From a virus: a stretch of 64,000 nt of DNA. The stretch covers positions 1-64,000 of the IMG/VR virus record IMGVR_UViG_3300035157_000753, one strand, 5' to 3'. Shown one piece after another: positions 1-64,000 of this stretch. A program made the position numbers and the translations under genes. Each line of letters starts with the position of its first letter. The stretch's first letter is position 1. The notes below the pieces were generated by a model. That model saw only the letters and a program-made list of their open reading frames with translations, was not told where the DNA came from and searched no databases.

Positions 1-3000
1 TAATAACACCACTTGTAACTGTATAAGTTGCTCTTGCAACACCACTATCAGTAACACTTACGTTACCACCTTCAAGTGGAATGTTCTGATAAGTTCCATC
101 AGTATATGATGTACCACCATTGGTGATTGTAATACTATCAATATATGTACTGTCTGTGACAGATCCATCAATAACAATACAATCCTGAGTAGCAGGTCTA
201 ATTGCTTGTAATGCATACTCCCAAGAAGAATCACCACGTAAGAATGTGTAAGAGTTAGATACACCTCTACTTGCTAATCTCTCTGGGTCAATAGTACCAG
301 CAACAATGTTAGAAGCATCAATGTTAGTTGATGTTAACTGTGTCCAGTTCGCTGCATTAGAAGCAGAAGTATTAATTACCCTTGTAAGGTCAACAATTCT
401 CTTTCTAGCAAAGTTACCAGAAGTACTTGCTGAAGCAGCAGAAGTTACAGAATACTGGTTAGCATTGATTAGAGAAATTGTATAGAAACCATCAGCACCT
501 TGACCACTTGTAAAGTCTAAGTAAACAAGAGATGCGTTTGATAATCCATGTCCAGTATCATCAACTGTAATGGTAGTACCAGATTGAGAATAAGTACCAG
601 TTCCCTCATTGGCATTAGCACCATCAAGAATATAGTCACCTGCATCAAACTTGATATTGTTTGCAATGTTGATGTTAACTCTACCTTCAATCTGAGCAGC
701 AAGAACTGCATTGTTGTTTGTAGGTGAGTTGGGTGCAGTAACAGTTGGTTGTGTATAATATTTTGAACCAGGATTGGTAATAGTAACCTTAGTTACGATA
801 CCACTTGTTACGTTAGCAGTAGCAGCTGCCTGTGTTCCTCCCGCAGATGGTGCAGAAATTGTTAGTGCAAAGTCACCAGTATAATCTCCACCACCATCAG
901 TGATAACGAAGTTATAAATCTGACCATCGTTATATGACTGAACAGTACCACGAGCAGTAGTAGAACTACCACTTAGGATAGCACCATTAGTGAATGAGTA
1001 GTTGCTATTAGGTGTGAATGCTAAGAACTGAGATTCTAAGTCATTCTCCAAGATATAGGAGATTGCAGTACCATCAGTTGTAAACGTATGAGTACCTGTA
1101 CCCTGACCAGTAAGGTCAATAGCAGTACCATTTGTTGCGTTTGATGATGTAGAAGCAAGCTTAACAGTGTTGTCATCAACCTTAATAACAAAGTACTTGG
1201 TAGCAGTTGAAAGTCCACCAATCGCTGTTGTTCCCTCAGTATATGTTAATCCATCACCAGTATTTGTACCATGAGCTGTGATGGTAATCTGTTCATTACC
1301 TGTATTAACTGAAGCAGGAGCAACACTAAAGTCTATAGCAGTTGTCTCAATAGCAATGTCACCAGCATTTGCGTCTTCAATAGCAAGTCTTTCTGCCTGA
1401 GATGTAACAGAAGTAATGTTGAAAGGACGTAAAGCAGGGATCTGGTCGATGTTGATCTTACCTGAAGACGTTAACTGAACCAGAGCAGATGGAACTGCGT
1501 TTGTTGAATATGGCTGGTTGAGGTATGGTCCTAGGTTATTTGAAATATAATCTTTAACTGATGCCTGAGTAGGTAGTAAACTATCAGATGCGAATGCACC
1601 ACCTAAGTTGTCATCATCAGAGAAACCTGTAATCGTGATGTCACCACCAACGATCTTAATGGATGATAGTTCAGAGATACTAACAGTACCAACGAAACTA
1701 ATAGCACCAGTTCTGTTGAAGATGGTAACGAAATTACCAACCTTGAAGTCACCAAACTCGTTAGTACCTGATGTATAAACTTGTCCGAAACCTTGTTCAG
1801 ATGCTTCATATGCAGTACCTAAACCAAATCCACCGTTCTGAGGTAGAGCAGCATAGGTGTTACCAGATCCAGAATATTCCCAAGTGTGTGATGAGGAGTT
1901 AACAACAGATGGTCTATGGAATTGGATTGAGCGATTGACTAAGTTACTTAAGTTACCGTTAGCATAACTGTTCCTAGTGTTAGGAGCTGCTGTATCGGTA
2001 TAATCCATCGACCTGTTGGTGATGATCTTAGCAACTACCTGAGTTCCAGGAGCACCACTGACTACTTCTGTTTCAAGAATGATATGCTCAACAGCAGGGT
2101 CAGTTGGATTACATCCACCAATTCTAATGATATAATCTTCTGTTGGAATATTGGTTAATGTTGTACCAGATACTTGAATGACCTGTCTACCAGATTCAAC
2201 TTGGTTGTTATCAACATCATTAGTAATACTATCAATGACACCAATATCAAAGCTGTATGGGTCTGCTCTAAATCCAGTTGCACGTAGAGAGTACGTACCA
2301 AAGTTAGATGCAGAGTTAGTAATAGATGCATATCCACCAGACTGACAAACAACACCATCTTGACAGAAGATAGCGAACACAGAAACGACCTGTGTATATC
2401 CATCATTAGTGACGTTGTATGCAGTACCACCAAAAGATATAATGGTAAATGCGTTTGCAACCATCGACTTACCTTGTGGGTCGAACTGTGCAATACTATT
2501 ACCTTGCCCATCAAGTTTTAAACCTGGACGAGGTACGTTTGGTGTAGCAACCTTAGCACCGTCAATATCACAACCAGAACCTCCAAGGAATGATATAACA
2601 GAAGAGTTCTGAATGAATGGTGATGCTTCAACTACTGGTAAATCTAAGAATAGATTGAGTAGTGGGAACTTGTACTTAGCAGCATCCTGTTCAGTAATAA
2701 GAGGATCTGGTTCTGTAATAGTACCACTGTATAAAGTACCACTAGATAAGACGTTATCTAAAATACCCCAATTGGTAGTTAGTGCAGATATAACATTAGC
2801 ACACTCAGGAGCACTTGAATCTACAGTAATAGAACTGTTAGAAACAGGAGCAATTGGTGTAAAGAATCCTGCTTCCAAATCATTTCTTATTGCTTTGATG
2901 CAAAGCTCTTTAGCATATGCAAAGATAGCACGAGTATAATCTACTTCTTGAGTAACGTGTGCAATAGCACCACTAGAGATATACTTGTTAGCAGACTCAA

Positions 3001-6000
3001 CTATTGAAGAGTTACCAGTGTAACGAAGGTCATACTGGAATGCTCTAACAACATGAAGAATATCATCTAAACATTGCTGATCACCAGGTGAGAATGTTCT
3101 TGTTACTGCATTTAAGTTACCATATGATCCATCTGTACCTAATGCAGTTGTAATTATACCGAAGAAGGTATCAATCGCAGATACTACATCAGTACATGTT
3201 GGAGTTGTAGCAGCGGTATCAGTAGCATGAGCTAAACTATCTGTAGCAATTGCTTGCTCAACAATTGAGAATAAAGTATCAACTGTGGACTTAGGAGTTG
3301 TACATCCACCAGGATCAACTGTAATGGATAGATCCTTACTTTGATCTACACCATGCCATCCTCTAATGTTTACAGTCTCGTTAGAAATAACCTGTTGTGT
3401 GATATCACTTGCAATCTCCATGACTGCACGAGCGTAGAATTCCTCACCATCTACGTGAGTAGTTCCAACGAAATATCCTGCATGATCATAAACAGCATCA
3501 TTACCACCATTAACAATATTGTATGCAACTGCTCTAAGAACATCAGAAACGTCATCCTTACAATCCTGATTATGATTAGGAATTGAGAATCTTGCAGCAG
3601 CAATTGGGTCTGTTGTACGAGGATAGGTATAGTTTCCACCACCCTGAGCACAACTATAAATTATAGAATTAGTTGCGATCTTAACTGTAGATCTAGCATG
3701 ACTAATAGCATCAGCTGCAGCACTTTGATAAGTATGAGTTGTAGTGTTAGTAGAAGGAACTGTATCTAATACTTGTACATCAAATGTGTTCGTAGTAACA
3801 TTAGAAATAATAATCCACTTGTTAGCAATTGGATCTGTTGAACGTGGATATGCAGTTGTTCCACCGCCACCATGAGTACAACTAAAGCTTATTGCACCAA
3901 CATCAAATTTAACTTTATCACCAACAGCAAATCCATGATTGTTGATGGTTACAGTCATAATACCTGTATTAGGATTATAAGCACCACCAGTTGCAGTATG
4001 TGTAGTAGGAGCTAGTAATTCATTAGATCCAATAGTTAATACTAGATCACCTGTAGCAGGAGTATATGTTGATGCAGATGGGATATAATTGTTAATAGTA
4101 GAAGAAGTTGATCTCTTAACACCATTAGAAGTCGCACTTATAAATGTATGAGCATAGTTACCACCAGTGATAACTGAGTTACCTAATGCAGACTGGAAAG
4201 CATGAGTAGTAGTGTTAGATGAAATACCAACATCAAGAGTAATTGTAGTTCCTGTTGTTGCTACGATAGGAACTGAAGTATTGTGTGACTTATCACGCTT
4301 TTGTGTGATTCCACCTGTTGTTGCAGATACAAATGTATGAACATCTGTATTTGTTGATGGGATTGTAGATAAGACTTGAATTTCAAATGTAGTTGAAGTT
4401 ACATTAAAGATCTTCTGGAATTTTCCAGAGATAGGATCAGATGATCTTGGATATGACTTCTGTGCAGCAGGACCAGAGGCACCACCAAATGCACAACTGA
4501 ATGTAATTGAATTATCAGCAAACTTAACCCAGTCACCGTTTCTCATTCCATGAGCAGCAGTAGTGGTAACTTTCATGATACCTGTAGCAGGATCATAAGT
4601 TGTACCGTTAGTTGCTGTATGTGAATCAACTATTGATCTTGGATATGCGTGCTCAGTTGATTGACTATCCTCATCACATTTGAATGTAATAGCACCTGTT
4701 GTGAGCTTGACATGCTCTTTAACATGTTGAAGACCATTGCTAGTTGCACTTACAAATGTATGAACATCATTAACTGATAGTGCTACACCACCAGTACAAT
4801 CAAACTTAAATGTATTTGCAGTAACACCCCAGATGTTAACCCACTTACCATCTAAGTACTGACCTGCCTTTGGATAAGATTCGCTACCACCGCCACCATA
4901 AGGGCAACTCATGGATATAGATCCAACAGCAAGATTAATCTTATCTCCTTCTTGGAAACCGTGATCATCAATAGTCACAGTCATAATACCTGTGCTATTT
5001 TCTAAAGTAGCACCAGTGATTGTATGTGATGTAGGAGCCTCAAGGGTATGATTACCTATAGTAACCTCCATAAGACCCGTTGTAGGGGTATATACAGCGT
5101 TTGTAGGAGTGAATGTAACAGGTGGTGTAGTACCTACGTTAATATCAAAAGTATCAGCAGTAATGTTAGAAACACTCTTCCAAACATTAAGAGCTGGATC
5201 TGTTGCTCTTGGATATGTGTGCTTGGAGAAATTATCATCCATAGCACAAGTAAAGGTCAATGAATCTTGTGCGACCTGTACTTTCTCACCAACTGTGAAA
5301 CCATGACCAGGAATTTTAAGAGTTAATACACCTGTAATTGGTTCGTATGAAGCATCAGTTACTGTGTGCTGTGTAAATCCAACATCATTATAAACAACAG
5401 CTCTTGTTACAGAATTTGCTGCTGCACTTACAAATGTATGTGGAGTGACATCAGTTACTGCCTTACCAACATTAACCCTAATATTATTAGCATCTACCTT
5501 AGTTACACCAAGATACTTGTTATAGAATGGATCTGTTGTACGAGGATATGTCTTATTAGAACCATCATTATCCATCTCACAAGTAAATGTGAGTGAATTG
5601 GGTGCAATTAAAATTCTGTCTCCATCTACAAATGGGTGACTTGCAATGGTAAGAACCATTTCACCTGTTTGTGGATTATAATCAGCACCAGTTGGTTGGA
5701 ATTGATATGTACTTAAACCTTGGAATGTATGTGTAGTAGTATTGGTTGGAGTCTCACCATTAAGTGCATTAATAGTAATATCATTTCCATTAACAGCAGT
5801 TACAGGAGTTTCAGTAAGACTTGAAACAAAACGCTCTACTGCTTCTTCCGAAATGAACTTGTTATTAGTATTAATTAAATTAGCAGCATCCTGAGTTAGG
5901 TTAGGTACAGTACCATATGTTGCTCTATCAAGAGTAATAGTTTCATACTGTTGAGGATGAGTAGTATGTGGATGTCTTAGAATTGGTAGGTTACGAATTA

Positions 6001-9000
6001 CCTTAGCAGCATATCCCTTAGCATTATTGAATGCAGTTACATACTTACTCTGATTACTTGTAGTTACATCTTTAAGGAAGTAATTAGCAGCATCATATAC
6101 TCTGTCATTACCACCCCACTTAAGGTTGTGATAAAGTGACTTCTTAAGGAAGTCGGAAATATCATCAGTACATGCTGTATTACCAGTAGGTACACTATAA
6201 CCAGTATCAGCAACCATCTTCTCGACAGCTACTTCAGCAATCATCTCAGCATTAGCAGCTAGTAACTCTGCAGCATCTGCCTGTTTATTATTCTCTGGGA
6301 AACTATTTGGAGTTCTATATGGTTTTCTTAGATCAGTGAAAGTACCATCAGTTCCTGTGTATGTTGTACCTACAGCTGTATTTTTACCAGAACTATTAAC
6401 ACCAAGATCAAGAGTGAAAGTTCTATGATCTACAATATCCTTAATAGGCCATGTGCTATTAAGACTAAATCCATTTGCAAATGCAGCAACACCTTTAATT
6501 TCTACACCAGCAGAAGTACCAACATTAACTGTAACCGTTCCAGCTGCATCTACTGCTGTGATTGCTAATGTAGCACCATATGCAGGGTCAGTTGATCTTG
6601 GGTAAGTATGAGATGTAGCATGGTTGTCTCTGGAGCATGTAAAGCTTAGAGAACCATTAGCAATGGTTAATGTATCAGAGGTACTGAAAGTATGAGCACC
6701 TATTGTTAATACTAGGTCTCCTGATACAGGATCATATGTTGCACCAGTTACATTCTTTTGAACACTACCAGCAGTTATTGTAATAGCATTACTTGCTGTA
6801 CCACCATTGTAGATGTGATTGTGATTCTTATATCCTCTATAAAGGTTATGACCTTGATTAACTTTAATAGTAGCAACATCATCACTTACAGTCCATGAAG
6901 TGATTGGATGGTCAAACTCCATTCCCAATGCACTGAATGTAGTAGGTCCAATTACAAGAGTACTATTCCTAGTAGAAGACTTCTCATAATGAGACTTGAC
7001 ATATCCGTATGCTTCTTGTGCAATAAATTCTTGGTTTGCTCTGATAGATTCAGCAGCATCCCTAAAGCGAGCAGTCTGAGAGATCTTGACAAATCCATAA
7101 GGAGAGTTCCTTAGAGATGCAAGAACATAGTTATTAGTAGAAATAACTGACTGGTTACCAGTAGGATTAAGGTTTGCATCAAATACACTAATAGCTGCTC
7201 TTACAACAAATTGCAATGCATAACCATCAGCACGCTCAATACGATTAGTAATGTACTTACGTCCATTAAGATCTTCAATGTTATCTAAGACACTAACTGT
7301 AGATCCAGTAGCAGTTGCAGTATTAGTAGTTGACTGAATATTTGCTGTCTTAAGTACAAAGGTAACAGTTAAGTTGGAACTATTGTATCTACCATAACCC
7401 ATACCCAATGCAGTATTGCCAGGTAAGGATGGAGTACCAGATCCAAGATCAAACTGATCAATAAAATATGTTTTACTTAATGCTTCAGATCCAGCTCCAT
7501 CAAAGTTGAACTTAAGTCCACACTCTCCTAAAGAACTCCAATTACCAAATAAAGCAGTAGTTAAAGTATTATCTACGTTAGCAAGAGTAACTGTAACTTC
7601 GCCACTTGATAAAGACCAAGATGGGTTGACACTTCCACCAAAGTTAACAGCAGAGCTTTGGAAACCATATAAGTAAACTTCTTGACCAACTTCATAGTCA
7701 TGGTAAGAAGTACCTGCTAAAGTGAAAGTTGGACCATTGTAGGTCTGTTGTGTAGCTAATGATGTGTCCAGAGTTGCGACTGATAATAATCTTGTCGCAT
7801 CTTCAAATCTTTGATATCCTAAACCTGTAGATGTAAGATCTAGAGTTGTAGGATCATCGTTACCATTAGCATCCTTATTAAGAGCGTTAGCAGCAGTAGC
7901 AGCAAGTCTTATCCAATCATTATTTTCTTTATAGACATAATAAGTTGTACCATCTACAAGACCACCAATCGCACCCATCTTACCAGCACGATATACAACA
8001 CCATCACCACTTGAATATTGGTGAGTGAAGATTCTCATATTATTCGATTCTGGCATAACATTACCAGAAGTGAATAGATGGAGACTAGTATCTGGAGATA
8101 CTCCAGTTATATCCTTCCTACCTGTAGTTGAAGTAGTTGTAGTAGCGTTTAACCAAGTATCAAATAGTTCAATAGTATCAGCATCAACAAACCTTACATA
8201 ATATGTTGCACCATCAATAAGACCACCAAGAGCTTCAGTGTTCTCATCTTTCTGGTAATAAACTTGATCACCACTCTTAAAGCTATGTCCAGTAATTGTG
8301 ATCCTATCAGTGGTTAGATTAACCTTAGTAGCATCAGCAGCAAAGGCAGTTGTTTCTCTTTCAGTATTAACTGTATGCTGATAAACCTGGTTAGAGATAG
8401 TCTCTAGTTCAGGTCTTAATGATTCAGCATCAACAACGTCAAAGCGATCTGATACACTTGGGTTAGTGATGTCAGTAATAATATTAGCTGCTACAGCATC
8501 ATAGAATACTTTTTCAGCGTCTTGGAATACGTCGTTAACACCTGATGTAATTAATATCTTAACAGTACCACTTGCATTTGGTGTTCCCTGTGGTCCTGTG
8601 AAATTGACCTCTTGAACAGTACCTAATGTACCTGAAGATCCACCTTGTACAAAGTAACCAACCTGTAGAGTTATGTCACTACCTGTATGGTTGTTAAATG
8701 TAATAAGGAAGATGTTATCACCACGGAACTTATCACCAGGAATAGCTGGAATCTGTGCAAGTTCTGGTTCGTAGTATAATCTCTGCTTATCGTCAAATAC
8801 AAATGCATACTTCCAAGTATGAATTACTGTACTTTGTGGGTCAGAAGAGTTCTGTAGTGCATCTCTGAATACACAACCAGCAACATATGTTTCGTTAGAT
8901 GCTTTGATCATGTGACGATCAGCATTTAACGGTCTTACAATTACACGACGTAGGTTGTCACCGATCAGTGAGCAGTTCCTTGGAAGTGAAATTGGGTTAT

Positions 9001-9871
9001 CTTCTAAGTATTCACCACCAGATACGATTAGTGAAACGTACTCATCACTAGGATCTGGTTGTGCTTTTTGTAAACCGTAAGCAATTTGTGCTGCTTTCTT
9101 AATAGTTTTTACAGGTCTTGCAGCAGAACGACCATCATTTTCATCACTACCAATGGTTTGGGAAACATAAACACGTCCACCAGTGTCATTTGTAGCAACT
9201 TTATAAACGAAATCTGTAGTTGCGATACGTCTTGACTGGTCAGTCAGAGGAGGAGTATCAGCAGTTGGATAAAATGTTGTACCAAAAGTATTACTTGTTA
9301 CGTCTGTATCTTCGTAGTTGATTAAATTAGGAGCACGAAGAGCCAGTGCAGGGTTGATAATGGTCTGGATGTCTAAGTTAACAACCTGAGCAGTATCAGA
9401 AATGATAGAACGAGTGGTTCTGATTTGACCCTCAACGTCAAGTTCGTACTGAGGATCGGTAGTATTAACACCAACGCGAATATTATTTTGAGGATTTAAG
9501 TTTAATGTTAATGCATCTTTCTCATTAGCATCAACACCAACAGATAATTCTACAGATTCATCCCCTTGAATACTTAAAGAACGTACTCTCTTATATGAAC
9601 ATGTATTACCAGCAGTAATTACACCTAAGTTTGTACTCTGGAATGAAAGATTATCATCATCTACCTTGGTTACAGTATAGGTACCATCTACCTCACCGCC
9701 AGATGTGAAATCTATATAAAGTTTTTCACTCCCGATGAAACCGTGAGCAACAGAAAGAATATTAACAACACCTGTTACTGTCCTACTGTAGGTAGAGTTT
9801 ACCCAATTACCTGTAGGAGTAGCACCAGATGCCTGTATTCTTTGCTGGTCGGCATTAATCTTAAGACTCAT
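1..9871 (-). CDS. Giant tail-fibre/structural protein, partial (at least 3,290 aa)
   Basis: The frame is open without a stop from the ATG at 9871 (preceded by AGGAACGA) to the left edge, so the C-terminus is missing. Residues about 230-315 read GRVYVS, GSDENDG, KTIKKA, SGGEY, then LIGDNLRR, the pattern of a pectin-lyase-like right-handed beta-helix seen in phage tail spikes. Residues about 1,090-2,090 hold about eight YPR(S/T)TDP modules also found in the 4,796-residue protein. Alpha-helical modules with GGND..YD.A occur near residues 1,250, 2,125 and, degenerate, 2,280. The rest is Ser/Thr/Gly/Val-rich beta sequence. It is the last visible gene of the structural block, 15 bases after the 177-residue gene, so a host-contacting fibre or virion-surface role is inferred. 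The enzymatic state of the beta-helix is unknown. Confidence 0.85.
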   Translation of the reverse strand, partial: MSLKINADQQRIQASGATPTGNWVNSTYSRTVTGVVNILSVAHGFIGSEKLYIDFTSGGEVDGTYTVTKVDDDNLSFQSTNLGVITAGNTCSYKRVRSLSIQGDESVELSVGVDANEKDALTLNLNPQNNIRVGVNTTDPQYELDVEGQIRTTRSIISDTAQVVNLDIQTIINPALALRAPNLINYEDTDVTSNTFGTTFYPTADTPPLTDQSRRIATTDFVYKVATNDTGGRVYVSQTIGSDENDGRSAARPVKTIKKAAQIAYGLQKAQPDPSDEYVSLIVSGGEYLEDNPISLPRNCSLIGDNLRRVIVRPLNADRHMIKASNETYVAGCVFRDALQNSSDPQSTVIHTWKYAFVFDDKQRLYYEPELAQIPAIPGDKFRGDNIFLITFNNHTGSDITLQVGYFVQGGSSGTLGTVQEVNFTGPQGTPNASGTVKILITSGVNDVFQDAEKVFYDAVAANIITDITNPSVSDRFDVVDAESLRPELETISNQVYQHTVNTERETTAFAADATKVNLTTDRITITGHSFKSGDQVYYQKDENTEALGGLIDGATYYVRFVDADTIELFDTWLNATTTTSTTGRKDITGVSPDTSLHLFTSGNVMPESNNMRIFTHQYSSGDGVVYRAGKMGAIGGLVDGTTYYVYKENNDWIRLAATAANALNKDANGNDDPTTLDLTSTGLGYQRFEDATRLLSVATLDTSLATQQTYNGPTFTLAGTSYHDYEVGQEVYLYGFQSSAVNFGGSVNPSWSLSSGEVTVTLANVDNTLTTALFGNWSSLGECGLKFNFDGAGSEALSKTYFIDQFDLGSGTPSLPGNTALGMGYGRYNSSNLTVTFVLKTANIQSTTNTATATGSTVSVLDNIEDLNGRKYITNRIERADGYALQFVVRAAISVFDANLNPTGNQSVISTNNYVLASLRNSPYGFVKISQTARFRDAAESIRANQEFIAQEAYGYVKSHYEKSSTRNSTLVIGPTTFSALGMEFDHPITSWTVSDDVATIKVNQGHNLYRGYKNHNHIYNGGTASNAITITAGSVQKNVTGATYDPVSGDLVLTIGAHTFSTSDTLTIANGSLSFTCSRDNHATSHTYPRSTDPAYGATLAITAVDAAGTVTVNVGTSAGVEIKGVAAFANGFSLNSTWPIKDIVDHRTFTLDLGVNSSGKNTAVGTTYTGTDGTFTDLRKPYRTPNSFPENNKQADAAELLAANAEMIAEVAVEKMVADTGYSVPTGNTACTDDISDFLKKSLYHNLKWGGNDRVYDAANYFLKDVTTSNQSKYVTAFNNAKGYAAKVIRNLPILRHPHTTHPQQYETITLDRATYGTVPNLTQDAANLINTNNKFISEEAVERFVSSLTETPVTAVNGNDITINALNGETPTNTTTHTFQGLSTYQFQPTGADYNPQTGEMVLTIASHPFVDGDRILIAPNSLTFTCEMDNDGSNKTYPRTTDPFYNKYLGVTKVDANNIRVNVGKAVTDVTPHTFVSAAANSVTRAVVYNDVGFTQHTVTDASYEPITGVLTLKIPGHGFTVGEKVQVAQDSLTFTCAMDDNFSKHTYPRATDPALNVWKSVSNITADTFDINVGTTPPVTFTPTNAVYTPTTGLMEVTIGNHTLEAPTSHTITGATLENSTGIMTVTIDDHGFQEGDKINLAVGSISMSCPYGGGGSESYPKAGQYLDGKWVNIWGVTANTFKFDCTGGVALSVNDVHTFVSATSNGLQHVKEHVKLTTGAITFKCDEDSQSTEHAYPRSIVDSHTATNGTTYDPATGIMKVTTTAAHGMRNGDWVKFADNSITFSCAFGGASGPAAQKSYPRSSDPISGKFQKIFNVTSTTFEIQVLSTIPSTNTDVHTFVSATTGGITQKRDKSHNTSVPIVATTGTTITLDVGISSNTTTHAFQSALGNSVITGGNYAHTFISATSNGVKRSTSSTINNYIPSASTYTPATGDLVLTIGSNELLAPTTHTATGGAYNPNTGIMTVTINNHGFAVGDKVKFDVGAISFSCTHGGGGTTAYPRSTDPIANKWIIISNVTTNTFDVQVLDTVPSTNTTTHTYQSAAADAISHARSTVKIATNSIIYSCAQGGGNYTYPRTTDPIAAARFSIPNHNQDCKDDVSDVLRAVAYNIVNGGNDAVYDHAGYFVGTTHVDGEEFYARAVMEIASDITQQVISNETVNIRGWHGVDQSKDLSITVDPGGCTTPKSTVDTLFSIVEQAIATDSLAHATDTAATTPTCTDVVSAIDTFFGIITTALGTDGSYGNLNAVTRTFSPGDQQCLDDILHVVRAFQYDLRYTGNSSIVESANKYISSGAIAHVTQEVDYTRAIFAYAKELCIKAIRNDLEAGFFTPIAPVSNSSITVDSSAPECANVISALTTNWGILDNVLSSGTLYSGTITEPDPLITEQDAAKYKFPLLNLFLDLPVVEASPFIQNSSVISFLGGSGCDIDGAKVATPNVPRPGLKLDGQGNSIAQFDPQGKSMVANAFTIISFGGTAYNVTNDGYTQVVSVFAIFCQDGVVCQSGGYASITNSASNFGTYSLRATGFRADPYSFDIGVIDSITNDVDNNQVESGRQVIQVSGTTLTNIPTEDYIIRIGGCNPTDPAVEHIILETEVVSGAPGTQVVAKIITNRSMDYTDTAAPNTRNSYANGNLSNLVNRSIQFHRPSVVNSSSHTWEYSGSGNTYAALPQNGGFGLGTAYEASEQGFGQVYTSGTNEFGDFKVGNFVTIFNRTGAISFVGTVSISELSSIKIVGGDITITGFSDDDNLGGAFASDSLLPTQASVKDYISNNLGPYLNQPYSTNAVPSALVQLTSSGKINIDQIPALRPFNITSVTSQAERLAIEDANAGDIAIETTAIDFSVAPASVNTGNEQITITAHGTNTGDGLTYTEGTTAIGGLSTATKYFVIKVDDNTVKLASTSSNATNGTAIDLTGQGTGTHTFTTDGTAISYILENDLESQFLAFTPNSNYSFTNGAILSGSSTTARGTVQSYNDGQIYNFVITDGGGDYTGDFALTISAPSAGGTQAAATANVTSGIVTKVTITNPGSKYYTQPTVTAPNSPTNNNAVLAAQIEGRVNINIANNIKFDAGDYILDGANANEGTGTYSQSGTTITVDDTGHGLSNASLVYLDFTSGQGADGFYTISLINANQYSVTSAASASTSGNFARKRIVDLTRVINTSASNAANWTQLTSTNIDASNIVAGTIDPERLASRGVSNSYTFLRGDSSWEYALQAIRPATQDCIVIDGSVTDSTYIDSITITNGGTSYTDGTYQNIPLEGGNVSVTDSGVARATYTVTSGVI
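3590..6700 (-). repeat. YPR(S/T)TDP protein-coding repeat modules, array 1
   Basis: Inside the giant partial gene, codons for YPR or YPK recur near 3617, 3842, 4444, 4634, 4870, 5207, 5537 and 6596. The fuller units run: HG(L/F)..GD, then F.C...GG, then YPR(S/T)TDP, then TTNTF.(V/I)QVL, then PSTNT..HTFVSA. Units of about 90-110 residues diverge at the DNA level but keep this order. The same module is repeated in the gene at 28674-43064, which points to duplication and exchange between the two genes. Confidence 0.8.
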
Positions 9872-9886
9872 TTCGTTCCTATTCTG

Positions 9887-10420
9887 TTATGATACTACTG
9901 TGATATCTAAAATACCAATCCACTTAACAGTAGAATTGGTTGTCACTGACTTCACTTCAAACGTGAAGAATGGGGCAGATCCAATCTGGAAAGCGTCTGG
10001 AGTTACATTCCAAACCTCCTGTCCAGGTGGATTATTCCGAATAATATTTTCATAACTAGATGCTACTGTTGGCGTACCATCATTAGCAGTGGTTACTACA
10101 ATATCAAATACTGTTGCATAAACATATTCATTGCTTGTAGTTTCCTGTCCAAAAACTCTTGCCTTAATGAAAGATACCCTATCTGCAGCAAGTGCAGGGG
10201 TATTTCCAGCGAGAGCAGTTGTACCATCAAGGGTCAATTGTAAGGTATTGTTAGCAGCATCTGTTACTCTCTTAACAAGATACTTGTCATGAGTAGCGTC
10301 AGCAAAATTATCACTGACCATATGAATCGCTGAGATGTTCTTGAGTTCGTAAGATGTGTTTACGATCTCTGTAGAACCTACAGCGAAACCCCCAATTGAT
10401 GAAAAATTCTTGGTTGGCAT
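9887..10420 (-). CDS. Virion structural protein, 177 aa, unrecognised
   Basis: No family is recognised. The protein is beta-rich with Thr, Val and Asn and has no membrane segment or signal peptide. It has N-terminal MPTKNFSSIGGFAVG and ends TVKWIGILDITVVS. A late promoter TATAAATA lies 23 bases upstream, overlapping the 3' end of the 2,428-residue fibre gene, so it can be transcribed apart from the fibre. It sits between two giant fibre genes; a short connector or fibre-associated role is inferred from position only. Confidence 0.75.
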   Translation of the reverse strand: MPTKNFSSIGGFAVGSTEIVNTSYELKNISAIHMVSDNFADATHDKYLVKRVTDAANNTLQLTLDGTTALAGNTPALAADRVSFIKARVFGQETTSNEYVYATVFDIVVTTANDGTPTVASSYENIIRNNPPGQEVWNVTPDAFQIGSAPFFTFEVKSVTTNSTVKWIGILDITVVS

Positions 10421-10442
10421 GACGTTATAATACCTTCAGGGT

Positions 10443-10450
10443 TATTTATA
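10443..10450 (-). promoter_or_regulatory. T4-type late promoter TATAAATA
   Basis: Exact TATAAATA on the minus strand, 23 bases upstream of the 177-residue gene and overlapping the stop of the gene before it. It matches the T4 late -10 element, which is recognised by the gp55 late sigma factor. Confidence 0.8.
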
Positions 10451-13400
10451 CCTTGACCTTGGTAGTTGTATATCTACCAGTAAAGGATGTGGATGTTGTT
10501 GCAGCAGAAGATTTGTTTAAACTGATATTTACAGAATTTGCAGCAACTGAAACGGTAGCATCCATCAAATCATTGTCCGAAGTAATGGAATTAGTGACAG
10601 TGGCATGTGCAACAGTACCACCAGCAGCACATATAGCAGTTACTTCAAACATATGTACCTTTCCATCATCACTTTCAACAGTGATTAATGTCTTGGCTCC
10701 CTTATATGCTGTCTTATCAAACGCAGTGATAGATGCGTTAGAAGTGAATGTAGTCATCTGACCACCTTCTACACGACAATCATCAAGTTCCATAAAGTCA
10801 GCAGTTGAATCAAAGACTGTTTGATAACTTGCTGTACCACCAGCACCCCAGTTCTTATTAATCTTCCATAATGCTTCAGAACCATTAGCATCCAAATCAA
10901 TAAAGAATTTATTATCTAATCTAGTAATAAAGTTTTGAAGCAGTACGTCGTTTCTTGCATATGGAGCAGATCCTCCAGAAATTGTATCAACCTTAATTGT
11001 GACATCTTGAGCAGGTGATGTTCCACCAAGAAGTGTACCAGCAATCGTAATTACTTCCCCTACCTGGTAAGTAGTACCACCAGCATTAACTGCAACTGTA
11101 GTTACTGTTCCATTTCCATCTGTAGTAACATCTACCGTTAATCCAGTACCTTCAATCTGTGCAGTTGTTGCTAATCCAGTGAATGTTTGAGATGCAGTAT
11201 ATGATGTTGCAACCTGAGTTAATGTAGCAGCATCTAATGTAGCAACAACACCCTGAGAAGGAACATTACGTAGTCTTAAACCACCAGAAATCTCAATATC
11301 TTGTTGACTTCTTACTGATAATAATGTAGTACCACTAGATTTAATATTTAATGGATTTATAGCAGAACTTGTACCATCAATATTAAAGCTATTTGGAATA
11401 GTATGAGTGAATTCAACATTTGGATAAACAATAGTTGCCATGTTGCCCTTAAGGGTCATGGTATCTTTGCTTATAGCAAGGTTATTCTGACCTTGAGCAA
11501 AGAACTCAAATGTATCTTCATCTGAACCTGGTGCTGATTCAGTTAATATGTAAGTATCTTGGTCAACGTCTCTAACACCACCAAGAGAAACAAAGTCAGT
11601 TCCGTTATAACCTTCAAATTGTAATTGGGTAGTATTATATCTAATAGCACCTGGTCTACGATCTAATGCATTAGGACGTTCGTTTGTAGTACCTGAAGGA
11701 ACTATTAATGAACCTGTAGTATTACATAGAACATCGAAACCTGCAGATGGTTTAAGTTCAACACCTAGACCGTCAACATCAGTAATATTAACAGTTCTAC
11801 CACTACCACCACCAACAGCAGGAATTGTTAAAGTTTCACCTGCAGCATAATTTTGACCTTTATCGACAACTGTAACCGCTGAGAAGTCTCCACCAGAAAC
11901 AGTAACTGTTACAGTACATCCACTACCAACACCATTAGTTGTTGTTGCAGTTGCAGTATAAGTTCCATCTGTATATCCAGATCCAGATCCAGTAACAGTG
12001 GTTGCTAGAATCTGACCGAAAGATCTAGTTGCAGTTGTACTATTGTTTATTATCGCATTATCTAATATACGAAGCAATCCAGCATCAAGATTTCCACTAA
12101 CAGTTACGTCACCAGTTGTTGTCTCAATCTTAAATTTTTCTGATGTTCCATCAGTAATACTAAAGTCTTTATCAGCACCACCTTTAAATATGAAATCTCC
12201 ACCACCCTTAGTTTCAAAGTTTAATGGAATATCAACATTACTACCATCAGATTTAATAGTATTAGTATTATCAATTGATAAGAAGTTTGTAGCAGGTCCA
12301 ATTGTAAATGAATTTGTAGATGGATCTACCTTAAAGAATGGAGAAACATTTCCAAGAGTGGAATCTATTTGAAGTTTAGCAGTATCAAATCCAGCAGAGC
12401 TAAGTCTAAATGTTTCTGTACCTGCAATTGCAACTCCAATACTATCAGCAGCTTGTCTGAATAAACCAGTAGTTAAAGAATTATCAAAGTTTAATGTTGG
12501 AGCTCCTTCACTACCATCAGCAAAACTTGCAGTTGTTTGAACAAGAGTTGTAACACCAGCAGTTGTTATTCCACCATTGAAAGTTGATAATCCAGTAAAT
12601 GTAGATGTGGATTGTGCTAATAAAACACCACTAAACGTTCCAGTAGTTCCAGTAACACCTGTGAATACTGCATTACCACTTCCAGCAATACTCCAAGATC
12701 CAGCAGATATCTGACCATCTGGATTTAAAACTAATTGAGTTGCACCTGTAGGTCCAAGAGTTAGAACTCCCAACTGGGACATCTCTAACTGCTTAGTACT
12801 GTTTATAGTAGCAAGAGTTGCAGTAAGACCAGATCCCTGTGCAACATTAGCACCACCAACAGGACCAAGTATTAATGTATCCGCAGCTTCATATGCAGTA
12901 CCTTCAGAAGATACAGCTAGTGCAGTACAAAATCCAACGTTACTAACAGTATATTGGAATCCAGATCCTCCACCACCTCCAACTGTAGCATCATCTACAG
13001 AAAGAACATCACCAATTACATATCCAGCACCATCTAGTGATATGTCAGTAACAGTGGTAACACCTGTAGTATTAGTTTGAAGAGTATATTGGAAACCAGA
13101 ACCTCCTTGACCACCAAGATCTACATCATCTACCAATAAGACATCACCAATCTGATAGTTAGTACCTTGAGCTGTAATAGTTGCAGTAGTAACAGCACCA
13201 CCACTAACAACCAATGATGCAGTCATTTGATCACCAGCATCACCTAAAGCACCAGAAGAGAATGTAATTACTGCATTCTCGGACATTGTAACTCCGTGAG
13301 TCTGACATGTATATGTCGAAGTTGCAGTAGTTCCAGATACAGATTGAAGAATAACTTCAAAATAAGATCCAGCCTGTCCTGGAGTTCCATATTGTCTAGT

Positions 13401-16400
13401 AGCCAAATCTGGAACACCAGTTATTTGTAATGGGTGACCAGTATTGGATGAATCACTAGTATCAAATCTATATGTATTATTATCTAATAAAGTAAAGCTA
13501 GCAGCTTCAGTTGGACCAGATCCAGTGTCTATAAAATACCTACCAACTCCACCAGATAAATTATCTAACGTTGCGGTAGCATTTGAAGTTCCACCTGTTA
13601 TAGTATCTACTTGAGCATCTGAAAATGTACCAGAAGAATTATTAACATATATGAAAGCAGCACCTGCATCAACATATGTAATTGTTGCAGTTACACCAGA
13701 ACTTGAACCAGTTACTGTCTCTCCTACTTGGAAAGGTCCATTAGCAACACTAGAAATTTCTAATTTTTCCCTATTTGCTACTGTAACTGGATATGTTGCA
13801 GTTGGTGTATTGCGGAAGCTTACAGCATAAGTTCCATCTAAGTATCCAGAACCAGCAGCAGTAATAGATCCTTGAATACCTGGAATAGTGAATGTAGCAG
13901 TTGCCGTAGTATCTGGAGATCCACCAGTAAAAGTTACGTTTGGATATGTACCTGCAGTATAACCAGAACCAGCAGCAGTAATGGTTCCTGTAAGAGATTG
14001 AATACTAGCTTCCAGAGTACCACCAGTACCACCACCTCCAGTAAATGTAAGTGTTGGAACTGAAGTATATCCTTCACCAGGAACAGCAACAGTTACAGAT
14101 GATATCCTACCTTCTTTCTCGTTAAGTACAGGAGTAAACTGTGCATCTACTGTAGCATCGCCTGTACCAGGATCTAATACTGGAAGATTTCTATATCCTA
14201 AACCTTGACTAGTTAATGTGACTGTATCAATAGGAAATCCAATAACTGCAGTTGCAGTAGCACCAGATCCAGTTGTATCTCCAGCACCAAGGGTAAATCC
14301 TACTGTTGGTGCAGATGTGTATACACCACCTTGACCAACTGTTATACTGTCAACTGAAAATCCTAATGTAGTTGTAACAGCAGCACCAGCACCTGTTCCA
14401 GAATCACTTATTGTAATATTTGGTGAGTTTTGATATCCACTACCACCATTAGTAACAGTGAATCCGTCAATAACACCACCAGTTTGACTGATAGTTACAG
14501 TTGCAGTAGTACCAATAAGGAATTGATCTAATGTACCTGTGCTAGTAATATCAATTTCAGTTCCAGAATTAGCATTGCCTAAAGTAGTTGCTAATTGAAC
14601 GAAATCTTTATCTACTCTAATAACAAAATATGAACCATTGTGAGCAAGTCCACCAGGAGCAGTTGCAGCAGGATCTATAGTTTGTGAATCAAGAGTACAA
14701 GCCATCCCAGTCTCAAAGGAATGGTTCTCAATACGAATAGTATTTGCAGTTACATCTACAGTATTTTGAGTAGCACCATTAGCATCTTGATATGTGCCAT
14801 CACCAGTATAAAGATTTTGTTGAGGAGCATCTACAACACCAGTAGGACCAGAATAGTTTGCACCACCAGTTTGTATACCAACAGAGTTTAGAATACCTGC
14901 TTGACCTAATGTAGTTGACGCAGCACCACCACCAGTACCACCACCAGTAAATGTAACAGTAGGATTAGCAGTATAATTACTTCCTCTAGCTGTTAATGTA
15001 AGACTTTTTAATGCACCATCTGTTGAAAGAGTACATGTAGCAGTTGCTAATTGGAATGGATTGGTTGTAACTTCAATGGGTTGAAGACCACCAACATACC
15101 CAGTACCAGCACTTGTAAGATTAACGGTACCAAGACCATTCTTCATTACAACAAAAGATCTTGTAGAGAAACAAGAAGCTTCAGATGAACCAAATAATGT
15201 ACTGTCATTAAATCCAGCGACATTCAGAGCACCTTGAATTACACTACCAAAAGAAATAGATTTGTTTACATCAAAGTAAACTGCCTCTTTAACGATTGTT
15301 TCAGCGTTAACAACAAAGTCTTCTTGACCAGCAGGGTCAACGATTACCTGACCTGTCGTTGAAGTAATACTGTTACCTGCAAGACGTAAGTTACCAGTCT
15401 CAATATATGCAGGATAAATGTTTGTGGTACCAGTTCCATCACTCAGTGTGATGTTTGCAGCAGACTGAGCAGTAGATGTTGCTTGGAACTGAACGTTTCC
15501 AGTCTCTTGATCAACTGTAAATGCATCACCAACACGGAAGTCACCGTCTTGGTCAGTTGATGAATATAGTACTTTACCACCATTCAGTTCTTCAACTTCA
15601 TTTGCTTGAACTGCCAATGATGGGTCATTAGTATAGTCGGACTGAGCACCAATATATCCAAAGTTATGTGCAGTAAGAATTAATTTTACACCAGCACCAT
15701 CTGCCTGTACACCTTTAAGACCATATACGTTAGCAGAAGCAACTGAACGTAACTCACAACCAAACTGAGAATAGTCAGCAGTTATAACTGAAGTAGCAGA
15801 ATCTCCACCACTAGAACGAACATCACTTGTACCACCAGAGTTATCTGTAAAGGTAGTAGTAGCGTCGTCACCGTTTGCATGAAGCAATAGTACTGTATTA
15901 AGATCTGAACTATATTCGCTTGTTGTAGGGGTAAATGCACCAGTGAAACGAGCAGCACCTTTACTGATTCTTACTTCATCAATATGACCATCAAATTCAT
16001 CAGCAGGTGTGGCGGCATAGTTTGCACCAATTCTTACTGGTTTAGTAGATCCATAGTCATTAGTATCTGCACCAGTACCTAATTCTACTCCATCTAGGAA
16101 TAATTTTGTTGTACCACCATTTCTAGCAACAGCAACATGATACCAAGTACCTGTAGCAAGAGTACCACCACTACGTACCGATGAGTTACCAACACCAAAG
16201 TGAAGTGTAGTACCATCTAAGTATAGTTTAGGAGCAGTATCTGTAGCATTAGTATCTCTTAAGTCAAATATATGCTGTGTACCTGTTACACTATTTGGTC
16301 TAATGAATGCCTCAAGACACCAGTTTGAAGTACCAAATCCAAAGTCTTCAGAAGTTGGTACAGTTAAAGCATCCTCAGTACCATCAAATAATATTGCAGC

Positions 16401-17732
16401 AGTTCCGAATTTCTTTTGATTAGTATCAATTTGGGTGTCACCAAATCTACTAGTAGTCTTAGCAGCCTTAGTTGTAGTTACAAATTGACCTGTACCCTTA
16501 CCAGTTATATAAACGTATGTTCCATCATTACTTGCTAGTACACCACGAGCAACTGCTTTTTTATATGTTACATTCCCAGAAGCAATTGTTCCAGATGATG
16601 AATCTGTATAAGTGAAAGTATTGGCATCTACTACAGTTACCTGATAATAATTATCTGTGGCACCACCACTAATATGATCTGCATAGATGTAATCATTGGT
16701 TGTTAGACCATGACCAGTTCTGGTCAAAGTAACTACAGCAGCAGCACGAGCATATGTACCAGACTGGAAACTATCCTCTAATTGATATGTTACTTCAGCA
16801 GCAGAGAATGTTCCACTAACACCACCAAGTTTTAAACGTGTTTGTCCTGTACCGTACTTACCTGTAGCACCTTGAACACCTTGTATACCAACAGAAGCAA
16901 AGTAACAAAAAGAATTTAACCACTCAACACGAATACCATTAGTTAATAATAAACCTACCTGATTTGGTGTAATGAAAGTACATTCATTAAAGAGAACAGC
17001 AGCATGTTGTGAACCAGAATCTACTTTTGAACCATCTAACTTAGCACCACGTCCTGCGTCTCCTTGTGCATACCCATATGGATCTGCACCAGATGTTACA
17101 CTACCCTTGGTAGCTACTGTAACTCTTTCAATGTAAGGACTTTTAACAGAATCTTTAGATGCTACTAACTCAAAACCATATCCATCATCATTACCAGAAT
17201 CATAAAAGAAATCCTTAATAGTGAAATCAGATACGTGTGTATCACCAGAAAGTATAAATGCAGTATTTGAAGTTGTTCCTCCAGTTGGTTTAACTTGTGT
17301 AGAACGTAAGTTAGTACCACGAAGAGTAACCCCATCAGGAACTGTCATGGGGAATGCTTCCTGATATTCACCAGGAGCAACAAGAATAGTATCCCCAGAA
17401 GAAGCTACACTGAGGGCTTTAGTAATAGTTAAAAAAGGAGTATCTGGATGCTTACCACCAGCTCCACCGTTAGCAAGAGTTGTATTATCCGAACCGACCG
17501 ACGCAACATACCAAGTACTTCCCTGACCATCTGTAATGTCAGTAGAAAGCATCGTGGTAACAACCTCACCCGTATTGGGTTTCTGGTTTGCTACTTCGAT
17601 TATATTGGATCCGTTTCTAGCGTATAATTTTTTATCCGCTATATTAAGAGCTACCTCACCGTCTTCTAAATTAGAAGTCGTCGGTACTGTCGCTGCTACT
17701 GTCGATCTCTTTAGCTTGATTCTCGTTGCCAT
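10446..17732 (-). CDS. Giant tail-fibre protein with beta-helix and LamG-like domains (2,428 aa)
   Basis: The N-terminus (residues 1-50: IKLKRSTV, GEVALNIADKKLY) is the common phage-fibre attachment motif that reads 'gives virtual labels'. Residues about 70-290 (YVASVGSD, PFLTITKAL, GDTILVAPGEY, VTLRGTNLRSTQV) have the pectin-lyase-like beta-helix pattern. Residues about 440-615 look like a LamG/concanavalin-type domain (LFDGTEDALTVP, WCLEAFIRP, GTWYHVAVAR, LFLDGVELG, DGHIDEVRISKG), a fold that often binds glycans. From about 880 to 1,700 many GSGYT..P.VTFTGGG repeats follow, and the C-terminal third is beta-rich. It overlaps the preceding coiled-coil gene by 62 bases. Role inferred: adsorption to the host surface. 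Confidence 0.85.
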   Translation of the reverse strand: MATRIKLKRSTVAATVPTTSNLEDGEVALNIADKKLYARNGSNIIEVANQKPNTGEVVTTMLSTDITDGQGSTWYVASVGSDNTTLANGGAGGKHPDTPFLTITKALSVASSGDTILVAPGEYQEAFPMTVPDGVTLRGTNLRSTQVKPTGGTTSNTAFILSGDTHVSDFTIKDFFYDSGNDDGYGFELVASKDSVKSPYIERVTVATKGSVTSGADPYGYAQGDAGRGAKLDGSKVDSGSQHAAVLFNECTFITPNQVGLLLTNGIRVEWLNSFCYFASVGIQGVQGATGKYGTGQTRLKLGGVSGTFSAAEVTYQLEDSFQSGTYARAAAVVTLTRTGHGLTTNDYIYADHISGGATDNYYQVTVVDANTFTYTDSSSGTIASGNVTYKKAVARGVLASNDGTYVYITGKGTGQFVTTTKAAKTTSRFGDTQIDTNQKKFGTAAILFDGTEDALTVPTSEDFGFGTSNWCLEAFIRPNSVTGTQHIFDLRDTNATDTAPKLYLDGTTLHFGVGNSSVRSGGTLATGTWYHVAVARNGGTTKLFLDGVELGTGADTNDYGSTKPVRIGANYAATPADEFDGHIDEVRISKGAARFTGAFTPTTSEYSSDLNTVLLLHANGDDATTTFTDNSGGTSDVRSSGGDSATSVITADYSQFGCELRSVASANVYGLKGVQADGAGVKLILTAHNFGYIGAQSDYTNDPSLAVQANEVEELNGGKVLYSSTDQDGDFRVGDAFTVDQETGNVQFQATSTAQSAANITLSDGTGTTNIYPAYIETGNLRLAGNSITSTTGQVIVDPAGQEDFVVNAETIVKEAVYFDVNKSISFGSVIQGALNVAGFNDSTLFGSSEASCFSTRSFVVMKNGLGTVNLTSAGTGYVGGLQPIEVTTNPFQLATATCTLSTDGALKSLTLTARGSNYTANPTVTFTGGGTGGGAASTTLGQAGILNSVGIQTGGANYSGPTGVVDAPQQNLYTGDGTYQDANGATQNTVDVTANTIRIENHSFETGMACTLDSQTIDPAATAPGGLAHNGSYFVIRVDKDFVQLATTLGNANSGTEIDITSTGTLDQFLIGTTATVTISQTGGVIDGFTVTNGGSGYQNSPNITISDSGTGAGAAVTTTLGFSVDSITVGQGGVYTSAPTVGFTLGAGDTTGSGATATAVIGFPIDTVTLTSQGLGYRNLPVLDPGTGDATVDAQFTPVLNEKEGRISSVTVAVPGEGYTSVPTLTFTGGGGTGGTLEASIQSLTGTITAAGSGYTAGTYPNVTFTGGSPDTTATATFTIPGIQGSITAAGSGYLDGTYAVSFRNTPTATYPVTVANREKLEISSVANGPFQVGETVTGSSSGVTATITYVDAGAAFIYVNNSSGTFSDAQVDTITGGTSNATATLDNLSGGVGRYFIDTGSGPTEAASFTLLDNNTYRFDTSDSSNTGHPLQITGVPDLATRQYGTPGQAGSYFEVILQSVSGTTATSTYTCQTHGVTMSENAVITFSSGALGDAGDQMTASLVVSGGAVTTATITAQGTNYQIGDVLLVDDVDLGGQGGSGFQYTLQTNTTGVTTVTDISLDGAGYVIGDVLSVDDATVGGGGGSGFQYTVSNVGFCTALAVSSEGTAYEAADTLILGPVGGANVAQGSGLTATLATINSTKQLEMSQLGVLTLGPTGATQLVLNPDGQISAGSWSIAGSGNAVFTGVTGTTGTFSGVLLAQSTSTFTGLSTFNGGITTAGVTTLVQTTASFADGSEGAPTLNFDNSLTTGLFRQAADSIGVAIAGTETFRLSSAGFDTAKLQIDSTLGNVSPFFKVDPSTNSFTIGPATNFLSIDNTNTIKSDGSNVDIPLNFETKGGGDFIFKGGADKDFSITDGTSEKFKIETTTGDVTVSGNLDAGLLRILDNAIINNSTTATRSFGQILATTVTGSGSGYTDGTYTATATTTNGVGSGCTVTVTVSGGDFSAVTVVDKGQNYAAGETLTIPAVGGGSGRTVNITDVDGLGVELKPSAGFDVLCNTTGSLIVPSGTTNERPNALDRRPGAIRYNTTQLQFEGYNGTDFVSLGGVRDVDQDTYILTESAPGSDEDTFEFFAQGQNNLAISKDTMTLKGNMATIVYPNVEFTHTIPNSFNIDGTSSAINPLNIKSSGTTLLSVRSQQDIEISGGLRLRNVPSQGVVATLDAATLTQVATSYTASQTFTGLATTAQIEGTGLTVDVTTDGNGTVTTVAVNAGGTTYQVGEVITIAGTLLGGTSPAQDVTIKVDTISGGSAPYARNDVLLQNFITRLDNKFFIDLDANGSEALWKINKNWGAGGTASYQTVFDSTADFMELDDCRVEGGQMTTFTSNASITAFDKTAYKGAKTLITVESDDGKVHMFEVTAICAAGGTVAHATVTNSITSDNDLMDATVSVAANSVNISLNKSSAATTSTSFTGRYTTTKVKV

Positions 17733-17877
17733 CTAAAGCATTCTCAGGTTGTTGGTCTTGATTTATACTATTTAACTGACTTTGCAGATCCTGAATCTGC
17801 GCTTCCAGCATCACATTAATAAGGGTCAATTCAGAAACTTTTTTCTGTAATGTAGCAATAACAATTTGTCCGTTCAT
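17671..17877 (-). CDS. Small coiled-coil protein, 68 aa
   Basis: Residues 1-42 form an amphipathic helix with Leu/Ile heptads (LQKKVSELTLINVMLEAQIQDLQSQL), and the C-terminal 25 residues are acidic and Ser-rich (DSSSDSTDDF). The 3' end overlaps the start of the 2,428-residue fibre by 62 bases in another frame. It lies 12 bases after the 561-residue fibre gene. A chaperone-like or trimerisation accessory of the fibre is possible, but no family is recognised. Confidence 0.7.
   Translation of the reverse strand: MNGQIVIATLQKKVSELTLINVMLEAQIQDLQSQLNSINQDQQPENALDGNENQAKEIDSSSDSTDDF
17760..17767 (-). promoter_or_regulatory. Possible late promoter, TATAAATC
   Basis: Seven of eight bases match TATAAATA. 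It lies 28 bases upstream of the 2,428-residue fibre ATG at 17732, at the usual spacing in this block, and inside the coiled-coil gene. Confidence 0.45.
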
Positions 17878-17889
17878 AATTCATAAATT

Positions 17890-19575
17890 CTAAAAAGTTC
17901 CACCATCTATGGTGTTTGTCCATACAGGTACACCACCACTAGTGACTGTTAGTACTTGATAAGATGTTGTTGCATCATTACCAGTACCAGGAGATGCCAT
18001 ATTAGCAGCAGCAGTTACTTGTAATGGGTTAGCAGCATCACCATATGGTATACCATACTGTGTGAATGTTGAAACACCTGTACCACCATATTGAACCTCA
18101 AGATCAGTATCTAACTCAAGGTCACCAATAACAACAGTACCACGGTTACCAGTTATACCAAATACAGTGCCTGTGTCGGTTGCTTCCTCAATGAAAGTCC
18201 AAGCACCAGCACCATCGCCACCACCTGTACGATCATAACCAAAGAAACCAAACTTATTAGCACCAGATACATTATAGTGTACTTTAACACCACGATCCAT
18301 TGCATCATCAGCACCTCTGGTAGTAACTAAGGTAGCACCTACAACTTGGTCAGTAGTAATTGCTGCACTTAATGTAATGGTTTTTGTACCTGTGTTGATA
18401 GAAGCAATAGTTGTACCACCAGGGATACCAGTACCAGTGACTGCATCACCAGCCTGTAATTGTTCTACAGCATCAACCTGAACATCAACTGTTGCGTTAC
18501 CTGCAAAGGTAGCAAGAGTTTTAACTGTAACAGGTGTAGTAGGATCACCCAATTCAATGGTAGGATCGTTAACACTCATTGAAGCAGAGTTAACAGTCGT
18601 TGTAGTACCATCAATTTGAAGGTCACCTTTAATTATGACCAAACCATCAGCGTCTCCACCTGCAGGATATGGGTCAATAATCAATTCTTGTATGTTATTA
18701 ATAGTGGAAAGTGTGTTTCCATCTAATTTCAGATTGTCAATTTCAATTTGACCAGTCTGAGATGTATTACCACTAATGTTTGTTACACCATTAAAGGTAA
18801 CTCCGTTCTGGAAAGTTGTGGTTGCATTAACTGTTAATGTATCAGTATTTGCTGTACCAAGAACAGTGTTATCATCAACCTTAAGGTCTTTGACCCATGC
18901 AGTTGCCGCAACACCGATACCACCAGCAAATGTTGTACTTGCTGTTGATACGTTTGAAGCATCAGTAGTATCAGCAATGTTTAATGTGACACCTGTAGCA
19001 AAGTTCCAATCAGCACCTTCTATCTGAATTTTATCAGTAGTTGTTTCATCATAGTAGATAGAAGCATCCTTTGTATTACCGAAGTGAAGCTTCATATCAT
19101 CAGCGATACGCAAGTCGGGGGTTCCTGCAACACGCTTGATGTCTACAACAGCATCAGAATCATTGAATACAAACTCTACATCACCTGTAGTACCAAATTC
19201 TAATTCTTGTCCATCTTCTATAACGAGCTTACCTGTTCCGTTTGCTCGGAATATAAGGTCAGCATCTGTTGTGGAAGTTGTAATGACGTTTGCATCTAGG
19301 GTGATGTCGTCAACGTTCCATGTGTCGATCTTCGAGTTACTATCGACTAGTACAGATGAACTAGCGGTAAGAGTACCATGAACATGATCCAACATGTCAC
19401 AGAAGTATCTACCACCAACTATTTGGGCAGCACCGTTATTGTCACCTGCAAACAGACGGTCACCAGCATTTGCTTGTGTACCATTAGCACCTGTAGTTAA
19501 TGCTAATTCACCATATGTAATGGTGCCTGGTGCGGTTGATCCAGTACTCCTTTTAATGAGTATATTTGATGCCAT
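17890..19575 (-). CDS. Tail-fibre/structural protein, 561 aa
   Basis: Starts MASNILIKRSTGSTAPGTIT followed by YGELALTTG, the fibre-type N-terminus also seen in the 2,428-residue protein. Residues about 95-190 contain repeated short beta units (FRANGTGKLVIEDG, LEFGTTGDVEF, LHFGNTKDASIYYD). The C-terminal part has VQYGGTGVSTFTQYGI, a motif frequent in cyanophage fibres. The stop and start junction with the 73-residue gene shares one base (19575). Likely a virion fibre or adhesin subunit; receptor unknown. Confidence 0.8.
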   Translation of the reverse strand: MASNILIKRSTGSTAPGTITYGELALTTGANGTQANAGDRLFAGDNNGAAQIVGGRYFCDMLDHVHGTLTASSSVLVDSNSKIDTWNVDDITLDANVITTSTTDADLIFRANGTGKLVIEDGQELEFGTTGDVEFVFNDSDAVVDIKRVAGTPDLRIADDMKLHFGNTKDASIYYDETTTDKIQIEGADWNFATGVTLNIADTTDASNVSTASTTFAGGIGVAATAWVKDLKVDDNTVLGTANTDTLTVNATTTFQNGVTFNGVTNISGNTSQTGQIEIDNLKLDGNTLSTINNIQELIIDPYPAGGDADGLVIIKGDLQIDGTTTTVNSASMSVNDPTIELGDPTTPVTVKTLATFAGNATVDVQVDAVEQLQAGDAVTGTGIPGGTTIASINTGTKTITLSAAITTDQVVGATLVTTRGADDAMDRGVKVHYNVSGANKFGFFGYDRTGGGDGAGAWTFIEEATDTGTVFGITGNRGTVVIGDLELDTDLEVQYGGTGVSTFTQYGIPYGDAANPLQVTAAANMASPGTGNDATTSYQVLTVTSGGVPVWTNTIDGGTF

Positions 19576-19796
19576 TAGAAGCTACCCCCGTTGATAGTTA
19601 CGTCGTTCAAAACATTTGTCGGTACAAATTTTGTGTCAGCTGCAGAATAAACTAGCACTGCACCATTTGCTAGTCCACCTTGTGAAGTGTCGGTGAGATC
19701 GACATCAGACATACCGCCAATAGTACCACCGCCACCACCTGTGGCGACCCGTGTTACCCTTGGTACTGATTGATCTCCAAATCTGAGTCTTGCCAT
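19575..19796 (-). CDS. Small structural protein, 73 aa
   Basis: Short Gly/Thr/Val-rich protein: MARLRFGDQSVPRVTRVATG, a GGGGGT loop, and C-terminal VTINGGSF, which resembles the C-terminus of the next fibre (TIDGGTF). It is translationally coupled by single-base overlaps to the genes on both sides. The shared ending suggests it is a fibre-module fragment or a minor fibre component. No family recognised. Confidence 0.7.
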   Translation of the reverse strand: MARLRFGDQSVPRVTRVATGGGGGTIGGMSDVDLTDTSQGGLANGAVLVYSAADTKFVPTNVLNDVTINGGSF

Positions 19797-20134
19797 TAGA
19801 CAGTTACCCCCTCAAGTACGCTTACTGAACCTTCCAAAACTCTGGACTTAGTACCAGAGGCAGAAGTAATAACGACATCATATACGTAACGACCTGACTT
19901 CATTGCGGCCGTTTGACCATTTGTTAGAGATAGTTGAATCTGTCCAGCAGTAGCAGGAGATAAAATTGCTGCTGTTACTGTTGTAGAAGTACTACTTGTA
20001 TAGTGCTTCTTAATTTTACATGCTACGGTATATCCTACAAGGCTAAAAGCAGTTCCGTTATCATTCTCGACAGTAAAGTCGATAATGAAATCAGAACCTT
20101 GATAAATCAACAGGTTGGATACAGCAGAAGCCAT
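19796..20134 (-). CDS. Small beta-sandwich-like structural protein, 112 aa
   Basis: Sequence pattern YQGSDFIIDFTVEND, then VACKIKKHYTSS, then QIQLSLTNGQTAAM, then GRYVYDVVITS, ending VLEGVTV. This alternation of beta strands resembles the N-terminal immunoglobulin-like domain of BppU-type baseplate/upper-baseplate proteins (a resemblance by eye). It sits in the fibre block and is coupled to the 73-residue gene. A small fibre-attachment protein is inferred. Confidence 0.7.
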   Translation of the reverse strand: MASAVSNLLIYQGSDFIIDFTVENDNGTAFSLVGYTVACKIKKHYTSSTSTTVTAAILSPATAGQIQLSLTNGQTAAMKSGRYVYDVVITSASGTKSRVLEGSVSVLEGVTV

Positions 20135-20170
20135 TCTCTAAAATAATCCTAATTATTATTTAGCTTAAAT

Positions 20171-20389
20171 CTATTTATCTGCTTTCTGGACCAAGGTATT
20201 TACAAGATCCTTTAATTCATCTACTTCCTTTCTTAAATCTTTAAGATCTCTATCCTTTTTTCTAGCTGCATCTCTGGCTTGTTTATATGCCAAATATCCA
20301 GTATCGTCAGTATTTAATATCGCATTAGACTGCGAATCCCTGCCGAGGGTTGTGTGACCTTCAACAGGGATTAGTTCAAGTTCATCCAT
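20171..20389 (-). CDS. Coiled-coil protein, 72 aa
   Basis: Residues about 33-72 are a highly charged helix (ARKKDRDLKDLRKEVDELKDLVNTLVQKADK) with Leu/Val heptads, preceded by a Thr/Asp-rich N-terminus. It lies 3 bases after the stop of the 2,247-residue gene. Likely a small oligomerising accessory of the baseplate/fibre block; no family recognised. Confidence 0.7.
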   Translation of the reverse strand: MDELELIPVEGHTTLGRDSQSNAILNTDDTGYLAYKQARDAARKKDRDLKDLRKEVDELKDLVNTLVQKADK

Positions 20390-20392
20390 TAT

Positions 20393-23300
20393 TTACGCAA
20401 GAGCAATTGCTCTGAAATCTTTAACTCTAGGTATGTATGGTTGCTCGTAAGCAAGAAGACTAATCTTCACTTGGAAACCATCAAACTCAGGTGCATCATC
20501 TACAGTGTACTCATAATCAGTAAACGTTGTCAAATCATTTTGTGGTACCAATTGACCGCTATCTGGTATACCTGTGGTATTGAAGAATTGGAAGTCAAGA
20601 TCATCAATACTACCTGAATAACCAACGGGTATTAATTTATACATAACTCTAATCTCAGATTGTGTCCAAGTATTAGCAGCAAGCATAATCTTAAGTCCAC
20701 TAGCACTCTTATCCATTCTTGCTGCCTTAGTAATATAGTTAGCAGCACATTCTCCACCAATACCTGATGTAGGTTCAATATTGTTAATGATATTCGCCGA
20801 TGTTAAAGTAGCAATAGCAGTTATATCGACTACTGGAGATAGATGTGTTACCTCTGTCTCAAGATCTAATTCCATAGTAAAGGACTTAACATTGCTCATC
20901 CTATTAACTTCATTAAGTTGATTAGCAATAACCTTAGTCTTAGGGAAATAGTTTTCTTCATTAATTGTTACATCTGACCATGCAACATCTTTAACGAATG
21001 AAGTCTCTAACCCAGCATTTGATCCATCAGAATCAGGACCACATGAGGTTGCTTGAGTACCTTTAACTCTACTAATAATACTACACTGTGGTTGTGTTTG
21101 GTTATTAACCAATGGAGTAACAACATCCCATGCAACGTTTTGAGAAGCAGTCATTGTTGTACCACCACCAGCCATAGTTGTTAGAGCTTTCTTACCACTA
21201 ACCTGTATCTTATAACTATGTGGACTATTAAGTGTCACAATAGATGTATGAGTCTTATTAATATCTGTTAATGGAATACCATTGATATTATAACACTGTA
21301 CAACTGCACCAGTAGCATGTACTTTACCACTTGCAGATCCACTAGTACCGTTATGATTTCTAGGTTGAGATGTAACAAAGTTTATTGTGTTTCCAGCAAT
21401 TCCTTTGTATGCAATAATTTCATCACCACTACCATCTGCTTCTGTACCTAAGATCTTAATAAATCCTGGAATTGAATCACTTACTGCGTTACCACTTGGA
21501 CTTCCAGAAGTTCCATACATTGTAGTATGGAATAATGATGCATCATCTACTGTACAACTAGTTCCTGTCAAAGTAACTCCAGATGAAAGAGTTGTATCTG
21601 GTACTTCAGAAGCTACTCCAGTCAATTCCAAGTAATTGAGAGTTGATTGCATACCATGGTTACCATGGAATACTCTAATAGTATCATCCTCTGCAGTGAA
21701 TTGTAGTGCATTAGGTAGAAGACCTAAGTAACCACCATTAGATTCACCAAGTTGTGCATTCTCTAGTACAAGTTTACTATTGGCTGCTGTGGTTGGTTTT
21801 GTAAATTCTGCTCTATAGATCTTGAACATCAAGTCTTCATACTGAGAAGGTGTCCAAGTAGATGCGTTCTGTGACTTGAATAGTACACCGATATATGGCT
21901 GTTCAGATATCTTCTCACCAGCATGTGCAGCATCAATAGCATCCTTACCTAGGATAGAGATGAATACCTTATACTGATTAGAGTCTGAGGTCAATACAAT
22001 AGCATGTTCCTGTCTAAATGGAAGATATACTGGGGATGCGAATGTAAATGTAGTAGGTTTAGATGCATCTACAGATGTAAATACGTCTACAGGTTTCTTA
22101 ACTACTTTAGAGAATGGTATAATCTTCTGAGTTGGATTACCATTAACTACGGTTCTAACATCAAGAGATACTGGAATTTCTTCATCCTTAGTATTGAAGA
22201 ATATATCAATCTTAGTTAAGAACACACCACCCTCAAGAGCAGCATCTTCAATCAAGAATGTTTGTGCAAGTGGGTCACAGTGTCTAGTCTCTGTAGTACT
22301 TGTACTACTGCTACTAGTTAATGTTCTAGAATCACTCATCTCTTCTGTAGTGACCTTAGCATTTCTTACAGAAATAACATCTTCCTGAGTAGTTTGAAGA
22401 ATACCAGATGATGTAAATTCTGCCTCAGCATTAGAATCTGAGAACCCAATTACCTTACTATCAGTTTCGTCATCAGTAATTCTGAATAGTTTAGTACCAG
22501 TCTTAAATGTAAGATTACCTGCTTTATTAGGAGCATCAATAAAGAATGAAGCACTAAAACTACCTGACTTATCACTAATTAAATCTTTATTTGATACTTT
22601 AGCAACAGCACCTGAAGTTTCTCCAATAAGATAATCATTAATCTTAGGAGATCCATAGTAACTACCCTTTGCTTGATCTGCAAGAGCATGAGTATCAATA
22701 TTAATAAATCCTAAGTTAGAAGTATAATCACTAGTTCCAGTAATATCTGTACCGTCTAATGGATTAATAGAATACTGTTCATTTGGTGCGGAAACTCTAG
22801 CTTTAAATCTAAATGCATTCTGTCCCTTCTGAGTACTTGCATTTCCTTTCTTAACATAAACAGTTTCACCAATCTGGAAAGGAATACTATTTGTCTTAGC
22901 ATCCGTAGTAGGATCTTTCACAAGTCCCATTATCTTAGGTGTAATTAGCTTCTTAGGTAGTGCAATACCATCAAAGAATGCAAAGAACTTGGTTCTTGGT
23001 TTTAATTTCTGACAAGCAAACTCAATGTTCCTAGAACGCATAAACTGAACATGATCAACTGATACAACCTTATCACCAAGAGATGTAGTTTCCAACACTG
23101 GAGTTATCTTATATCTAATACCACTTCTGGTCTGATTTGTAGTCTTAGTGGTTGTAGTAGTAATAGTCCTTGACTGCTTCTTCTTAGCACTATGCCTCCA
23201 AGCACCAACTTTCTTACTAATACTTGTACCAGTCCAAGTAGTCTTCCATGAGTTCCACTGAATCGGAGTAAATCCATTCTGGTCAGCATTATATTCTCTG

Positions 23301-26300
23301 ATAGTTGTTAAGAAATTACCTTCAACAATTGTTTCCTTAACCTTACCTAATTTTGTAGTATCTACCCAATTATCCTGTTCTGGATATAAGTTAATATCAC
23401 CAACATATGTGAATACGTTAAATGGGTTTACATTCTCAACACCAGATGCAAATGGTTGGTCAAGTAAAACTGTATCAGTATAAGGAAGTGTTACTAGATC
23501 ACCAGTTGTTCGTACATTAGTAGATGCAGTAGAGTAAACAAGAGGTATAGTAGTTGTAAAGTGAGAAGGTCTTAATTGCCCTTCCTCAAAGTCAAGAGAT
23601 ACTCTATAATCTGGATGTAATGTGTCACTTGTAGCAAAACTAGAGAAATTATCTACAACAAATCCATTCTTGAATCTGCTAAGACCACTAGTATCTCTAA
23701 TCTCCATAGCAGCAGTCTCACTTTCAAGTAATGAAAGTTGAGTATAATATTCTAAAGTCTTGATTCTATCTTCAAGGAACTGAATATCTTTAAATGTATA
23801 TCTCTTATAATTTGTTTCTTTAATATCAATATCTGTCTCAACATCAAAAACATATGGTTTATATGTTAATGTTGCCAATAACATCGCATCTTCAACATCC
23901 TCTGGTTCAACTGGATTTGATCCTGGAGCACCTTTTGCAATCTGGACAACATTGTCCTTATTCATAAAGACTTTATCAATTCTTGGAAGATAATACTGTA
24001 GACTTAAAATTGTAGTATCACCTATTCCAGGAACTCCAATTACATTACCAGTAAAGGATCTTGATCCATAATCAAAAAACTCTGTTCCATTTAATGTCCA
24101 TGGAGAAGCAACAGATCCAGATCCAGCAAGCTTTTCAACTACCTGTGGTCTAAAGTCTATGGCATCTCTCAATGGTTGCTCATCATAAGTTGGAATTATC
24201 TTATAATCAGCAGTATCATATGAATCTACTGTGTATGGATTATCTCCAGCAGTAGTAAGGAAACGGTCAAAGATTACTAAAACTTGATGTGTAGGTGCTG
24301 CATAGTTAGGTTTTCTAACAAGACTTGAGTAATCATAGAACTGATCTCTCATTCCATCATCTAAATCAAAACTATCAGTTATATCCTTTGCACCAGTAAT
24401 TATTTGCCCTGTGACAATTTTGAAAGTGGCAGAAGGGGATGTAATAGTTTCAGCATCTGTGAATTTATCGTCATCTACTGGAATAAAGTATACCTTATTG
24501 TTTGTACTGTCATATGAAACAACTCTTGCCCTAGAACCCGAATCATCACCTGTAAGAACATCATCTACAGCAATAGTACCAACTAAGTTGGTAAACTGTA
24601 GGTTAGGAATCATCTCATTGAGGGTAGCAGTCGCATTAGTAGATTCATAAATTGCTTTAATCTTGAATACATCACTACAACCTAAAGAAATCCTAGCATC
24701 ATCTACTCTGTATCCATATCCATCATCCTCAGCATTCTCTTGAGTTAATCCATTAACACCAGCAACTACACTCTTATTGAGTTTGAGGATCTTCATCCTC
24801 TCAGTAGTTTTAACTTTAGCAGATCTATTAGATGCATAGACTGTAGCAATTACATCAATTGTCTGTCCATTACTAAGACCAGTTACTGTGACACTCTGAA
24901 CATTGGCTGAAGAACCAGAGAATCCAGGTGCTTGGAAGATATCACCTTCATTAGTACCTGCACTAACAGACATCAAGAAGTCATCATTATCTGCAGCATT
25001 CTTGAATACAAGTCCAGCACCAGCATTAAATGTATGAGTTGTTCCTGATACTGTACCACTAATAGTTTTTCTAAAGTATCCAGCTGGAGTAACAGTATTA
25101 TCTTTATTAGTATTCTTTACTGCATCAAATCCAAGAGGAGTAATAAGCTTATTCTTTTGTGCTTCCTTAATCTCAGCACGAGATCTAATTATAGAACTGG
25201 TAATAGATCCTGTAGCCATTGCAGCTGCACCAGCACCACCAGCCTTAATAACATCCATAACATAGGCACTAGTAATACCAGTAACCTTAACCCTCTGTGC
25301 AACACTGTTGTTGGAGAATTCAATTATATCTCCTACTTTTAGTTGACTTTGGAAATTAGAAAGCTGTGCTGTAATTGTAGCAGTCTGTGTAGCACCACTA
25401 CTTCCTAAATTTGAGATAATAGGAGCAGATCCAGGAAGTGCAACTCTTACATCTAATCTTGCATCAGCACAACCATTAGTACCATACTTATAAGATTTTA
25501 CATCACGGAAATCGTAAGTTATAACAGAAGCAGCATTATTATCTAACTGTCCTAGTTGAGTTCCACTATTTGCTTTGTTTAGGTCTAAATACTCATTCTG
25601 AACAAAATTACCTGTTACATCAATAAGATATCCTTCCTGATTTGCAGAAGCACCATTAGCATCAACTGCTACGTATCCAGTAGCACCAGAAGTTCTACCT
25701 ACAACAAAATCACCTACATGCCAATTTATACCACCTTGACAATTTAATTTAGTGTAGAATTTTGTATCTAATATATTAATTCTATAAACTGTAGTAGCAG
25801 TATTAACAGTACCTGATTCATAAGCAGCATTAAGTACTCTAGTTCTACCAATAGTATTACCAGCAGCAGTACCTGCTGAAGTTATTATTTCATCTCTAAG
25901 TTCAATATCTTCATATATTGTAGGTACTTCAGAAGCATTGGTTAAAAATATGTAATTACCAACATCAGTAGTTATAGATTGATTATCTGCACCTGTAAAA
26001 GTTCTTGGCTTATCAACATCCTTATATGTTGTTGATAATCTTTCTGTTCTATATCCAGAAACATATGCAGAACCTGAAGATAATTGAACAGCAATATTAG
26101 CTTCATCTGCTGTATTACCATCTGCAGTAGTTGTACCTGATGCATATACACCATTATTAAAACCATCATCAAGATTCTCTCTTGCATCTATAGTAAATTT
26201 CTTAACATAATAGTCACCAGATTCTTCTTTAGTTCTAGTTGCAAGAACATCATTAATGAACCCAAGATCACTTCTCTCTACTTTCTTTTGAATCTTACCA

Positions 26301-27136
26301 GTATTAGTTCTTAAAAGTTCAATAAAGTCAGCAGAGTTAGGATCTGTAGTTGCTTTTTTAACTAATGTTAGATTAATTTTAAATCTATCTGCACCTGGAG
26401 CAGAGAAGTTTGTACTACCGATTGCATTATCATATAGAGATGCATCTTCATCAGCAGTTATGATCTTTTCTTCTACTTTTAAACCAACTTTATATGATGG
26501 ATTTGTACCATATTGGTCTAAAATAAGAGTCTGTTCATTTACAGGAACAAAATATCCCCTAACATAATAAACACCAGCACCAACATTAGCAGTAGAACCT
26601 TTAGAGTTAGAATTAGAATTTAAAAGCTGTGCAAGAGGAGTTCCAGCAGCAATAGTTGTGGAAAGATATGTTATATCTGTCTCACAAGTAAGTGTTTCAC
26701 CGTCTGTGAATGTAGTTGTAGTATTATCGTCTGCTTTTTGTAGATAATTTATATAAAATGTTATCTGATTCTTGGTTGATGTAGAGGAACTAATAGAAAA
26801 TAGGACACGACCACGAACACCAGAGGTAGATCCTTTAATTACTAATCCATCAAGAGCAGTTCTGTATAATTCTACATCTAAATTCAAATAAGAATTATTG
26901 ATTATAACACAAGCAACATCATTGTTCAGAGTAATACCACCAGGGATTACCTGAGCACCTTCTTTATATACACCCTGACCGAAAGAATCGATCTGGTTTT
27001 GCATTAAACTCTGGAGAGTTGTTAGCTCCCTTGCCTGTACAGGATATCCAGGTTTAAATAAGACTTTTAAAAAGCCCTTACTCGAATCAAAGTCGTCGTA
27101 GTAAGGAGCAATATTCAGGTTCGTGTTCTGTGCCAT
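20393..27136 (-). CDS. DUF4815-type baseplate/tail structural protein (2,247 aa)
   Basis: The N-terminus (YYDDFD, LKVLFKPGYPVQARELTTLQS, SFGQGVYKEG) is the hallmark of the DUF4815 proteins of T4-like marine phages. Residues about 1,180-1,420 contain the conserved-looking block around FKDIQFLEDRIKTLEYYTQL and HVQFMRSRNIEF. The C-terminal third is beta-rich. The start overlaps the gp8 stop region directly. Position after gp8 corresponds to T4 genes 9-10, so a baseplate-periphery or fibre-attachment role is inferred. It is much longer than T4 gp10. Confidence 0.85.
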   Translation of the reverse strand: MAQNTNLNIAPYYDDFDSSKGFLKVLFKPGYPVQARELTTLQSLMQNQIDSFGQGVYKEGAQVIPGGITLNNDVACVIINNSYLNLDVELYRTALDGLVIKGSTSGVRGRVLFSISSSTSTKNQITFYINYLQKADDNTTTTFTDGETLTCETDITYLSTTIAAGTPLAQLLNSNSNSKGSTANVGAGVYYVRGYFVPVNEQTLILDQYGTNPSYKVGLKVEEKIITADEDASLYDNAIGSTNFSAPGADRFKINLTLVKKATTDPNSADFIELLRTNTGKIQKKVERSDLGFINDVLATRTKEESGDYYVKKFTIDARENLDDGFNNGVYASGTTTADGNTADEANIAVQLSSGSAYVSGYRTERLSTTYKDVDKPRTFTGADNQSITTDVGNYIFLTNASEVPTIYEDIELRDEIITSAGTAAGNTIGRTRVLNAAYESGTVNTATTVYRINILDTKFYTKLNCQGGINWHVGDFVVGRTSGATGYVAVDANGASANQEGYLIDVTGNFVQNEYLDLNKANSGTQLGQLDNNAASVITYDFRDVKSYKYGTNGCADARLDVRVALPGSAPIISNLGSSGATQTATITAQLSNFQSQLKVGDIIEFSNNSVAQRVKVTGITSAYVMDVIKAGGAGAAAMATGSITSSIIRSRAEIKEAQKNKLITPLGFDAVKNTNKDNTVTPAGYFRKTISGTVSGTTHTFNAGAGLVFKNAADNDDFLMSVSAGTNEGDIFQAPGFSGSSANVQSVTVTGLSNGQTIDVIATVYASNRSAKVKTTERMKILKLNKSVVAGVNGLTQENAEDDGYGYRVDDARISLGCSDVFKIKAIYESTNATATLNEMIPNLQFTNLVGTIAVDDVLTGDDSGSRARVVSYDSTNNKVYFIPVDDDKFTDAETITSPSATFKIVTGQIITGAKDITDSFDLDDGMRDQFYDYSSLVRKPNYAAPTHQVLVIFDRFLTTAGDNPYTVDSYDTADYKIIPTYDEQPLRDAIDFRPQVVEKLAGSGSVASPWTLNGTEFFDYGSRSFTGNVIGVPGIGDTTILSLQYYLPRIDKVFMNKDNVVQIAKGAPGSNPVEPEDVEDAMLLATLTYKPYVFDVETDIDIKETNYKRYTFKDIQFLEDRIKTLEYYTQLSLLESETAAMEIRDTSGLSRFKNGFVVDNFSSFATSDTLHPDYRVSLDFEEGQLRPSHFTTTIPLVYSTASTNVRTTGDLVTLPYTDTVLLDQPFASGVENVNPFNVFTYVGDINLYPEQDNWVDTTKLGKVKETIVEGNFLTTIREYNADQNGFTPIQWNSWKTTWTGTSISKKVGAWRHSAKKKQSRTITTTTTKTTNQTRSGIRYKITPVLETTSLGDKVVSVDHVQFMRSRNIEFACQKLKPRTKFFAFFDGIALPKKLITPKIMGLVKDPTTDAKTNSIPFQIGETVYVKKGNASTQKGQNAFRFKARVSAPNEQYSINPLDGTDITGTSDYTSNLGFINIDTHALADQAKGSYYGSPKINDYLIGETSGAVAKVSNKDLISDKSGSFSASFFIDAPNKAGNLTFKTGTKLFRITDDETDSKVIGFSDSNAEAEFTSSGILQTTQEDVISVRNAKVTTEEMSDSRTLTSSSSTSTTETRHCDPLAQTFLIEDAALEGGVFLTKIDIFFNTKDEEIPVSLDVRTVVNGNPTQKIIPFSKVVKKPVDVFTSVDASKPTTFTFASPVYLPFRQEHAIVLTSDSNQYKVFISILGKDAIDAAHAGEKISEQPYIGVLFKSQNASTWTPSQYEDLMFKIYRAEFTKPTTAANSKLVLENAQLGESNGGYLGLLPNALQFTAEDDTIRVFHGNHGMQSTLNYLELTGVASEVPDTTLSSGVTLTGTSCTVDDASLFHTTMYGTSGSPSGNAVSDSIPGFIKILGTEADGSGDEIIAYKGIAGNTINFVTSQPRNHNGTSGSASGKVHATGAVVQCYNINGIPLTDINKTHTSIVTLNSPHSYKIQVSGKKALTTMAGGGTTMTASQNVAWDVVTPLVNNQTQPQCSIISRVKGTQATSCGPDSDGSNAGLETSFVKDVAWSDVTINEENYFPKTKVIANQLNEVNRMSNVKSFTMELDLETEVTHLSPVVDITAIATLTSANIINNIEPTSGIGGECAANYITKAARMDKSASGLKIMLAANTWTQSEIRVMYKLIPVGYSGSIDDLDFQFFNTTGIPDSGQLVPQNDLTTFTDYEYTVDDAPEFDGFQVKISLLAYEQPYIPRVKDFRAIALA

Positions 27137-28651
27137 TTAGAATTCTATGACTACTTTGATTTCTTCATTTTGATCAGCCGATCTAGTGATCGGATTTCTA
27201 TTGTCTATGTAGAGCATTTCACCAGATCCAAGTTCAATTTCTTGGTTGGCATAACCAGTTACAAATGATAATCCCAACTCATATACAGATACACCGATAG
27301 TAATCTGAGTAACAGGAACAGCGGATGTTCCTATAGTTGCATCGGGAGTTGCTGTATAAGCATTTTGAGAAGATGTAATCTGATTTGCTCCAGAAAATGC
27401 AATAACATTTCCATTGACAGTACCATCGACTGAGTTTTGATAATACTTCAATACTTTAGTTGTAGAATCATATGAAACTACAAATCCTTTAGCATTCGTA
27501 GATGCTTGTGTGATTGTTTCACCAGGTGCGAAGTTTCCACTAGGTGAACCAGTACCAGCCTGAGGGAAGATCATTGCCTTTACAGCAGATCTTGTATTCT
27601 GACTACAAACTGTCGAGGTATTGTAATCAAATGGATTTAAGACAAGTCCAACTCGTCTATAAGTCAAGTCATTAGGAAAATCAACAAATGCACTACTAGT
27701 TTCTAACTTACTAGTAAACATAAGGCGATATGCACCTAATTCTCTAACAACATTCTTTCCATGTCCACCAGAAGGAGGAATAACAACATCAAGAGATGCT
27801 CCAGTACCACTTCCAACATTAGGAATTAAAGCAACATCAATTGTTCCAAAAGTATATCCAGAACCAGCAGTAGTGATAGTAACAGATTCAACTGAACCAG
27901 AAGTTATCTTCACCGTACATTTTGCTTCATTTCCACCATTAATTTCCCAATCACCACGAATGGGAACATCAGTATACTCTTTATTATTATAACCAGTTCC
28001 AGCATTCTCAACAACTACACTATCAATAGCACCTGCACCAGCAGCGGCTTGGACTAAAGTATTTGTCAATACAGGAATAAATTCTGAAGTAACAAACTTA
28101 AGAATGTTATCAGCGTCAATGGTGTACATATACTTCCAACGATAGGAGTATACACCAGGACTATCACCAGTTTCTATAATAGTAGTTGATGTACCAGTTG
28201 GTTCTACCAATGAGGGTCTTCCTCTAGGGAATTCTGGATTCTGACCATTGTACAAACACTTGTACACATTAAAATCAGAGTTCATTACATAAAAATTACT
28301 GTCATAGAGCCTAGTAGCTCCATTGGCAGTAGTCTTGGTTGGTGCGTAGTCAGGCTTATACATTGAATATGTACGTCCTACTCCACCTGTTGTTTGAGTT
28401 GGGTCAACCCAATCAACTCTTGGTACTACTAAAGCAGTATCCGAGATATCTACACGCTTAAAGGCAACGGAATCAGCGTATGATTCTGATTGATACTCAA
28501 AACTATCGATAGGTTCACCTGCAGGTGGTACATCTGTACTACCCCAAGATTTCGCCCTACCGACGAACATAAACACCTTATTCTGGGTTAACAAAGTATC
28601 CCTGAAGCTTTCTGCGGCGTAAATTCTAAATTTGTCAGTAACTAATGCCAT
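27137..28651 (-). CDS. gp8: Baseplate wedge subunit gp8-like, 504 aa
   Basis: Starts MALVTDKFRIYAAESFRDTL and contains VFMFVGRAKSW, then the block FYVMNSDFNVYKCLYNG and YSYRWKYMYTID at residues about 120-185, typical of gp8 of T4-like phages. T4 gp8 is about 334 residues; this one is longer because of GTGYNNKEY and GSGYTFGT insertions of the GSGY type also seen in the giant proteins. gp8 dimers build the baseplate wedge with gp6, gp7, gp10, gp25 and gp53. A late promoter lies 20 bases upstream. Confidence 0.8.
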   Translation of the reverse strand: MALVTDKFRIYAAESFRDTLLTQNKVFMFVGRAKSWGSTDVPPAGEPIDSFEYQSESYADSVAFKRVDISDTALVVPRVDWVDPTQTTGGVGRTYSMYKPDYAPTKTTANGATRLYDSNFYVMNSDFNVYKCLYNGQNPEFPRGRPSLVEPTGTSTTIIETGDSPGVYSYRWKYMYTIDADNILKFVTSEFIPVLTNTLVQAAAGAGAIDSVVVENAGTGYNNKEYTDVPIRGDWEINGGNEAKCTVKITSGSVESVTITTAGSGYTFGTIDVALIPNVGSGTGASLDVVIPPSGGHGKNVVRELGAYRLMFTSKLETSSAFVDFPNDLTYRRVGLVLNPFDYNTSTVCSQNTRSAVKAMIFPQAGTGSPSGNFAPGETITQASTNAKGFVVSYDSTTKVLKYYQNSVDGTVNGNVIAFSGANQITSSQNAYTATPDATIGTSAVPVTQITIGVSVYELGLSFVTGYANQEIELGSGEMLYIDNRNPITRSADQNEEIKVVIEF

Positions 28652-28670
28652 GCCATTGAGCTTTTGTTGT

Positions 28671-28678
28671 TATTTATA
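28671..28678 (-). promoter_or_regulatory. T4-type late promoter TATAAATA
   Basis: Exact TATAAATA on the minus strand, 20 bases upstream of gp8, overlapping the stop region of the 4,796-residue gene. It lets gp8 and downstream genes be transcribed independently of the very long upstream gene. Confidence 0.8.
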
Positions 28679-31600
28679 ATGATCTCAGACGAACTTCTGG
28701 AAGAAGTGAGACGTTTCCGCTTGCTGTGCGCGAGAACGGATATTCAACTGTAAATGTATCTACAGCTGTGACAGTAACTTTATATGCTCCGTCAAATCCA
28801 TCGCCTGAAGTATGATCTAGATATATGCTCATACCTGTTATCAGGTTATGAGCTGCAGAAGTAGTAACTGTACATACAGTTCCTGAAGAACTATACGTTC
28901 CTGTCTGAATGGATATTGCAGAAGCTGTAGTTCCACCATATCCTCTACCACCTGTTGCAACTGTAAGAGTGTTAGCAGTCGTGTTCTTAGAACCATATAG
29001 AATCCTTTCACAGGTCCATGATCCTTTAGATGCATCCCAATATGGAATTAAGACTTCTCCCTCATCAGGGAAACCTATATTCTGACTGACATCAAAGTAT
29101 ATATTCTTACAAGTTAAAGTTGTATCTACAGCAGAAATAGCAGTAGACAAATATGTATTTGCTAGTGCAAGAGTATTAGAGATAAGTCTCTGTCTTGATT
29201 TTCTCTCTACATGTAAAGGATGTACAGCAAACACAGTTGGTGGTGTTAAGTATCCAGCACCACCATTTAGATTAACGACAGAGGTTACTCTACCACTTCC
29301 AGATTGAATAACTGTTTCTGCAGATGCTCCTGTTCCACTACCACCTTGGAAATAAAGAATTGGTGGAACTTCATAATTACTACCTCCATCTAATATACTA
29401 ACTGTATTAACCTTTCCATTATTAATTGTACATTCAAAATTAGCAACGGTTGGTCTTAATCCTGTATACTCATAAGTGTCTATAGAAGTTGCACTTGATA
29501 CTGTTGCTAATAGACGATCTTCACCTTCACTCTTAACCATAATTCTATCATTAGCATCAAGAGAATTGAAAGTATTAGAAATGAATATATCTTCTGCAGA
29601 TCCAACGTAAATATAAAGACTGCATGTTGATCCTGCTCTTGGAGCTTCAAAGAATTCAATAATTGATCCGTTTAATTGATATGCAACTCCAGGTTCCTGG
29701 AATACACCATTAATAAAGATCATTACGTTATTAGCTGGTTCAACAGAAGTGTTATCACTCTGTAAGGAGAATGGTTCGCTATTCAACGTCATAACAAAAG
29801 TCTGTCTAGCATTATCAAAGAAAGGAGCTATTGTATCAAGTAATTGTAATTTACCGAAGTAGAATCCATAGAAGTCCATACCACTAGTAGGTGCTTCAGT
29901 AAAGGATATTGTACTTCCTGTATATGTGTATGCTTCTGTGCTACCTTTAATCTGAAGAATACTATTCAAGAATATCAAGAAGTTATCAGATGCAGGTAAT
30001 GCATAGTTACTACCAGCAACTTTAGCACTGAATATCTTATCAGTTCCATCAAATGCCACAGTACCAACTTCAACTTGGAATTCTGGATTTGATGAAGATG
30101 TTCTAGTGATTCCAGTTAAATTACCTGCTCCACCAGAAGTGGTTCCAACTGCCTGAGTAACAATTGCAGTTAAAGTAGTAATTGCAGATGCAACATCAGT
30201 ACAATCATTAGTATCATAAGTTGCATTACCACTATCATTAGTAATAGTTAAATCTCTGTACTGTGCTCCCTCTGTATAAGAGTTTGTTGTAACTGAGATA
30301 TTACGCATAACCTCACGACAGATATCTCTAGCATGATTGAATACTAATACAGTCTGATCTTCTTCACCTTGTAAATGAACTGTACCAACATAGTATTTCG
30401 CTGCATCATAAGTAGAATCATTACCACCAAACTCAATATTATTAGCAATAGCTTGAGCAATTAACTTAGTATCACGAATACACTTAACAAAACTAGGAAC
30501 AACGAATGTGCTATTAGTAGCCATCATTCTTCCATAAGCAGTTGTTGCAATAAAGTCTAAGTTTTCACGTATCAATCTACCAGCATCAGCAAGTCTGTCA
30601 TATTCATATCCACCAGATTGTACAAGAGACCTTGTGACACTATTTGCATTGGCACTTACGAACTGATGTGCAAAACCAGTCTTAACAGACCCAGGTGTTG
30701 CATTAACGAACGTATGTGTATGGTTACCACCTGATCTAATAGCATTAGCAGTTGCTTGAATGAAGGTATGAGTATAATTACCTCCTGCTATGACGGCTGT
30801 AGCACCTGCTGATACAAAACTATGAGCATACTGATGAGTAATAGCAGAATCTCTATTGTTAGTATTAATCGTGATAACGCCAGTTTGCTTCTTGACGGCA
30901 GAGCGAGTAATAGAGTTACTAACTGCGGAGATAAACGTATGAGCTGTCGTATTAGTTGACGGTACACTGTTTAGAACCTGTATATCGAAAGTGTTGGTTG
31001 TGACATTGTATATCTTAACCCATTGACCGCTAATTGGGTCTGTACTACGAGGGTAGTTATGGAATGAAGTATGGAAGTCCTCATTACATGTAAATTTGAA
31101 GGTGTCATCATCAATCTTAATTTCATCACCAGCAACGAATCCATGATTATTAATAGTTATAGTGAATACACCTGTAAGAGGATCATAAGCAGCAACAGTA
31201 GGTGTTAACTTACCTTCGGGTACAAATGTATGAGCGTGCTGTCCATTAGGTCCAGCAACACCAACATTGATATCAAACGTATCAGTTGTAACATTTGATA
31301 CAAGCATCCATTCATCATAATTAGGATCTTCTAAAGTTGGATAACTCTTAACTGTTGCATTACTATCCTTATTACATGTGAACTTCAATGCACCTTGATT
31401 GACCTTAACATAATCACCATTAGAGAAACCATGTCCAGCAACTGTTGCTGTTAGTACACCTGTACCAGGTGCATATGTAGCATTTGATACAGCATGAGAT
31501 GTATATCCAACACTCTTAATAGGAATTGGTCTATCATATGCCCAATCCTTTTTCTTCTTCATACCATTGCTAACAGCACTATCAAAAGTATGTACTGTTA

Positions 31601-34600
31601 CGTTAGTAGAAGGAATAGAATCTAATACCTGAACCTTAAAGGTTGTATTGTCAGCATCCCAAATAGTTAACCATCTACCACTAGCAGGATCAGTTGCTCT
31701 AGGATAAGCATGTGTGCCTCCACCTTGAGTGCAAGTGAATACAATAGCACTATCATCAAATTTAACTTGATCACCGTTCACAAAGGCACCTGCACCCCCT
31801 CCATGAGTAATAGTCATAATACCTGTAGCAGGATCATAATCTGCATCTGTTGGGGTATATGAAATAGTATCAGTTCTAGGATAAGACTGGTTGCTAACAC
31901 CACCATTATCACAACTCATCACAATACCACCATCTGCCAACTTGATAGTATCTCCTTTTCTTTGAACACAATTATCTGAAGCAGAAACAAATGTGTGTGC
32001 TTGACCTGTTGCTCCAGTTGCAACATAGAAATTCAATAATATTGTATCATTTGTTACATCAATTACTTGTAACCATGATCTATAGGCAGGATCTGTTACT
32101 CTTGGATAACTATGATTTCCAGCACCAGCAGTACATGTGAATGTTAATGATTCTTTGGCAATCTGAACAAAGTCACCTTTATTGATAGTATGACCTTTGA
32201 TTGTTAATGTCGCTATACCTGTAGCAGGATCATAAGCAATATCAGTTGGAGTGAATGTATCATATCCACGGAACTTATGCCCACCAACAGTTAGATCAAG
32301 ATCTCCATTAGCAAGGTTAAGAGCAGCACCTGTTGGTTGATAATTTACAGTAGGTGATGGTCCAACATTAACTGTGATTGTTGTTCCAGTTGTAGCAGTA
32401 ATATATTGATTAGTCTTAGCAGCTGGATCTGTTACTCTAGGATAGTTGTGTAAAGTAGCACCTAAGCTAGTTAGATTTCCACTAGCAAGAGTACCATCAT
32501 TCTCCATATGACATCTAAACATCAAGGAGTTAACATCAATATTAATACTATTTCCAACCTCAAGACTATGAGATCCAATAGTTAATTGAAGATCTCCAGT
32601 TGTTGCAGTATAGGTAGCTGCCGTTGGAGTAAATGCAACTTCAGGTGATGCACCAACATCAACGGTAAATGTGTCTGAAGTAACGGACTCGACTCCAAGT
32701 ACTGCCTTAGAAGACCTATCACCTGCAGCTGGATATGAATGTCTGGAGAAGTCATCATCCATTGAGCATGTGAATGTCAATGCGTCATCATCAATGCTAA
32801 CGAAGCTAGTTGCATAAAGAATACCATCTGCCAATCCAGAAACGAATGCATGAGTAGTGGTATTAGTACAAGGAGTATCATCCAAACATTGAATATCAAA
32901 TGTATCTGTAGTCACTGCTCTAATTGTAATCCACTTACCGCTAATTGGATCTGTTGAACGTGGGTAAGCACTCTGACCGCCACCACCGTGAGTACAACTC
33001 ATGGTTATAGCACCATCCTTAAGTTTTACTTTATCTCCTGCTTCAAATCCATGTCCAGTAACAGTTATTGTAACAATACCAGTTGATGTATTAAATGCTG
33101 CATCAGTTGCAGTATGAGATGTAGCAGCAGTCAATCCATGGTTATCAACACTCATTGACAAAGCACCTGTAGATGCATTGAATGTAGCTGAGGTTGGTGT
33201 CATTGCCTTCTCTACTGCCTGTCCAATATTAACTTTGAAATTATTTGTAGATACTTCAAATACATTGAGCCAGTTACCTGCAGCAGGATCAGTAGATCTT
33301 GGATATGTGTGATTTGTAGCATATCCATCACGAGAGCACTTGAAGGTTAAACCATCAGTAGCAAACTGAACAAAGTCACCATTAGAAAGACCATGAGCAG
33401 TAGCCCAGACTTCCATTATGCCAGTAGTAGCATCATAATCACAGTATGATGGTTGATACTGATAAGTTGCTAGTGAATCAAATGTATGTGTAGTAGTATT
33501 TGTAGCAGCAGTACCATTTAATGCATTAACAGTAAACGTAGTAGATGTTATAGCATCAACTGGGACATTCTTACCAGAAATAGGATCTGAAGAACGAGGA
33601 TATGAATGAACACCTCCACCATGAGTACAAGTGAAGTTCAATGAGTTATTTGAGAACTTAACTGTAGATGTGGCAATGCTTAGACCAGAAGCAACAGCAG
33701 ATACAAATGAATGAGCATCAGTATTTGTAGAAGGAATTGTATCCAGTACAGTTACATCAAATGTATTAGTTGTTATGTTTGATACTTCTAACCACCTATC
33801 ACTAGCATAGTCAGTACTACGTGGATAATCCTTTTGTGCTGCAGCACCAGAAGCACCACCAAACGCACAACTTAATTTAAGTGAACCATCAGCAAACTTA
33901 ACCTGATCACCTGCCTTTAATCCATGTGCCACTACAGTAACTGTCATAATACCTGTAGTTGGGTTATAGTCAGCATCAGTTACAGTTGTGGTTGTAGGAG
34001 CAGTTAAAGTATGTTCTCCAACAGTTAATTGTAGTACACCTGTACTAGGAGTGTATGCTGCAGCACTAGGTACATATGAATTGGTTAATGGTTTTCCAAT
34101 TGGACTGATTCCTAAGATATCATTTTCTGTATATCCGTTACCTGGGTTGTTTAATACTACATTCTTAACACCACCATCAACAACAACTATATCACCAGTA
34201 GCACCAACACCTGTTCCAATCTTATTGAATAATGGAATGTTAGTATATGTACCATCTGCATATCCTGTACCAGCAGTCAGTCCATCAGGAGTGTCTCTAA
34301 CGGGACTTAGATTAGTATTGACCTGTACAGTAATAGTAGTAGCAGTTTCTGCTGTAATTGCCAAGGTAGCACCAAATGCTTCATCCGATGGTCTTGGATA
34401 AGCATGTGTACTAGCATGATTATCAGCAGCACAAGTGAACTTAAGAGAACTATCAGCAATCTGAATAGTATCACTAGTTGTATAGCTATGAGATCCAATA
34501 GTTAATTCTAAGAGACCAGTAGCAGGAGTATATGCAGCATCTGTTACATTCTTCTGGGTATTACTATCACTAACCACAGTTACAGCATTGGTTACTGTAC

Positions 34601-37600
34601 CACCAACATAGGTATGAGCAGCACTACCAGACATACCAGTATCTAAAGTCTTTATCTCATCTCCAATCTGATCTAATTGGAAGCTAGAAGTATATGATGC
34701 ACGATCATAGTACATTACCAAAGCACTAGAACCTAATTGAGGTGCAGTAGAGAATGTTATAACATCACTAGCAAAAGTATAATTATTTGGATTCTGAACA
34801 ATACCATCAATTATAACTAAGAACTGTGATTTAACAGATGTCTTGTTAATCTTGGTACTAACTGCTGTATTATCAACTCTTGTTGAGAACTGAGTATTAA
34901 CTCCATCAATTCCTACTGTGAATCTATTAATAGCAGCAGTAGATCCAACATTAACAGTAAATGTATCAGTAGTTTCTGCTATAATGTTCAATATCTTTCC
35001 ACCATGACCTATTGGATCTGTTGATCTTGGATATGTGTGGTTAGTTGCATTGTTATCCATTAAACAAGTTAATGTCAATGCATCATCAGCAATAGTGATT
35101 GTATTAGCAGTAGTTAATCCATGTCCAGCACTATGAATTACTAAATTACCATCTGCAGGAGTATATACAACATTTGTTGGGTTAAAGGAACTTCCATTAT
35201 TTGCTTCAATACCATCTGTCTTACAAGAAACAAATGTATGTGTACCTACACTGAGTGAGGATAGTACAACTGTACTACCTCCAAGAGAAGGTTTCAAAGA
35301 TATTGTATTAGCATCAATAACATCAACGTAATATACAGTTCCTGTTGTCAATCCACCAATATCACCTTTAAAGGTAACAGTTTGATTCTCAATCAATCCA
35401 TGATTAGTTAATGTAATTCTATTATTACTTAAATCAACTACACTAGAAGATGCTCCATCAAAGACGATATCTCTAGTTGTAATATCATCAACCTTATATG
35501 AGACACAAGTTAAGATCTTCTGAATATCTAACAACTGTCTACCGAATACTTGAACCTCTGTAGGAACAGCAGCTGTATAATCTGGTTTACCAAGAGCAAA
35601 GTTATTAATAGTTGCCAACTTACCAGTATTCTTAGCAGATGGTTTTGGTGTTACAAATGTAAGACCATTAAAGGTTGAATTAAGACTATTAGTACCAGGA
35701 ACCCACCAATCTGTTGAACTAGTGGTAAGTAAATCAAGAGTAGGTTTACCCCTATAAGATTTCTTAGATGCCTGTGATAGTATCTGTGTACCAACAACTT
35801 TTAACCCTGCAGGGTGAGCAGCAAATTTAAGTGGATTCTTCCAATCTTTAATATTAATAGGTGAAGATATCTCATATGAGAATTCTTGGAACCTATCACT
35901 ATCATATAATCTCTGTTCGTTAATATCTAAGAATCCAGTAGTACGTTCCCACTTAGAAGATGATATACTAATTGGAGAAACTTCAAATACAGCATCTGCT
36001 CTATCAAACGCATGAATCGAACCAAATGATGAAGATTCCTCACCAAATATAGGTTGACCAACTTTAAACTCACCTTCACTAATTTCTACACTAACAACAC
36101 GTCCAGCAGGATCCCAATTCTTAACATATCCAAATGCAGTATATGAAGCTGTAGATGCACCCTGATAAACTCTTTCTCCAACTAAGAATGTTGCAGGTCT
36201 CATATATGCAGTAATAGTATCACCAAGATCAGTAGTATCTAATGTAAAGGTTGTTAATCCATTAGCATCTCCAACTGGAGCAGAAGTGAATGTAATTGTT
36301 GTTGGACTGTTCGCAAGTGCATTTGCTTCAGATGTTGCTAATCTAACTTGATTATCTGCCAATCCATTTGAACCATTAGAAGCAACAACATAATATGTTG
36401 TATTAATTGCCAATGGAGCTGGGAAAGTACCAACTACTTCATTTAAGGTTACTGCAGTACCTGTTGGTATCTTTGTATTGTATGGGAAGTTTAAAGTACT
36501 ATTAGACATCAATGCAACCCAGTTATGAGTTACTCTTGCATTTACAATTGGAGCAGATAAGAATCCTCTACCTCCATTTCTAACCTCTACCGATTGTATA
36601 ACTTCATTCTCAACAATCGCTTCTAATTGATAAAGTGACCCACTTCCACCAGTAAGAACAATTGTTGGTTGTGATACAAAATTAGATCCACCATTAGTAA
36701 CATCAATATAATCAATAACCTGAGTTCTTGTTAATTGAAGATTATAGGTTGTATTTAATTCTGGTTTTAGAGTTCTATCATGACTATAGTTAAATGTAAT
36801 ATTATCTCCACCAATCTTTAATATCTTACCCAAATCGGAAGATTTAAGTAATAAAGAAGCACCCTTTCCTGTTTTCTGTGTAATATTAACTACAGGAGCA
36901 TTCTGATATAATGTTCCACCATCTTCAATATTAATAGCAGAAACACCTTCATTTACAATACTTGAATTGAACTTAGCGTTGATTCCACTACCACCACTAA
37001 CATCTACATTTGGTGCTGATAGATAACCAGATCCAGTATTGGTTACTGTAATAGCATCAATAGATGCATTTAACACACAATTGGTAATCGCTGGATCAAG
37101 ATGTGTAAGTTTATCAACTGTCACAGTAGCATCATGAGTAACATCAGTACCACCCATTGATGCACCAGAAATTGTAATAACGTCACCTAGTGCATATGTA
37201 CTACCACCATCAGTAACGGTAATACTTTCAATAGTTCCTGCACCATTAACAACTACTGTAAACTCAACACCAGTTCCCCCAGTAGGAGCAACACTCTTCT
37301 GAGCAACACCAGTATATGATCCAGTTGTATAATTGGTACTAGACTGTGTAGTAATTGCTACAGTGTTTACTAGTCCATATGTGGGATCATCAAGATCAAT
37401 AGTAGGAGCAGCTCTATAATTAGATCCTGCTGCAATAATATTAACAGATTCTAATTTACCAACATTTGGACCTGAGCTGGGAATAATGGCCTGGACGTTA
37501 GCATGAATTCCACCCACAGTTGTGACCTTACCTTCAGCATCAGAACTATAAACCTTACCTCTAGCATTGTTAGATGTATATGGAGTGTACATGATCCACC

Positions 37601-40600
37601 CTCTAGTTGCTGCACTAAAGTTCCCAGCTCCATCTTTTAGATTATTTCGCAGAGGTTGAATTCTCAATATGGAAGTTGTTGGATCCCAACTAATAACTTT
37701 ACCTCTAGCAGTTTGAGCACCTAGAACTGGTTCTGATATAACAATTTCATCTTTAGCAAACGAACCACTACCTAATACTTCAGTTAGAGTTAAATCTACA
37801 AAATCTGGTAAAGTTACATATGCTACTGGAGCAGATGCAGGATTATAACCAGATCCCATGTTAGCAATAGTAACACCAGATACTGAACCAGAAATAGTAG
37901 CAACTGCAGTTGCACCAGATCCAGATCTAGTAGATCCAGTTAATTTTGGAAGAGATGAGTAGTTTCTTCCCGAATCACCGATAGAAATTTTTCCAATACC
38001 GCCTGTTGGGTATATTGAAGTTGTAACATAAGTAATACCACTTGTATATCCACTTTCAGGTTCTTTTCCACAAATATAAGTGAAATTGAGATCAGTTACA
38101 TCTTTTACAATATTTGTGCCCGATAAAGGCTCATTCATAACTGTAAGGTAACTTCCAGCAATAGTTCCTTGAATATCGAAGTAATAGAAGATTCCAGGAA
38201 GATCTGTCATCAATATAGTGATAGAAGTCTGTTGACCCGTTTGTGCATTCTTTGTTTCCGCAGATATGTTCTTATAAGTGAAAATATCGGTATTTGCGGG
38301 ATCTAGAGTAAATGCAAGTGTTTTTCCAACATTACTTGCATCTGAAGTGTCAAATGTGTAAGAATGCCCGTCAATCAACTCTAACTTGGGTTCTTGGACA
38401 TAAACATCAGCAGAAGTGACTGTAGCGGCAGCTGTAGACCCATGATTGCGTTTTACAGTGAATCTACGAAGAGTTTCCGTTCTAATTACTTCATAATCAG
38501 TTTTATCGTATGCAGATGGAGAAACTCCTGAAATATTAACAGTATCGCCTATTGCAACTTGATGAGCAAGATTTGTATGACATACTGCCTCTCTTAGAGT
38601 CTCAGTTAATGTAATACTGAAACTAGACCCTCCACCATTACCTAAGTTCTGATCACTAGCAGAAATAGTATCTCCAACATTATATGCAGTACCAAAGTCT
38701 GTAATTGTAACTGTGGTGATTGCACCGCCAGAAACGACTATAGTTGCCTTTCCGTTTCTACCACTATTATTAGTAGTTAATGGAACGTCATTATAAGTTC
38801 CATTTGTATATCCAGATCCACCAGTAATACCTGACCATCCACCTTGGACTAAATTACCGTCTGTACGAGTTCTTACGTAAGTCCAAGTCAATGTACCATC
38901 AGATGCTGTCCCTGATAAATGAGTAGGAGCATTTCCTGCACCAGAATCAGATGTACCAGCTGCAGCAGCCTTATAAACTCTATTTGAAACATAAACAAGA
39001 TCATTTTTAGCATATGCAGTACTATTAGTCCAAGGACCAATTAACTTCATGCTTACTAGGTCAAAATACTCAAAATGGTACTTATTATTGATAATTTTAG
39101 TATTAAGAGATCTTGTAGCTGAATTATCAGAAATAGAAACAGTAAGTTGATCATCACCAACCAAATAATGCTTATCTGAAGTTGTTAAAGTCGCAGTAAC
39201 AACATCATCGTCATCTACAGCATAATTTAAGGAAGAAACAACTGCACCACTAACTGCAGAGACAGATGCACTAACACCTTCTCCTCCAGAGGTACTATTA
39301 TCAAATAATAGTCGATCATTAACCTTATAACCAGTACCACCACCTTCTATAAGGTATTCATTGATATTAGAAGAAGAATATTGGTTAGTAGAGGTAACTG
39401 TTAGTGATTCTGCTATTCCACCACGAATTACTGGATAATAACTGAAATATCCAATACCATCTTCAACATATTGAAGAATTTCTCCAGTTTCAAGTGTAAT
39501 AAGAGTTGTAGTGTCTTCTAGTGCTAAAACGAAGTCAACTTTGTTATCAAGTTGCTTTCTCTTAGTGGTTATGTTGTCAGTTCCGATATATGGTGCTTTA
39601 TACCTAATTGCGTCTTCTGTAAAGTTTTTCTGAAGACCATTTCCGTCCCAGTTGACTTCATCCGCTTCTGAGTAGAAATTTGGTCCTACAAAATATGGAA
39701 ATTTCGGATTTCCACTGATTCCATCAATTGTACAGAAATATGCATAAACTCCATCTGGAAATTCTGGAGTTACGCAGAATCTACCATTATATTGGTCTAA
39801 ACCGCCTAATCCCTCTACATATTCATAATCTTCGATAAAGGTTCCCATAGGGTCGCTTAGACCGCTTAGAAGAGCATCCCTAGTTGTCTTCAATCGGTAG
39901 CTTGTACCAGGTTGCTTATATGAATTGTATGGATTCTGATTTTCAGGATCTTCATACCCATAAGGTCCATATATGGGGTGTCCATCGTATGCCCAACCTA
40001 TAATCGGTGAATGTTTAGTTGGAGTTAGCTCTTTCCATGGTGGATTATTAGGATCCGTGTCAGGTTCAATATTATCAGCTAAGTAATACCTAAGATTCTT
40101 AGGATTATACAAATATCCATACTCTCCACCATATATTCCAATATTCTCACCTACCATCACTGCTCCACTAGCCTGATCAGTCACTTTCCTTGCATTGAAG
40201 TTTACTTGACCAACTTCTGTAGCAGTTGCTGATTCGTTATAGGTTAATTCTGTTAATTTGGTTGTAAATGAAGCACCAGTTCCAGGATATACAATACTAA
40301 TGCTTGTATTACCTATAGTGTATCCAATTCCTTTATTTGTTACGACAATACCAGTAACAATGTTCTGTGATAAGTCTACTTGAGCAAATGCAGTAGCACC
40401 AACTCCATCTCCAGTGATAACAACGTCTGGAGCACCAAAATACCCACTACCACCAAAAGTTACGATAGCACTCTCTATCTTTCCATTCAAGATTGATGGA
40501 TAAGCAACAGCACCACTACCAGAGATCAATTTAATAATCGGTTCGTATGTATACTGCGATCCAGCATTAGTAATAGTAATATCCTTAAGAGGTCCACGTA

Positions 40601-43064
40601 CAACAGCAGTTGCAGTTGCTCCTGCACCGTTACCACCAGTAATTGTAATAGTTGGTAATCCAGCAGCCTGTGTATATCCACTTCCAGATCCAGTAACTGT
40701 GATTCCAGTAACCTTACCATCAGTTATCTGTGCAACAGCAGTTGCCTGTGTATTATTAGATGCACCACCTCCACTAATAGAGACACTTGGTTCACTTGTA
40801 TATCCACCACCTCCATTCGTAACGTTAATAGCAATAACTCTACCATCTACCTCTGAAGTTGCAGCTGCAGCAAGACCTAAGTAGGTCCATTCAACAGTTC
40901 CTAGAGTTACATCACCAGATGTATGTGTAGGGTACAATGTATTACTACTTTGACCTACATTCTTAGATTGATATCTTTTTCCATTCCATTTAACAATTAT
41001 TCCACTAGCATAGGTAGTTGCAAGCTTATAATCTGGTTCAAACTCAACTGTAGGTGGGTTTTGAATATCATATCCATCTCCACCTGAATTTTTAATAACT
41101 GACTTCAATCCACCATATTTTTTAGTAGCACTTCCCTTATATGAGAACAAAGGAACACCATTAGTACCAATTCCAACCTGACCTATAGGAGTTGGAGTTT
41201 TTGTACTCTTAGTAGATGTTGTTAGTGGTATTCTTTTAAGATATCTCTGGTTTCCTGGATCTACATCACCTGCTGCAAAAGGTCCAATCTTATGTGATGG
41301 TATACCTGTACTAGCTATAATACAATCTGTTGATGACTTGTAGGTATTACTGGTATCTGCAATAAACTTAGAAATTGTAGCATTGTAAGAGTAGTCAGAT
41401 GATCCATATGCAAATTCTCTAGCAATAAAGAATTCCTTACCTGCTAATATCGGAGCAGCAGGAGTTGATGAAAGAATAAACTCAAAAACAAAATCATCAA
41501 CAATACCAATTACATCATGTTGGTTATTGTAGATATCTTCCTCAGCATTAAGGATTCTAACCTTATCATCTCTTCTTAATTGATGCTTCTCTTTTGTTGT
41601 AACAGTTACTCTAACAGAACCATTAGGATTGGGTGTTCCTAGGGTTGCTGTAACCCCTCTAAGTGCCCTTCTGACGTTATATAAGAAAGAACTCCATATT
41701 GGGTCAAGACTATCGAAACCAGGTGCTAGAGGGGTCGTAACCTTACTCTGTGGAAGGTAATACTTACCACCCTTTGCTATATTAACACCTCTGGTTCCAC
41801 CATAGACCTTTAATTGAATTTCAGACCCATCTACGTTGCTTTTACCGTAAATCTTGTATGCAGCAAAAACTTCTTGCCCTGCATCGTGTGCTACATTGAG
41901 TGTATTCTCTCTAGCACGATTACAACCTAAAAATTGGTTAACTGTCTTATCTTGATATGTAATAATTTCATCTTCAATCCTAAATCGACCATTTTTCTCT
42001 GGCCAACCTAATGTAGAATCAACAGTAATGATATTATCACTTAAATCACCAGTTAAGTCCGCAGCAAGAATTGATTTGTAAGGAGTTACAAAAGTTCCAA
42101 GTGAATTATTGGTATCTACATCAATTTCAAAGATTGAACCAGTTTGAGTGAATACTTCAACAACACCTTTAACGTATATACGTGCTGTATCAACATTTGG
42201 ATCAGTTGTATCTGCTTCTTGATATAAAACTTCCCCAACAAGCTCAGTTGGGTCTCCTGTTATAGCAACACAACGAATTACTTCCCTAGAAGTGTAATAT
42301 GCGTCAGATGGTTTGAAAATTCTATCTCTTGGATAGGAAACTTCCGATTCTACACCAAAAATTGTTCTTAAAACGAATTGGAACGATCTTGTAGACCCTT
42401 TAGAAGCATAAAAGTCCTTAATTCGCTTAATTACGGTACTTTCAGTGATTCCAGTGTAAAAATTCTTCGGATAAGTGGATAAAAGCAGTTCTTTGAACTG
42501 TCCCAACATGAAAAGTGGGAAAAGGTTGTTCAAATTAACAACTTTTGACCCAATAACGTGTTCTGCAGCAATTGTTGATGAAAAAACGAATTCTCCTGCA
42601 TCTCCAAGTGCTTTTACAGCATCAAAACCTCTTTCACAACTGTTAAAGAGGGTTGCACCCTTACTTTGGTAGTAAATTATCTCATCATCTATTAAAAGTA
42701 GTCCTTCATCGGGAAAATCACGAGTTGAAGTAACGTCAATAGTAGAAGAAGAGGTAGTTACCGTTGAAATTGTCGTTGTTTCAGTAACTAAGTTCCCATA
42801 ATTGTCAAGATTGTAATAATCAGCCCAATTATTGATTATATCTAAGCAATATCCCTTTAATTCTTGTGATTTATAGTATGCTCTAACGAATTCTATGAAT
42901 GTAGGAAAGCTCTGCTGTACAAAACTGGCAAATTGACCAGTAATGCTGTCAGATAACTGCGATCTAGATTCAGGACTTACTTCCGATGGAACTGGTGGTG
43001 CCGATACCGTTGTGGTCGGAGTGGTCCACGACCCTACTTTCCAGGATGAATTCGATTGAGCCAT
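28674..43064 (-). CDS. Giant baseplate/fibre protein in gp7 position with YHYH domain (4,796 aa)
   Basis: Residues about 40-265 (FPTFIEFVRAYYKS, KELLLSTYPKNFY, IKRIKDFYASKGSTRSFQF, FKPSD) match a T4-like structural-protein domain found next to gp6. Residues about 1,017-1,130 (GWAYDGHPIYGPYGYEDP, NGRFCVTPEFPDGVYAYF, FPYFVGPNFY) form a YHYH domain. GSGYT..P repeats fill much of 750-2,200. About thirteen YPR-type modules lie between 2,610 and 4,065, and an alpha-helical GGNDSTYDAAKYY module near 4,150. It starts 8 bases after gp6. The T4 equivalent gp7 is 1,032 residues, so this is a gp7-position protein fused with surface modules; homology to gp7 is not proven. Confidence 0.85.
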   Translation of the reverse strand: MAQSNSSWKVGSWTTPTTTVSAPPVPSEVSPESRSQLSDSITGQFASFVQQSFPTFIEFVRAYYKSQELKGYCLDIINNWADYYNLDNYGNLVTETTTISTVTTSSSTIDVTSTRDFPDEGLLLIDDEIIYYQSKGATLFNSCERGFDAVKALGDAGEFVFSSTIAAEHVIGSKVVNLNNLFPLFMLGQFKELLLSTYPKNFYTGITESTVIKRIKDFYASKGSTRSFQFVLRTIFGVESEVSYPRDRIFKPSDAYYTSREVIRCVAITGDPTELVGEVLYQEADTTDPNVDTARIYVKGVVEVFTQTGSIFEIDVDTNNSLGTFVTPYKSILAADLTGDLSDNIITVDSTLGWPEKNGRFRIEDEIITYQDKTVNQFLGCNRARENTLNVAHDAGQEVFAAYKIYGKSNVDGSEIQLKVYGGTRGVNIAKGGKYYLPQSKVTTPLAPGFDSLDPIWSSFLYNVRRALRGVTATLGTPNPNGSVRVTVTTKEKHQLRRDDKVRILNAEEDIYNNQHDVIGIVDDFVFEFILSSTPAAPILAGKEFFIAREFAYGSSDYSYNATISKFIADTSNTYKSSTDCIIASTGIPSHKIGPFAAGDVDPGNQRYLKRIPLTTSTKSTKTPTPIGQVGIGTNGVPLFSYKGSATKKYGGLKSVIKNSGGDGYDIQNPPTVEFEPDYKLATTYASGIIVKWNGKRYQSKNVGQSSNTLYPTHTSGDVTLGTVEWTYLGLAAAATSEVDGRVIAINVTNGGGGYTSEPSVSISGGGASNNTQATAVAQITDGKVTGITVTGSGSGYTQAAGLPTITITGGNGAGATATAVVRGPLKDITITNAGSQYTYEPIIKLISGSGAVAYPSILNGKIESAIVTFGGSGYFGAPDVVITGDGVGATAFAQVDLSQNIVTGIVVTNKGIGYTIGNTSISIVYPGTGASFTTKLTELTYNESATATEVGQVNFNARKVTDQASGAVMVGENIGIYGGEYGYLYNPKNLRYYLADNIEPDTDPNNPPWKELTPTKHSPIIGWAYDGHPIYGPYGYEDPENQNPYNSYKQPGTSYRLKTTRDALLSGLSDPMGTFIEDYEYVEGLGGLDQYNGRFCVTPEFPDGVYAYFCTIDGISGNPKFPYFVGPNFYSEADEVNWDGNGLQKNFTEDAIRYKAPYIGTDNITTKRKQLDNKVDFVLALEDTTTLITLETGEILQYVEDGIGYFSYYPVIRGGIAESLTVTSTNQYSSSNINEYLIEGGGTGYKVNDRLLFDNSTSGGEGVSASVSAVSGAVVSSLNYAVDDDDVVTATLTTSDKHYLVGDDQLTVSISDNSATRSLNTKIINNKYHFEYFDLVSMKLIGPWTNSTAYAKNDLVYVSNRVYKAAAAGTSDSGAGNAPTHLSGTASDGTLTWTYVRTRTDGNLVQGGWSGITGGSGYTNGTYNDVPLTTNNSGRNGKATIVVSGGAITTVTITDFGTAYNVGDTISASDQNLGNGGGSSFSITLTETLREAVCHTNLAHQVAIGDTVNISGVSPSAYDKTDYEVIRTETLRRFTVKRNHGSTAAATVTSADVYVQEPKLELIDGHSYTFDTSDASNVGKTLAFTLDPANTDIFTYKNISAETKNAQTGQQTSITILMTDLPGIFYYFDIQGTIAGSYLTVMNEPLSGTNIVKDVTDLNFTYICGKEPESGYTSGITYVTTSIYPTGGIGKISIGDSGRNYSSLPKLTGSTRSGSGATAVATISGSVSGVTIANMGSGYNPASAPVAYVTLPDFVDLTLTEVLGSGSFAKDEIVISEPVLGAQTARGKVISWDPTTSILRIQPLRNNLKDGAGNFSAATRGWIMYTPYTSNNARGKVYSSDAEGKVTTVGGIHANVQAIIPSSGPNVGKLESVNIIAAGSNYRAAPTIDLDDPTYGLVNTVAITTQSSTNYTTGSYTGVAQKSVAPTGGTGVEFTVVVNGAGTIESITVTDGGSTYALGDVITISGASMGGTDVTHDATVTVDKLTHLDPAITNCVLNASIDAITVTNTGSGYLSAPNVDVSGGSGINAKFNSSIVNEGVSAINIEDGGTLYQNAPVVNITQKTGKGASLLLKSSDLGKILKIGGDNITFNYSHDRTLKPELNTTYNLQLTRTQVIDYIDVTNGGSNFVSQPTIVLTGGSGSLYQLEAIVENEVIQSVEVRNGGRGFLSAPIVNARVTHNWVALMSNSTLNFPYNTKIPTGTAVTLNEVVGTFPAPLAINTTYYVVASNGSNGLADNQVRLATSEANALANSPTTITFTSAPVGDANGLTTFTLDTTDLGDTITAYMRPATFLVGERVYQGASTASYTAFGYVKNWDPAGRVVSVEISEGEFKVGQPIFGEESSSFGSIHAFDRADAVFEVSPISISSSKWERTTGFLDINEQRLYDSDRFQEFSYEISSPINIKDWKNPLKFAAHPAGLKVVGTQILSQASKKSYRGKPTLDLLTTSSTDWWVPGTNSLNSTFNGLTFVTPKPSAKNTGKLATINNFALGKPDYTAAVPTEVQVFGRQLLDIQKILTCVSYKVDDITTRDIVFDGASSSVVDLSNNRITLTNHGLIENQTVTFKGDIGGLTTGTVYYVDVIDANTISLKPSLGGSTVVLSSLSVGTHTFVSCKTDGIEANNGSSFNPTNVVYTPADGNLVIHSAGHGLTTANTITIADDALTLTCLMDNNATNHTYPRSTDPIGHGGKILNIIAETTDTFTVNVGSTAAINRFTVGIDGVNTQFSTRVDNTAVSTKINKTSVKSQFLVIIDGIVQNPNNYTFASDVITFSTAPQLGSSALVMYYDRASYTSSFQLDQIGDEIKTLDTGMSGSAAHTYVGGTVTNAVTVVSDSNTQKNVTDAAYTPATGLLELTIGSHSYTTSDTIQIADSSLKFTCAADNHASTHAYPRPSDEAFGATLAITAETATTITVQVNTNLSPVRDTPDGLTAGTGYADGTYTNIPLFNKIGTGVGATGDIVVVDGGVKNVVLNNPGNGYTENDILGISPIGKPLTNSYVPSAAAYTPSTGVLQLTVGEHTLTAPTTTTVTDADYNPTTGIMTVTVVAHGLKAGDQVKFADGSLKLSCAFGGASGAAAQKDYPRSTDYASDRWLEVSNITTNTFDVTVLDTIPSTNTDAHSFVSAVASGLSIATSTVKFSNNSLNFTCTHGGGVHSYPRSSDPISGKNVPVDAITSTTFTVNALNGTAATNTTTHTFDSLATYQYQPSYCDYDATTGIMEVWATAHGLSNGDFVQFATDGLTFKCSRDGYATNHTYPRSTDPAAGNWLNVFEVSTNNFKVNIGQAVEKAMTPTSATFNASTGALSMSVDNHGLTAATSHTATDAAFNTSTGIVTITVTGHGFEAGDKVKLKDGAITMSCTHGGGGQSAYPRSTDPISGKWITIRAVTTDTFDIQCLDDTPCTNTTTHAFVSGLADGILYATSFVSIDDDALTFTCSMDDDFSRHSYPAAGDRSSKAVLGVESVTSDTFTVDVGASPEVAFTPTAATYTATTGDLQLTIGSHSLEVGNSINIDVNSLMFRCHMENDGTLASGNLTSLGATLHNYPRVTDPAAKTNQYITATTGTTITVNVGPSPTVNYQPTGAALNLANGDLDLTVGGHKFRGYDTFTPTDIAYDPATGIATLTIKGHTINKGDFVQIAKESLTFTCTAGAGNHSYPRVTDPAYRSWLQVIDVTNDTILLNFYVATGATGQAHTFVSASDNCVQRKGDTIKLADGGIVMSCDNGGVSNQSYPRTDTISYTPTDADYDPATGIMTITHGGGAGAFVNGDQVKFDDSAIVFTCTQGGGTHAYPRATDPASGRWLTIWDADNTTFKVQVLDSIPSTNVTVHTFDSAVSNGMKKKKDWAYDRPIPIKSVGYTSHAVSNATYAPGTGVLTATVAGHGFSNGDYVKVNQGALKFTCNKDSNATVKSYPTLEDPNYDEWMLVSNVTTDTFDINVGVAGPNGQHAHTFVPEGKLTPTVAAYDPLTGVFTITINNHGFVAGDEIKIDDDTFKFTCNEDFHTSFHNYPRSTDPISGQWVKIYNVTTNTFDIQVLNSVPSTNTTAHTFISAVSNSITRSAVKKQTGVITINTNNRDSAITHQYAHSFVSAGATAVIAGGNYTHTFIQATANAIRSGGNHTHTFVNATPGSVKTGFAHQFVSANANSVTRSLVQSGGYEYDRLADAGRLIRENLDFIATTAYGRMMATNSTFVVPSFVKCIRDTKLIAQAIANNIEFGGNDSTYDAAKYYVGTVHLQGEEDQTVLVFNHARDICREVMRNISVTTNSYTEGAQYRDLTITNDSGNATYDTNDCTDVASAITTLTAIVTQAVGTTSGGAGNLTGITRTSSSNPEFQVEVGTVAFDGTDKIFSAKVAGSNYALPASDNFLIFLNSILQIKGSTEAYTYTGSTISFTEAPTSGMDFYGFYFGKLQLLDTIAPFFDNARQTFVMTLNSEPFSLQSDNTSVEPANNVMIFINGVFQEPGVAYQLNGSIIEFFEAPRAGSTCSLYIYVGSAEDIFISNTFNSLDANDRIMVKSEGEDRLLATVSSATSIDTYEYTGLRPTVANFECTINNGKVNTVSILDGGSNYEVPPILYFQGGSGTGASAETVIQSGSGRVTSVVNLNGGAGYLTPPTVFAVHPLHVERKSRQRLISNTLALANTYLSTAISAVDTTLTCKNIYFDVSQNIGFPDEGEVLIPYWDASKGSWTCERILYGSKNTTANTLTVATGGRGYGGTTASAISIQTGTYSSSGTVCTVTTSAAHNLITGMSIYLDHTSGDGFDGAYKVTVTAVDTFTVEYPFSRTASGNVSLLPEVRLRSL
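30880..35250 (-). repeat. YPR(S/T)TDP protein-coding repeat modules, array 2
   Basis: About thirteen units inside the 4,796-residue gene. Each runs: Y.P.TG.MT.TV..HGL..GD, a strand ending in (L/T)F.C, an H(S/N)YPR(S/T)TDP turn, a TT.TF.V.V strand, and in longer units PSTNT..HTFVSA. Shorter variants lack the PSTNT part and end in VNVG. At least one unit is degenerate (SYPAAGD), which fits ongoing duplication and decay. Confidence 0.8.
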
Positions 43065-43072
43065 GCGTTTTA

Positions 43073-44956
43073 TTAATTATAGCTGGACTCTGGTACAACT
43101 CCCGTACCAGATAGGTTTGAACCGCTACTGATAGTGTCTTCTACAACACTAACTGTCGTATTATCTATACCTAATGTCAAATAGGTTTCACGCAAAGAAA
43201 CAAGGTCATTAGATTCTGGAACTGCTGAAAGTTGAAGAATATTACCTGATGTTATTGTATTTGAAATTATTATGTCATTAATGACAATTTCACCCATAGT
43301 GTAATCAACAGTACCTACGTCAGCAGTACTGTATTCAAATGCACCAGTATCTTTAATGTAATAAAGTCTCAATTTACCAGCTCCATCATCATTGATGAAG
43401 TAAGTATTAACATTATCACCCTGAATTCTAAATCCTGAAGAGGAAACCGTGGGTTCTGTCGAGGTTCCTTGGTTAATTCTGTTACCATAACAGATTTTAT
43501 AGTTCACACGAGCGTTTAAATCAACTGTTACGTTCTTTCTCATCTTGAGACGAGTGATATTCGATGTAACTGAGGTATCTGCACCGTCAATTATACTCTG
43601 AAGTTTAGAGTATTTGAACTTTCCACCAAATTTATTGAATTCAGACCCTGTGTTAAGCGCAGTTAATGTTGCAATAACTGCAGTTTTAACTTCTTCTTGG
43701 GATTTACGTGTAATATTAGGGTTAAAATACACAAAACTGTTCATATCGATGTATAAAATCGATGGATCAATGATAGAAGGCTGAATCGCAGCAACAGAAT
43801 ACTCTCTGAGCTTCTTCAAAACGACATTTTTCTCTGCAAGAGATAATTTATCCGCATTTTTTGGTTTAATTGCCAAAAATACCTTCCCATATTCAGGAGG
43901 ATCCGCTTCTTCACCACCATAACATGCAATTGAAGCGACATTTGGATAAATTTGAGGAACAATTGCCTCATAATCCTGCGTTGAGACTGCTCTACCGAAT
44001 GCAGAGTAGAATTTAGGCGCAGAAAACTTGATTCCTTCCTTAGTTTCCGCTGGAGCACCACCTTCAGGACGTTTATCCAACGTAATAGTGATTCCAGAGG
44101 TCAAAGAATTCGCTTCATCGTCTAAAAATGTTCCAATATTAGTGAAAGTGAGCAATCCATTAGCTCCAGTTCCACTAGAAGTGGTATAAGTGACGCTAAT
44201 TACATCACCATTGAGCAAATCTTTACCAATTGTACCATCACCAAACATAATTTCAGGTCTTCCATACTCAGATTCTTCTAAAAAGAAGACTTTTGATGAA
44301 GAATTAATCTTAGTGATGTCTGTTGCTTGCAAATAACGCTCTGTGACAGTACCAGAAGTGACCTGAACCTTCATTACAGAGGTGTCTGCATCAGTATTTG
44401 TAAGAATAAAGCGTTGTCTTTCGGAAGTATTACGTACAAATGTGTCTGTTAAGTAAACACCTTCATAAACTATGAGACCTGCAAAGGTTGCAATACCAGT
44501 TGTACTGTCTACAGATACCGTAACATCAGATGGAATAGAGAAAACAAAGTTATTATTGTCTAGTCCAGTGAAATTTAGTACCAATCCTTGTGAAATTGTA
44601 ACAGTTTTTGGATATCCTTTTGTAATTACACCCTGTGAATTGGTTGTAACATTAGTTTGAACCTGAATTGTAACAGTTGCTTGGGAAGAACGAGATGATT
44701 TTGGTGTATAACCAAGCATTCTTGCCAATTTTACGACATTTTCACGTAAAACTGCGGTCTCTAGGAACCCTTCATTAACTGCAAGGTTGGCATTTACACT
44801 AGTGTAATAGGTATTATATGCTAAAGTATCAATCAGTACAGTCAATGATGACCCTTCAAAGTCATAATCACTAAACTCTGATTGTGCTGTTAGATAATTT
44901 TTAATCTGTGCCTTGATTTCGTTGAACTCAAGTGCATTTACCTGCTTAAATGCCAT
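43073..44956 (-). CDS. gp6: Baseplate wedge subunit gp6-like, 627 aa
   Basis: Starts MAFKQVNALEFNEIKAQIKN and continues DYDFEGSSLTVLIDTLAYNTYY, NLAVNEGFLETAVLRENVV and LARMLGYTP, the conserved N-terminus of T4 gp6 and baseplate-J proteins. Length is near that of T4 gp6 (660). The middle part has SAFGRAVSTQDYEAIVPQIYPNV, another family hallmark. gp6 forms the core of the wedge and interacts with gp25 and gp53. It overlaps gp25 by one base, which is the same order as in many T4-like phages. Confidence 0.92.
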   Translation of the reverse strand: MAFKQVNALEFNEIKAQIKNYLTAQSEFSDYDFEGSSLTVLIDTLAYNTYYTSVNANLAVNEGFLETAVLRENVVKLARMLGYTPKSSRSSQATVTIQVQTNVTTNSQGVITKGYPKTVTISQGLVLNFTGLDNNNFVFSIPSDVTVSVDSTTGIATFAGLIVYEGVYLTDTFVRNTSERQRFILTNTDADTSVMKVQVTSGTVTERYLQATDITKINSSSKVFFLEESEYGRPEIMFGDGTIGKDLLNGDVISVTYTTSSGTGANGLLTFTNIGTFLDDEANSLTSGITITLDKRPEGGAPAETKEGIKFSAPKFYSAFGRAVSTQDYEAIVPQIYPNVASIACYGGEEADPPEYGKVFLAIKPKNADKLSLAEKNVVLKKLREYSVAAIQPSIIDPSILYIDMNSFVYFNPNITRKSQEEVKTAVIATLTALNTGSEFNKFGGKFKYSKLQSIIDGADTSVTSNITRLKMRKNVTVDLNARVNYKICYGNRINQGTSTEPTVSSSGFRIQGDNVNTYFINDDGAGKLRLYYIKDTGAFEYSTADVGTVDYTMGEIVINDIIISNTITSGNILQLSAVPESNDLVSLRETYLTLGIDNTTVSVVEDTISSGSNLSGTGVVPESSYN

Positions 44957-45345
44957 TATGGTTTCAATGCAACTTCTACTGAATCTTGTATAGGAGGAAT
45001 TCCAAGTATAATGTATTCAATTGAAACGTCTAATTGGTTACGATTCTCTTCCCACTTAGTGTAAACGTCAAGGACTGCTACCCTAGGTTCGTGAATATTG
45101 ATCGCATCTGATAGACGCTCCGTTATTTCATTCTCAAGATCAGGACTAGCATTCTCAAATAACAGCCCTATAATATTGCCACCAAAGAAAGGATCGAATG
45201 GTTTCTCATAAAAATTATATAATACTATATTTTTCACGCTAGCCTTGATGGCTGATTCATTAGTCAGTGCCAAAACATCGTTTGTCACTGCATTCTTTTC
45301 AAAAGTCAAGCTGAAGTCACGGAAAGACTTCGATGTAATTGCCAT
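44956..45345 (-). CDS. gp25: Baseplate wedge subunit gp25-like, 129 aa
   Basis: GPW/gp25 family. Key features are DVLALTNESAIKASVKNIV at residues 23-41, YEKPFDPFFGG at 46-56, the family motif HEPRV at 85-89, and a final strand pair. Length is close to T4 gp25 (132). In the family, gp25 anchors the sheath to the baseplate wedge. It is coupled to gp6 by a one-base overlap, with an exact late promoter 25 bases upstream. Confidence 0.93.
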   Translation of the reverse strand: MAITSKSFRDFSLTFEKNAVTNDVLALTNESAIKASVKNIVLYNFYEKPFDPFFGGNIIGLLFENASPDLENEITERLSDAINIHEPRVAVLDVYTKWEENRNQLDVSIEYIILGIPPIQDSVEVALKP

Positions 45346-45369
45346 CCTTTACGGAATTAACCTTCTTTA

Positions 45370-45377
45370 TATTTATA
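45370..45377 (-). promoter_or_regulatory. T4-type late promoter TATAAATA
   Basis: Exact TATAAATA on the minus strand, 25 bases upstream of gp25. It would start a transcript for gp25, gp6 and the giant gene. Confidence 0.82.
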
Positions 45378-45385
45378 CCTGTTAT

Positions 45386-45679
45386 TCAGACTTGATAGAA
45401 AGTGTACTTCAAGAAGAGCTCTTGACCCTTTTTAATTGGTTTAGTGGTCATCATATGATATATCTTACCCCATCCCTCATCTTTATATCCTTTAACGCAG
45501 TTGGGATCATTACTATGATTCACAAAACCACCTAAAGGAGTTCTCATAATCTCTTCATCCACCACAACATGTGATATACCAAGATAGATGTTGTCTGGTA
45601 TATCCTCTTTAGCAAAAATGCCCTGTCCTGCGACAGGGCTATCTTTGATGTGTAGGCACTTGGGTAATGCTTGATACAT
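45386..45679 (-). CDS. SET-domain protein (putative protein-lysine methyltransferase), 97 aa
   Basis: Compact SET fold: GQGIFA at residues 18-23 (SAM-binding start), GGFVNHSNDPNC at 50-61 (the NH(S)..PN pseudoknot motif) and KKGQELFLKYTFY at 83-95 (the catalytic-Tyr end motif, as ELF.DY in other SET proteins). The protein is about the minimum length of a SET domain and lacks pre- and post-SET zinc clusters. Known SET enzymes transfer methyl from SAM to lysine. Its start overlaps by one base (TAATG) the stop of a very basic 49-residue protein, which could be a substrate. Confidence 0.82.
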   Translation of the reverse strand: MYQALPKCLHIKDSPVAGQGIFAKEDIPDNIYLGISHVVVDEEIMRTPLGGFVNHSNDPNCVKGYKDEGWGKIYHMMTTKPIKKGQELFLKYTFYQV

Positions 45680-45828
45680 TATCTGCCCTGTCCCCTATAT
45701 CTCTTCTTTGCACTATTACGACTGGTAGCAGAGAACTTACTATGTTGACCTCTACCTTGTCTTGTTTTCTTGGGGATTGCTTCCATTTTTGAGGAAGTAC
45801 CAAATCCACCTGCCTTAGTCTTTGCCAT
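45679..45828 (-). CDS. Very basic small protein, 49 aa
   Basis: Reads MAKTKAGGFGTSSKMEAIPK, then KTRQGRGQHSKFSATSRNSA, then KKRYRGQGR and a stop. About one third of residues are Lys or Arg and there are no hydrophobic core residues, so it is probably disordered and binds nucleic acid or an acidic partner. Such a short KTRQG/SKFSATSRN protein is, as I recall, common in T4-like cyanophages at this place. Its stop is coupled to the SET gene by TAATG and the PAAR gene ends two bases upstream of its start. Confidence 0.75.
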   Translation of the reverse strand: MAKTKAGGFGTSSKMEAIPKKTRQGRGQHSKFSATSRNSAKKRYRGQGR

Positions 45829-45830
45829 AA

Positions 45831-46124
45831 TTAACCTGCGAATACGTTAGATGATCCTTCAGCGACTGATGTACAGCCACTTATTGCATCTCCTATTCTA
45901 CCACATCCTTTGCCATTTACAAATACGGTTGTACTTCCTGTAGCAATTGGTGCAGAATGAGATGGACAAGGAACACCTGGTTTAAGATGTCCAGTGTTCA
46001 CATCACCCTGACGAGAAATAGGAATACAATTAGCAAAGACATTACCAGACCCTTCTGCTCTGACCATACCAGAACAATGTGATACGTCTGCGTCTCCTAC
46101 TCTAGTTACGGCTGGCATTTTCAC
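45831..46124 (-). CDS. PAAR-motif spike-tip protein, 97 aa
   Basis: PAAR-repeat protein (like T4 gp5.4): MPAVTRVGDADVSHC, then GSGNVFANCIPISRQGD, LKPGVPCPSHSAPIATG, STTVFVNGKGCGRIGD and GSSNVFAG. Its length and repeated GS..VF(V/A)NG strands fit the conical zinc-binding tip that caps the central membrane-piercing spike. Cys and His residues for metal binding are present (HC at 16-18, C, H). Its start overlaps the upstream 88-residue gene by 23 bases. Confidence 0.9.
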   Translation of the reverse strand: MKMPAVTRVGDADVSHCSGMVRAEGSGNVFANCIPISRQGDVNTGHLKPGVPCPSHSAPIATGSTTVFVNGKGCGRIGDAISGCTSVAEGSSNVFAG

Positions 46125-46368
46125 TACCTCCTATATTACAGTCTAGATCATTATGACAGTTCTCTGATCCACCAATAGCAAATGGATTATGATATGCTGT
46201 AGCAATCCTGTACATCTTCTCATGCATTGTTATCTCTTCTTCAGGGGGATCAGGTGGTTCATATTCACTAGGTGCAGTATCTTCCCAATCAAATGCTGCA
46301 GCTATCTCTTCTTCAGGTCTAGGTGGATCATCAAACCAGTCATCATGTACTATACGTGGATAAGTCAT
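46102..46368 (-). CDS. Acidic hypothetical protein, 88 aa
   Basis: Not recognised. The N-terminal half is acidic and Pro-rich (DDWFDDPPRPEEEIAAAFDW, DPPEEEIT) and the second half has HEKMYRIATAYHNPF followed by two IGGSEN repeats. No membrane segment. It is coupled to the 165-residue gene by one base at its start and overlaps the PAAR gene. Possibly a spike or hub accessory by position. Confidence 0.65.
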   Translation of the reverse strand: MTYPRIVHDDWFDDPPRPEEEIAAAFDWEDTAPSEYEPPDPPEEEITMHEKMYRIATAYHNPFAIGGSENCHNDLDCNIGGSENASRN

Positions 46369-46865
46369 TAGTTGTAATAAGTGTCAATAAGGGATCGCAT
46401 ACCTTCCCATGAGTTATTTATTTTCATGGTAAGGGTAAAGGATTCAGGTGTCTGAGCCGCGTTATTCAATTCATAAGATACAACAATAGTAAACGTCTTA
46501 GTCGTATATGCAGTCATATCTTGGTTAATGGTATAAACAACCTTACCTGCAGGTAGGTTATCTGCACCTGTAACAGTAGTAGAGCTCATCGTATTTGTTG
46601 ATTCCCCTGAGCAGGGAGCTGTATCAAGATATGTGAATGTATCTGAAAAGGGGTCAGCAAAAGACCCTGTAATCGACACAGAGGTTGTACCTGGTGTGAT
46701 TACAAGGTTAGGTTCTGTTCCATCTACTGAAGCAGTTACATTCGTTATCGTCTCATTAACGGCATCATCTGTAGATGCTGTTACTGTCTGATTGATTGTA
46801 AACGTTGGTCTAGTCCTATCTGGTATAGACCATGGTTCAGCAAATGGTGAAACAGAGATTGTCAT
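46368..46865 (-). CDS. Hypothetical beta-rich structural protein, 165 aa
   Basis: Thr/Ser/Val-rich with Ig-like beta alternation (NETITNVTASVDGTEPNLVI, TFTIVVSYELNN, ESFTLTMKINN). No signal peptide or membrane segment. The C-terminus WEGMRSLIDTYYN looks helical. Coupled at both ends (ATGA overlap with the 68-residue gene). Probably a virion protein near the spike; family not recognised. Confidence 0.7.
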   Translation of the reverse strand: MTISVSPFAEPWSIPDRTRPTFTINQTVTASTDDAVNETITNVTASVDGTEPNLVITPGTTSVSITGSFADPFSDTFTYLDTAPCSGESTNTMSSTTVTGADNLPAGKVVYTINQDMTAYTTKTFTIVVSYELNNAAQTPESFTLTMKINNSWEGMRSLIDTYYN

Positions 46866-47068
46866 TTCGTCTCTCTAGTCATCAATTCTTGTAAGTAGTC
46901 TGCATACTTGGACATAGCATTATGCTGTGCCTCAGTATGTGGAGGTTCTGGAGAACTAGGGGCAAACTTAATAAGATGATCAAACGAAGCAGGTAAATCC
47001 CTTGCTCTGTTATGCCTTATCGTTTCTCCATTAACCTTAATAATGAATTCTCCTTCCAATTCGTCCAT
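46862..47068 (-). CDS. Hypothetical protein, 68 aa
   Basis: Reads MDELEGEFIIKVNGETIRHN, then a helical C-terminal half (HNAMSKYADYLQELMTRE). Not recognised. A late-promoter-like TCTAAATA lies 14 bases upstream, and its stop overlaps the next start by four bases. It heads the small operon leading to PAAR. Confidence 0.65.
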   Translation of the reverse strand: MDELEGEFIIKVNGETIRHNRARDLPASFDHLIKFAPSSPEPPHTEAQHNAMSKYADYLQELMTRETK

Positions 47069-47081
47069 AGTTTTTTGATGC

Positions 47082-47089
47082 TATTTAGA
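47082..47089 (-). promoter_or_regulatory. Possible late promoter, TCTAAATA
   Basis: Seven of eight bases match the T4 late box, 14 bases upstream of the ATG at 47068, in a 56-base gap that also holds a hairpin. Confidence 0.45.
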
Positions 47090-47095
47090 GATCCC

Positions 47096-47137
47096 TTCGC
47101 GATTTTGGACGCGAATTTTTGCGTTCAACTACGCGAT
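47096..47137. repeat. Triple CGCGA-T-run repeat with hairpin
   Basis: Three near copies of CGCGATTTT or CGCGAATTTT lie in 42 bases (around 47099, 47110 and 47132). The first two form TTCGCG-N8-CGCGAA. On the plus strand the stem is followed by a T run. It partly overlaps the end of the 39-residue gene. It could be a processing or terminator hairpin between the coiled-coil genes and the spike operon. Confidence 0.5.
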
Positions 47138-47244
47138 TTTTTAACCTCTAAGGATTTTTCCCACTCTCTAATCATATACTCAAGTTCTTTAATTCTCCCC
47201 TGAGCAGTCTTAATCTTTTCCTCTAAGTAATTATTGGTTTGCAT
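47125..47244 (-). CDS. Coiled-coil microprotein, 39 aa
   Basis: Reads MQTNNYLEEKIKTAQGRIKE then LEYMIREWEKSLEVKKSRS. One long amphipathic helix with a basic tail. The ATG overlaps the end of the 86-residue gene by 14 bases (AATGCAAACCAATAA), which supports coupled translation. Not recognised. Confidence 0.65.
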   Translation of the reverse strand: MQTNNYLEEKIKTAQGRIKELEYMIREWEKSLEVKKSRS

Positions 47245-47491
47245 TTAAAGGTGGCTCAGGGGGTGGCATTGGTTCTTCAAAGTGTAATCCAGATTGTGTC
47301 CATGATTCAGACACTGGACCTTGCTCAATCTCTTGATTAATGTTTCTAATCTGCTTCTCATGATCGCACACAACATCGACGAGTTTCTCATATTCAGATG
47401 TAGGTGTTCTCTTCATCATTAGAAGACTATTCGAGACCTTATGTTCGAGTGCTGTGATTCTAGCGAGAAGTTCTTCGTTTGATAAACTCAT
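47231..47491 (-). CDS. Coiled-coil protein, 86 aa
   Basis: N-terminal heptads (SNEELLARITALEHKVSNSL), a middle helix (YEKLVDVVCDHEKQIRNINQEI) and a Pro-rich end (EEPMPPPEPPLNANQ). Starts in the end of the preceding coiled-coil gene (32-base overlap). Function unknown; part of a set of three consecutive coiled-coil genes. Confidence 0.7.
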   Translation of the reverse strand: MSLSNEELLARITALEHKVSNSLLMMKRTPTSEYEKLVDVVCDHEKQIRNINQEIEQGPVSESWTQSGLHFEEPMPPPEPPLNANQ

Positions 47492-47642
47492 AATTCCTAA
47501 TCAATACGTTGTGGGTGTCAATGGTATTTACCAATGTTTCAATTTGTGCTTCGAGTTCGGTTACTCTTTCTTTGAGATCACTCACTTGTGAGTAACTTAT
47601 AGTCTGTTGATATCTCTCTGATGAAAAATAATCACCTGACAT
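47460..47642 (-). CDS. Coiled-coil protein, 60 aa
   Basis: Helical heptads at residues about 17-50 (YSQVSDLKERVTELEAQIETLVNTI). Charged C-terminus EFIKRRTSR. Overlaps both neighbours (11 and 32 bases). Not recognised. Confidence 0.7.
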   Translation of the reverse strand: MSGDYFSSERYQQTISYSQVSDLKERVTELEAQIETLVNTIDTHNVLIRNYEFIKRRTSR

Positions 47643-47838
47643 GTAATTCCTCCTTGTCTATGAACCTCTCTTGTAGATCATAGTTCAATCTCCAGTTCTC
47701 TGTATTGACATAATAACCAGTTATGCCATTACCATCGCAGTTATATCCATATCCTGTCACACGTTCTCTACATCCGTCAAGGTCGAAAGTCTTACCGCTG
47801 GTAAGATAGTCGTGGTACTTAGCGTCTAGTGTGATCAT
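47632..47838 (-). CDS. Hypothetical protein, 68 aa
   Basis: The chosen start (MITLDAKYHDYLTSGKTF) lies 23 bases downstream of a late-promoter-like TATAAATT; an in-frame ATG at 47916 would precede that promoter and is less likely. The sequence has DLDGCRERVTGYGYNCDGNG and ITGYYVNTENWRLNYD, Tyr- and Gly-rich with two Cys. No family recognised. First gene of the late block. Confidence 0.65.
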   Translation of the reverse strand: MITLDAKYHDYLTSGKTFDLDGCRERVTGYGYNCDGNGITGYYVNTENWRLNYDLQERFIDKEELHVR

Positions 47839-47860
47839 TGGCTGAGAGAAGAGAGGGCGT

Positions 47861-47868
47861 AATTTATA
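47861..47868 (-). promoter_or_regulatory. Late-type promoter TATAAATT
   Basis: Seven of eight matches to TATAAATA on the minus strand, 23 bases upstream of the 68-residue gene. It marks the border between the early-type region and the late block. Confidence 0.6.
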
Positions 47869-48098
47869 TATTAATATTATACCGAAACCCTCACATAAAG
47901 TCAATGGGCACTTCACAGTTTTTACAAACTCTTAAGACGTTCTTTATATTTGAAAGGGTCTGGGGGATTTTTTGGGAAAATTTTTTATTTTGTTTCACGC
48001 TCGCTCATGCAAGACTTTATAGCTTAGAAAGCGTATGGATGTTAAGCTATGGGGGGCATGAAAAAACCCCCACTAGGGGGGTAGTGCCTCCGAGTGCC
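47869..48098. other. Intergenic border region, no gene seen
   Basis: About 230 bases between the late block and the early minus-strand genes. It holds an 8-base inverted repeat (ATAGCTTA at 48019-48026, TAAGCTAT at 48043-48050), a GGGGGG run at 48051-48056 and the C5/G5 terminator that follows. The G run could pair with the C run of the terminator and compete with it. A plus-strand open frame across it has no coding look. Confidence 0.6.
48061..48082 (-). terminator. Rho-independent terminator (minus strand)
   Basis: On the minus strand ACCCCC-CTAGT-GGGGGT is followed by a T run. It lies 17 bases after the 51-residue gene and would end the early minus-strand transcript before the late promoter at 47861. 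Confidence 0.8.
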
Positions 48099-48254
48099 TC
48101 AGCGAATGTGCGGTGGGGCGATCTCGGCACGCCATCCAAGTCTTCCAAAGTCTTCTAAGATCTGAATGGCAGACTCATAAGTTGGAAAACTGATGAGTCT
48201 TGGATTTTGTTGCTGGTTTGTCCAGTAACGAACCTTTGTGCTGTTTTTGGTCAT
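48099..48254 (-). CDS. Hypothetical protein, 51 aa
   Basis: Reads MTKNSTKVRYWTNQQQNPRL, then ISFPTYESAIQILEDFGRLG, then WRAEIAPPHIR. The alternation looks like a real small alpha/beta protein (strand, helix YESAIQILEDFG, strand WRAEIAP). It overlaps the frame at 48175-48339 by 80 bases. No SD is seen. Not recognised. Confidence 0.55.
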   Translation of the reverse strand: MTKNSTKVRYWTNQQQNPRLISFPTYESAIQILEDFGRLGWRAEIAPPHIR

Positions 48255-48339
48255 GTTGAGAATAAGGGTCAGAATTCAGGAAATAATAACGGATGAAAGA
48301 ATCATGCTTAAGCAGATCATAAGTTGATGCGTTCATCAT
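48175..48339 (-). CDS. Hypothetical protein, 54 aa
   Basis: Starts MMNASTYDLLKHDSFIRYYF directly in the stop of the upstream gene (ATGA overlap), which favours translation. The second half (DQKQHKGSLLDKPATKSKTH) is basic and low in hydrophobic residues and overlaps the 51-residue gene in another frame. One of the two may be only partly real. Not recognised. Confidence 0.45.
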   Translation of the reverse strand: MMNASTYDLLKHDSFIRYYFLNSDPYSQHDQKQHKGSLLDKPATKSKTHQFSNL

Positions 48340-48521
48340 GCGTTCACTTCCATCCATTTGAATTCTGCCTCAGTGCCGACCTTCCATATGGTCATCGCTT
48401 CCATTTGATCAGTTGCCCAATCTAATGCGATGTCCTGTATGCGGTCGAATGAATGACCAAACTCTGCATTTGCTTTGAGTTCGTTGCCCCATGCTGAGGG
48501 TTGGACTGCCCAAGATGTCAT
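48336..48521 (-). CDS. Hypothetical protein, 61 aa
   Basis: The start at MTSWAVQPSAWGNELKANAE is preferred because GAGG lies 9 bases upstream; a longer frame from 48587 overlaps the upstream gene. Helical middle (FDRIQDIALDWATDQMEAM), then a strand-rich end (TIWKVGTEAEFKWMEV). Not recognised; coupled to the next gene by ATGA. Confidence 0.65.
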   Translation of the reverse strand: MTSWAVQPSAWGNELKANAEFGHSFDRIQDIALDWATDQMEAMTIWKVGTEAEFKWMEVNA

Positions 48522-48562
48522 AGTGAAAAACCTCATGTGAAAAATGGATAATGGAAAGGCGA

Positions 48563-48748
48563 TCAGTGACGATCGCTTATATTCCATGCTTCGCCGAGTG
48601 AGTGGGACTTGAATTGAAATCCGTCCTCTGCGAGTTTGGTCAATGCTGCCATCACTGCCGCATCTTTGGTTGCTGCTTCGTTCATAAGAACAGCACCGCC
48701 GAATGCGGGGCGAAGATCAGAATTGAACATTGGTTGTTTGTTTGACAT
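48563..48748 (-). CDS. Hypothetical protein, 61 aa, possible leaderless gene
   Basis: Reads MSNKQPMFNSDLRPAFGGAV, with helix MNEAATKDAAVMAALTKLAE. TATAAT at 48755-48760 is only six bases from the ATG, which would put the transcript start at the ATG itself. No SD-spaced leader is possible from that promoter. Not recognised. Confidence 0.65.
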   Translation of the reverse strand: MSNKQPMFNSDLRPAFGGAVLMNEAATKDAAVMAALTKLAEDGFQFKSHSLGEAWNISDRH

Positions 48749-48754
48749 GCCTTA

Positions 48755-48760
48755 ATTATA
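48755..48760 (-). promoter_or_regulatory. Sigma70-type -10 box TATAAT, leaderless arrangement
   Basis: TATAAT, then TAAGGC, then ATG. No clear TTGACA at 17 bases upstream. The same six-base spacing occurs at 50122 and 51192. Confidence 0.6.
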
Positions 48761-48881
48761 GCAGATGGGCATGAGGGGGAAACGGGTAGGGGTGAACTCT
48801 TAACAATCTGTTGTAAAAATTCCAGCCGTCCCACTAGTACATATGTGCTATGCTTCCAAGGCGCATATAATGAAAATGAAA

Positions 48882-48908
48882 ACTCCCCGAATGAAATGTC
48901 CGAGGAGT
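48882..48908 (-). terminator. Probable terminator (minus strand)
   Basis: ACTCC...GGAGT stem with an inner CG-CG pair, followed on the minus strand by TTTTCATTTTC. It lies 32 bases after the DUF3574-like gene. A plus-strand TATAAT at 48866-48871 lies beside it, but no plus gene follows. Confidence 0.5.
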
Positions 48909-48939
48909 CGGGTCTTGGATTTTTTGGGTTTGGGTTTGG

Positions 48940-49254
48940 TCACGTGAATACGAGATCAGCGAGCGACGTGGTAGAATATAGAACACAGTCTTGGCGAAAC
49001 TGCTTTTTGTAACGTTGCCCGACCTCATGAAGATTTTTGATCATGCGATCTGCACCCGCTGTTCTTTCATCCACGGTGATTGAAATAGTCATGCATTCTT
49101 CCAAATCGCCTTTGTAAATTCCAACCCCTTCCGTGATCGTTGCGAAATCCAAAAGAGAGCAAACCTCATCTTTCAAAAACTGATTCCACATTTGACGGGT
49201 CACGGTGCCTGAGTTTGGGATGTTGCGACCTAGGGTGATGCTGTGGGTTTGCAT
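48940..49254 (-). CDS. DUF3574-like protein, 104 aa
   Basis: The start at MQTHSITLGRNIPNSGTVTR is chosen because AGAGG lies 11 bases upstream; a longer frame from 49311 would begin upstream of the TATAAT box. The pattern LGRNIP..G.VT...W..FL..EV at residues 8-30, then a middle strand (TEGVGIYKG) and C-terminal (D)RMIKNLHEVGQRYKKQFRQDCVLY, follows the DUF3574 layout. The function of the family is unknown. It has its own host-type promoter and is divergent from the plus-strand cassettes. Confidence 0.7.
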   Translation of the reverse strand: MQTHSITLGRNIPNSGTVTRQMWNQFLKDEVCSLLDFATITEGVGIYKGDLEECMTISITVDERTAGADRMIKNLHEVGQRYKKQFRQDCVLYSTTSLADLVFT

Positions 49255-49281
49255 AAAGCAGAAATCCTCTGAACTAGTTCC

Positions 49282-49352
49282 ATTATAAACCCCGTGGATA
49301 TCGATTTCCATATAGGGTGTGCCACTATGTCAACTGGTCAGGGCAGCCGTTT
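49282..49352 (-). promoter_or_regulatory. Promoter with TGGCAC about 31 bases upstream of TATAAT
   Basis: TATAAT at 49282-49287 and TGGCAC at 49319-49324 (spacer 31), inside GTTGACATAGTGGCAC and a GGCTGCCC-TGACCA segment that resembles the element at 49768. The transcript would start near 49275 and carry the SD of the DUF3574-like gene. Confidence 0.6.
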
Positions 49353-49410
49353 TTTTGTTTCATTATGTTACGCTTCGCCGCTGCATCTGATTTTGTCAAG
49401 CGATCCTCTG

Positions 49411-49416
49411 TATAAT
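49411..49416 (+). promoter_or_regulatory. -10 box TATAAT for the 95-residue gene
   Basis: TGTATAATATGAGAG on the plus strand; a TTGTCA at 49393 is too close to be a normal -35. With the transcript starting near 49423, translation would use the ATG at 49444 rather than the ATG at 49417 that overlaps the box. Confidence 0.55.
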
Positions 49417-49443
49417 ATGAGAGTACAAAACGCCAGCATCCAA

Positions 49444-49731
49444 ATGCCAGCATCCGCTAAGTCTGCTCCCGTCTCAACCGTTGCTCCTAAAAAACCAGCA
49501 CGTAAGACCAGAGCACGCAAAGCACCCGCCGCCCCTCGCACTCGCAAAGCAGCGGCAACCCCTCAACCTCAAACCCCAAAGGTCGAAATGGTTGAACTCA
49601 AATCCATTTTCAAGGATTACCCTCGTGACGGATTTGCTCTTATCCTCCTTCCCGTTCTACTCTTGGAAGCAATGGTTAAGGAAATTCTACCCGTCCTCGG
49701 CAGAATAAAAGTTCCTACCTCATTCGGATAA
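49444..49731 (+). CDS. Basic Ala/Pro/Lys-rich protein with C-terminal hydrophobic segment, 95 aa
   Basis: Residues 1-50 are like a histone H1 or HU-type tail: SAPVSTVAPKKPARKTRARK, APAAPRTRKAAATPQPQ. Residues 57-70 (ELKSIFKDYPRDG) are polar and residues 70-90 contain one hydrophobic stretch (FALILLPVLLLEAMV) long enough to enter or span a membrane. The basic tail could bind nucleic acid and the end could attach to membrane. No family is recognised. It is closed by a strong terminator. Confidence 0.7.
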   Translation: MPASAKSAPVSTVAPKKPARKTRARKAPAAPRTRKAAATPQPQTPKVEMVELKSIFKDYPRDGFALILLPVLLLEAMVKEILPVLGRIKVPTSFG

Positions 49732-49738
49732 ATCACCT

Positions 49739-49761
49739 GACCCCGTAAGGGGTCTTTTTTT
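49739..49761 (+). terminator. Rho-independent terminator
   Basis: GACCCC-GTAA-GGGGTC then seven T, starting 8 bases after the stop of the 95-residue gene. Confidence 0.9.
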
Positions 49762-49767
49762 ATGGAT

Positions 49768-49837
49768 TCCGGCCGCCCGTGGACAGTTGGATTAGTGGCA
49801 CAAGAGACCTTCCATTGGGTCGGATTTGCCCTATACT
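49768..49837 (+). promoter_or_regulatory. Repeat element A with TGGCAC-N30-TATACT promoter
   Basis: CCGGCCGCCCGTGGACAGTT at 49769-49788, then TGGCAC at 49796-49801, exactly 30 bases, then TATACT at 49832-49837. It lies upstream of the DUF8033-like gene. No TTGACA at 17 bases. Confidence 0.65.
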
Positions 49838-49866
49838 TAAGAAGTCAACCAAAGCGATTCATTTTA

Positions 49867-50124
49867 ATGATCCTCAGACAACTCGGATCCAATCAGACCG
49901 AACTTTCTTTGAATAACGGAACCTCGTTATTTTTCTCCTACGAAACTCCCGTTGCTGGATTCTCTCCTGACTTGGGTTGGTTCAAAACCTCAACCTATTA
50001 TTCACGGACGACATCCAAGCACATCAACCAGTATTTCAAGCACGCTCCTAAAGACAAAATCAGAATTGTTTCAGATGATGTCATTTCCGAGATGTGTCAT
50101 CCAGACGATCGAATCAAGGTGTAG
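49867..50124 (+). CDS. DUF8033-like protein, 85 aa
   Basis: The start at MILRQLGSNQTELSLNNGTS is chosen because TATACT lies 29 bases upstream; the frame extends further up but into the promoter. The block GSNQTELSLNNGT.LFFSY.TPVAGF then TSTYYSRTTSKHINQYF resembles a small DUF8033-type protein widespread in phages and cyanobacteria (recalled resemblance). Function unknown. It is followed by the 51-residue gene after nine bases. Confidence 0.7.
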   Translation: MILRQLGSNQTELSLNNGTSLFFSYETPVAGFSPDLGWFKTSTYYSRTTSKHINQYFKHAPKDKIRIVSDDVISEMCHPDDRIKV

Positions 50125-50127
50125 AAT
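50122..50127 (+). promoter_or_regulatory. -10-like TAGAAT, leaderless arrangement
   Basis: TAGAAT, six bases, then ATG at 50134. It overlaps the stop of the DUF8033-like gene. Confidence 0.45.
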
Positions 50128-50133
50128 GTAGGT

Positions 50134-50289
50134 ATGAGAAATCTACAAATCACCGAATCTGAAGAAGAAGTCCTTGCTCAAATGGCGGTCTTCTTCTTCG
50201 ACTGCGGAATCCCTGATCACTTCGATCAGGACGCTTTCAATTCTCTCTTTGAGAAAATCACCGAACCTTCACCCTTCGATTATGTCTGA
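50134..50289 (+). CDS. Hypothetical protein, 51 aa
   Basis: Reads MRNLQITESEEEVLAQMAVF, then FFDCGIPDHFDQDAFNSLFE, then KITEPSPFDYV. Acidic alpha-helical. The next gene starts inside its stop region (8-base overlap). Not recognised. Confidence 0.65.
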   Translation: MRNLQITESEEEVLAQMAVFFFDCGIPDHFDQDAFNSLFEKITEPSPFDYV

Positions 50290-50419
50290 AACCTACCTTG
50301 AAGATCTAGCAGAGGCAATCTTCGACCAAATCGTCACCGAGAATTTCAAAGACCTCACCAAATCAGAAGAGGCACTCATTTATGAAATTGCGTGTGATCG
50401 AGCATATGAGGGAGTCTAG
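50282..50419 (+). CDS. Hypothetical protein, 45 aa
   Basis: Reads MSETYLEDLAEAIFDQIVTE, then NFKDLTKSEEALIYEIACDR, then AYEGV. Acidic, helical. It begins at the overlap with the 51-residue gene; a longer in-frame extension upstream lies within that gene. Its stop codon lies in the loop of the following terminator hairpin. Confidence 0.65.
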   Translation: MSETYLEDLAEAIFDQIVTENFKDLTKSEEALIYEIACDRAYEGV

Positions 50420-50432
50420 CACTCCCTTTTTT
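50410..50432 (+). terminator. Rho-independent terminator overlapping a stop codon
   Basis: GGGAGT-CTAGC-ACTCCC then six T. The TAG stop is in the loop. Confidence 0.9.
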
Positions 50433-50459
50433 CCTGTCCCATTATTTTAAAAGAACACT

Positions 50460-50957
50460 ATGCCAAATTGGTGCAATAACAGACTCACAGTCTCAGGCGA
50501 AAATACTGCAGACGTTCAAAAGGTCAAATCCTTCTTTGAAAGCGATTCCCCATTTGCTGAAATCTACCCCGAACCCGATTGGTCAAAAATCCCACTCGCT
50601 GAGGATGACCTTAAATATCTTGGGCGACAGCGTGGCGAGGTTGGTGAACTCCCAGTCTATAAAGAATACAAATCCCCAAACGGCGAGGTTTGCCATAGGG
50701 GTTTAGAATTTGCGTCCACAGGAAATCAGGACGATCGCTGGTATAATTGGCGGTGCTATCATTGGGACACAAAATGGGACATCAACCGAGACCATATAGA
50801 ATGGGGTGATGAGGATGACGATTATTTCGTTTGCCATTTTGACACGGCATGGAGTCCACCAGAGGGCATCATTCACAAATTACGTGAAATGTTCCCTGAC
50901 CTCGGCATCTCATTATTTTATGATGAACCAGGAATGGAAATTGCTGGGTACGTCTAA
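50460..50957 (+). CDS. YubB/Api92-like ferredoxin-fold protein, 165 aa
   Basis: Starts MPNWCNNRLTVSGE, the typical opening of YubB-type proteins with a ferredoxin-like fold that are carried by plasmids and phages. Residues 28-55 hold FESDSPFAEIYPEPDWSKIP, and residues about 90-130 hold a Trp-rich segment (DDRWYNWRCYHWDTKWDI) then CHFDTAWSPPEGII, characteristic of the family. The function is unknown. It ends in TAATG with the 55-residue gene. Confidence 0.82.
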   Translation: MPNWCNNRLTVSGENTADVQKVKSFFESDSPFAEIYPEPDWSKIPLAEDDLKYLGRQRGEVGELPVYKEYKSPNGEVCHRGLEFASTGNQDDRWYNWRCYHWDTKWDINRDHIEWGDEDDDYFVCHFDTAWSPPEGIIHKLREMFPDLGISLFYDEPGMEIAGYV

Positions 50958-51124
50958 TGAACCAATTTAGAATCGAATGCTCTGAGGTCAACTACTTCAC
51001 AGTTCTTGTTGAAGCAGAGACCGAAGAGCAAGCGAGGGAACTTGCCCACGCAAATATAAATGGATTCCCTGTTGAAATGGAATACGTCTCCGAATGGACG
51101 ATTGAGTCAGTAGAAGAACTCTAA
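50957..51124 (+). CDS. Hypothetical protein, 55 aa
   Basis: Reads MNQFRIECSEVNYFTVLVEA, then ETEEQARELAHANINGFPVE, then MEYVSEWTIESVEEL. Beta-alpha-beta layout with an acidic C-terminus. Overlaps the YubB-like stop by one base. Not recognised. Confidence 0.7.
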   Translation: MNQFRIECSEVNYFTVLVEAETEEQARELAHANINGFPVEMEYVSEWTIESVEEL

Positions 51125-51128
51125 AAAA

Positions 51129-51168
51129 TCCGGCCGCCGATGGACAGTTGAGAGACTGTCCATTTTTT
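51129..51168 (+). repeat. Repeat element B (GGCCGCCGATGGACAGTT) forming a terminator
   Basis: CCGGCCGCCGATGGACAGTT matches element A at 17 of 20 positions or better. Here the right half is an inverted copy, so it folds. Confidence 0.7.
51140..51168 (+). terminator. Rho-independent terminator built from element B
   Basis: ATGGACAGT-TGAGAG-ACTGTCCAT followed by six T. Follows the 55-residue gene by 15 bases. Confidence 0.9.
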
Positions 51169-51191
51169 CCCCCATGGGGTCGATTTTCATG

Positions 51192-51197
51192 TAATAT
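51192..51197 (+). promoter_or_regulatory. -10-like TAATAT, leaderless arrangement
   Basis: TAATAT, AAGAGT, then ATG at 51204. TGTCCA of element B ends 29 bases upstream. Confidence 0.5.
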
Positions 51198-51203
51198 AAG
51201 AGT

Positions 51204-51380
51204 ATGAAATTCAACGACCAATTCACGATCACTCTCACCTCAGCACAGCACGATTTGCTGACATCCATTTTCAGTTCACTCGCTGATCTGGATTTGCCAC
51301 CCGCTGAGGATGACCAATTCGACTCCCTCTGGGATCAGGTCATAAACGCTGAACACAAAATCATCACTGAGGAATCATGA
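51204..51380 (+). CDS. Hypothetical acidic protein, 58 aa
   Basis: Reads MKFNDQFTITLTSAQHDLLT, then SIFSSLADLDLPPAEDDQFD, then SLWDQVINAEHKIITEES. Helical with an acidic loop. Its promoter box is six bases from the ATG. The next gene overlaps by four bases (ATGA). Not recognised. Confidence 0.7.
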   Translation: MKFNDQFTITLTSAQHDLLTSIFSSLADLDLPPAEDDQFDSLWDQVINAEHKIITEES

Positions 51381-51544
51381 GCATCATTTCTGAATTTTAC
51401 GGCGGTCTGCTAGAAAAGGGTTACACTGAGCGAGAAATTCGTGAGAGTGCCCAAAGACACCAGACCCGAACCGCGCCAGATTGGTTCAACGGAACCTATG
51501 AAGAATATCTGGACAAAATGCACGATTTTCTAAACGGGATTTAA
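51377..51544 (+). CDS. Hypothetical protein, 55 aa
   Basis: Reads MSIISEFYGGLLEKGYTERE, then IRESAQRHQTRTAPDWFNGT, then YEEYLDKMHDFLNGI. Helical. The stop codon lies in the loop of the terminator that follows. Not recognised. Confidence 0.7.
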   Translation: MSIISEFYGGLLEKGYTEREIRESAQRHQTRTAPDWFNGTYEEYLDKMHDFLNGI

Positions 51545-51557
51545 CTCCCGTTTTTTT
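51532..51557 (+). terminator. Rho-independent terminator overlapping a stop codon
   Basis: ACGGGA-TTTAAC-TCCCGT then a run of seven T. The TAA stop is in the loop. Confidence 0.9.
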
Positions 51558-51564
51558 ATGCGAT

Positions 51565-51637
51565 GCCGCCAGGCGGCTGACTTTTTTGATATCGCGGTCC
51601 AGCCGCCTGTGGACAATTCACTAACTGTCACAAGGGA
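51565..51637. repeat. GCCGCC hairpins and repeat element C
   Basis: CAGGCGGCT (51570-51578) pairs with AGCCGCCTG (51601-51609), and GCCGCCAGGCGGC plus a T run looks like a second plus-strand terminator. Element C is CCAGCCGCCTGTGGACAATT at 51599-51618 with TGTCAC at 51626-51631. The right edge lies in the 3' end of the minus gene. It fills the gap between converging transcripts. Confidence 0.6.
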
Positions 51638-51809
51638 CGTAGTATACTAGTCCTTCTGTGAGATAATAGGAACAGATCTGCTCAAACTCTGGGTGAGATT
51701 TGTGCATGTCAGTGTCAAGCAATCCCTGAACTAAATCTATGCTTTCCTTCCAATCTAATCCCGATTCTTTATACTTAGTGATTAGTACTTCTATACTATT
51801 CATAATCAT
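51621..51809 (-). CDS. Hypothetical protein, 62 aa
   Basis: Helical protein (IEVLITKYKESGLDWKESID, LVQGLLDTDMHKSHPEFEQI). The last residues (LVYYVPCDS) are encoded inside repeat element C, so the element may have supplied the C-terminus. A second in-frame Met is at 51803. Starts inside the end of the 56-residue gene. Not recognised. Confidence 0.6.
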   Translation of the reverse strand: MIMNSIEVLITKYKESGLDWKESIDLVQGLLDTDMHKSHPEFEQICSYYLTEGLVYYVPCDS

Positions 51810-51966
51810 CCTCCAAGTGATTCAGATCTTGTCTTATTCTATTAATATTGCTTATCTTGTCAGAATAGCCAGAATTGGCTAAATCCTCAAATTGTTCTAA
51901 TTCTCTCTTTTTTTGGCCAAATGATCCCTTTTTGCGATTACCGCGATAATCCCACGACTTTGCCAT
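51796..51966 (-). CDS. Hypothetical basic protein, 56 aa
   Basis: Reads MAKSWDYRGNRKKGSFGQKK, then RELEQFEDLANSGYSDKISN, then INRIRQDLNHLEDDYE. The basic N-terminus (YRGNRKK) and helical remainder suggest a nucleic-acid-binding or regulatory small protein, without a recognised family. Overlaps the next gene by 14 bases. Confidence 0.6.
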   Translation of the reverse strand: MAKSWDYRGNRKKGSFGQKKRELEQFEDLANSGYSDKISNINRIRQDLNHLEDDYE

Positions 51967-52001
51967 TTTTCTGTCCGTTTGTAGAAGTTTACAGGTTTTA
52001 A

Positions 52002-52256
52002 CTAAACTTGGGGCTTTTGAACTAAATCGCCACTTTTCAAAGAATCATTATAAAACCTTCCAAGTGACAGGGAAGTAGGATCTTCAACAAAACCTTCGAG
52101 CTTGGCTAAAAGAGTTTTGTTTGCGGGTTTCCACTCATACTCATAGGTTTTCTCATTCCCTGAGAAGTTGATGAATACCTTGGAACTCTGCACGACTATC
52201 TTGTCAATTGCAGAACTCAACTCGGCGATTTCAAATGTGTGCTTTTTGGCTGCCAC
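52002..52256 (-). CDS. Small beta protein, KTSC-like by eye, 84 aa
   Basis: Reads AELSSAIDKIVVQSSKVFIN, FSGNEKTYEYEWKPANKTL, then SLGRFYNDSLKSG. The layout SS.I..I, paired strands, then S.G.(F/Y)(Y/F)N..(I/L) resembles the KTSC fold, whose role is unknown. It has the best consensus promoter in the window. Not a firm assignment. Confidence 0.65.
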   Translation of the reverse strand: MAAKKHTFEIAELSSAIDKIVVQSSKVFINFSGNEKTYEYEWKPANKTLLAKLEGFVEDPTSLSLGRFYNDSLKSGDLVQKPQV

Positions 52257-52282
52257 GTTCTTTTTGGTTATCTACATTAGTA

Positions 52283-52311
52283 ATTATAATCGATCTCGCC
52301 TCACCTGTCAA
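52283..52311 (-). promoter_or_regulatory. Consensus sigma70 promoter TTGACA-N17-TATAAT
   Basis: TTGACA at 52306-52311, 17-base spacer, TATAAT at 52283-52288 on the minus strand. It drives the 84-residue gene at 52256 with a leader of about 20 bases. Confidence 0.85.
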
Positions 52312-52321
52312 CCAACCTCTG

Positions 52322-52401
52322 AGCCACTTCGAGAACTGTCACAAAACCACTTGACAAACTGGCACACTGCGGGCTTAGACCCCAAAGCACTCTGATACAA
52401 T
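52322..52401 (+). promoter_or_regulatory. Repeat element F with TGGCAC-N30-TACAAT, no gene downstream
   Basis: GAGCCACTTCGAGAACTGTCAC, then CTTGACAAACTGGCAC (TGGCAC at 52360-52365), exactly 30 bases, then TACAAT at 52396-52401. It points at the 3' end of the oxygenase gene, so it is an orphan, an antisense promoter or a relic. Confidence 0.5.
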
Positions 52402-52471
52402 AACAAAGTAAACCGCCCAACTACGTTTTTATTAACATTTCTTAAAAGGGTAGTATCCTTGAGTATCTTAC

Positions 52472-53068
52472 TCACAAAATACCTGGTCCTTCGCGGAATA
52501 CATCAAATATGAGGGAAATTCTATCGAATCTACCCATATTTTCTACCTTATGCATCGCGGAACTCTGGAAAATCATCAATTTACCCTCCGCCTGGGGTCT
52601 AGACTCATTCCGTACAGATAGCGTACAGATCTCAGCAGTAAATGGCAACTGACACCTCAGTCTCTGAGTATGACTATTAGGATCAGGGTCATAATGCCAT
52701 CCTAGAGATGCATCAGGTGCTAGTTTAACCATACCTACGTACATAGTTTCACCTAACCATGTCATTGTCTTTGCTAGTTTAGGTAATACTTCTACGTTCC
52801 TTGGGTATGGTGTACGATTAAAGAATAATGGTGCTATACTCCACTTACTATCTTCTGTTGCTAGTGGTGCAGTAAAGTATTCATCATATTGTATTTCATG
52901 TCCTTGATTACTTTCTTCTATGGTCTTCTTCTGGTATGATGTAAAGTCTCTCCACTCTAGTCCATAATGATTGCTATCCCACTCCTTCTTTAGAGTAGGA
53001 TAGACTGTATGTAATCCCTTTAGTCGTCCGTTGACTTCTTCAGGTTCATAGAAATAATCACCTTTCAT
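52472..53068 (-). CDS. Aspartyl/asparaginyl beta-hydroxylase-like 2OG/Fe(II) oxygenase, 198 aa
   Basis: Iron-binding HxD is at H125-D127 (GWHYDPDP), with R136 and R138 following, and the distal His at H173 (SSAMHKVENMG) and R183 (DRISLIFDV), which is the Asp_Arg_Hydrox arrangement HxD...R..C.LPF...G....F....H.V.N...R. The fold hydroxylates Asp/Asn side chains or other small substrates with 2-oxoglutarate. No signal peptide, so cytoplasmic. Overlaps the 53-residue gene by 11 bases. One of three such enzymes in the window; the substrate is unknown. Confidence 0.85.
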   Translation of the reverse strand: MKGDYFYEPEEVNGRLKGLHTVYPTLKKEWDSNHYGLEWRDFTSYQKKTIEESNQGHEIQYDEYFTAPLATEDSKWSIAPLFFNRTPYPRNVEVLPKLAKTMTWLGETMYVGMVKLAPDASLGWHYDPDPNSHTQRLRCQLPFTAEICTLSVRNESRPQAEGKLMIFQSSAMHKVENMGRFDRISLIFDVFREGPGIL

Positions 53069-53219
53069 TCGCTAGTTGTGTTGGTGATTTGGTTGTAGGA
53101 TTATGTGCCCATGCCGTACATATGTTATAGATCTCATTCCCTAGTCCTTCATGTGATAGTTCTAGGTAACATTGACGGCGACGTTCCATTTCGTCTTCTG
53201 TGGGGTGTTCTACACTCAT
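53058..53219 (-). CDS. Hypothetical protein, 53 aa
   Basis: Reads MSVEHPTEDEMERRRQCYLE, then LSHEGLGNEIYNICTAWAHN, then PTTKSPTQLANER. Acidic start, helical middle. Overlaps both neighbours (ATGA at its start). Not recognised. Confidence 0.7.
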   Translation of the reverse strand: MSVEHPTEDEMERRRQCYLELSHEGLGNEIYNICTAWAHNPTTKSPTQLANER

Positions 53220-53422
53220 TTCTTTAACAGTTGCTTACTAGTTGTACCATACTGTGAATAGAGTTTGGCATCATTGATTGCATGATCCTCGCTCCTAAAC
53301 GGTCCATATGATTGTGGTACATCGGTGAATGACCAGTAAACTCCTTTTCTCTTTGGTTGTAATTCAACCAGTATGTCCTGATTCAGTACTGTGAACTGGA
53401 CTTTCTTGAGGGACTTTGCCAT
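53216..53422 (-). CDS. Hypothetical protein, 68 aa
   Basis: Reads MAKSLKKVQFTVLNQDILVE, a strand-rich middle (GVYWSFTDVPQSYGPFRSED) and a helical end (HAINDAKLYSQYG). It overlaps the 86-residue gene by 59 bases. Basic. Not recognised. Confidence 0.65.
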   Translation of the reverse strand: MAKSLKKVQFTVLNQDILVELQPKRKGVYWSFTDVPQSYGPFRSEDHAINDAKLYSQYGTTSKQLLKK

Positions 53423-53624
53423 TTGGGATCCTTGGGGTGATTTGATCGTAATAGTCAGGATAGACTAAAACGTTAACTTGTTTAATGCCATGTAGTGTCC
53501 CTTCATCGGGCCACTCATGTGTACAGACTACGATATAATCACTACAAACGAAATTGATGTATGCACTGTCGTGCCCATCAAAGGAGACTGGATCTCCGAT
53601 CTTGAACTGATGTTTCTTAGGCAT
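53364..53624 (-). CDS. Hypothetical SH3-like beta protein, 86 aa
   Basis: Reads KIGDPVSFDGHDSAYINFVC, SDYIVVCTHEWPDEGTLHGI, KQVNVLVYPDYYDQI. The KIGD.V.F...G...V pattern with strand turns is typical of small SH3-like barrel proteins, but this is only a resemblance. The last part overlaps the next gene in another frame. Confidence 0.65.
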   Translation of the reverse strand: MPKKHQFKIGDPVSFDGHDSAYINFVCSDYIVVCTHEWPDEGTLHGIKQVNVLVYPDYYDQITPRIPNGKVPQESPVHSTESGHTG

Positions 53625-53830
53625 TAGTTACCAAAACCATTACCCTTATTTAACTCTGTTCTCTGTGCGTATAAACTACGCAACTCACGTTTCAACCTTG
53701 CTTCCTCTTCTCCCGTGTAGATATAGGACTGTTTTAAACACTCCTTGATCATTTTAATTTGTTTGGATAGAGTGCCGACTGATTGATACATCTGAGGTTT
53801 ACTGGATAATGGTTCTGGTCTAAGCTTCAT
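53624..53830 (-). CDS. Small helical protein, 68 aa
   Basis: Helical coiled-coil-prone protein (GTLSKQIKMIKECLKQSYIY, EEEARLKRELRSLYAQRTEL). Basic. Adjoins its neighbours by one base. Not recognised. Confidence 0.65.
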   Translation of the reverse strand: MKLRPEPLSSKPQMYQSVGTLSKQIKMIKECLKQSYIYTGEEEARLKRELRSLYAQRTELNKGNGFGN

Positions 53831-53834
53831 GTCA

Positions 53835-53951
53835 TCATAAGGCAGTTGCTACATCTTCCTCCACACAGTCTACGATATGGTCTAATACTTGCAATACTTC
53901 AGCACCACTGTTGGTGTTCTCAAGTAGAAAGAAAGCAAATGATTCAGACAT
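53835..53951 (-). CDS. Acidic microprotein, 38 aa
   Basis: Reads MSESFAFFLLENTNSGAEVL then QVLDHIVDCVEEDVATAL. Begins 31 bases after the tRNA, ends in TGATGACATG beside the 68-residue gene. No strong SD. Not recognised. Confidence 0.55.
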   Translation of the reverse strand: MSESFAFFLLENTNSGAEVLQVLDHIVDCVEEDVATAL

Positions 53952-53981
53952 GATGATAATAAAATGAGGTTTACATTTGAA

Positions 53982-54056
53982 TGGTGCCACAAGAGAGATT
54001 TGAACTCCCGACCTTGGCTTTACAAAAGCCCTGCACTACCGCTGTGCTATTGTGGC
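53982..54056 (-). tRNA. trnT-UGU: tRNA-Thr (anticodon UGU)
   Basis: Acceptor GCCACAA pairs perfectly with TTGTGGC, discriminator A and an encoded CCA. D-arm GCAC-AGCGGTA-GTGC, anticodon loop TTTGTAA (UGU), T-arm GGGAG-TTCAAAT-CTCTC. The anticodon stem GGGCT/AGCCA has a G-A mismatch at its base. It reads ACA (and other ACN) codons, and ACA and ACT are frequent in the fibre genes. Transcribed with its leader from a promoter at 54170. Confidence 0.92.
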
Positions 54057-54062
54057 ATGTTA

Positions 54063-54099
54063 TGGTAGTTTCCTATCGCCTCCATGTCTGAAACTACCA
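54063..54099 (-). other. 10-bp hairpin just upstream of the tRNA
   Basis: TGGTAGTTTC (54063-54072) and GAAACTACCA (54090-54099) pair perfectly around a 17-base loop. It lies six bases before the tRNA 5' end. Could be a processing signal of the tRNA transcript. Confidence 0.55.
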
Positions 54100-54113
54100 A
54101 AGGGACATGCAGC

Positions 54114-54164
54114 AGTAAGAGGTTCGACTTAAAGAGCAACTTGTGTGCTCACCCTTGCCTTACT
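54114..54164 (-). other. Nested inverted repeats in tRNA leader
   Basis: AGTAAG/CTTACT (54114-54119 and 54159-54164) encloses GAGCA/TGCTC (54134-54138 and 54146-54150). It contains GGTTCGACT on the plus strand, a T-loop-like string, but no full tRNA can be folded. Possibly a structured RNA or a decayed tRNA. Confidence 0.4.
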
Positions 54165-54169
54165 CTCTT

Positions 54170-54197
54170 ATTATAGCAGATCGAGACTGCCATGCAA
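54170..54197 (-). promoter_or_regulatory. Promoter TTGCAT-N16-TATAAT for the tRNA leader
   Basis: TTGCAT at 54192-54197, 16-base spacer, TATAAT at 54170-54175, overlapping the stop of the nuclease gene. A CTGCAC lies exactly 30 bases upstream of TATAAT. Confidence 0.6.
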
Positions 54198-54884
54198 TAC
54201 CCTATGTGCAGGTTTGTTGGCTGGCACACCATCCATTAGTCTGGTGATGATCGGTGCTAGTCTAGTCTTGAAGAAGTCAAAATACTCATCAATGGTAAAG
54301 GGCATATTATCTTCTCCTACCCATCTAAAGAGATCAGAGACACCATACACACCCACTCCAAGAGCAACATACTCTCTTGATATTTCTACTGGTATCTCTC
54401 TCTTGACTGGTATGAAATATCCCCTTTGTACCTCAGTATTATACTTCTCTCCTAATACTTCAGCGATTTGATGTATCTTCTCATTTGATGCACGTATCTT
54501 CTCTGTATCAAAATTCACATTGCACTTACTCTCTAGGTACATATGTGATGCATACATGAGTTCAGGTATAGTAAAGAAATGATCTATCTGTCTTGTTCTA
54601 CCATTGACATCAACACGATCACTATCTTCAATTAAATTACGTGACACACTATTATCAAGATCACTAATGACTGTGTTCCAAAACTTCTCTAGTCTACCAC
54701 CTACTGTAATGGATACAGACTGTGTAGATGGACGTGATCCTAGACCACATGCTTCTAGAATGAATGATTCTGTTGCCTTTGGTTTGATACTCTCAATGAG
54801 TGGAAGCAATGTTGCTTCCAAGTATTCAGTGGATGATAACATTGGAAAAATTGTAAGTAGGAATAGAGCGTATTCGTATAACAT
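54171..54884 (-). CDS. Candidate PD-(D/E)XK restriction-type endonuclease, 237 aa
   Basis: The start at 54884 has GAGG six bases upstream (AGAGGTTATAATG); a longer frame from 54911 lacks this. The core GRTRQID101HFF followed by E118-S-K120 and CNVNFDTEK has the D-x(16)-ExK layout of type II restriction endonucleases, where D and E hold Mg2+ and K activates water. An Asn/Asp-Thr-Glu-Lys string after ExK is a pattern I associate with some of them. It lies two genes from a Dam-like methylase. Target and activity are not shown. Confidence 0.65.
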   Translation of the reverse strand: MLYEYALFLLTIFPMLSSTEYLEATLLPLIESIKPKATESFILEACGLGSRPSTQSVSITVGGRLEKFWNTVISDLDNSVSRNLIEDSDRVDVNGRTRQIDHFFTIPELMYASHMYLESKCNVNFDTEKIRASNEKIHQIAEVLGEKYNTEVQRGYFIPVKREIPVEISREYVALGVGVYGVSDLFRWVGEDNMPFTIDEYFDFFKTRLAPIITRLMDGVPANKPAHRVLHGSLDLL

Positions 54885-55008
54885 TATAACCTCTTTCTCT
54901 CTTGATTTCAACTATACTGAAATCCTCGTCTTTGTCGTAGTCCACAATATTGATAGTCTCTTCAGGATCAAACTGTTCGAGATGATGAATTAACTGTCGT
55001 ACTAGCAT
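54826..55008 (-). CDS. Small hypothetical protein, 60 aa
   Basis: Reads MLVRQLIHHLEQFDPEETIN, IVDYDKDEDFSIVEIKRERG, then YNVIRIRSIPTYN. The N-terminus LIHHLEQFDPEETINIVDYD is like a family of small phage proteins. It overlaps the nuclease start by 59 bases; the tail may be less constrained. Coupled by overlap to the gene at 55002. Confidence 0.6.
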   Translation of the reverse strand: MLVRQLIHHLEQFDPEETINIVDYDKDEDFSIVEIKRERGYNVIRIRSIPTYNFSNVIIH

Positions 55009-55220
55009 CTTGACTGCTCATACTCTGTAACAACATCAGTAACTAACTGCTTATGAATGTAGAATAGTTTACCTAGGTCAACATCCTCTAGTTCAGTCCA
55101 CTCAGATACATAATCAGTTTGATCTAGATCAGGTGTACCATCAGTAAATGTAGGGCATGAGCAGAACTCATCCTCATCATCTAACCAGAAGTGTCTACCG
55201 AAATGCAATGAAGCGATCAT
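55002..55220 (-). CDS. Acidic hypothetical protein, 72 aa
   Basis: Reads MIASLHFGRHFWLDDEDEFC, SCPTFTDGTPDLDQTDYVSE, WTELEDVDLGKLFYIHKQLV. Strongly acidic. Acid-rich small phage proteins sometimes mimic DNA, which is only a thought here. It has a TATAAT 21 bases upstream. Not recognised. Confidence 0.65.
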   Translation of the reverse strand: MIASLHFGRHFWLDDEDEFCSCPTFTDGTPDLDQTDYVSEWTELEDVDLGKLFYIHKQLVTDVVTEYEQSRC

Positions 55221-55241
55221 GTGAACTGTGTAACTATGATT

Positions 55242-55285
55242 ATTATAGTCTCTTTATGCAGCATCTTGCAACATAGGCAGTGCCA
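55242..55285 (-). promoter_or_regulatory. TATAAT with TGGCAC 32 bases upstream
   Basis: TATAAT at 55242-55247 and TGGCAC at 55280-55285 in the last codons of the methylase. The spacing is two bases longer than at the exact sites, and the TGGCAC is coding, so chance is possible. Confidence 0.5.
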
Positions 55286-56096
55286 CTCTATGAAGTGTCA
55301 TATCATTCTCGTAATTGGTCACGTACATATGCTTTACTTGAGCATTGGCATGGTTCTTACCCTTGCCCCATCGTTGAGCATACTGATGAGGTTTAATCAT
55401 AATATGATAGTCCTTTAGGGCATTCATATAATAATCATCCTCAGTATGTACAAATAACCATTTGGCACTGGTATTATTCATACACTCTACTAATCGTTCA
55501 TGTAAATCCTCACCACCATCACCAGTGGTGTATCCTAAACGATTGAGATAGGGTGGATCAATGAATATCCAGTCATTCTCAAGTGCATCTTCAAATATAC
55601 TCTCAAAAGATCCATTGTTTAATTTGCATCGCTTGAGCATTTTCATGTGCTCCCAATTAAGATTGCATGAAAACTTCTTGTAATGACCAAATGGTACATT
55701 GAATTTACCATTGCTGTTGTATCTCTCCATACCAGAGAAACACAACTGCCTTACAGTAATGTAACTGACTGCCCATTTATATGGGTCACGTTCACCATCA
55801 TTAATGTAATCTCTTGATTCATAGTACTCTTTCTCTAATGCATCATGATCTAATGTTTTTAGATAGCATACGTGAGAGAATACTTCCTGGAACATGATAG
55901 GATCTTTAACCTGAGCATACATGTTCATCAAGGTAGCATTGATATCATTCAATACTGATGTTTTATTCAATGCAAATGAGACCGCAGCACCACCACAAAA
56001 GGGTTCTAATACCCTTTCAAACTGATCTGGTAGCAATTGCTTGATCAGTGGTAGTTCTTTGGTCTTACCGCCTTGATACTTGACAATAGGTTTCAT
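55254..56096 (-). CDS. dam: Dam-like DNA adenine methyltransferase (D12 class), 280 aa
   Basis: D12-class N6-adenine methylase. The N-terminal KYQGGK at residues 6-11 and EPFCGG at 31-36 form the SAM-binding FxGG region; DPPY at 180-183 is the catalytic motif. Length is like T4/E. coli Dam (about 260-280). Such enzymes methylate GATC or related sites and can protect phage DNA. It ends 33 bases before the TATAAT of the 72-residue gene and is coupled at its start to the 76-residue gene. Confidence 0.92.
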   Translation of the reverse strand: MKPIVKYQGGKTKELPLIKQLLPDQFERVLEPFCGGAAVSFALNKTSVLNDINATLMNMYAQVKDPIMFQEVFSHVCYLKTLDHDALEKEYYESRDYINDGERDPYKWAVSYITVRQLCFSGMERYNSNGKFNVPFGHYKKFSCNLNWEHMKMLKRCKLNNGSFESIFEDALENDWIFIDPPYLNRLGYTTGDGGEDLHERLVECMNNTSAKWLFVHTEDDYYMNALKDYHIMIKPHQYAQRWGKGKNHANAQVKHMYVTNYENDMTLHRVALPMLQDAA

Positions 56097-56323
56097 TTCT
56101 TACGCAGTCTCTCCACTTCATTACGTGCAGACTGCTCATTGCGACAATACTTTATTATAGCACCATTGTGGACTAAAGCCAACTTGGTCTTACTACCCAT
56201 CACTGGTATAGCATAATAACCATCTTTAGTTGCAAATCCATGTTCACAATCTTTATAGAACCTAGCAATAGATTCTAATTCCTTCTGTTCAGGTGTTTTG
56301 GTCGATTTTCTTGTTGTGCTCAT
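56093..56323 (-). CDS. Small basic hypothetical protein, 76 aa
   Basis: The start at MSTTRKSTKTPEQKELESIA is chosen; upstream extensions overlap the 83-residue gene. It contains FYKDCEHGFATKDGYYAIPV and C-terminal helix NEQSARNEVERLRKK. Not recognised; coupled to dam by four bases. Confidence 0.65.
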   Translation of the reverse strand: MSTTRKSTKTPEQKELESIARFYKDCEHGFATKDGYYAIPVMGSKTKLALVHNGAIIKYCRNEQSARNEVERLRKK

Positions 56324-56540
56324 CCCAAGGGTGTACATAATCACGGTTTTCAATTGTGTGGATGGATAGATGAGCATCTTTGCCCCATCTATTCATTTGT
56401 CGGATCCCACCGAACCCTAATTCTAAATCTTTATCTGTCCAACCAAGTTCTTTAACTAACTCTTCTCGTATGTAAATGTGTAGTTCTCCTTCAACATACT
56501 TGTAGTCAAAATACTTGTCAATGTGTGGGTCAATTGCCAT
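56289..56540 (-). CDS. Hypothetical protein, 83 aa
   Basis: Reads MAIDPHIDKYFDYKYVEGEL, HIYIREELVKELGWTDKDLE, FGGIRQMNRWGKDAHLSIHT. Strand-rich then helical. A late promoter TATAAATA lies 22 bases upstream, so it may be expressed late. Not recognised. Confidence 0.7.
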   Translation of the reverse strand: MAIDPHIDKYFDYKYVEGELHIYIREELVKELGWTDKDLELGFGGIRQMNRWGKDAHLSIHTIENRDYVHPWDEHNKKIDQNT

Positions 56541-56561
56541 AGTTATCTGTAAGCACCTCGA

Positions 56562-56569
56562 TATTTATA
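56562..56569 (-). promoter_or_regulatory. T4-type late promoter TATAAATA
   Basis: Exact TATAAATA on the minus strand, 22 bases upstream of the 83-residue gene and overlapping the stop of the oxygenase gene. It would give late expression of this gene, the 76-residue gene and dam. Confidence 0.75.
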
Positions 56570-57080
56570 CCAAACCTTGTTGGTAAAAATCCTCTTCTTG
56601 TGTTGATTCTGGAACTGTCACTAGATTACCAGACACCACAATTCTATCATGCAAGCATGTATGTGGGGTTACGTAATGTATGCGTTCTCCATCAAACACA
56701 TGTAAGTTACCAACTTTAGGTTTAACAACTTCAGGTGGTAACCATGGGTGTTTTATGTCAGGGAAGATAAGAGGAGAGCATTTAGGACAGGCATCCAAAT
56801 ACCACACAAAAGACCAAACAGAACCGTTATGGTTATGAGCCTCTGCGTAGTCACCTTGTCTGTAGATGCTGATCCAGAGATCCTCGACCTCCAACGTTGG
56901 ATAGATGACATTGAGTTGACCTAAGAGTTCATCGAAAATATAACAATCAGACACGTCCCAGTCAGTCAAATCTGCTTTGACTGGCGCGTCCTCCCTTCGA
57001 TATAAAGAGAGTTCCTTAATAATCTCTTTATAATTTATAGGTGGACGTACATAGAACTTGTCAATCGTTAAGTTTTGCAT
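56565..57080 (-). CDS. Putative 2OG-Fe(II) oxygenase, 171 aa
   Basis: The start at MQNLTIDKFYVRPP is chosen because the longer frame lies within the metallopeptidase end. H82-N83-H84 (AEAHNHNGSVWSFVWYLD), then GNLHVFDGERIHYVTPH with H135, and R146 (HDRIVVSGNL) fit PF13759-type 2OG oxygenases with an H-x-H variant of HxD. Its substrate is unknown. It overlaps the metallopeptidase stop by 20 bases. Confidence 0.82.
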   Translation of the reverse strand: MQNLTIDKFYVRPPINYKEIIKELSLYRREDAPVKADLTDWDVSDCYIFDELLGQLNVIYPTLEVEDLWISIYRQGDYAEAHNHNGSVWSFVWYLDACPKCSPLIFPDIKHPWLPPEVVKPKVGNLHVFDGERIHYVTPHTCLHDRIVVSGNLVTVPESTQEEDFYQQGLV

Positions 57081-57522
57081 CCTGATACTCTTTAAAGAAG
57101 ACTGATTCCATCTTGTATGCATCAATCTCCCATGGTTCATCCATGTATTCTGTTTCAGGGGGTACTGGTACTCCCTTCCACTTATTTACTACTCTACTAT
57201 GACGTGTAGAGAAACGTTGTACATGTGTACCACGTAATCTTTGTTCTACATGACGTAGTTCATGGAATAGAGTAGTTAAATACTGCTCTTTGTTGTCTAA
57301 TCGGTTCTCCAACTCGATCTCAAAGTAACGTGGACGTGATAACTCATCAATTGATAAGCATGTTCCATCATTACCCTGATGCCACAACCGTTTGTCTACA
57401 ATATGGACAAACGTGTTGAAGCGATTGAGTTTACGATGCTTGAAGAACCACTCGATTGCAGCGCGAGCGATCCGCTTGCGATTACGATACCCACCAAACG
57501 TGACATAACAAGACATGACCAA
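57061..57522 (-). CDS. Zincin-type metallopeptidase-like protein, 153 aa
   Basis: The zinc-binding HELRH motif is at residues 87-91 (TTLFHELRHVEQ) and a third ligand is probably E132 in DEPWEIDAY. The N-terminus has RNRKRIARAAIEWFFKHRKL. It resembles SprT/ImmA-type short metalloproteases. Cytoplasmic. Function in the phage is not known. Overlaps the oxygenase gene. Confidence 0.8.
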   Translation of the reverse strand: MVMSCYVTFGGYRNRKRIARAAIEWFFKHRKLNRFNTFVHIVDKRLWHQGNDGTCLSIDELSRPRYFEIELENRLDNKEQYLTTLFHELRHVEQRLRGTHVQRFSTRHSRVVNKWKGVPVPPETEYMDEPWEIDAYKMESVFFKEYQDAKLND

Positions 57523-57586
57523 TGAAGAAAGTAAATGAATGAGGAAATAAAGACTAGTTTTTCAAGTCCAGACATATCTTTTGCGT

Positions 57587-57781
57587 TCATGTAACCAACC
57601 TCCCTAACCTATCAAACTCTTTATCAAGAACTGGCACATATAATATGCCATCATCCTTTAACATAGAGAGTGTGTCCATAAACCATTTGTTGTTAGCAAT
57701 GTGCTGATCTAATGGTAAATTAGAGAAGTAAGTCTGTGACCAATTCGAGAAGAATGGTGAATCAGCGTAAGTTAATTTCAT
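57587..57781 (-). CDS. Hypothetical protein, 64 aa
   Basis: Reads MKLTYADSPFFSNWSQTYFS, NLPLDQHIANNKWFMDTLSM, LKDDGILYVPVLDKEF. Helical middle with strands. Coupled to the 86-residue gene by four bases. Not recognised. Confidence 0.65.
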   Translation of the reverse strand: MKLTYADSPFFSNWSQTYFSNLPLDQHIANNKWFMDTLSMLKDDGILYVPVLDKEFDRLGRLVT

Positions 57782-58038
57782 TCTTGTATCTCATCTAAAC
57801 GTAGACCACGATAACCTGATGCTGGTGCATCAAGTTCGTCCAAAGCTCGACCTAGTTCTTTGGTAAGGTGCTTTTCTAACTGTATATCATCAACATTATG
57901 TCTTACTGCGATCTGGTTTCCTATGGTTGGGTCTGTAGACCACATAAGATCAATAAGATACTTGATCTGTTGTGTGTCCAGTTCAACCATCGTTACTACG
58001 CTGTCCATTTCTGGTTGCTCCGTGATGATTACTTCCAT
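57778..58038 (-). CDS. Hypothetical protein, 86 aa
   Basis: Reads MEVIITEQPEMDSVVTMVEL, DTQQIKYLIDLMWSTDPTIG, HLTKELGRALDELDAPASGY. Helical; a small phage protein of unknown role. Overlaps the methyltransferase by ten bases. Confidence 0.65.
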   Translation of the reverse strand: MEVIITEQPEMDSVVTMVELDTQQIKYLIDLMWSTDPTIGNQIAVRHNVDDIQLEKHLTKELGRALDELDAPASGYRGLRLDEIQE

Positions 58039-58988
58039 AGTATATCAGGTAATTGAGTTGGAATGCTATCAATACGGTCAGTTTGCAAACTGGCATAGTC
58101 CTTATTGAGTTCACACCCAATATAGTGTCTATTATGTTTCTTGGCAACCATGGCAGTGGTTCCTGATCCCATAAAAGGATCCAGAATCACATCACCCTCG
58201 TTGCTCCCTGCCAAGATACATGGTTCAATGAGGTCTGGGGGGAACACTGCGAAATGTGCTCCTTTGTATGGTTTATTCGTAACTGACCATACACTACGCT
58301 TATTTTTCTTCTCGTAAGACTTGGTGAGACCACTATGTGGCTGTAACCCTGTCCCTTCATTATGATACTTCCCTTCAGTTCTATTTCTCGTTCCCCAGTC
58401 TTGCTTGACTGGTTCTTTGATTGCTTCATTGTCATATTTGTAATTCTTGCTCTTGCTTAGTAGAAAAATGTATTCATGCGACTTAGTACATCTATCACGA
58501 ACACTCTCAGGCATGGGGTTAGGCTTGTGCCAGATTATATCCTGTCTCAACCACCACCCATCAGCACGTAGTGCAAATGCTAACATCCATGGTATACCGA
58601 TTAGATCCTTACTCTTAAGTCCTTCTAGTCTATTTCCTCTTACTGGTGTATTCTGAGGTAGATCTTGTCTGGTCTTAGCAACTGTCTGTTTAGGATAGTT
58701 ACCATCACTTCTGTAATTATAGTATGTGTCACCTATGTTAACCCACAACGTACCATCCTCTGCAAGTACATCACGCACTAATGAGAATACCTTAACCATT
58801 TCAGCAATGTATTCTTCTGGTGATTGCTCCATACCTATCTGCTCCTCCTTACCACCATAGTCCCTTAGACCATAGTAAGGTGGTGATGTTACACACATCT
58901 GTGGTTTTTCCGCAATACCAGTTGTAATCTGTGCTTTCAGTGTGCCTAGTGTCTTACGACAGTCACCAAATAATACTGTGTCTCTCAT
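58029..58988 (-). CDS. Beta-class DNA methyltransferase (N4-cytosine or N6-adenine), 319 aa
   Basis: TSPPYYGLRDYG at residues 34-45 is the catalytic SPPY motif and DPFMGSGTT at 270-278 is the SAM-binding motif I. The order IV first, I last places it in the beta class, which includes N4-cytosine and N6-adenine enzymes. The middle has IGIPWMLAFALRADGWWLRQ, the target-recognition region. It probably modifies phage DNA in a sequence-dependent way. It is next to the two small membrane genes. Confidence 0.9.
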   Translation of the reverse strand: MRDTVLFGDCRKTLGTLKAQITTGIAEKPQMCVTSPPYYGLRDYGGKEEQIGMEQSPEEYIAEMVKVFSLVRDVLAEDGTLWVNIGDTYYNYRSDGNYPKQTVAKTRQDLPQNTPVRGNRLEGLKSKDLIGIPWMLAFALRADGWWLRQDIIWHKPNPMPESVRDRCTKSHEYIFLLSKSKNYKYDNEAIKEPVKQDWGTRNRTEGKYHNEGTGLQPHSGLTKSYEKKNKRSVWSVTNKPYKGAHFAVFPPDLIEPCILAGSNEGDVILDPFMGSGTTAMVAKKHNRHYIGCELNKDYASLQTDRIDSIPTQLPDILWK

Positions 58989-59156
58989 CTAATTGTCCCA
59001 ATGCCGAATGACACCACTAATAATAAAGCAATTAGTGACAAGGTAAGTAGCAAATATGATGCTACGGACAATAATAATCGCATTGTCGTATCGTTTTGTG
59101 GTTTCGTCATTAAATGATCCTAGTGAATACTTCCATACTCTAATAAATCTCCTCAT
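58989..59156 (-). CDS. Small membrane protein, 55 aa
   Basis: Reads MRRFIRVWKYSLGSFNDETT, KRYDNAIIIVRSIIFATYLV, TNCFIISGVIRHWDN. One hydrophobic segment at about residues 27-48 after a basic N-terminus. It starts in the stop of the 34-residue gene (ATGA) and ends next to the methyltransferase ATG. Role unknown; a holin-like or membrane accessory is possible. Confidence 0.7.
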   Translation of the reverse strand: MRRFIRVWKYSLGSFNDETTKRYDNAIIIVRSIIFATYLVTNCFIISGVIRHWDN

Positions 59157-59257
59157 TTCCTTTTATTCCTTTTCTTCTTAGTAGGTTTAAAAGCACCGAG
59201 GGATCTGAGTAAGAACAGTGTGAGTACTGTCCAAAAAATTACATACCAACCATTCAT
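59153..59257 (-). CDS. Small membrane protein, 34 aa
   Basis: Reads MNGWYVIFWTVLTLFLLRSL then GAFKPTKKKRNKRK. One hydrophobic segment at residues 3-19 and a strongly basic tail, the pattern of a single-pass protein with its C-terminus inside. Coupled to the 55-residue gene. Not recognised. Confidence 0.7.
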   Translation of the reverse strand: MNGWYVIFWTVLTLFLLRSLGAFKPTKKKRNKRK

Positions 59258-59258
59258 T

Positions 59259-59879
59259 TCATGCAAAGTTTAAAGCTATGGTAATACGCTCCCCATCAAA
59301 TGTTGACGGTGGAACTGAGTGTTGCAAGTTAGATCTGAAGATAACAACAGCTTTCTCTTGCGGTGGTGCAATCAATACATCCTGATTTAATGGTGTTGGT
59401 TGCACTTTATTCTTAGGTGGTAGCATACTTCCCATATCAGGACGCTTAAAGTATGTACCAGCAGCACCTTTAGGTACTTTCACATAATATATTGCGGAGA
59501 ATATGTTATATGGGTGCATGTGGAACTCTTGATACTTACCACTCTGATATACATTATACCATGATTCTGTGCATTCGTAAACCTCATCCGAACCATAGTG
59601 TCTAGCGAAGTCATTTACACACTCAGTTACCTTATTAATGAGCGTAGTGAATTCCAAATATTCCGTAAGGTCAGTAAGGTGAAAGCAATTGTCTGGTGAT
59701 GATGCACCACTCAACCAACTCTCAGTGTTACCTTTCTTGAATACTTTACGCAATTCATGTACTTTACTAGATATTACCGCATTCTCTTTATCAGTCAATA
59801 GATTAGTTGCCGCATATAATCCCACTGGGAACACATGCGTCACATTATTATTAACTTGGTGTACGTTTATATTACTCAT
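59259..59879 (-). CDS. 2OG-Fe(II) oxygenase (PF13759-like), 206 aa
   Basis: Typical pattern: ESWYNVYQSGKYQEFHMHPY (W107, H120, H122), AIYYVKVPKG, FRSNLQHSVPP (H187) and R198 near the end (GERITIALNFA). This family, frequent in cyanophages, uses 2-oxoglutarate and Fe(II). H120-x-H122 takes the place of HxD, as in related phage proteins. Substrate unknown. It overlaps its upstream neighbour by 8 bases. Confidence 0.87.
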   Translation of the reverse strand: MSNINVHQVNNNVTHVFPVGLYAATNLLTDKENAVISSKVHELRKVFKKGNTESWLSGASSPDNCFHLTDLTEYLEFTTLINKVTECVNDFARHYGSDEVYECTESWYNVYQSGKYQEFHMHPYNIFSAIYYVKVPKGAAGTYFKRPDMGSMLPPKNKVQPTPLNQDVLIAPPQEKAVVIFRSNLQHSVPPSTFDGERITIALNFA

Positions 59880-60135
59880 CTAAGTCAGGCAACTTCTTTT
59901 CAACCCAATGATCCGTGTTATCAATACCAGCAGCAGTAACATAGCGCATAATATGCTCATCTATTTGATGATAGATTGGATGTAGATCCAAGTCCATATT
60001 AATATCATGTGCTATCTGTGATACTTGATCTGCTGAGAAGCAATGATCAGGATGTAATAGATCACAACACGGAATTCTTTTCTCTATTAGTTCGTTGAGA
60101 TTAATCCTAATCTCATAGTCTCTGTATACAGGCAT
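59872..60135 (-). CDS. Hypothetical protein, 87 aa
   Basis: Reads MPVYRDYEIRINLNELIEKR, with CCDLLHPDHCFSADQVSQIA and an acidic C-terminus (KLPDLDE). Helical with paired Cys and His. Not recognised. A double terminator precedes its start. Confidence 0.65.
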   Translation of the reverse strand: MPVYRDYEIRINLNELIEKRIPCCDLLHPDHCFSADQVSQIAHDINMDLDLHPIYHQIDEHIMRYVTAAGIDNTDHWVEKKLPDLDE

Positions 60136-60150
60136 AGTATTAAAGGGTTC

Positions 60151-60173
60151 TAAAAGGGGTCTAGGAGACCCCT
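60151..60173 (-). terminator. Rho-independent terminator (minus strand)
   Basis: On the minus strand AGGGGTCT-CCT-AGACCCCT then TTTT. An alternative stem GACCCC-TTGA-GGGGTC overlaps it, up to 60182. It ends the 107-residue gene transcript. Confidence 0.85.
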
Positions 60174-60181
60174 CAAGGGGT

Positions 60182-60505
60182 CTATCTAAGATAAAGGTAT
60201 GATCCCGCCCAGTCTGCTCTAGTTAGGCATTGGGCATAAGATGAATCATCTAAAAGGTTGTAGCGCACATGCTTTGCAGGTTTTGCCCATGATGCTGGTT
60301 TGTACACATCACCAGTCTTTCTATCTATGAAAGCATGTACTGATGACTGGTTATCATCCGCAGTAATCTTAATGTACTTGCGTCCTTCTTTGATGTTGAA
60401 CACGGTACCAGAGTTAGGATACTTACTGTTTACATCCTCTTGAAGGATTTGTCCAAGCTTATGCGCTCTTTCGTAAACTGTGTCAACAAATAGTGCTTTA
60501 GTCAT
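60182..60505 (-). CDS. Hypothetical protein, 107 aa
   Basis: Reads MTKALFVDTVYERAHKLGQI, a strand block (RKYIKITADDNQSSVHAFID) and RKTGDVYKPASWAKPAKHVR, then NLLDDSSYAQCLTRADWAGS. A mixed alpha/beta fold; a type common in cyanophages as I recall, unknown function. It is monocistronic with its own promoter (TGTCAC-N30-TATACT) and terminator. Confidence 0.75.
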   Translation of the reverse strand: MTKALFVDTVYERAHKLGQILQEDVNSKYPNSGTVFNIKEGRKYIKITADDNQSSVHAFIDRKTGDVYKPASWAKPAKHVRYNLLDDSSYAQCLTRADWAGSYLYLR

Positions 60506-60528
60506 GGGGTTCCTTGATTGATATACTT

Positions 60529-60570
60529 AGTATAGTACATCATGGTGCGGATGGAAGACAATATGTGACA
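60529..60570 (-). promoter_or_regulatory. TGTCAC-N30-TATACT promoter
   Basis: TGTCAC at 60565-60570, exactly 30 bases, TATACT at 60529-60534, 23 bases upstream of the ATG at 60505. The -35 position has no TTGACA. Confidence 0.65.
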
Positions 60571-60575
60571 CTCAT

Positions 60576-60920
60576 TTAAGTGTCCTCATCCTCCCAATCC
60601 TCATCCCAGTCTATGCTATCATCAGCATCTTCCCAGAATTGCTCATAACACTCCGCATCCTCCTCATCAAACATAGAGAGATGGTGGTTCAATATTATCT
60701 TACCTTCTAAGGATCCAACACTTATAGTACTATCTCCGTCATTGATACAGAACCCACGCATCAACCAACGTGTTAGTTCATGCTCTGGATATGCTTCCAT
60801 CATGAGATCAACCAACTCCTCGAACTGTTCGCGTGGAAGATGCTTGTATTCAGTCCATGGATGACCTACGTTCTCCTGCCAACACGGAGTATTTCCATCA
60901 CGAAGTTCAAGCACGATCAA
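60576..60920 (-). CDS. Hypothetical acidic protein, 114 aa
   Basis: Reads MIVLELRDGNTPCWQENVGH, FEELVDLMMEAYPEHELTRW, then an extremely acidic tail (DSIDWDEDWEDEDT). Helical. Not recognised. Overlaps the 222-residue gene by 14 bases. Confidence 0.7.
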   Translation of the reverse strand: MIVLELRDGNTPCWQENVGHPWTEYKHLPREQFEELVDLMMEAYPEHELTRWLMRGFCINDGDSTISVGSLEGKIILNHHLSMFDEEDAECYEQFWEDADDSIDWDEDWEDEDT

Positions 60921-61575
60921 ACACCTCTATTCTACCGCTTATCCACTGATGAGCATAGTTAATTAGTTCATCCTCTAGCACCATAGGTTCATTCATAAAC
61001 TCAATGAGATATCCTGGTTTCTCAAATTGTAGCACATCAAAATCATTTATGACACGTCTAGGACATCCCATGGGTAATTCTATACTACCATACATAGCAT
61101 CCTCCGTAGCAACCAGTATAGAATCAGGTCGCATGGGCATGAAGTGCGTTTCTTTATCTACCTTATGTACTTCTCTACGTAAATTTGGTATGTGGTCTGC
61201 GTCTGGATCCCATCCAACACAAATGGCACCGCAATTATTTGTCAGTGCCGTAAACCTAGTGATACCAGACACTCTCATTGATGTATGAGATCCTGGTTTA
61301 TAACGTAGATACTGCGGATATGTAGCAGTTTCGCTCATCCATACACCATCAGTGAACAGTAAGCATCTACTATGTAAGTAAAATCTTGTAAGGAATTCCC
61401 AAGGATACTTTGAAGTATCAAACATCTGCTTGATCATGTCAACATGATGTTCTTTAACATATACTTTGTGCTCTTCAGGATCATCTCCGAAGAACTTAAA
61501 AGCTTGCTGGCATCCTTTATGATATAGTACGGTGAGGTTCTCGAAAGTATCCCTCACTGTGATCGCTGGCATCAT
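60907..61575 (-). CDS. Hypothetical protein, 222 aa, tandem paralogue 1
   Basis: Not recognised. The C-terminal half (MRVSGITRFTALTNNCGAIC, DSILVATEDAMYGSIELPMG, LIEFMNEPMV, YAHQWISGRIEVFDRA) aligns by eye with the neighbouring 239-residue protein (FRFPGLARLI.EEEGGVVSC, GSILVPMHDCWY, IVIEFTREEP, WLQQIEDGLIEIVDR). So the two are paralogues. The N-terminal half has a His/aromatic pattern (KEHHVDMIKQMF). Coupled to its neighbour by an ATGA-like overlap. Confidence 0.75.
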   Translation of the reverse strand: MMPAITVRDTFENLTVLYHKGCQQAFKFFGDDPEEHKVYVKEHHVDMIKQMFDTSKYPWEFLTRFYLHSRCLLFTDGVWMSETATYPQYLRYKPGSHTSMRVSGITRFTALTNNCGAICVGWDPDADHIPNLRREVHKVDKETHFMPMRPDSILVATEDAMYGSIELPMGCPRRVINDFDVLQFEKPGYLIEFMNEPMVLEDELINYAHQWISGRIEVFDRA

Positions 61576-62291
61576 CTATCTACAATTTCAATAAGACCAT
61601 CTTCGATTTGTTGTAACCATGTCCTACCAAATTCAGCAACGTCTGGTTCTTCTCTTGTAAACTCTATCACTATTGTGGGTTTGTCTACTGTGATTTGAAC
61701 CATTGTTGGATCTGATATAGCAAATGGAAAGTGTTGTGCTAATTTCTGTTGATTATACCAACAGTCATGCATAGGTACTAGTATACTACCATTTCCTGCT
61801 GGTGTAAAGGCCCCATTCTTCTCATAGAAGTATACTCTTCTATTAGTGGCATGTAAATCCTCAAATCCCTGACATGAGACTACACCACCCTCCTCTTCAG
61901 ATATTAATCTTGCAAGACCTGGGAATCTAAAATGCGTGTATGCACCATTGTGATACACAAAAGATTTATGTGCGGGACGCAAACTGTCACTCTTCCATGT
62001 ACTTCCGAACATGACAGTTCTATGATGTACTTGTAATGTCTTACCGAATTCTCTTATTAAATCCTCATTCTTAGCAACGATCCCTTTCTTATTATTCTTA
62101 ATATGATCTGCAAGGACATCACTCTGTGTGAACAGAGGTATCTCTTTAAAAGGATCTGGATCGTTACCGAATATCTTTTTACCTTTACGTGCGTCTGTAG
62201 TACTAAAGACTGTTAACCCATGAGAAGTAATACTCCTACCAAAGGAGTACTGTGCTATCCTTGAGTCCTGAGTTTCTGCAAATTGATACAT
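61572..62291 (-). CDS. Hypothetical protein, 239 aa, tandem paralogue 2
   Basis: Shares the C-terminal pattern with the 222-residue gene. N-terminal part: IAQYSFGRSITSHGLTVFST, KKIFGNDPDPFKEIPLFTQS. The shared N-terminal FG(N/D)DP.(E/F) pattern is seen in both. No signal peptide. Function unknown; adjacent fibre genes suggest a possible link with virion or accessory function. Confidence 0.75.
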   Translation of the reverse strand: MYQFAETQDSRIAQYSFGRSITSHGLTVFSTTDARKGKKIFGNDPDPFKEIPLFTQSDVLADHIKNNKKGIVAKNEDLIREFGKTLQVHHRTVMFGSTWKSDSLRPAHKSFVYHNGAYTHFRFPGLARLISEEEGGVVSCQGFEDLHATNRRVYFYEKNGAFTPAGNGSILVPMHDCWYNQQKLAQHFPFAISDPTMVQITVDKPTIVIEFTREEPDVAEFGRTWLQQIEDGLIEIVDR

Positions 62292-62294
62292 TGC

Positions 62295-62801
62295 CTACTC
62301 CTCAGTTGCGGCATCTTCTTCTGCTAGTGCTTGTGTAAGTGCTTCAAACTGAAGGTCGAAGTCATCTTCATTATAAACATTAACAACTTGGGTTGTGTTT
62401 ATTGCACCAACAACAGGATCAACATGAGTAGAATCTGCTCTTGCTACTGCTTCTCTATGGCGCATCAAATCTTCCATAGGAACTACTTGTTCCGTATCAA
62501 TAATATTATTGAGAGCAATAAGAGTACCAGACATATCACACTCTTCTAATTGATTGTTCTTAACTGCCTGATATACTGCTTCAGCAATCTGAAATCTTAA
62601 TGGTTCCTTATCTTCAGGTTCTAATGAATCTAGATCCATAGGAATAGGTCCATACCATTCATCATTCTTCAATGTCCCATCATTATAGAACACCTCAAAT
62701 GTATTGTCTTCTGGATTGAAGTTAGTTGCTTTATAAGTTGGAGCTACATCAGCGTCCAATCTAAATTGTACGTCGATGTTCTCGACATTTGTTGTAGTCA
62801 T
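62295..62801 (-). CDS. Hypothetical protein, 168 aa
   Basis: Reads VENIDVQFRLDADVAPTYKA, NTFEVFYNDGTLKNDEWYGP, then helices RFQIAEAVYQAVKNNQLEEC and an acidic end (QALAEEDAATEE). Not recognised. It directly follows the Gly-rich adhesin gene by one base and may be its accessory. Confidence 0.7.
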   Translation of the reverse strand: MTTTNVENIDVQFRLDADVAPTYKATNFNPEDNTFEVFYNDGTLKNDEWYGPIPMDLDSLEPEDKEPLRFQIAEAVYQAVKNNQLEECDMSGTLIALNNIIDTEQVVPMEDLMRHREAVARADSTHVDPVVGAINTTQVVNVYNEDDFDLQFEALTQALAEEDAATEE

Positions 62802-63811
62802 TAGTTTACTTGTCCACCGTTGATTGTACCAGAGGTCAACTTGTTTATATAGGAGACTCCATCAATAGCATTTCCACCAGAGCCAGGTGTTCCTCTTCCA
62901 GATCCACCTTGAGCAGTGGATCCCCATCCACCACCTCTACCTCCTGATTTTGAACCACATCCTGAAGCTCCCCCACCATTTCCTGGTGCGTTTACGGAAC
63001 CACTCTGCCCATTGTTTCCTCCTGTTCCTCTCTGTCCTCCTGGATAGCCAATACCACCACCTCCACCGCCTCCTTGTGACGTTGAGAAATTTTGATATGT
63101 TGCTTGACACTGACTTCCCTTCATACAACCATATTGTCCTGTATTCTGATATGTACATTGCCCACCACGGCCACCGCCGCCGCCTCCACCGCCGCCAGCG
63201 ATTTGACCATTATTGATCAGAAGAGATTCTTCTCTTACATATAATGCAGTTTGTCCGTTCTGTCCACCATTGGTATTAGATGTATTTTGTCCAGCTGAAC
63301 CATTACCACCTTTACCCATTATACGTCTACCACCACCAACAACAATTAGTACCTTAGATCCACCAGTTATATTAGGTATAGTTACATTTCTCTGCCATGA
63401 ATTTATATACACAACACCATAAACATCAGCACCACCTTGAGTATTATATCCAGAATATGATAGGGCAGTATCTAAATCAAATGTATAACTATCAGCTGCT
63501 ATTGTGTTATAAGATCCTGTTTGTAGATCATCAGTATTAGATCCTGTACATTCCATCCATCTAGTATTAACTGTCTTAGCTGATGAACCTGAGTTATTAT
63601 TATTCAGATCAAATTGAAATCTATACACATTACCTTTATGTACTTCTCTCCAAGTACCACCACTCTTAATATAATGTTGCTTAGCTCTTCTCCAAGTACC
63701 ACCACTATCTTTAGCGTGGATAGAATGAGTTGGTTCCCAACTATTACTCCTTTTTATCCATGCATTACCACCAAGTAGCTCTGCATATTGATTAGAATAA
63801 GGTAATCCCAT
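62801..63811 (-). CDS. Gly-rich tail-fibre adhesin-like protein, 336 aa
   Basis: Residues 1-170 hold Trp/Thr-rich beta sequence with SGGTWRRAKQHYIKSGGTWR, a duplicated SGGTWR motif. Residues about 170-320 contain Gly runs (GGGGGGGGG, PGGQRGTGGN, GGRGGGWGS) between Cys-containing loops (CTYQNTGQYGC, CQATYQN). Such alternation resembles polyglycine-II adhesins such as gp38 of T4-like phages, in which loops bind receptor. It starts in the stop of another fibre gene. Role inferred: receptor binding at the fibre tip. Confidence 0.8.
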   Translation of the reverse strand: MGLPYSNQYAELLGGNAWIKRSNSWEPTHSIHAKDSGGTWRRAKQHYIKSGGTWREVHKGNVYRFQFDLNNNNSGSSAKTVNTRWMECTGSNTDDLQTGSYNTIAADSYTFDLDTALSYSGYNTQGGADVYGVVYINSWQRNVTIPNITGGSKVLIVVGGGRRIMGKGGNGSAGQNTSNTNGGQNGQTALYVREESLLINNGQIAGGGGGGGGGRGGQCTYQNTGQYGCMKGSQCQATYQNFSTSQGGGGGGGIGYPGGQRGTGGNNGQSGSVNAPGNGGGASGCGSKSGGRGGGWGSTAQGGSGRGTPGSGGNAIDGVSYINKLTSGTINGGQVN

Positions 63812-63999
63812 TAGTATCTATACCAAACATCTCCATTTGAACCACCAGAAGGTGCATTTGTACTTATCCATCTTCTACCGTATGCATTTGATTCATCACC
63901 GATAGAAAATGTAACTCCACCTGTAGTTGAGTTAACAGATCCATCGTGGAAACCTGAAGGATTAGCAAATGATGTTACACCACTGTTACTAATAGTGAT
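63811..63999 (-). CDS. Tail-fibre protein, C-terminal fragment (62 aa, cut by window edge)
   Basis: The frame is open to the right edge and ends at 63811 with TAATG coupling to the adhesin. The visible end is Ser/Asn/Gly-rich (FANPSGFHDGSVNSTTGGVT, SIGDESNAYGRRWISTNAPS, NGDVWYRY), typical of cyanophage fibre C-termini. Confidence 0.75.
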   Translation of the reverse strand: MTISNSGVTSFANPSGFHDGSVNSTTGGVTFSIGDESNAYGRRWISTNAPSGGSNGDVWYRY

Positions 64000-64000
64000 A

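Follow-up and report, generated by a model that had tools for sequence, protein, structure and literature searches.

Few marine viruses are as abundant as the T4-like cyanophages. Parallels to the element analysed here have been described in other phages: the late promoters dependent on P2 Ogr or P4 Delta carry a dyad at about -55 through which promoters with a poor -35 are activated, and T4 has the MotA box, a non-palindromic sequence at about -30. Doron et al. 2016 reportedly found that a novel regulatory element controls the early genes of cyanophage Syn9, and such elements are said to be abundant and conserved in T4-like cyanophages. The consensus of the P2 Ogr/P4 Delta promoters is TGT-N12-ACA (PMC3931495), and the PeSL cassettes of T4-type phages combine a stem-loop with an early promoter and lie in variable regions (PMC4503421). 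T4-like cyanophages do without MotA, AsiA, Alt and ModA, and a 2010 review described the timing of their early and middle transcription as unclear (PMC2984593).

A palindrome at a fixed distance from the -10 box

We examined a window of 64,000 nucleotides that derives from an uncultured T4-like cyanophage. The original prediction had drawn attention to TGGCAC or TGTCAC boxes upstream of -10 hexamers, and all six boxes and spacings are exact: 49796 (N30, TATACT), 52360 (N30, TACAAT) and 51626 (N30, GATAAT) on the plus strand, and 60570 (N30, TATACT), 49324 (N31, TATAAT) and 55285 (N32, TATAAT) on the minus strand. By itself the loose pattern is weak evidence, since the window holds 7 copies of TGKCAC-N30..32-TATAAT with at most one mismatch, where 200 dinucleotide shuffles average 2.2 (maximum 7). 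This roughly three-fold excess leaves some room for boxes and -10-like hexamers falling into this arrangement by chance, but every larger test described below (IMG/VR gap scans, per-genome spacing and loci chosen by protein) contradicts that explanation, which is scarcely credible. The stricter pattern proposed for comparison with shuffled sequence, TGKCAC-N29..32-TATAMT, occurs 4 times in the window against 0.27 in controls, and dyad and spacing combined (CASTN6ASTGKCAC-N29..32-TATAAT, at most one mismatch) occur 5 times against 0.01 in shuffles.

The TGKCAC box forms the half nearer the promoter of an imperfect palindrome of 24 bp, TGTGMCASTTnnnnAASTGKCACA. Across this dyad the degenerate positions pair as complements (M with K, S with S), and the left outer TGTG (62/57/59/81%, its first three bases lying outside the search pattern and its last being free within it) mirrors the right CACA. 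The palindrome ends about 29 bp from the TATAAT -10 box and, if +1 is taken to be 7 nt after the -10, spans -65 to -42. The idea of an activator box near -45 thus survives in altered form, the unit being a 24-bp palindrome centred near -53.5 and not a 6-bp box. When fixed-offset gapped words upstream of -10 boxes were collected de novo, the top words from S-SSM7 and S-PM2 were this dyad, as were most of the top words from P-SSM2; elsewhere the same method returned -35-like words (GTTTAC in T4, TTGACTTT in HTVC008M). Conservation of the palindrome is far above that of the gap between operator and -10, and the spacing is fixed whatever the gap sequence.

Membership extends to two sites absent from the earlier list, 51140 (plus) and 52343 (minus), and the weaker sites 54228 and 58097 (both minus) may also belong. 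The operators and the features associated with them are as follows.

49318..49341, minus strand: operator CTGACCAGTTGACATAGTGGCACA, -10 TATAAT at 49287-49282 (N31)
48940..49254, minus strand: gene of the 49318-49341 promoter, 104 aa, DUF3574 / phrog_16022, ATG 27 nt after the -10
49779..49802, plus strand: operator GTGGACAGTTGGATTAGTGGCACA, -10 TATACT at 49832-49837 (N30)
49867..50124, plus strand: small gene, 85 aa, phrog_5643, true start inside the longer ORF 49762-50124
51140..51163, plus strand: operator ATGGACAGTTGAGAGACTGTCCAT, TGTCCA variant, weak -10 TAATAT at 51192-51197 (N29)
51204..51380, plus strand: small open reading frame, 58 aa, 3' of the 51140 operator
51609..51632, plus strand: degenerate operator GTGGACAATTCACTAACTGTCACA, GATAAT at 51662-51667, without an evident gene downstream
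52320..52343, minus strand: operator TGTGACAGTTCTCGAAGTGGCTCA, -10 TATAAT at 52288-52283 (N32)
52002..52256, minus strand: gene of the 52320 promoter, 84 aa, GTG start, phrog_4357
52343..52366, plus strand: orphan operator AAAACCACTTGACAAACTGGCACA, -10 TACAAT at 52396-52401 (N30), adjoining 52320..52343 in the opposite direction
54205..54228, minus strand: weaker operator TGTGCCAGCCAACAAACCTGCACA, -10 TATAAT at 54175-54170 (N30), upstream of tRNA-Thr
53982..54056, minus strand: tRNA-Thr(tgt), which the 54205 element precedes by about 110 nt
55279..55302, minus strand: operator TATGACACTTCATAGAGTGGCACT, -10 TATAAT at 55247-55242 (N32)
55002..55220, minus strand: gene of the 55279 promoter, 72 aa, phrog_13427
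58074..58097, minus strand: possible weak operator TATGCCAGTTTGCAAACTGACCGT, TATACT at 58044-58039 (N30), gene 57778-58008/58038 downstream
60564..60587, minus strand: operator GAGGACACTTAAATGAGTGTCACA, -10 TATACT at 60534-60529 (N30)
60182..60505, minus strand: gene of the 60564 promoter, DUF7717 (PF24835, phrog_818)

Several of these arrangements recur in other phages. The element also precedes orthologues of the 48940..49254 gene in P-HM2 (site 39295) and L230, of the 52002..52256 gene in P-HM2 (site 35693) and of the 55002..55220 gene in P-SSM2 (site 66594), the window's own copy of this last operator sitting within the 3' end of a D12-class adenine methyltransferase gene. The phrog_5643 gene has orthologues in P-HM2 and P-SSM4 that begin at the same residue and likewise have the element. 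A GTCCAC variant of the operator was found again in other phages, and the 51204..51380 reading frame downstream of the 51140 operator had no match in PHROG or Pfam. As had been conceded from the outset, the 51626 and 52360 sites lack a plus-strand gene; both stay orphans, because the 52343..52366 operator, conserved in a relative (L076), is without a plus-strand gene there as well as in the window, and the 51626 site is degenerate and geneless. We regard the 51609..51632 operator as a weak member or relic.

Distribution among phages and the genes downstream

The operator is enriched in 8/8 cultured T4-like cyanophages searched. In the record from which the window comes and in seven cultured T4-like cyanophages, a -10 box lies at N29-31 at 4-18 sites per genome, against 0.2-0.6 per position elsewhere. 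IMG/VR gave at least 120 loci with a gap of N29-33, against 2 and 11 in whole scans at the displaced gaps N22-26 and N34-38. The composites carry a sigma-70-type TATAAT -10; these hexamers were part of composite selection, and the spacing peak over background is independent of it. The element was found across very different genera. S-TIM5 has two variant sites only, and the operator is absent or near-absent in T4, pelagiphage HTVC008M, P-SSP7 and PSS2, with none in the last two. A strict 20-base pattern had no match in the search of genome contigs.

An ORF follows 104/120 composites, mostly starting 20-34 nt after the -10, and for about 20 gene families the element stands upstream of orthologous members from at least two phages. 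DUF7717 is the commonest of the downstream families. Where loci were picked by protein only, the element was present before 12/26 nonredundant DUF7717 loci and 11/26 nonredundant phrog_5643 loci, against 0/520 shuffled in each case; in phages that are more distant, many genes related to the downstream ones lack it. In Syn9, sites lie upstream of genes at 48557, 49077, 50999, 51210, 52995, 127491 and 148741, and five of these composites fall within a cluster of small ORFs (48557-52995).

The -35 region and hairpins in the gap

The -35 boxes had been described as missing at the 49832, 49282 and 60529 sites; they are degraded and not strictly absent. At the 17-bp position the 49282 site reads TGGAAA (2 mismatches to TTGACA), the 49832 site CCTTCC and the 60529 site CTTCCA. 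Among 120 composites from many phages, 37% have, 16-18 bp from the -10, a hexamer within two mismatches of TTGACA; shuffled spacers have one in 11.5%. A consensus -35 is not a feature of the class, the resemblance being weak and partial. Roughly one site in three, with a passable -35, might fire unaided.

These promoters could be imagined to be switched off rather than on, with the palindrome serving as operator for a phage repressor that acts later in infection. Dyads are typical of repressor sites, and here some serve two divergent promoters or separate them (52320-52366 in the window, 39295/39312 in P-HM2, 51356/51373 in P-SSM4). However, the palindrome occupies -65 to -42, outside the -35/-10 region on its upstream side and at a rigid distance, and the -35s are poor, as activation would predict; we therefore consider a repressor improbable.

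A hairpin of -8 kcal/mol or better, often terminator-like, occurs in 29% of the gaps between operator and -10, against 5% in controls. The S-PM2 stem-loop 11369-11391, named in PMC4503421, falls inside the gap of the S-PM2 11350 site. Such hairpins, together with the concentration of element sites in the variable region, are what would be expected if these were ordinary sigma-70 promoters whose repeat travels as part of mobile, PeSL-like promoter-terminator cassettes with no protein partner. This account is very hard to reconcile with a palindrome far more conserved than the gap, a spacing independent of gap sequence and the spread over very different genera, and we give it little credence.

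The activator-dependent promoter class put forward in the original prediction draws support from a distance to the -10 that hardly departs from 30-31 bp, from the recurrence before orthologous genes and from the poor -35s, with activation itself suggested by these features of the sequence. We propose that the composites are probably activator-dependent promoters of small early-type genes of T4-like cyanophages, with the palindrome bound by a dimer that is most likely phage-encoded. Such a dimer, brought in with the virion or synthesised very early, would bind TGTGMCASTTnnnnAASTGKCACA centred near -53.5 and, from this fixed position, would contact the host RNA polymerase holding the TATAAT -10. 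The contact would compensate for the poor -35, so that small genes and short operons of the host-takeover type would each be switched separately; where the gap holds a hairpin, as in about 29% of cases, this would end the preceding transcription unit. The dyad, its spacing and conservation, its restriction to phages, the downstream genes and the hairpins can all be read directly in the DNA, and from them we infer dimer binding, activation, early timing and the phage origin of the binder.

Candidates for the binding protein

If the downstream genes are truly immediate-early, they would need recognition by something that predates phage protein synthesis, and a cyanobacterial activator exploited by the phage for its first transcripts would provide it; the element is moreover frequent in T4-like phages that infect cyanobacteria and all but lacking in HTVC008M and T4. 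A host activator should nevertheless have sites of its own, yet the strict operator occurs just 3 times among 151 host-family genomes, a 2-mismatch search gave any match in only 3/41, and the host matches that were read, including those in G011 and G033, have no -10 at the right distance. P-SSP7 and PSS2 also infect cyanobacteria, yet are without the element. With essentially nothing from either operator search of the host family, we rejected a host transcription factor as a candidate and consider this origin unlikely, though less so than the other alternatives to a phage-encoded dimer.

Homologues of known phage activators were not found, and the Ogr and MotA families were rejected: an Ogr_Delta zinc-finger protein (PF04606) was present in 0/12 records (11 cultured phages and one from IMG/VR; the E. 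coli control was positive), and MotA (PF09158) in T4 only among the 12. DUF7717 was discarded as a regulator on account of its absence from P-HM2 and S-TIM5, both of which have sites, and phrog_507 because it is missing from site-rich S-CRM01 and gave no DNA-binding match; other conserved small proteins were rejected alongside it. The Syn9 gp230 'transcriptional regulator' had no usable Pfam match.

Phage 'CobS', a MoxR-type AAA+ ATPase, is usually assigned to cobalamin/porphyrin synthesis. That it is the binder, and hence the missing transcription activator of T4-like cyanophages, is a long shot. Its N-terminus gave several weak HTH matches (best 6e-5), and an AlphaFold model, built from IMG/VR loci, has three helices with a mean pLDDT of 70. 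The N-terminus had no PDB sequence match and no significant fold match, the top fold matches being EF-hand proteins mixed with Rex repressors. The element precedes cobS in 3 cultured phages and in 7/37 IMG/VR loci.

Comparison with known systems

With its sharp consensus and exact spacing, the element could serve as a probe for pulling out the activator; early-type genes could be annotated in metagenomes from the promoter alone, and the consensus helps to tell phage control from host control. The palindrome is probably the Syn9 early-gene element of Doron et al. 2016, which it resembles in lying upstream of Syn9 genes and in being widespread and conserved in T4-like cyanophages; the promoter class has thus probably already been reported, and the novelty is modest.

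The P2 Ogr/P4 Delta promoters are alike in their poor -35 and in a dyad near -55 (here -53.5, if +1 is 7 nt after the -10), but TGT-N12-ACA is not matched by the column frequencies of the palindrome, and the cyanophage element precedes genes that are not late. The middle promoters recognised by MotA are likewise those of a T4-type phage in which a phage-specific box compensates for the -35, whereas the cyanophage box is a palindrome centred near -53.5. PeSL cassettes share the combination of a stem-loop with an early-type promoter in a variable region; most cyanophage copies, in contrast, are without a strong hairpin, and in every copy the palindrome lies upstream of the gap.

A palindromic operator at a fixed distance from the −10 box

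The original prediction described a TGGCAC or TGTCAC box about 30 bases upstream of a −10 box at six sites in the window, and re-reading of the sequence showed the coordinates of all six to be exact. An IMG/VR scan with TTGACANNNTGGCACACNNNNNG returned mostly contigs carrying a TATAAT-like hexamer 30-31 bp past TGGCAC; this offset accounted for 74 counts (n = 124 instances), with a few per position at most for most other offsets. The conserved unit is larger than TGGCAC: conservation among about fifty nonredundant instances reaches beyond this hexamer. The consensus from 120 composites (operator plus −10 box at the set gap) in cultured and uncultured phages is TGTGMCASTTnnnnAASTGKCACA, a palindrome with mutually complementary degenerate positions; its right arm is mostly set by the search pattern, yet the left outer TGTG, which that pattern did not fix, was recovered. 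Assuming that +1 lies 7 nt past the −10 box, the operator is centred at −53.5. A sub-variant has a GTCCAC end (compare 51140 in the window). All six predicted sites match the dyad, that at 51626 with a mismatch, and further operators were found.

Operators in the window
49796, plus strand, predicted site
51626, plus strand, predicted site, one mismatch
52360, plus strand, predicted site
49324, minus strand, predicted site
55285, minus strand, predicted site
60570, minus strand, predicted site
51140, plus strand, additional dyad match
52320-52343, minus strand, additional dyad match
54205-54228, minus strand, additional weaker dyad match
58074-58097, minus strand, additional weaker dyad match

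Two operators in opposite orientations make up 52320-52366. The plus-strand element at 52343-52401 combines a strong operator and a −10 box without a plus-strand gene, and is conserved, together with its convergent layout, in the relative L076. Possible roles are the production of a small or antisense RNA opposing the hydroxylase gene at 52472-53068 and support of the divergent promoter.

The combination of dyad, spacing and −10 box occurs five times in the window, compared with 0.01 in 200 dinucleotide shuffles; the looser pattern originally proposed reached only 7 versus 2.2. At least 120 IMG/VR loci have a gap of 29-33, whereas complete scans with displaced gaps gave 2 loci (22-26) and 11 loci (34-38). 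In complete cultured genomes, excluding S-RSM4 from this scoring, the −10 box peaks at N29-31, where each genome has 4 to 18 sites; other positions have 0.2-0.6 each. An element-blind search for fixed-offset gapped words upstream of −10 boxes close to ORF starts ranked the dyad first in S-SSM7 and S-PM2; in P-SSM2 it accounted for most of the leading words. The same search yielded ordinary −35-like words in T4 and HTVC008M, and the dyad was not a clear top word in smaller or site-poorer genomes.

The −35 region is weak, with two or fewer mismatches in 37% of composites compared with 11.5% in shuffles. At a folding-energy cutoff of −8 kcal/mol, around 29% of gaps contain a hairpin, compared with 5% upstream of any TATAAT. 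Many of these hairpins are terminator-like (a GC stem, then a T run) and others adjoin the −10 box, implying that the operator, the terminator of the preceding unit and the −10 box are often nested. The S-PM2 stem-loop at 11369-11391, mentioned previously (PMC4503421), falls within the gap of the 11350 site.

Genomic context and downstream genes

The window covers 64 kb out of the 87.2 kb in the record of an uncultured virus, which has P-HM2 and P-SSM4 among its T4-like cyanophage relatives. Baseplate genes occupy its left part, and the operator region is a series of small genes that includes two DNA methyltransferases. The sole tRNA gene detected, tRNA-Thr(tgt) (53982-54056, minus strand), has a weaker element copy (54170-54228, minus strand) about 110 nt upstream.

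An ORF follows 104 of the 120 composites, usually starting 20-34 nt past the −10 box, and about 20 families, including five window genes, have the element ahead of orthologues in two or more phages. When nonredundant loci were picked by the downstream protein alone, composites were present at 11 of 26 for phrog_5643 and at 12 of 26 for DUF7717, and neither set gave any in 520 shuffles; among the more distant relatives of these proteins picked in this way, the composite was mostly missing. For the ORF at 49762-50124, the start chosen by the ORF finder precedes the promoter; the real start, as judged from orthologues and the −10 box, is at 49867.

Distribution among phages and hosts

Operators in cultured phages (one mismatch or fewer, both strands; control, reversed pattern; palindromic sites may count on both strands)
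Phage, operators/control
Syn9, 10/0
P-HM2, 17/0
P-SSM2, 24/0
P-SSM4, 16/0
S-PM2, 19/0
S-SSM7, 30/2
S-RSM4, 8/0
S-CRM01 (freshwater), 32/0
HTVC008M, 1 operator
S-TIM5, 2 operators

By the same count, T4, P-SSP7 and PSS2 have none. Operators cluster in a single variable small-gene region in most of the cultured genomes counted, and additional copies precede cobS, helicase, peptidase and cytidylyltransferase-like genes, among others. S-TIM5, a cyanophage whose own record does not assign it to Kyanoviridae, carries its two variant operators (GGTCAGT...ACTGGCCCA and similar) at 165047 and 170891, with the −10 box at N31.

Across 151 genomes of the cyanobacterial host family, the strict operator occurs three times; when two mismatches were allowed, 3 of 41 genomes had any operator. 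The matches read, from two of these three genomes, lay in sequence unlike that of T4-type phages and had no −10 box at the correct distance. These counts argue against a host regulator with the specificity of the operator; a host factor with dissimilar chromosomal sites would be compatible with them. One host-family genome, G011, has five near-palindromes of operator type (contigs C28, C51, C61 and C70; L379-L382), for which −10 boxes were not found at the correct distance. The multi-match 'bacterial' contigs examined in the genome collection are phage: L384 (contig 3 of the Prochlorococcus single-cell assembly AG-418-C09) and L385 (a contig of the Flavobacteriales MAG TMED113) are both filed as bacterial and are actually T4-like cyanophage DNA.

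Candidate activator and relation to known systems

The fixed distance, the palindrome, the poor −35 region and the lack of host sites together favour a phage-encoded dimeric activator, which would contact RNA polymerase from −53.5. Should the controlled genes be immediate-early, such an activator would need to be present in the virion or arise from basal transcription. MotA was found only in T4 among the phage records searched. The sole candidate with any support is CobS, whose role as operator binder is speculative: its N-terminus gives several weak helix-turn-helix matches (cobS genes, e.g. L480-L559), CobS is present in 7 of 7 element-rich phages checked, and the helix region is altered in HTVC008M. 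CobS was not found in S-TIM5, which has the two variant operators, and the CobS structure model has middling confidence, with fold matches that are not significant. The N-terminal region is conserved, and helix-turn-helix matches are unexpected for a cobaltochelatase subunit.

In mechanism, the Ogr/Delta class of P2/P4 comes closest, although its protein was not found in the 12 phage records searched and the operator does not match its consensus. Early and middle control in T4-like cyanophages was considered unclear in a 2010 review (PMC2984593). In Syn9, the element described here is located in the small-ORF cluster. According to their abstract, Doron et al. in 2016 reportedly described a novel element that controls Syn9 early genes and is conserved among T4-like cyanophages. 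The two elements are probably the same, so this promoter class has most likely been described already, in which case the window adds new members from an uncultured phage. The anatomy of the palindrome, the controls on spacing, the hairpins in the gap, the exclusion of a host element and the distribution were derived independently here and may overlap with that study; were the published element to differ from ours, the finding would rank higher.

Follow-up and report, generated by a model that had tools for sequence, protein, structure and literature searches.

A predicted PD-(D/E)XK nuclease next to a Dam-family methylase: a candidate type II restriction-modification pair in T4-like cyanophages

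RESULTS

Gene layout and source of the locus

Reading along the minus strand of the 64,000-nt stretch of viral DNA analyzed here (the window), we find a Dam-family methyltransferase gene, a gene of 72 codons, a gene of 60 codons, and a gene for a candidate restriction-type nuclease (Table 1). The initial annotation had placed two small genes between the nuclease and Dam, and both are indeed present, the 72-aa product being acidic. The pair does not require them: in the cyanophages S-CAM8 and S-WAM2, no gene intervenes and nuclease and Dam directly adjoin. A co-directional run of genes that reaches down to the nuclease begins with an 83-aa gene. Three frames around the pair (52472-53068, 56565-57140, and 59259-59879) resemble 2OG-Fe(II) oxygenases by eye, and positions 28674-43064 hold a 4796-aa tail or structural frame with many C..D..H.YPR..DP-type repeats, likewise recognized by eye.

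The second methyltransferase that had been noted about 2 kb away is also there, 1.9 kb beyond Dam and with a match to N6_N4_Mtase. We considered it as a partner of the nuclease and dropped it, as it adjoins the pair almost only in the clade of the window itself; its proposed place in the module is not borne out. The protein has an SPPY motif and is possibly of the N4-cytosine type.

The source virus belongs, judging by sequence, to the T4-like cyanophages of the Prochlorococcus/Synechococcus type. It encodes a gp6-like protein with 74% identity to those of the Prochlorococcus myoviruses P-HM1, P-HM2, and MED4-213, none of which was among the nuclease-carrying records in a search of 50,697 isolated phages. 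The IMG/VR record containing the window, a fragment of 87.2 kb, encodes the nuclease and the restriction-modification (R-M)-linked Dam once each. As a side observation, CCGG is nearly missing from the window (2 sites in 64 kb, observed/expected 0.07), and neither S-CAM8 nor those parts of S-WAM2 and P-HM2 that were sampled have any site.

A motif resembling T4 late promoters, TATAAATA, lies 22-29 nt before the 83-aa gene, and similar ones precede gp25 and gp8. All four TATAAATA copies in the window (10443, 28671, 45370, and 56562) share the coding (minus) strand and precede the start of an ORF by ∼20-30 nt. The motif is missing close upstream in nearly all relatives and its count in the window is not above chance, for which reasons we dropped late-promoter timing of the pair.

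Table 1. Coordinates of the genes and motif discussed, in the window and in loci (L numbers) from other records
Feature	Position	Strand	Remarks
Candidate restriction endonuclease, PD-(D/E)XK	54171-54884	-	237 aa from M1 or 222 aa from M16 (54842); PHROG 26553
60-aa gene, overlaps nuclease start	54826-55008	-	PHROG 6161, E 6e-6
72-aa acidic gene	55002-55220	-	PHROG 13427 (function unknown)
Dam-family N6-adenine methyltransferase, proposed protecting partner	55254-56096	-	280 aa; PF02086, TIGR00571
83-aa gene	56289-56540	-	First of co-directional run
TATAAATA, T4-like late-promoter-like motif	56562-56569	-	Upstream of 83-aa gene
Second methyltransferase	58029-58988		N6_N4_Mtase, E 9e-59
Distant nuclease subfamily	L098 4411-4974; L107 1093-1653; L118 4402-4995; L119 3612-4193; L130 2757-3338		
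P0006-type nuclease-like gene before related Dam	L080 2387-3004 (STML-198); L245 2001-2633 (KP179)		

A predicted PD-(D/E)XK nuclease of a new sequence family

The frame singled out in the initial annotation carries D101-x(16)-E118-S-K120 as described. While the frame itself holds, its length of 237 residues probably does not: translation probably starts at M16, giving 222 residues, because two close relatives (loci L003 and L004) lack an ATG at the position of M1 and the majority of distant homologues have their start near M16. The longer form has in its favor that the better Shine-Dalgarno-like sequence stands before M1, and the choice between the two starts leaves the D101/E118/K120 triad untouched. 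Homologues at 37-74% identity occur in viral contigs, and a comparison of close relatives gave a dN of ∼0.2 versus a dS of ∼1 (dN/dS ∼0.2); strong purifying selection acts on both the nuclease and Dam. Since it has viral homologues, a dN well below dS, and an invariant triad, the frame is more than a chance ORF.

In a confident AlphaFold2 model built on a 42-row alignment (pLDDT 84, pTM 0.80), the core elements follow the order H54-75, E90-93, E96-99, E102-105, E114-119, H127-147, and E152-157, and the alpha-beta-beta-beta-alpha-beta core of the PD-(D/E)XK superfamily is present. Foldseek comparison of the model with the PDB returned Card1 (E 8e-5) and Cdn1, both nucleases, as best matches. 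VIA-align ranked the type II enzyme EcoO109I first (Z 7.6 across 186 residues), followed by EndoMS, PspGI, Can2, McrBC, EcoRII-C, Bse634I, and others, with Hjc and AddAB also listed. The structural matches are mostly restriction enzymes and other PD-(D/E)XK nucleases. With EcoO109I, PspGI, EcoRII-C, and Bse634I, the model has in common the predicted fold and the placement of D...E-x-K on core strands; at Z 5.6-7.6 and 7-14% identity, that is, with Z below 8 throughout and no close restriction endonuclease (REase), this likeness denotes kinship at the superfamily level only. Combining the core with these matches, we predict the gene product to be a PD-(D/E)XK nuclease, as had been proposed by eye; of the two tests set for that call, the fold supports it.

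Profile searches, which had been suggested as a check alongside the fold, did not add to this call. Searched at E 1, the window protein had no match in Pfam or NCBIfam, and the family as a whole exceeded the cut-off of no nuclease model there or in PADLOC; among 42 members, the best match to an REase-type profile was RE_TdeIII, at E 0.016 and in one member. The sole family match is PHROG 26553, of unknown function. Sequence searches against solved structures gave nothing meaningful for the nuclease (E 0.5), and a 7-row profile reached at best E 0.07, to arenavirus-type polymerases. No homologue was found in plasmids, in GTDB genome contigs searched with peptide patterns, or in 386 cyanobacterial genomes, the last by a profile search that is weak for want of a positive control. 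Two chlorovirus-type BFVD matches, M1HMA1 and M1HSV2, were kept out of the argument. Thus, the putative nuclease represents a candidate restriction-enzyme family that is new at the sequence level, PHROG 26553 being its only model.

Conservation of the active-site triad

All 42/42 homologues have D101, E118, and K120, which we propose to be catalytic, unchanged; E66, N70, Q99, H102, D126, E128, and K129 are equally invariant, with E66 sitting in the long helix that precedes the core strands. Most of these homologues were gathered by peptide patterns containing E118 and K120, which partly biases the count, and we re-examined the triad in homologues reached only via the neighboring Dam, with the motif unused. 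These read KQID..YYEDK, RQVD..YCEAK, RQID..YLECK, and RQVD..YLESK. In them, D, E, and K are kept, and variation falls on the position separating the last two, on the C following K, and on the H following D. The nucleases of S-CAM8 and S-WAM2, found by tblastn, likewise keep all three. Conservation of the triad, which had been named as a test of the nuclease call, is therefore seen also in a set collected independently of the motif.

A distant subfamily, also reached via Dam, keeps the three residues in the motif HQVD..REMK or HQID..REIK. In a profile comparison with the main family it scored a probability of 98%, with the acidic residues and the lysine in register; its kinship rests on this comparison, since its structure prediction (A4), at a pLDDT of 54 from only five sequences, was uninformative.

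The neighboring methylase most likely reads GATC

The Dam protein matches Pfam PF02086 (E 1.6e-41) and scores 166.3 bits against TIGR00571, well over the cut-off of 114.85, which places it in the Dam family. It has the motifs DPPY (180-183) and GG as well as an FNVPFG loop; DPPY and GG are invariant in six relatives, indicating that the catalytic motifs are intact. By sequence, the closest solved structure is DpnM (2dpm, E 2e-24), the GATC enzyme of the Streptococcus DpnII system. In addition, the phage protein and Escherichia coli Dam have in common R-Y-N and the stretch FNVPFG-x-YKK, which belong to the DNA-reading part of Dam. On both grounds, the recognition site is most likely GATC. The resemblance to DpnII does not extend to the nuclease, which lacks sequence similarity above cut-off to any REase family. 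S-CAM8 encodes a second, distant Dam, SXCG_00155, with just 19% identity and no FNVPFG stretch; the R-M-linked Dam is thus a gene separate from the common cyanophage Dam.

Nuclease and Dam are coupled

Dam was present in the fetched flank of 54/67 viral-contig nuclease loci, and two of the 13 loci without it (L012 and L051) end at a contig edge, leaving 54/65 testable; these counts refer to the presence of Dam, its intact reading frame having been checked in part of the loci. In most linked loci, the gap between the genes is <100 bp. Conversely, the nuclease profile was found at 53/80 Dam loci, and several of the others end early on the nuclease side. The nuclease- and Dam-derived contig sets share members, and related contigs do not count as independent. 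Counted from either gene, then, the nuclease has a companion methyltransferase close by, as a type II R-M enzyme does.

The order of the two genes varies, with Dam preceding the nuclease in the window's clade and the nuclease preceding Dam in S-CAM8, S-WAM2, and most others. Two records with no Dam beside the nuclease carry this Dam elsewhere in the contig, and some contigs, which are fragments, have the nuclease and no Dam that we could find. A 6.4-kb contig (L038) has two tandem, diverged nuclease copies (1352-1912 and 2198-2749), the second reading ESKCC versus ESKCN, and no Dam. Among the isolated phages, the nuclease family occurs in six records, from S-CAM8 and S-WAM2, and the closest Dams (50-52% identity) occur in exactly the same six of 50,697.

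Different nucleases accompany the same Dam

The distant subfamily (HQ[IV]D..RE[ILM]K) lies directly before the same Dam in loci L098, L107, L118, L119, and L130. In L103, a 199-aa protein with HKVDILI..INSKGK (4405-5004) ends 4 nt into Dam; it is possibly another PD-(D/E)XK-like partner, and a two-sequence alignment gave 23% identity to protein P0006 of phage STML-198. An HNH endonuclease (4497-4973) directly before the same Dam replaces the PD-(D/E)XK protein in L126. L128 has the same Dam as L126 and no nuclease profile match, L096 has the same Dam with no nuclease identified, and a helicase-adjacent clade (L127, L138, and L141) apparently has Dam alone.

The next-closest Dams (41-43% identity) belong to six records of isolated enterobacterial T4-like phages (STML-198, KP179, KP182, and AShe-2020a). 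In exactly those six, Dam overlaps or adjoins a small gene just before it with a K-V-D-I..V-D-V-K pattern, P0006. The encoded protein gave Pfam Hjc at E 0.005, below the cut-off, and PADLOC Cas4_II at E 9e-4, and its VDIV..VDVK pattern was recognized by eye; it looks nuclease-like, the case being weaker than for the window nuclease, to which it is not detectably homologous by sequence. A BFVD search with the window model retrieved an STML-198 protein of the length of P0006 (E 0.017), which we assume to be P0006. KP179 annotates its related methylase as MjaIII type.

The cleavage-plus-protection pair that the initial annotation had proposed draws support from the genetic linkage, from the co-occurrence, and from the way nucleases are swapped next to one Dam. 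As far as sequence and models can tell, the two genes behave like a type II R-M pair and are a candidate for one, formal membership hinging on two enzymatic criteria, namely, cleavage at a specific sequence and its block by methylation at a shared site.

DISCUSSION

We hold, with moderate confidence, that nuclease and Dam form a small type II R-M pair of a lytic T4-like cyanophage that probably attacks unmethylated host DNA. On phage DNA, Dam would methylate the adenine of its recognition site, which is most likely GATC, and the PD-(D/E)XK enzyme would cut the same site where it is unmethylated. The host chromosome would be unprotected, as nearly all searched Cyanobiaceae lack Dam, and might be selectively broken during infection. 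Such breakage would halt host functions and supply nucleotides to phage replication, the exclusion of unmethylated rival DNA being a by-product. In this scheme, we infer nuclease activity, GATC specificity, the block by methylation, host DNA as the target, and the timing.

What we see of the hosts is compatible with this proposal. Synechococcus WH7803, listed as the host of S-CAM8, lacks Dam-family genes, and the same search did give a match in its control, Synechococcus elongatus; across the Cyanobiaceae, Dam exceeded the cut-off in 3/201. A host without Dam may still have another GATC methylase. In 200 kb sampled from WH7803, GATC occurs at 9.3 per kb, which extrapolates to ∼22,000 sites. 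If the site is GATC, an unmethylated chromosome would be the obvious target. The phage genomes range from no avoidance of GATC (observed/expected 0.99 in the window) to mild avoidance (0.80 in S-CAM8); we regard avoidance as uninformative about specificity, because a methylated phage need not avoid GATC.

Linkage and the Dam evidence would also fit a true R-M pair whose nuclease mainly destroys the DNA of superinfecting phages without matching methylation. Since the core Dam SXCG_00155 is so divergent, other T4-like cyanophages need not be GATC-protected, and patchy distribution and nuclease exchange fit phage-phage conflict. However, an unmethylated target of far greater size, the host chromosome, is present in every infection, and in chloroviruses, where an exclusion role was put to the test, the REases enter with the virion, are credited with degrading host chromatin, and reportedly do not account for mutual exclusion (PMC7019647). 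In cyanomyoviruses, denA, ndd, and denB are missing, and, as stated in 2010, host DNA must be degraded there either inefficiently or by a route yet to be described (PMC2984593). By analogy only, the literature on both virus groups supports attack on host DNA over exclusion, and we consider exclusion as the main role unlikely, if the most serious competitor.

We find it improbable that the protein, as a PD-(D/E)XK enzyme of the Hjc, EndoMS, or Cas4 kind, instead serves phage replication, recombination, or DNA repair and that Dam is a mere neighbor. EndoMS, Hjc, and AddAB are indeed among its fold matches, and a UvsW-like helicase gene adjoins some pairs; yet a housekeeping nuclease would not be expected to co-occur specifically with one Dam subfamily in isolated phages, to adjoin it in either gene order, or to be swapped beside the same Dam, and nearly all cyanophages lack the gene. 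Least probable is a selfish, homing-like cassette that cuts cassette-less relatives in mixed infections and is kept in the population by Dam as immunity gene: its location is hypervariable and its presence patchy, L038 has a tandem duplicate, nucleases are exchanged at one slot, and an HNH nuclease stands beside Dam in L126 and perhaps L128, all of which would suit it, but the nuclease comes always as a whole-gene pair with the methylase, has an REase-like fold rather than that of homing-nuclease families, and is, like Dam, under strong purifying selection.

The closest precedent for an R-M pair directed at host DNA is offered by the chloroviruses, where PBCV-1 encodes CviAI and CviAII (PMC7019647). 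Here, too, a lytic double-stranded DNA virus has an REase next to a methyltransferase, with the host chromosome as presumed target; in contrast, these are viruses of eukaryotic algae, their systems are biochemically proven, and the REases are packaged in virions. A complete type II system also exists in phage NrS-3 (R./M.Nph3I; PMC10734518). Unlike the cyanophage pair, which belongs to a lytic T4-like group and would add a new REase family, NrS-3 is temperate, and its REase, of demonstrated activity, resembles BglII and has been proposed to protect the lysogen.

Few phages carry a complete R-M system: one survey of 831 genomes counted nine, compared to 143 solitary methylases (PMC4176335). Cyanophage Dams of this subfamily would pass for solitary methylases, as their partner is annotated as a "hypothetical protein." Among isolated cyanophages, the pair is confined to two species and so does not represent a general route of host DNA degradation. 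We tentatively propose, at slightly less than an even chance, that some lytic T4-like cyanophages use an R-M cassette, with a fixed GATC-type Dam and an exchangeable nuclease, in place of the denA, denB, and ndd of T4, such that missing Dam methylation would be the "not mine" signal for taking the host chromosome apart. The pair is a testable candidate for host DNA degradation in at least some cyanomyoviruses, a process that bears on the recycling of nucleotides from the ocean's most abundant photosynthetic cells.
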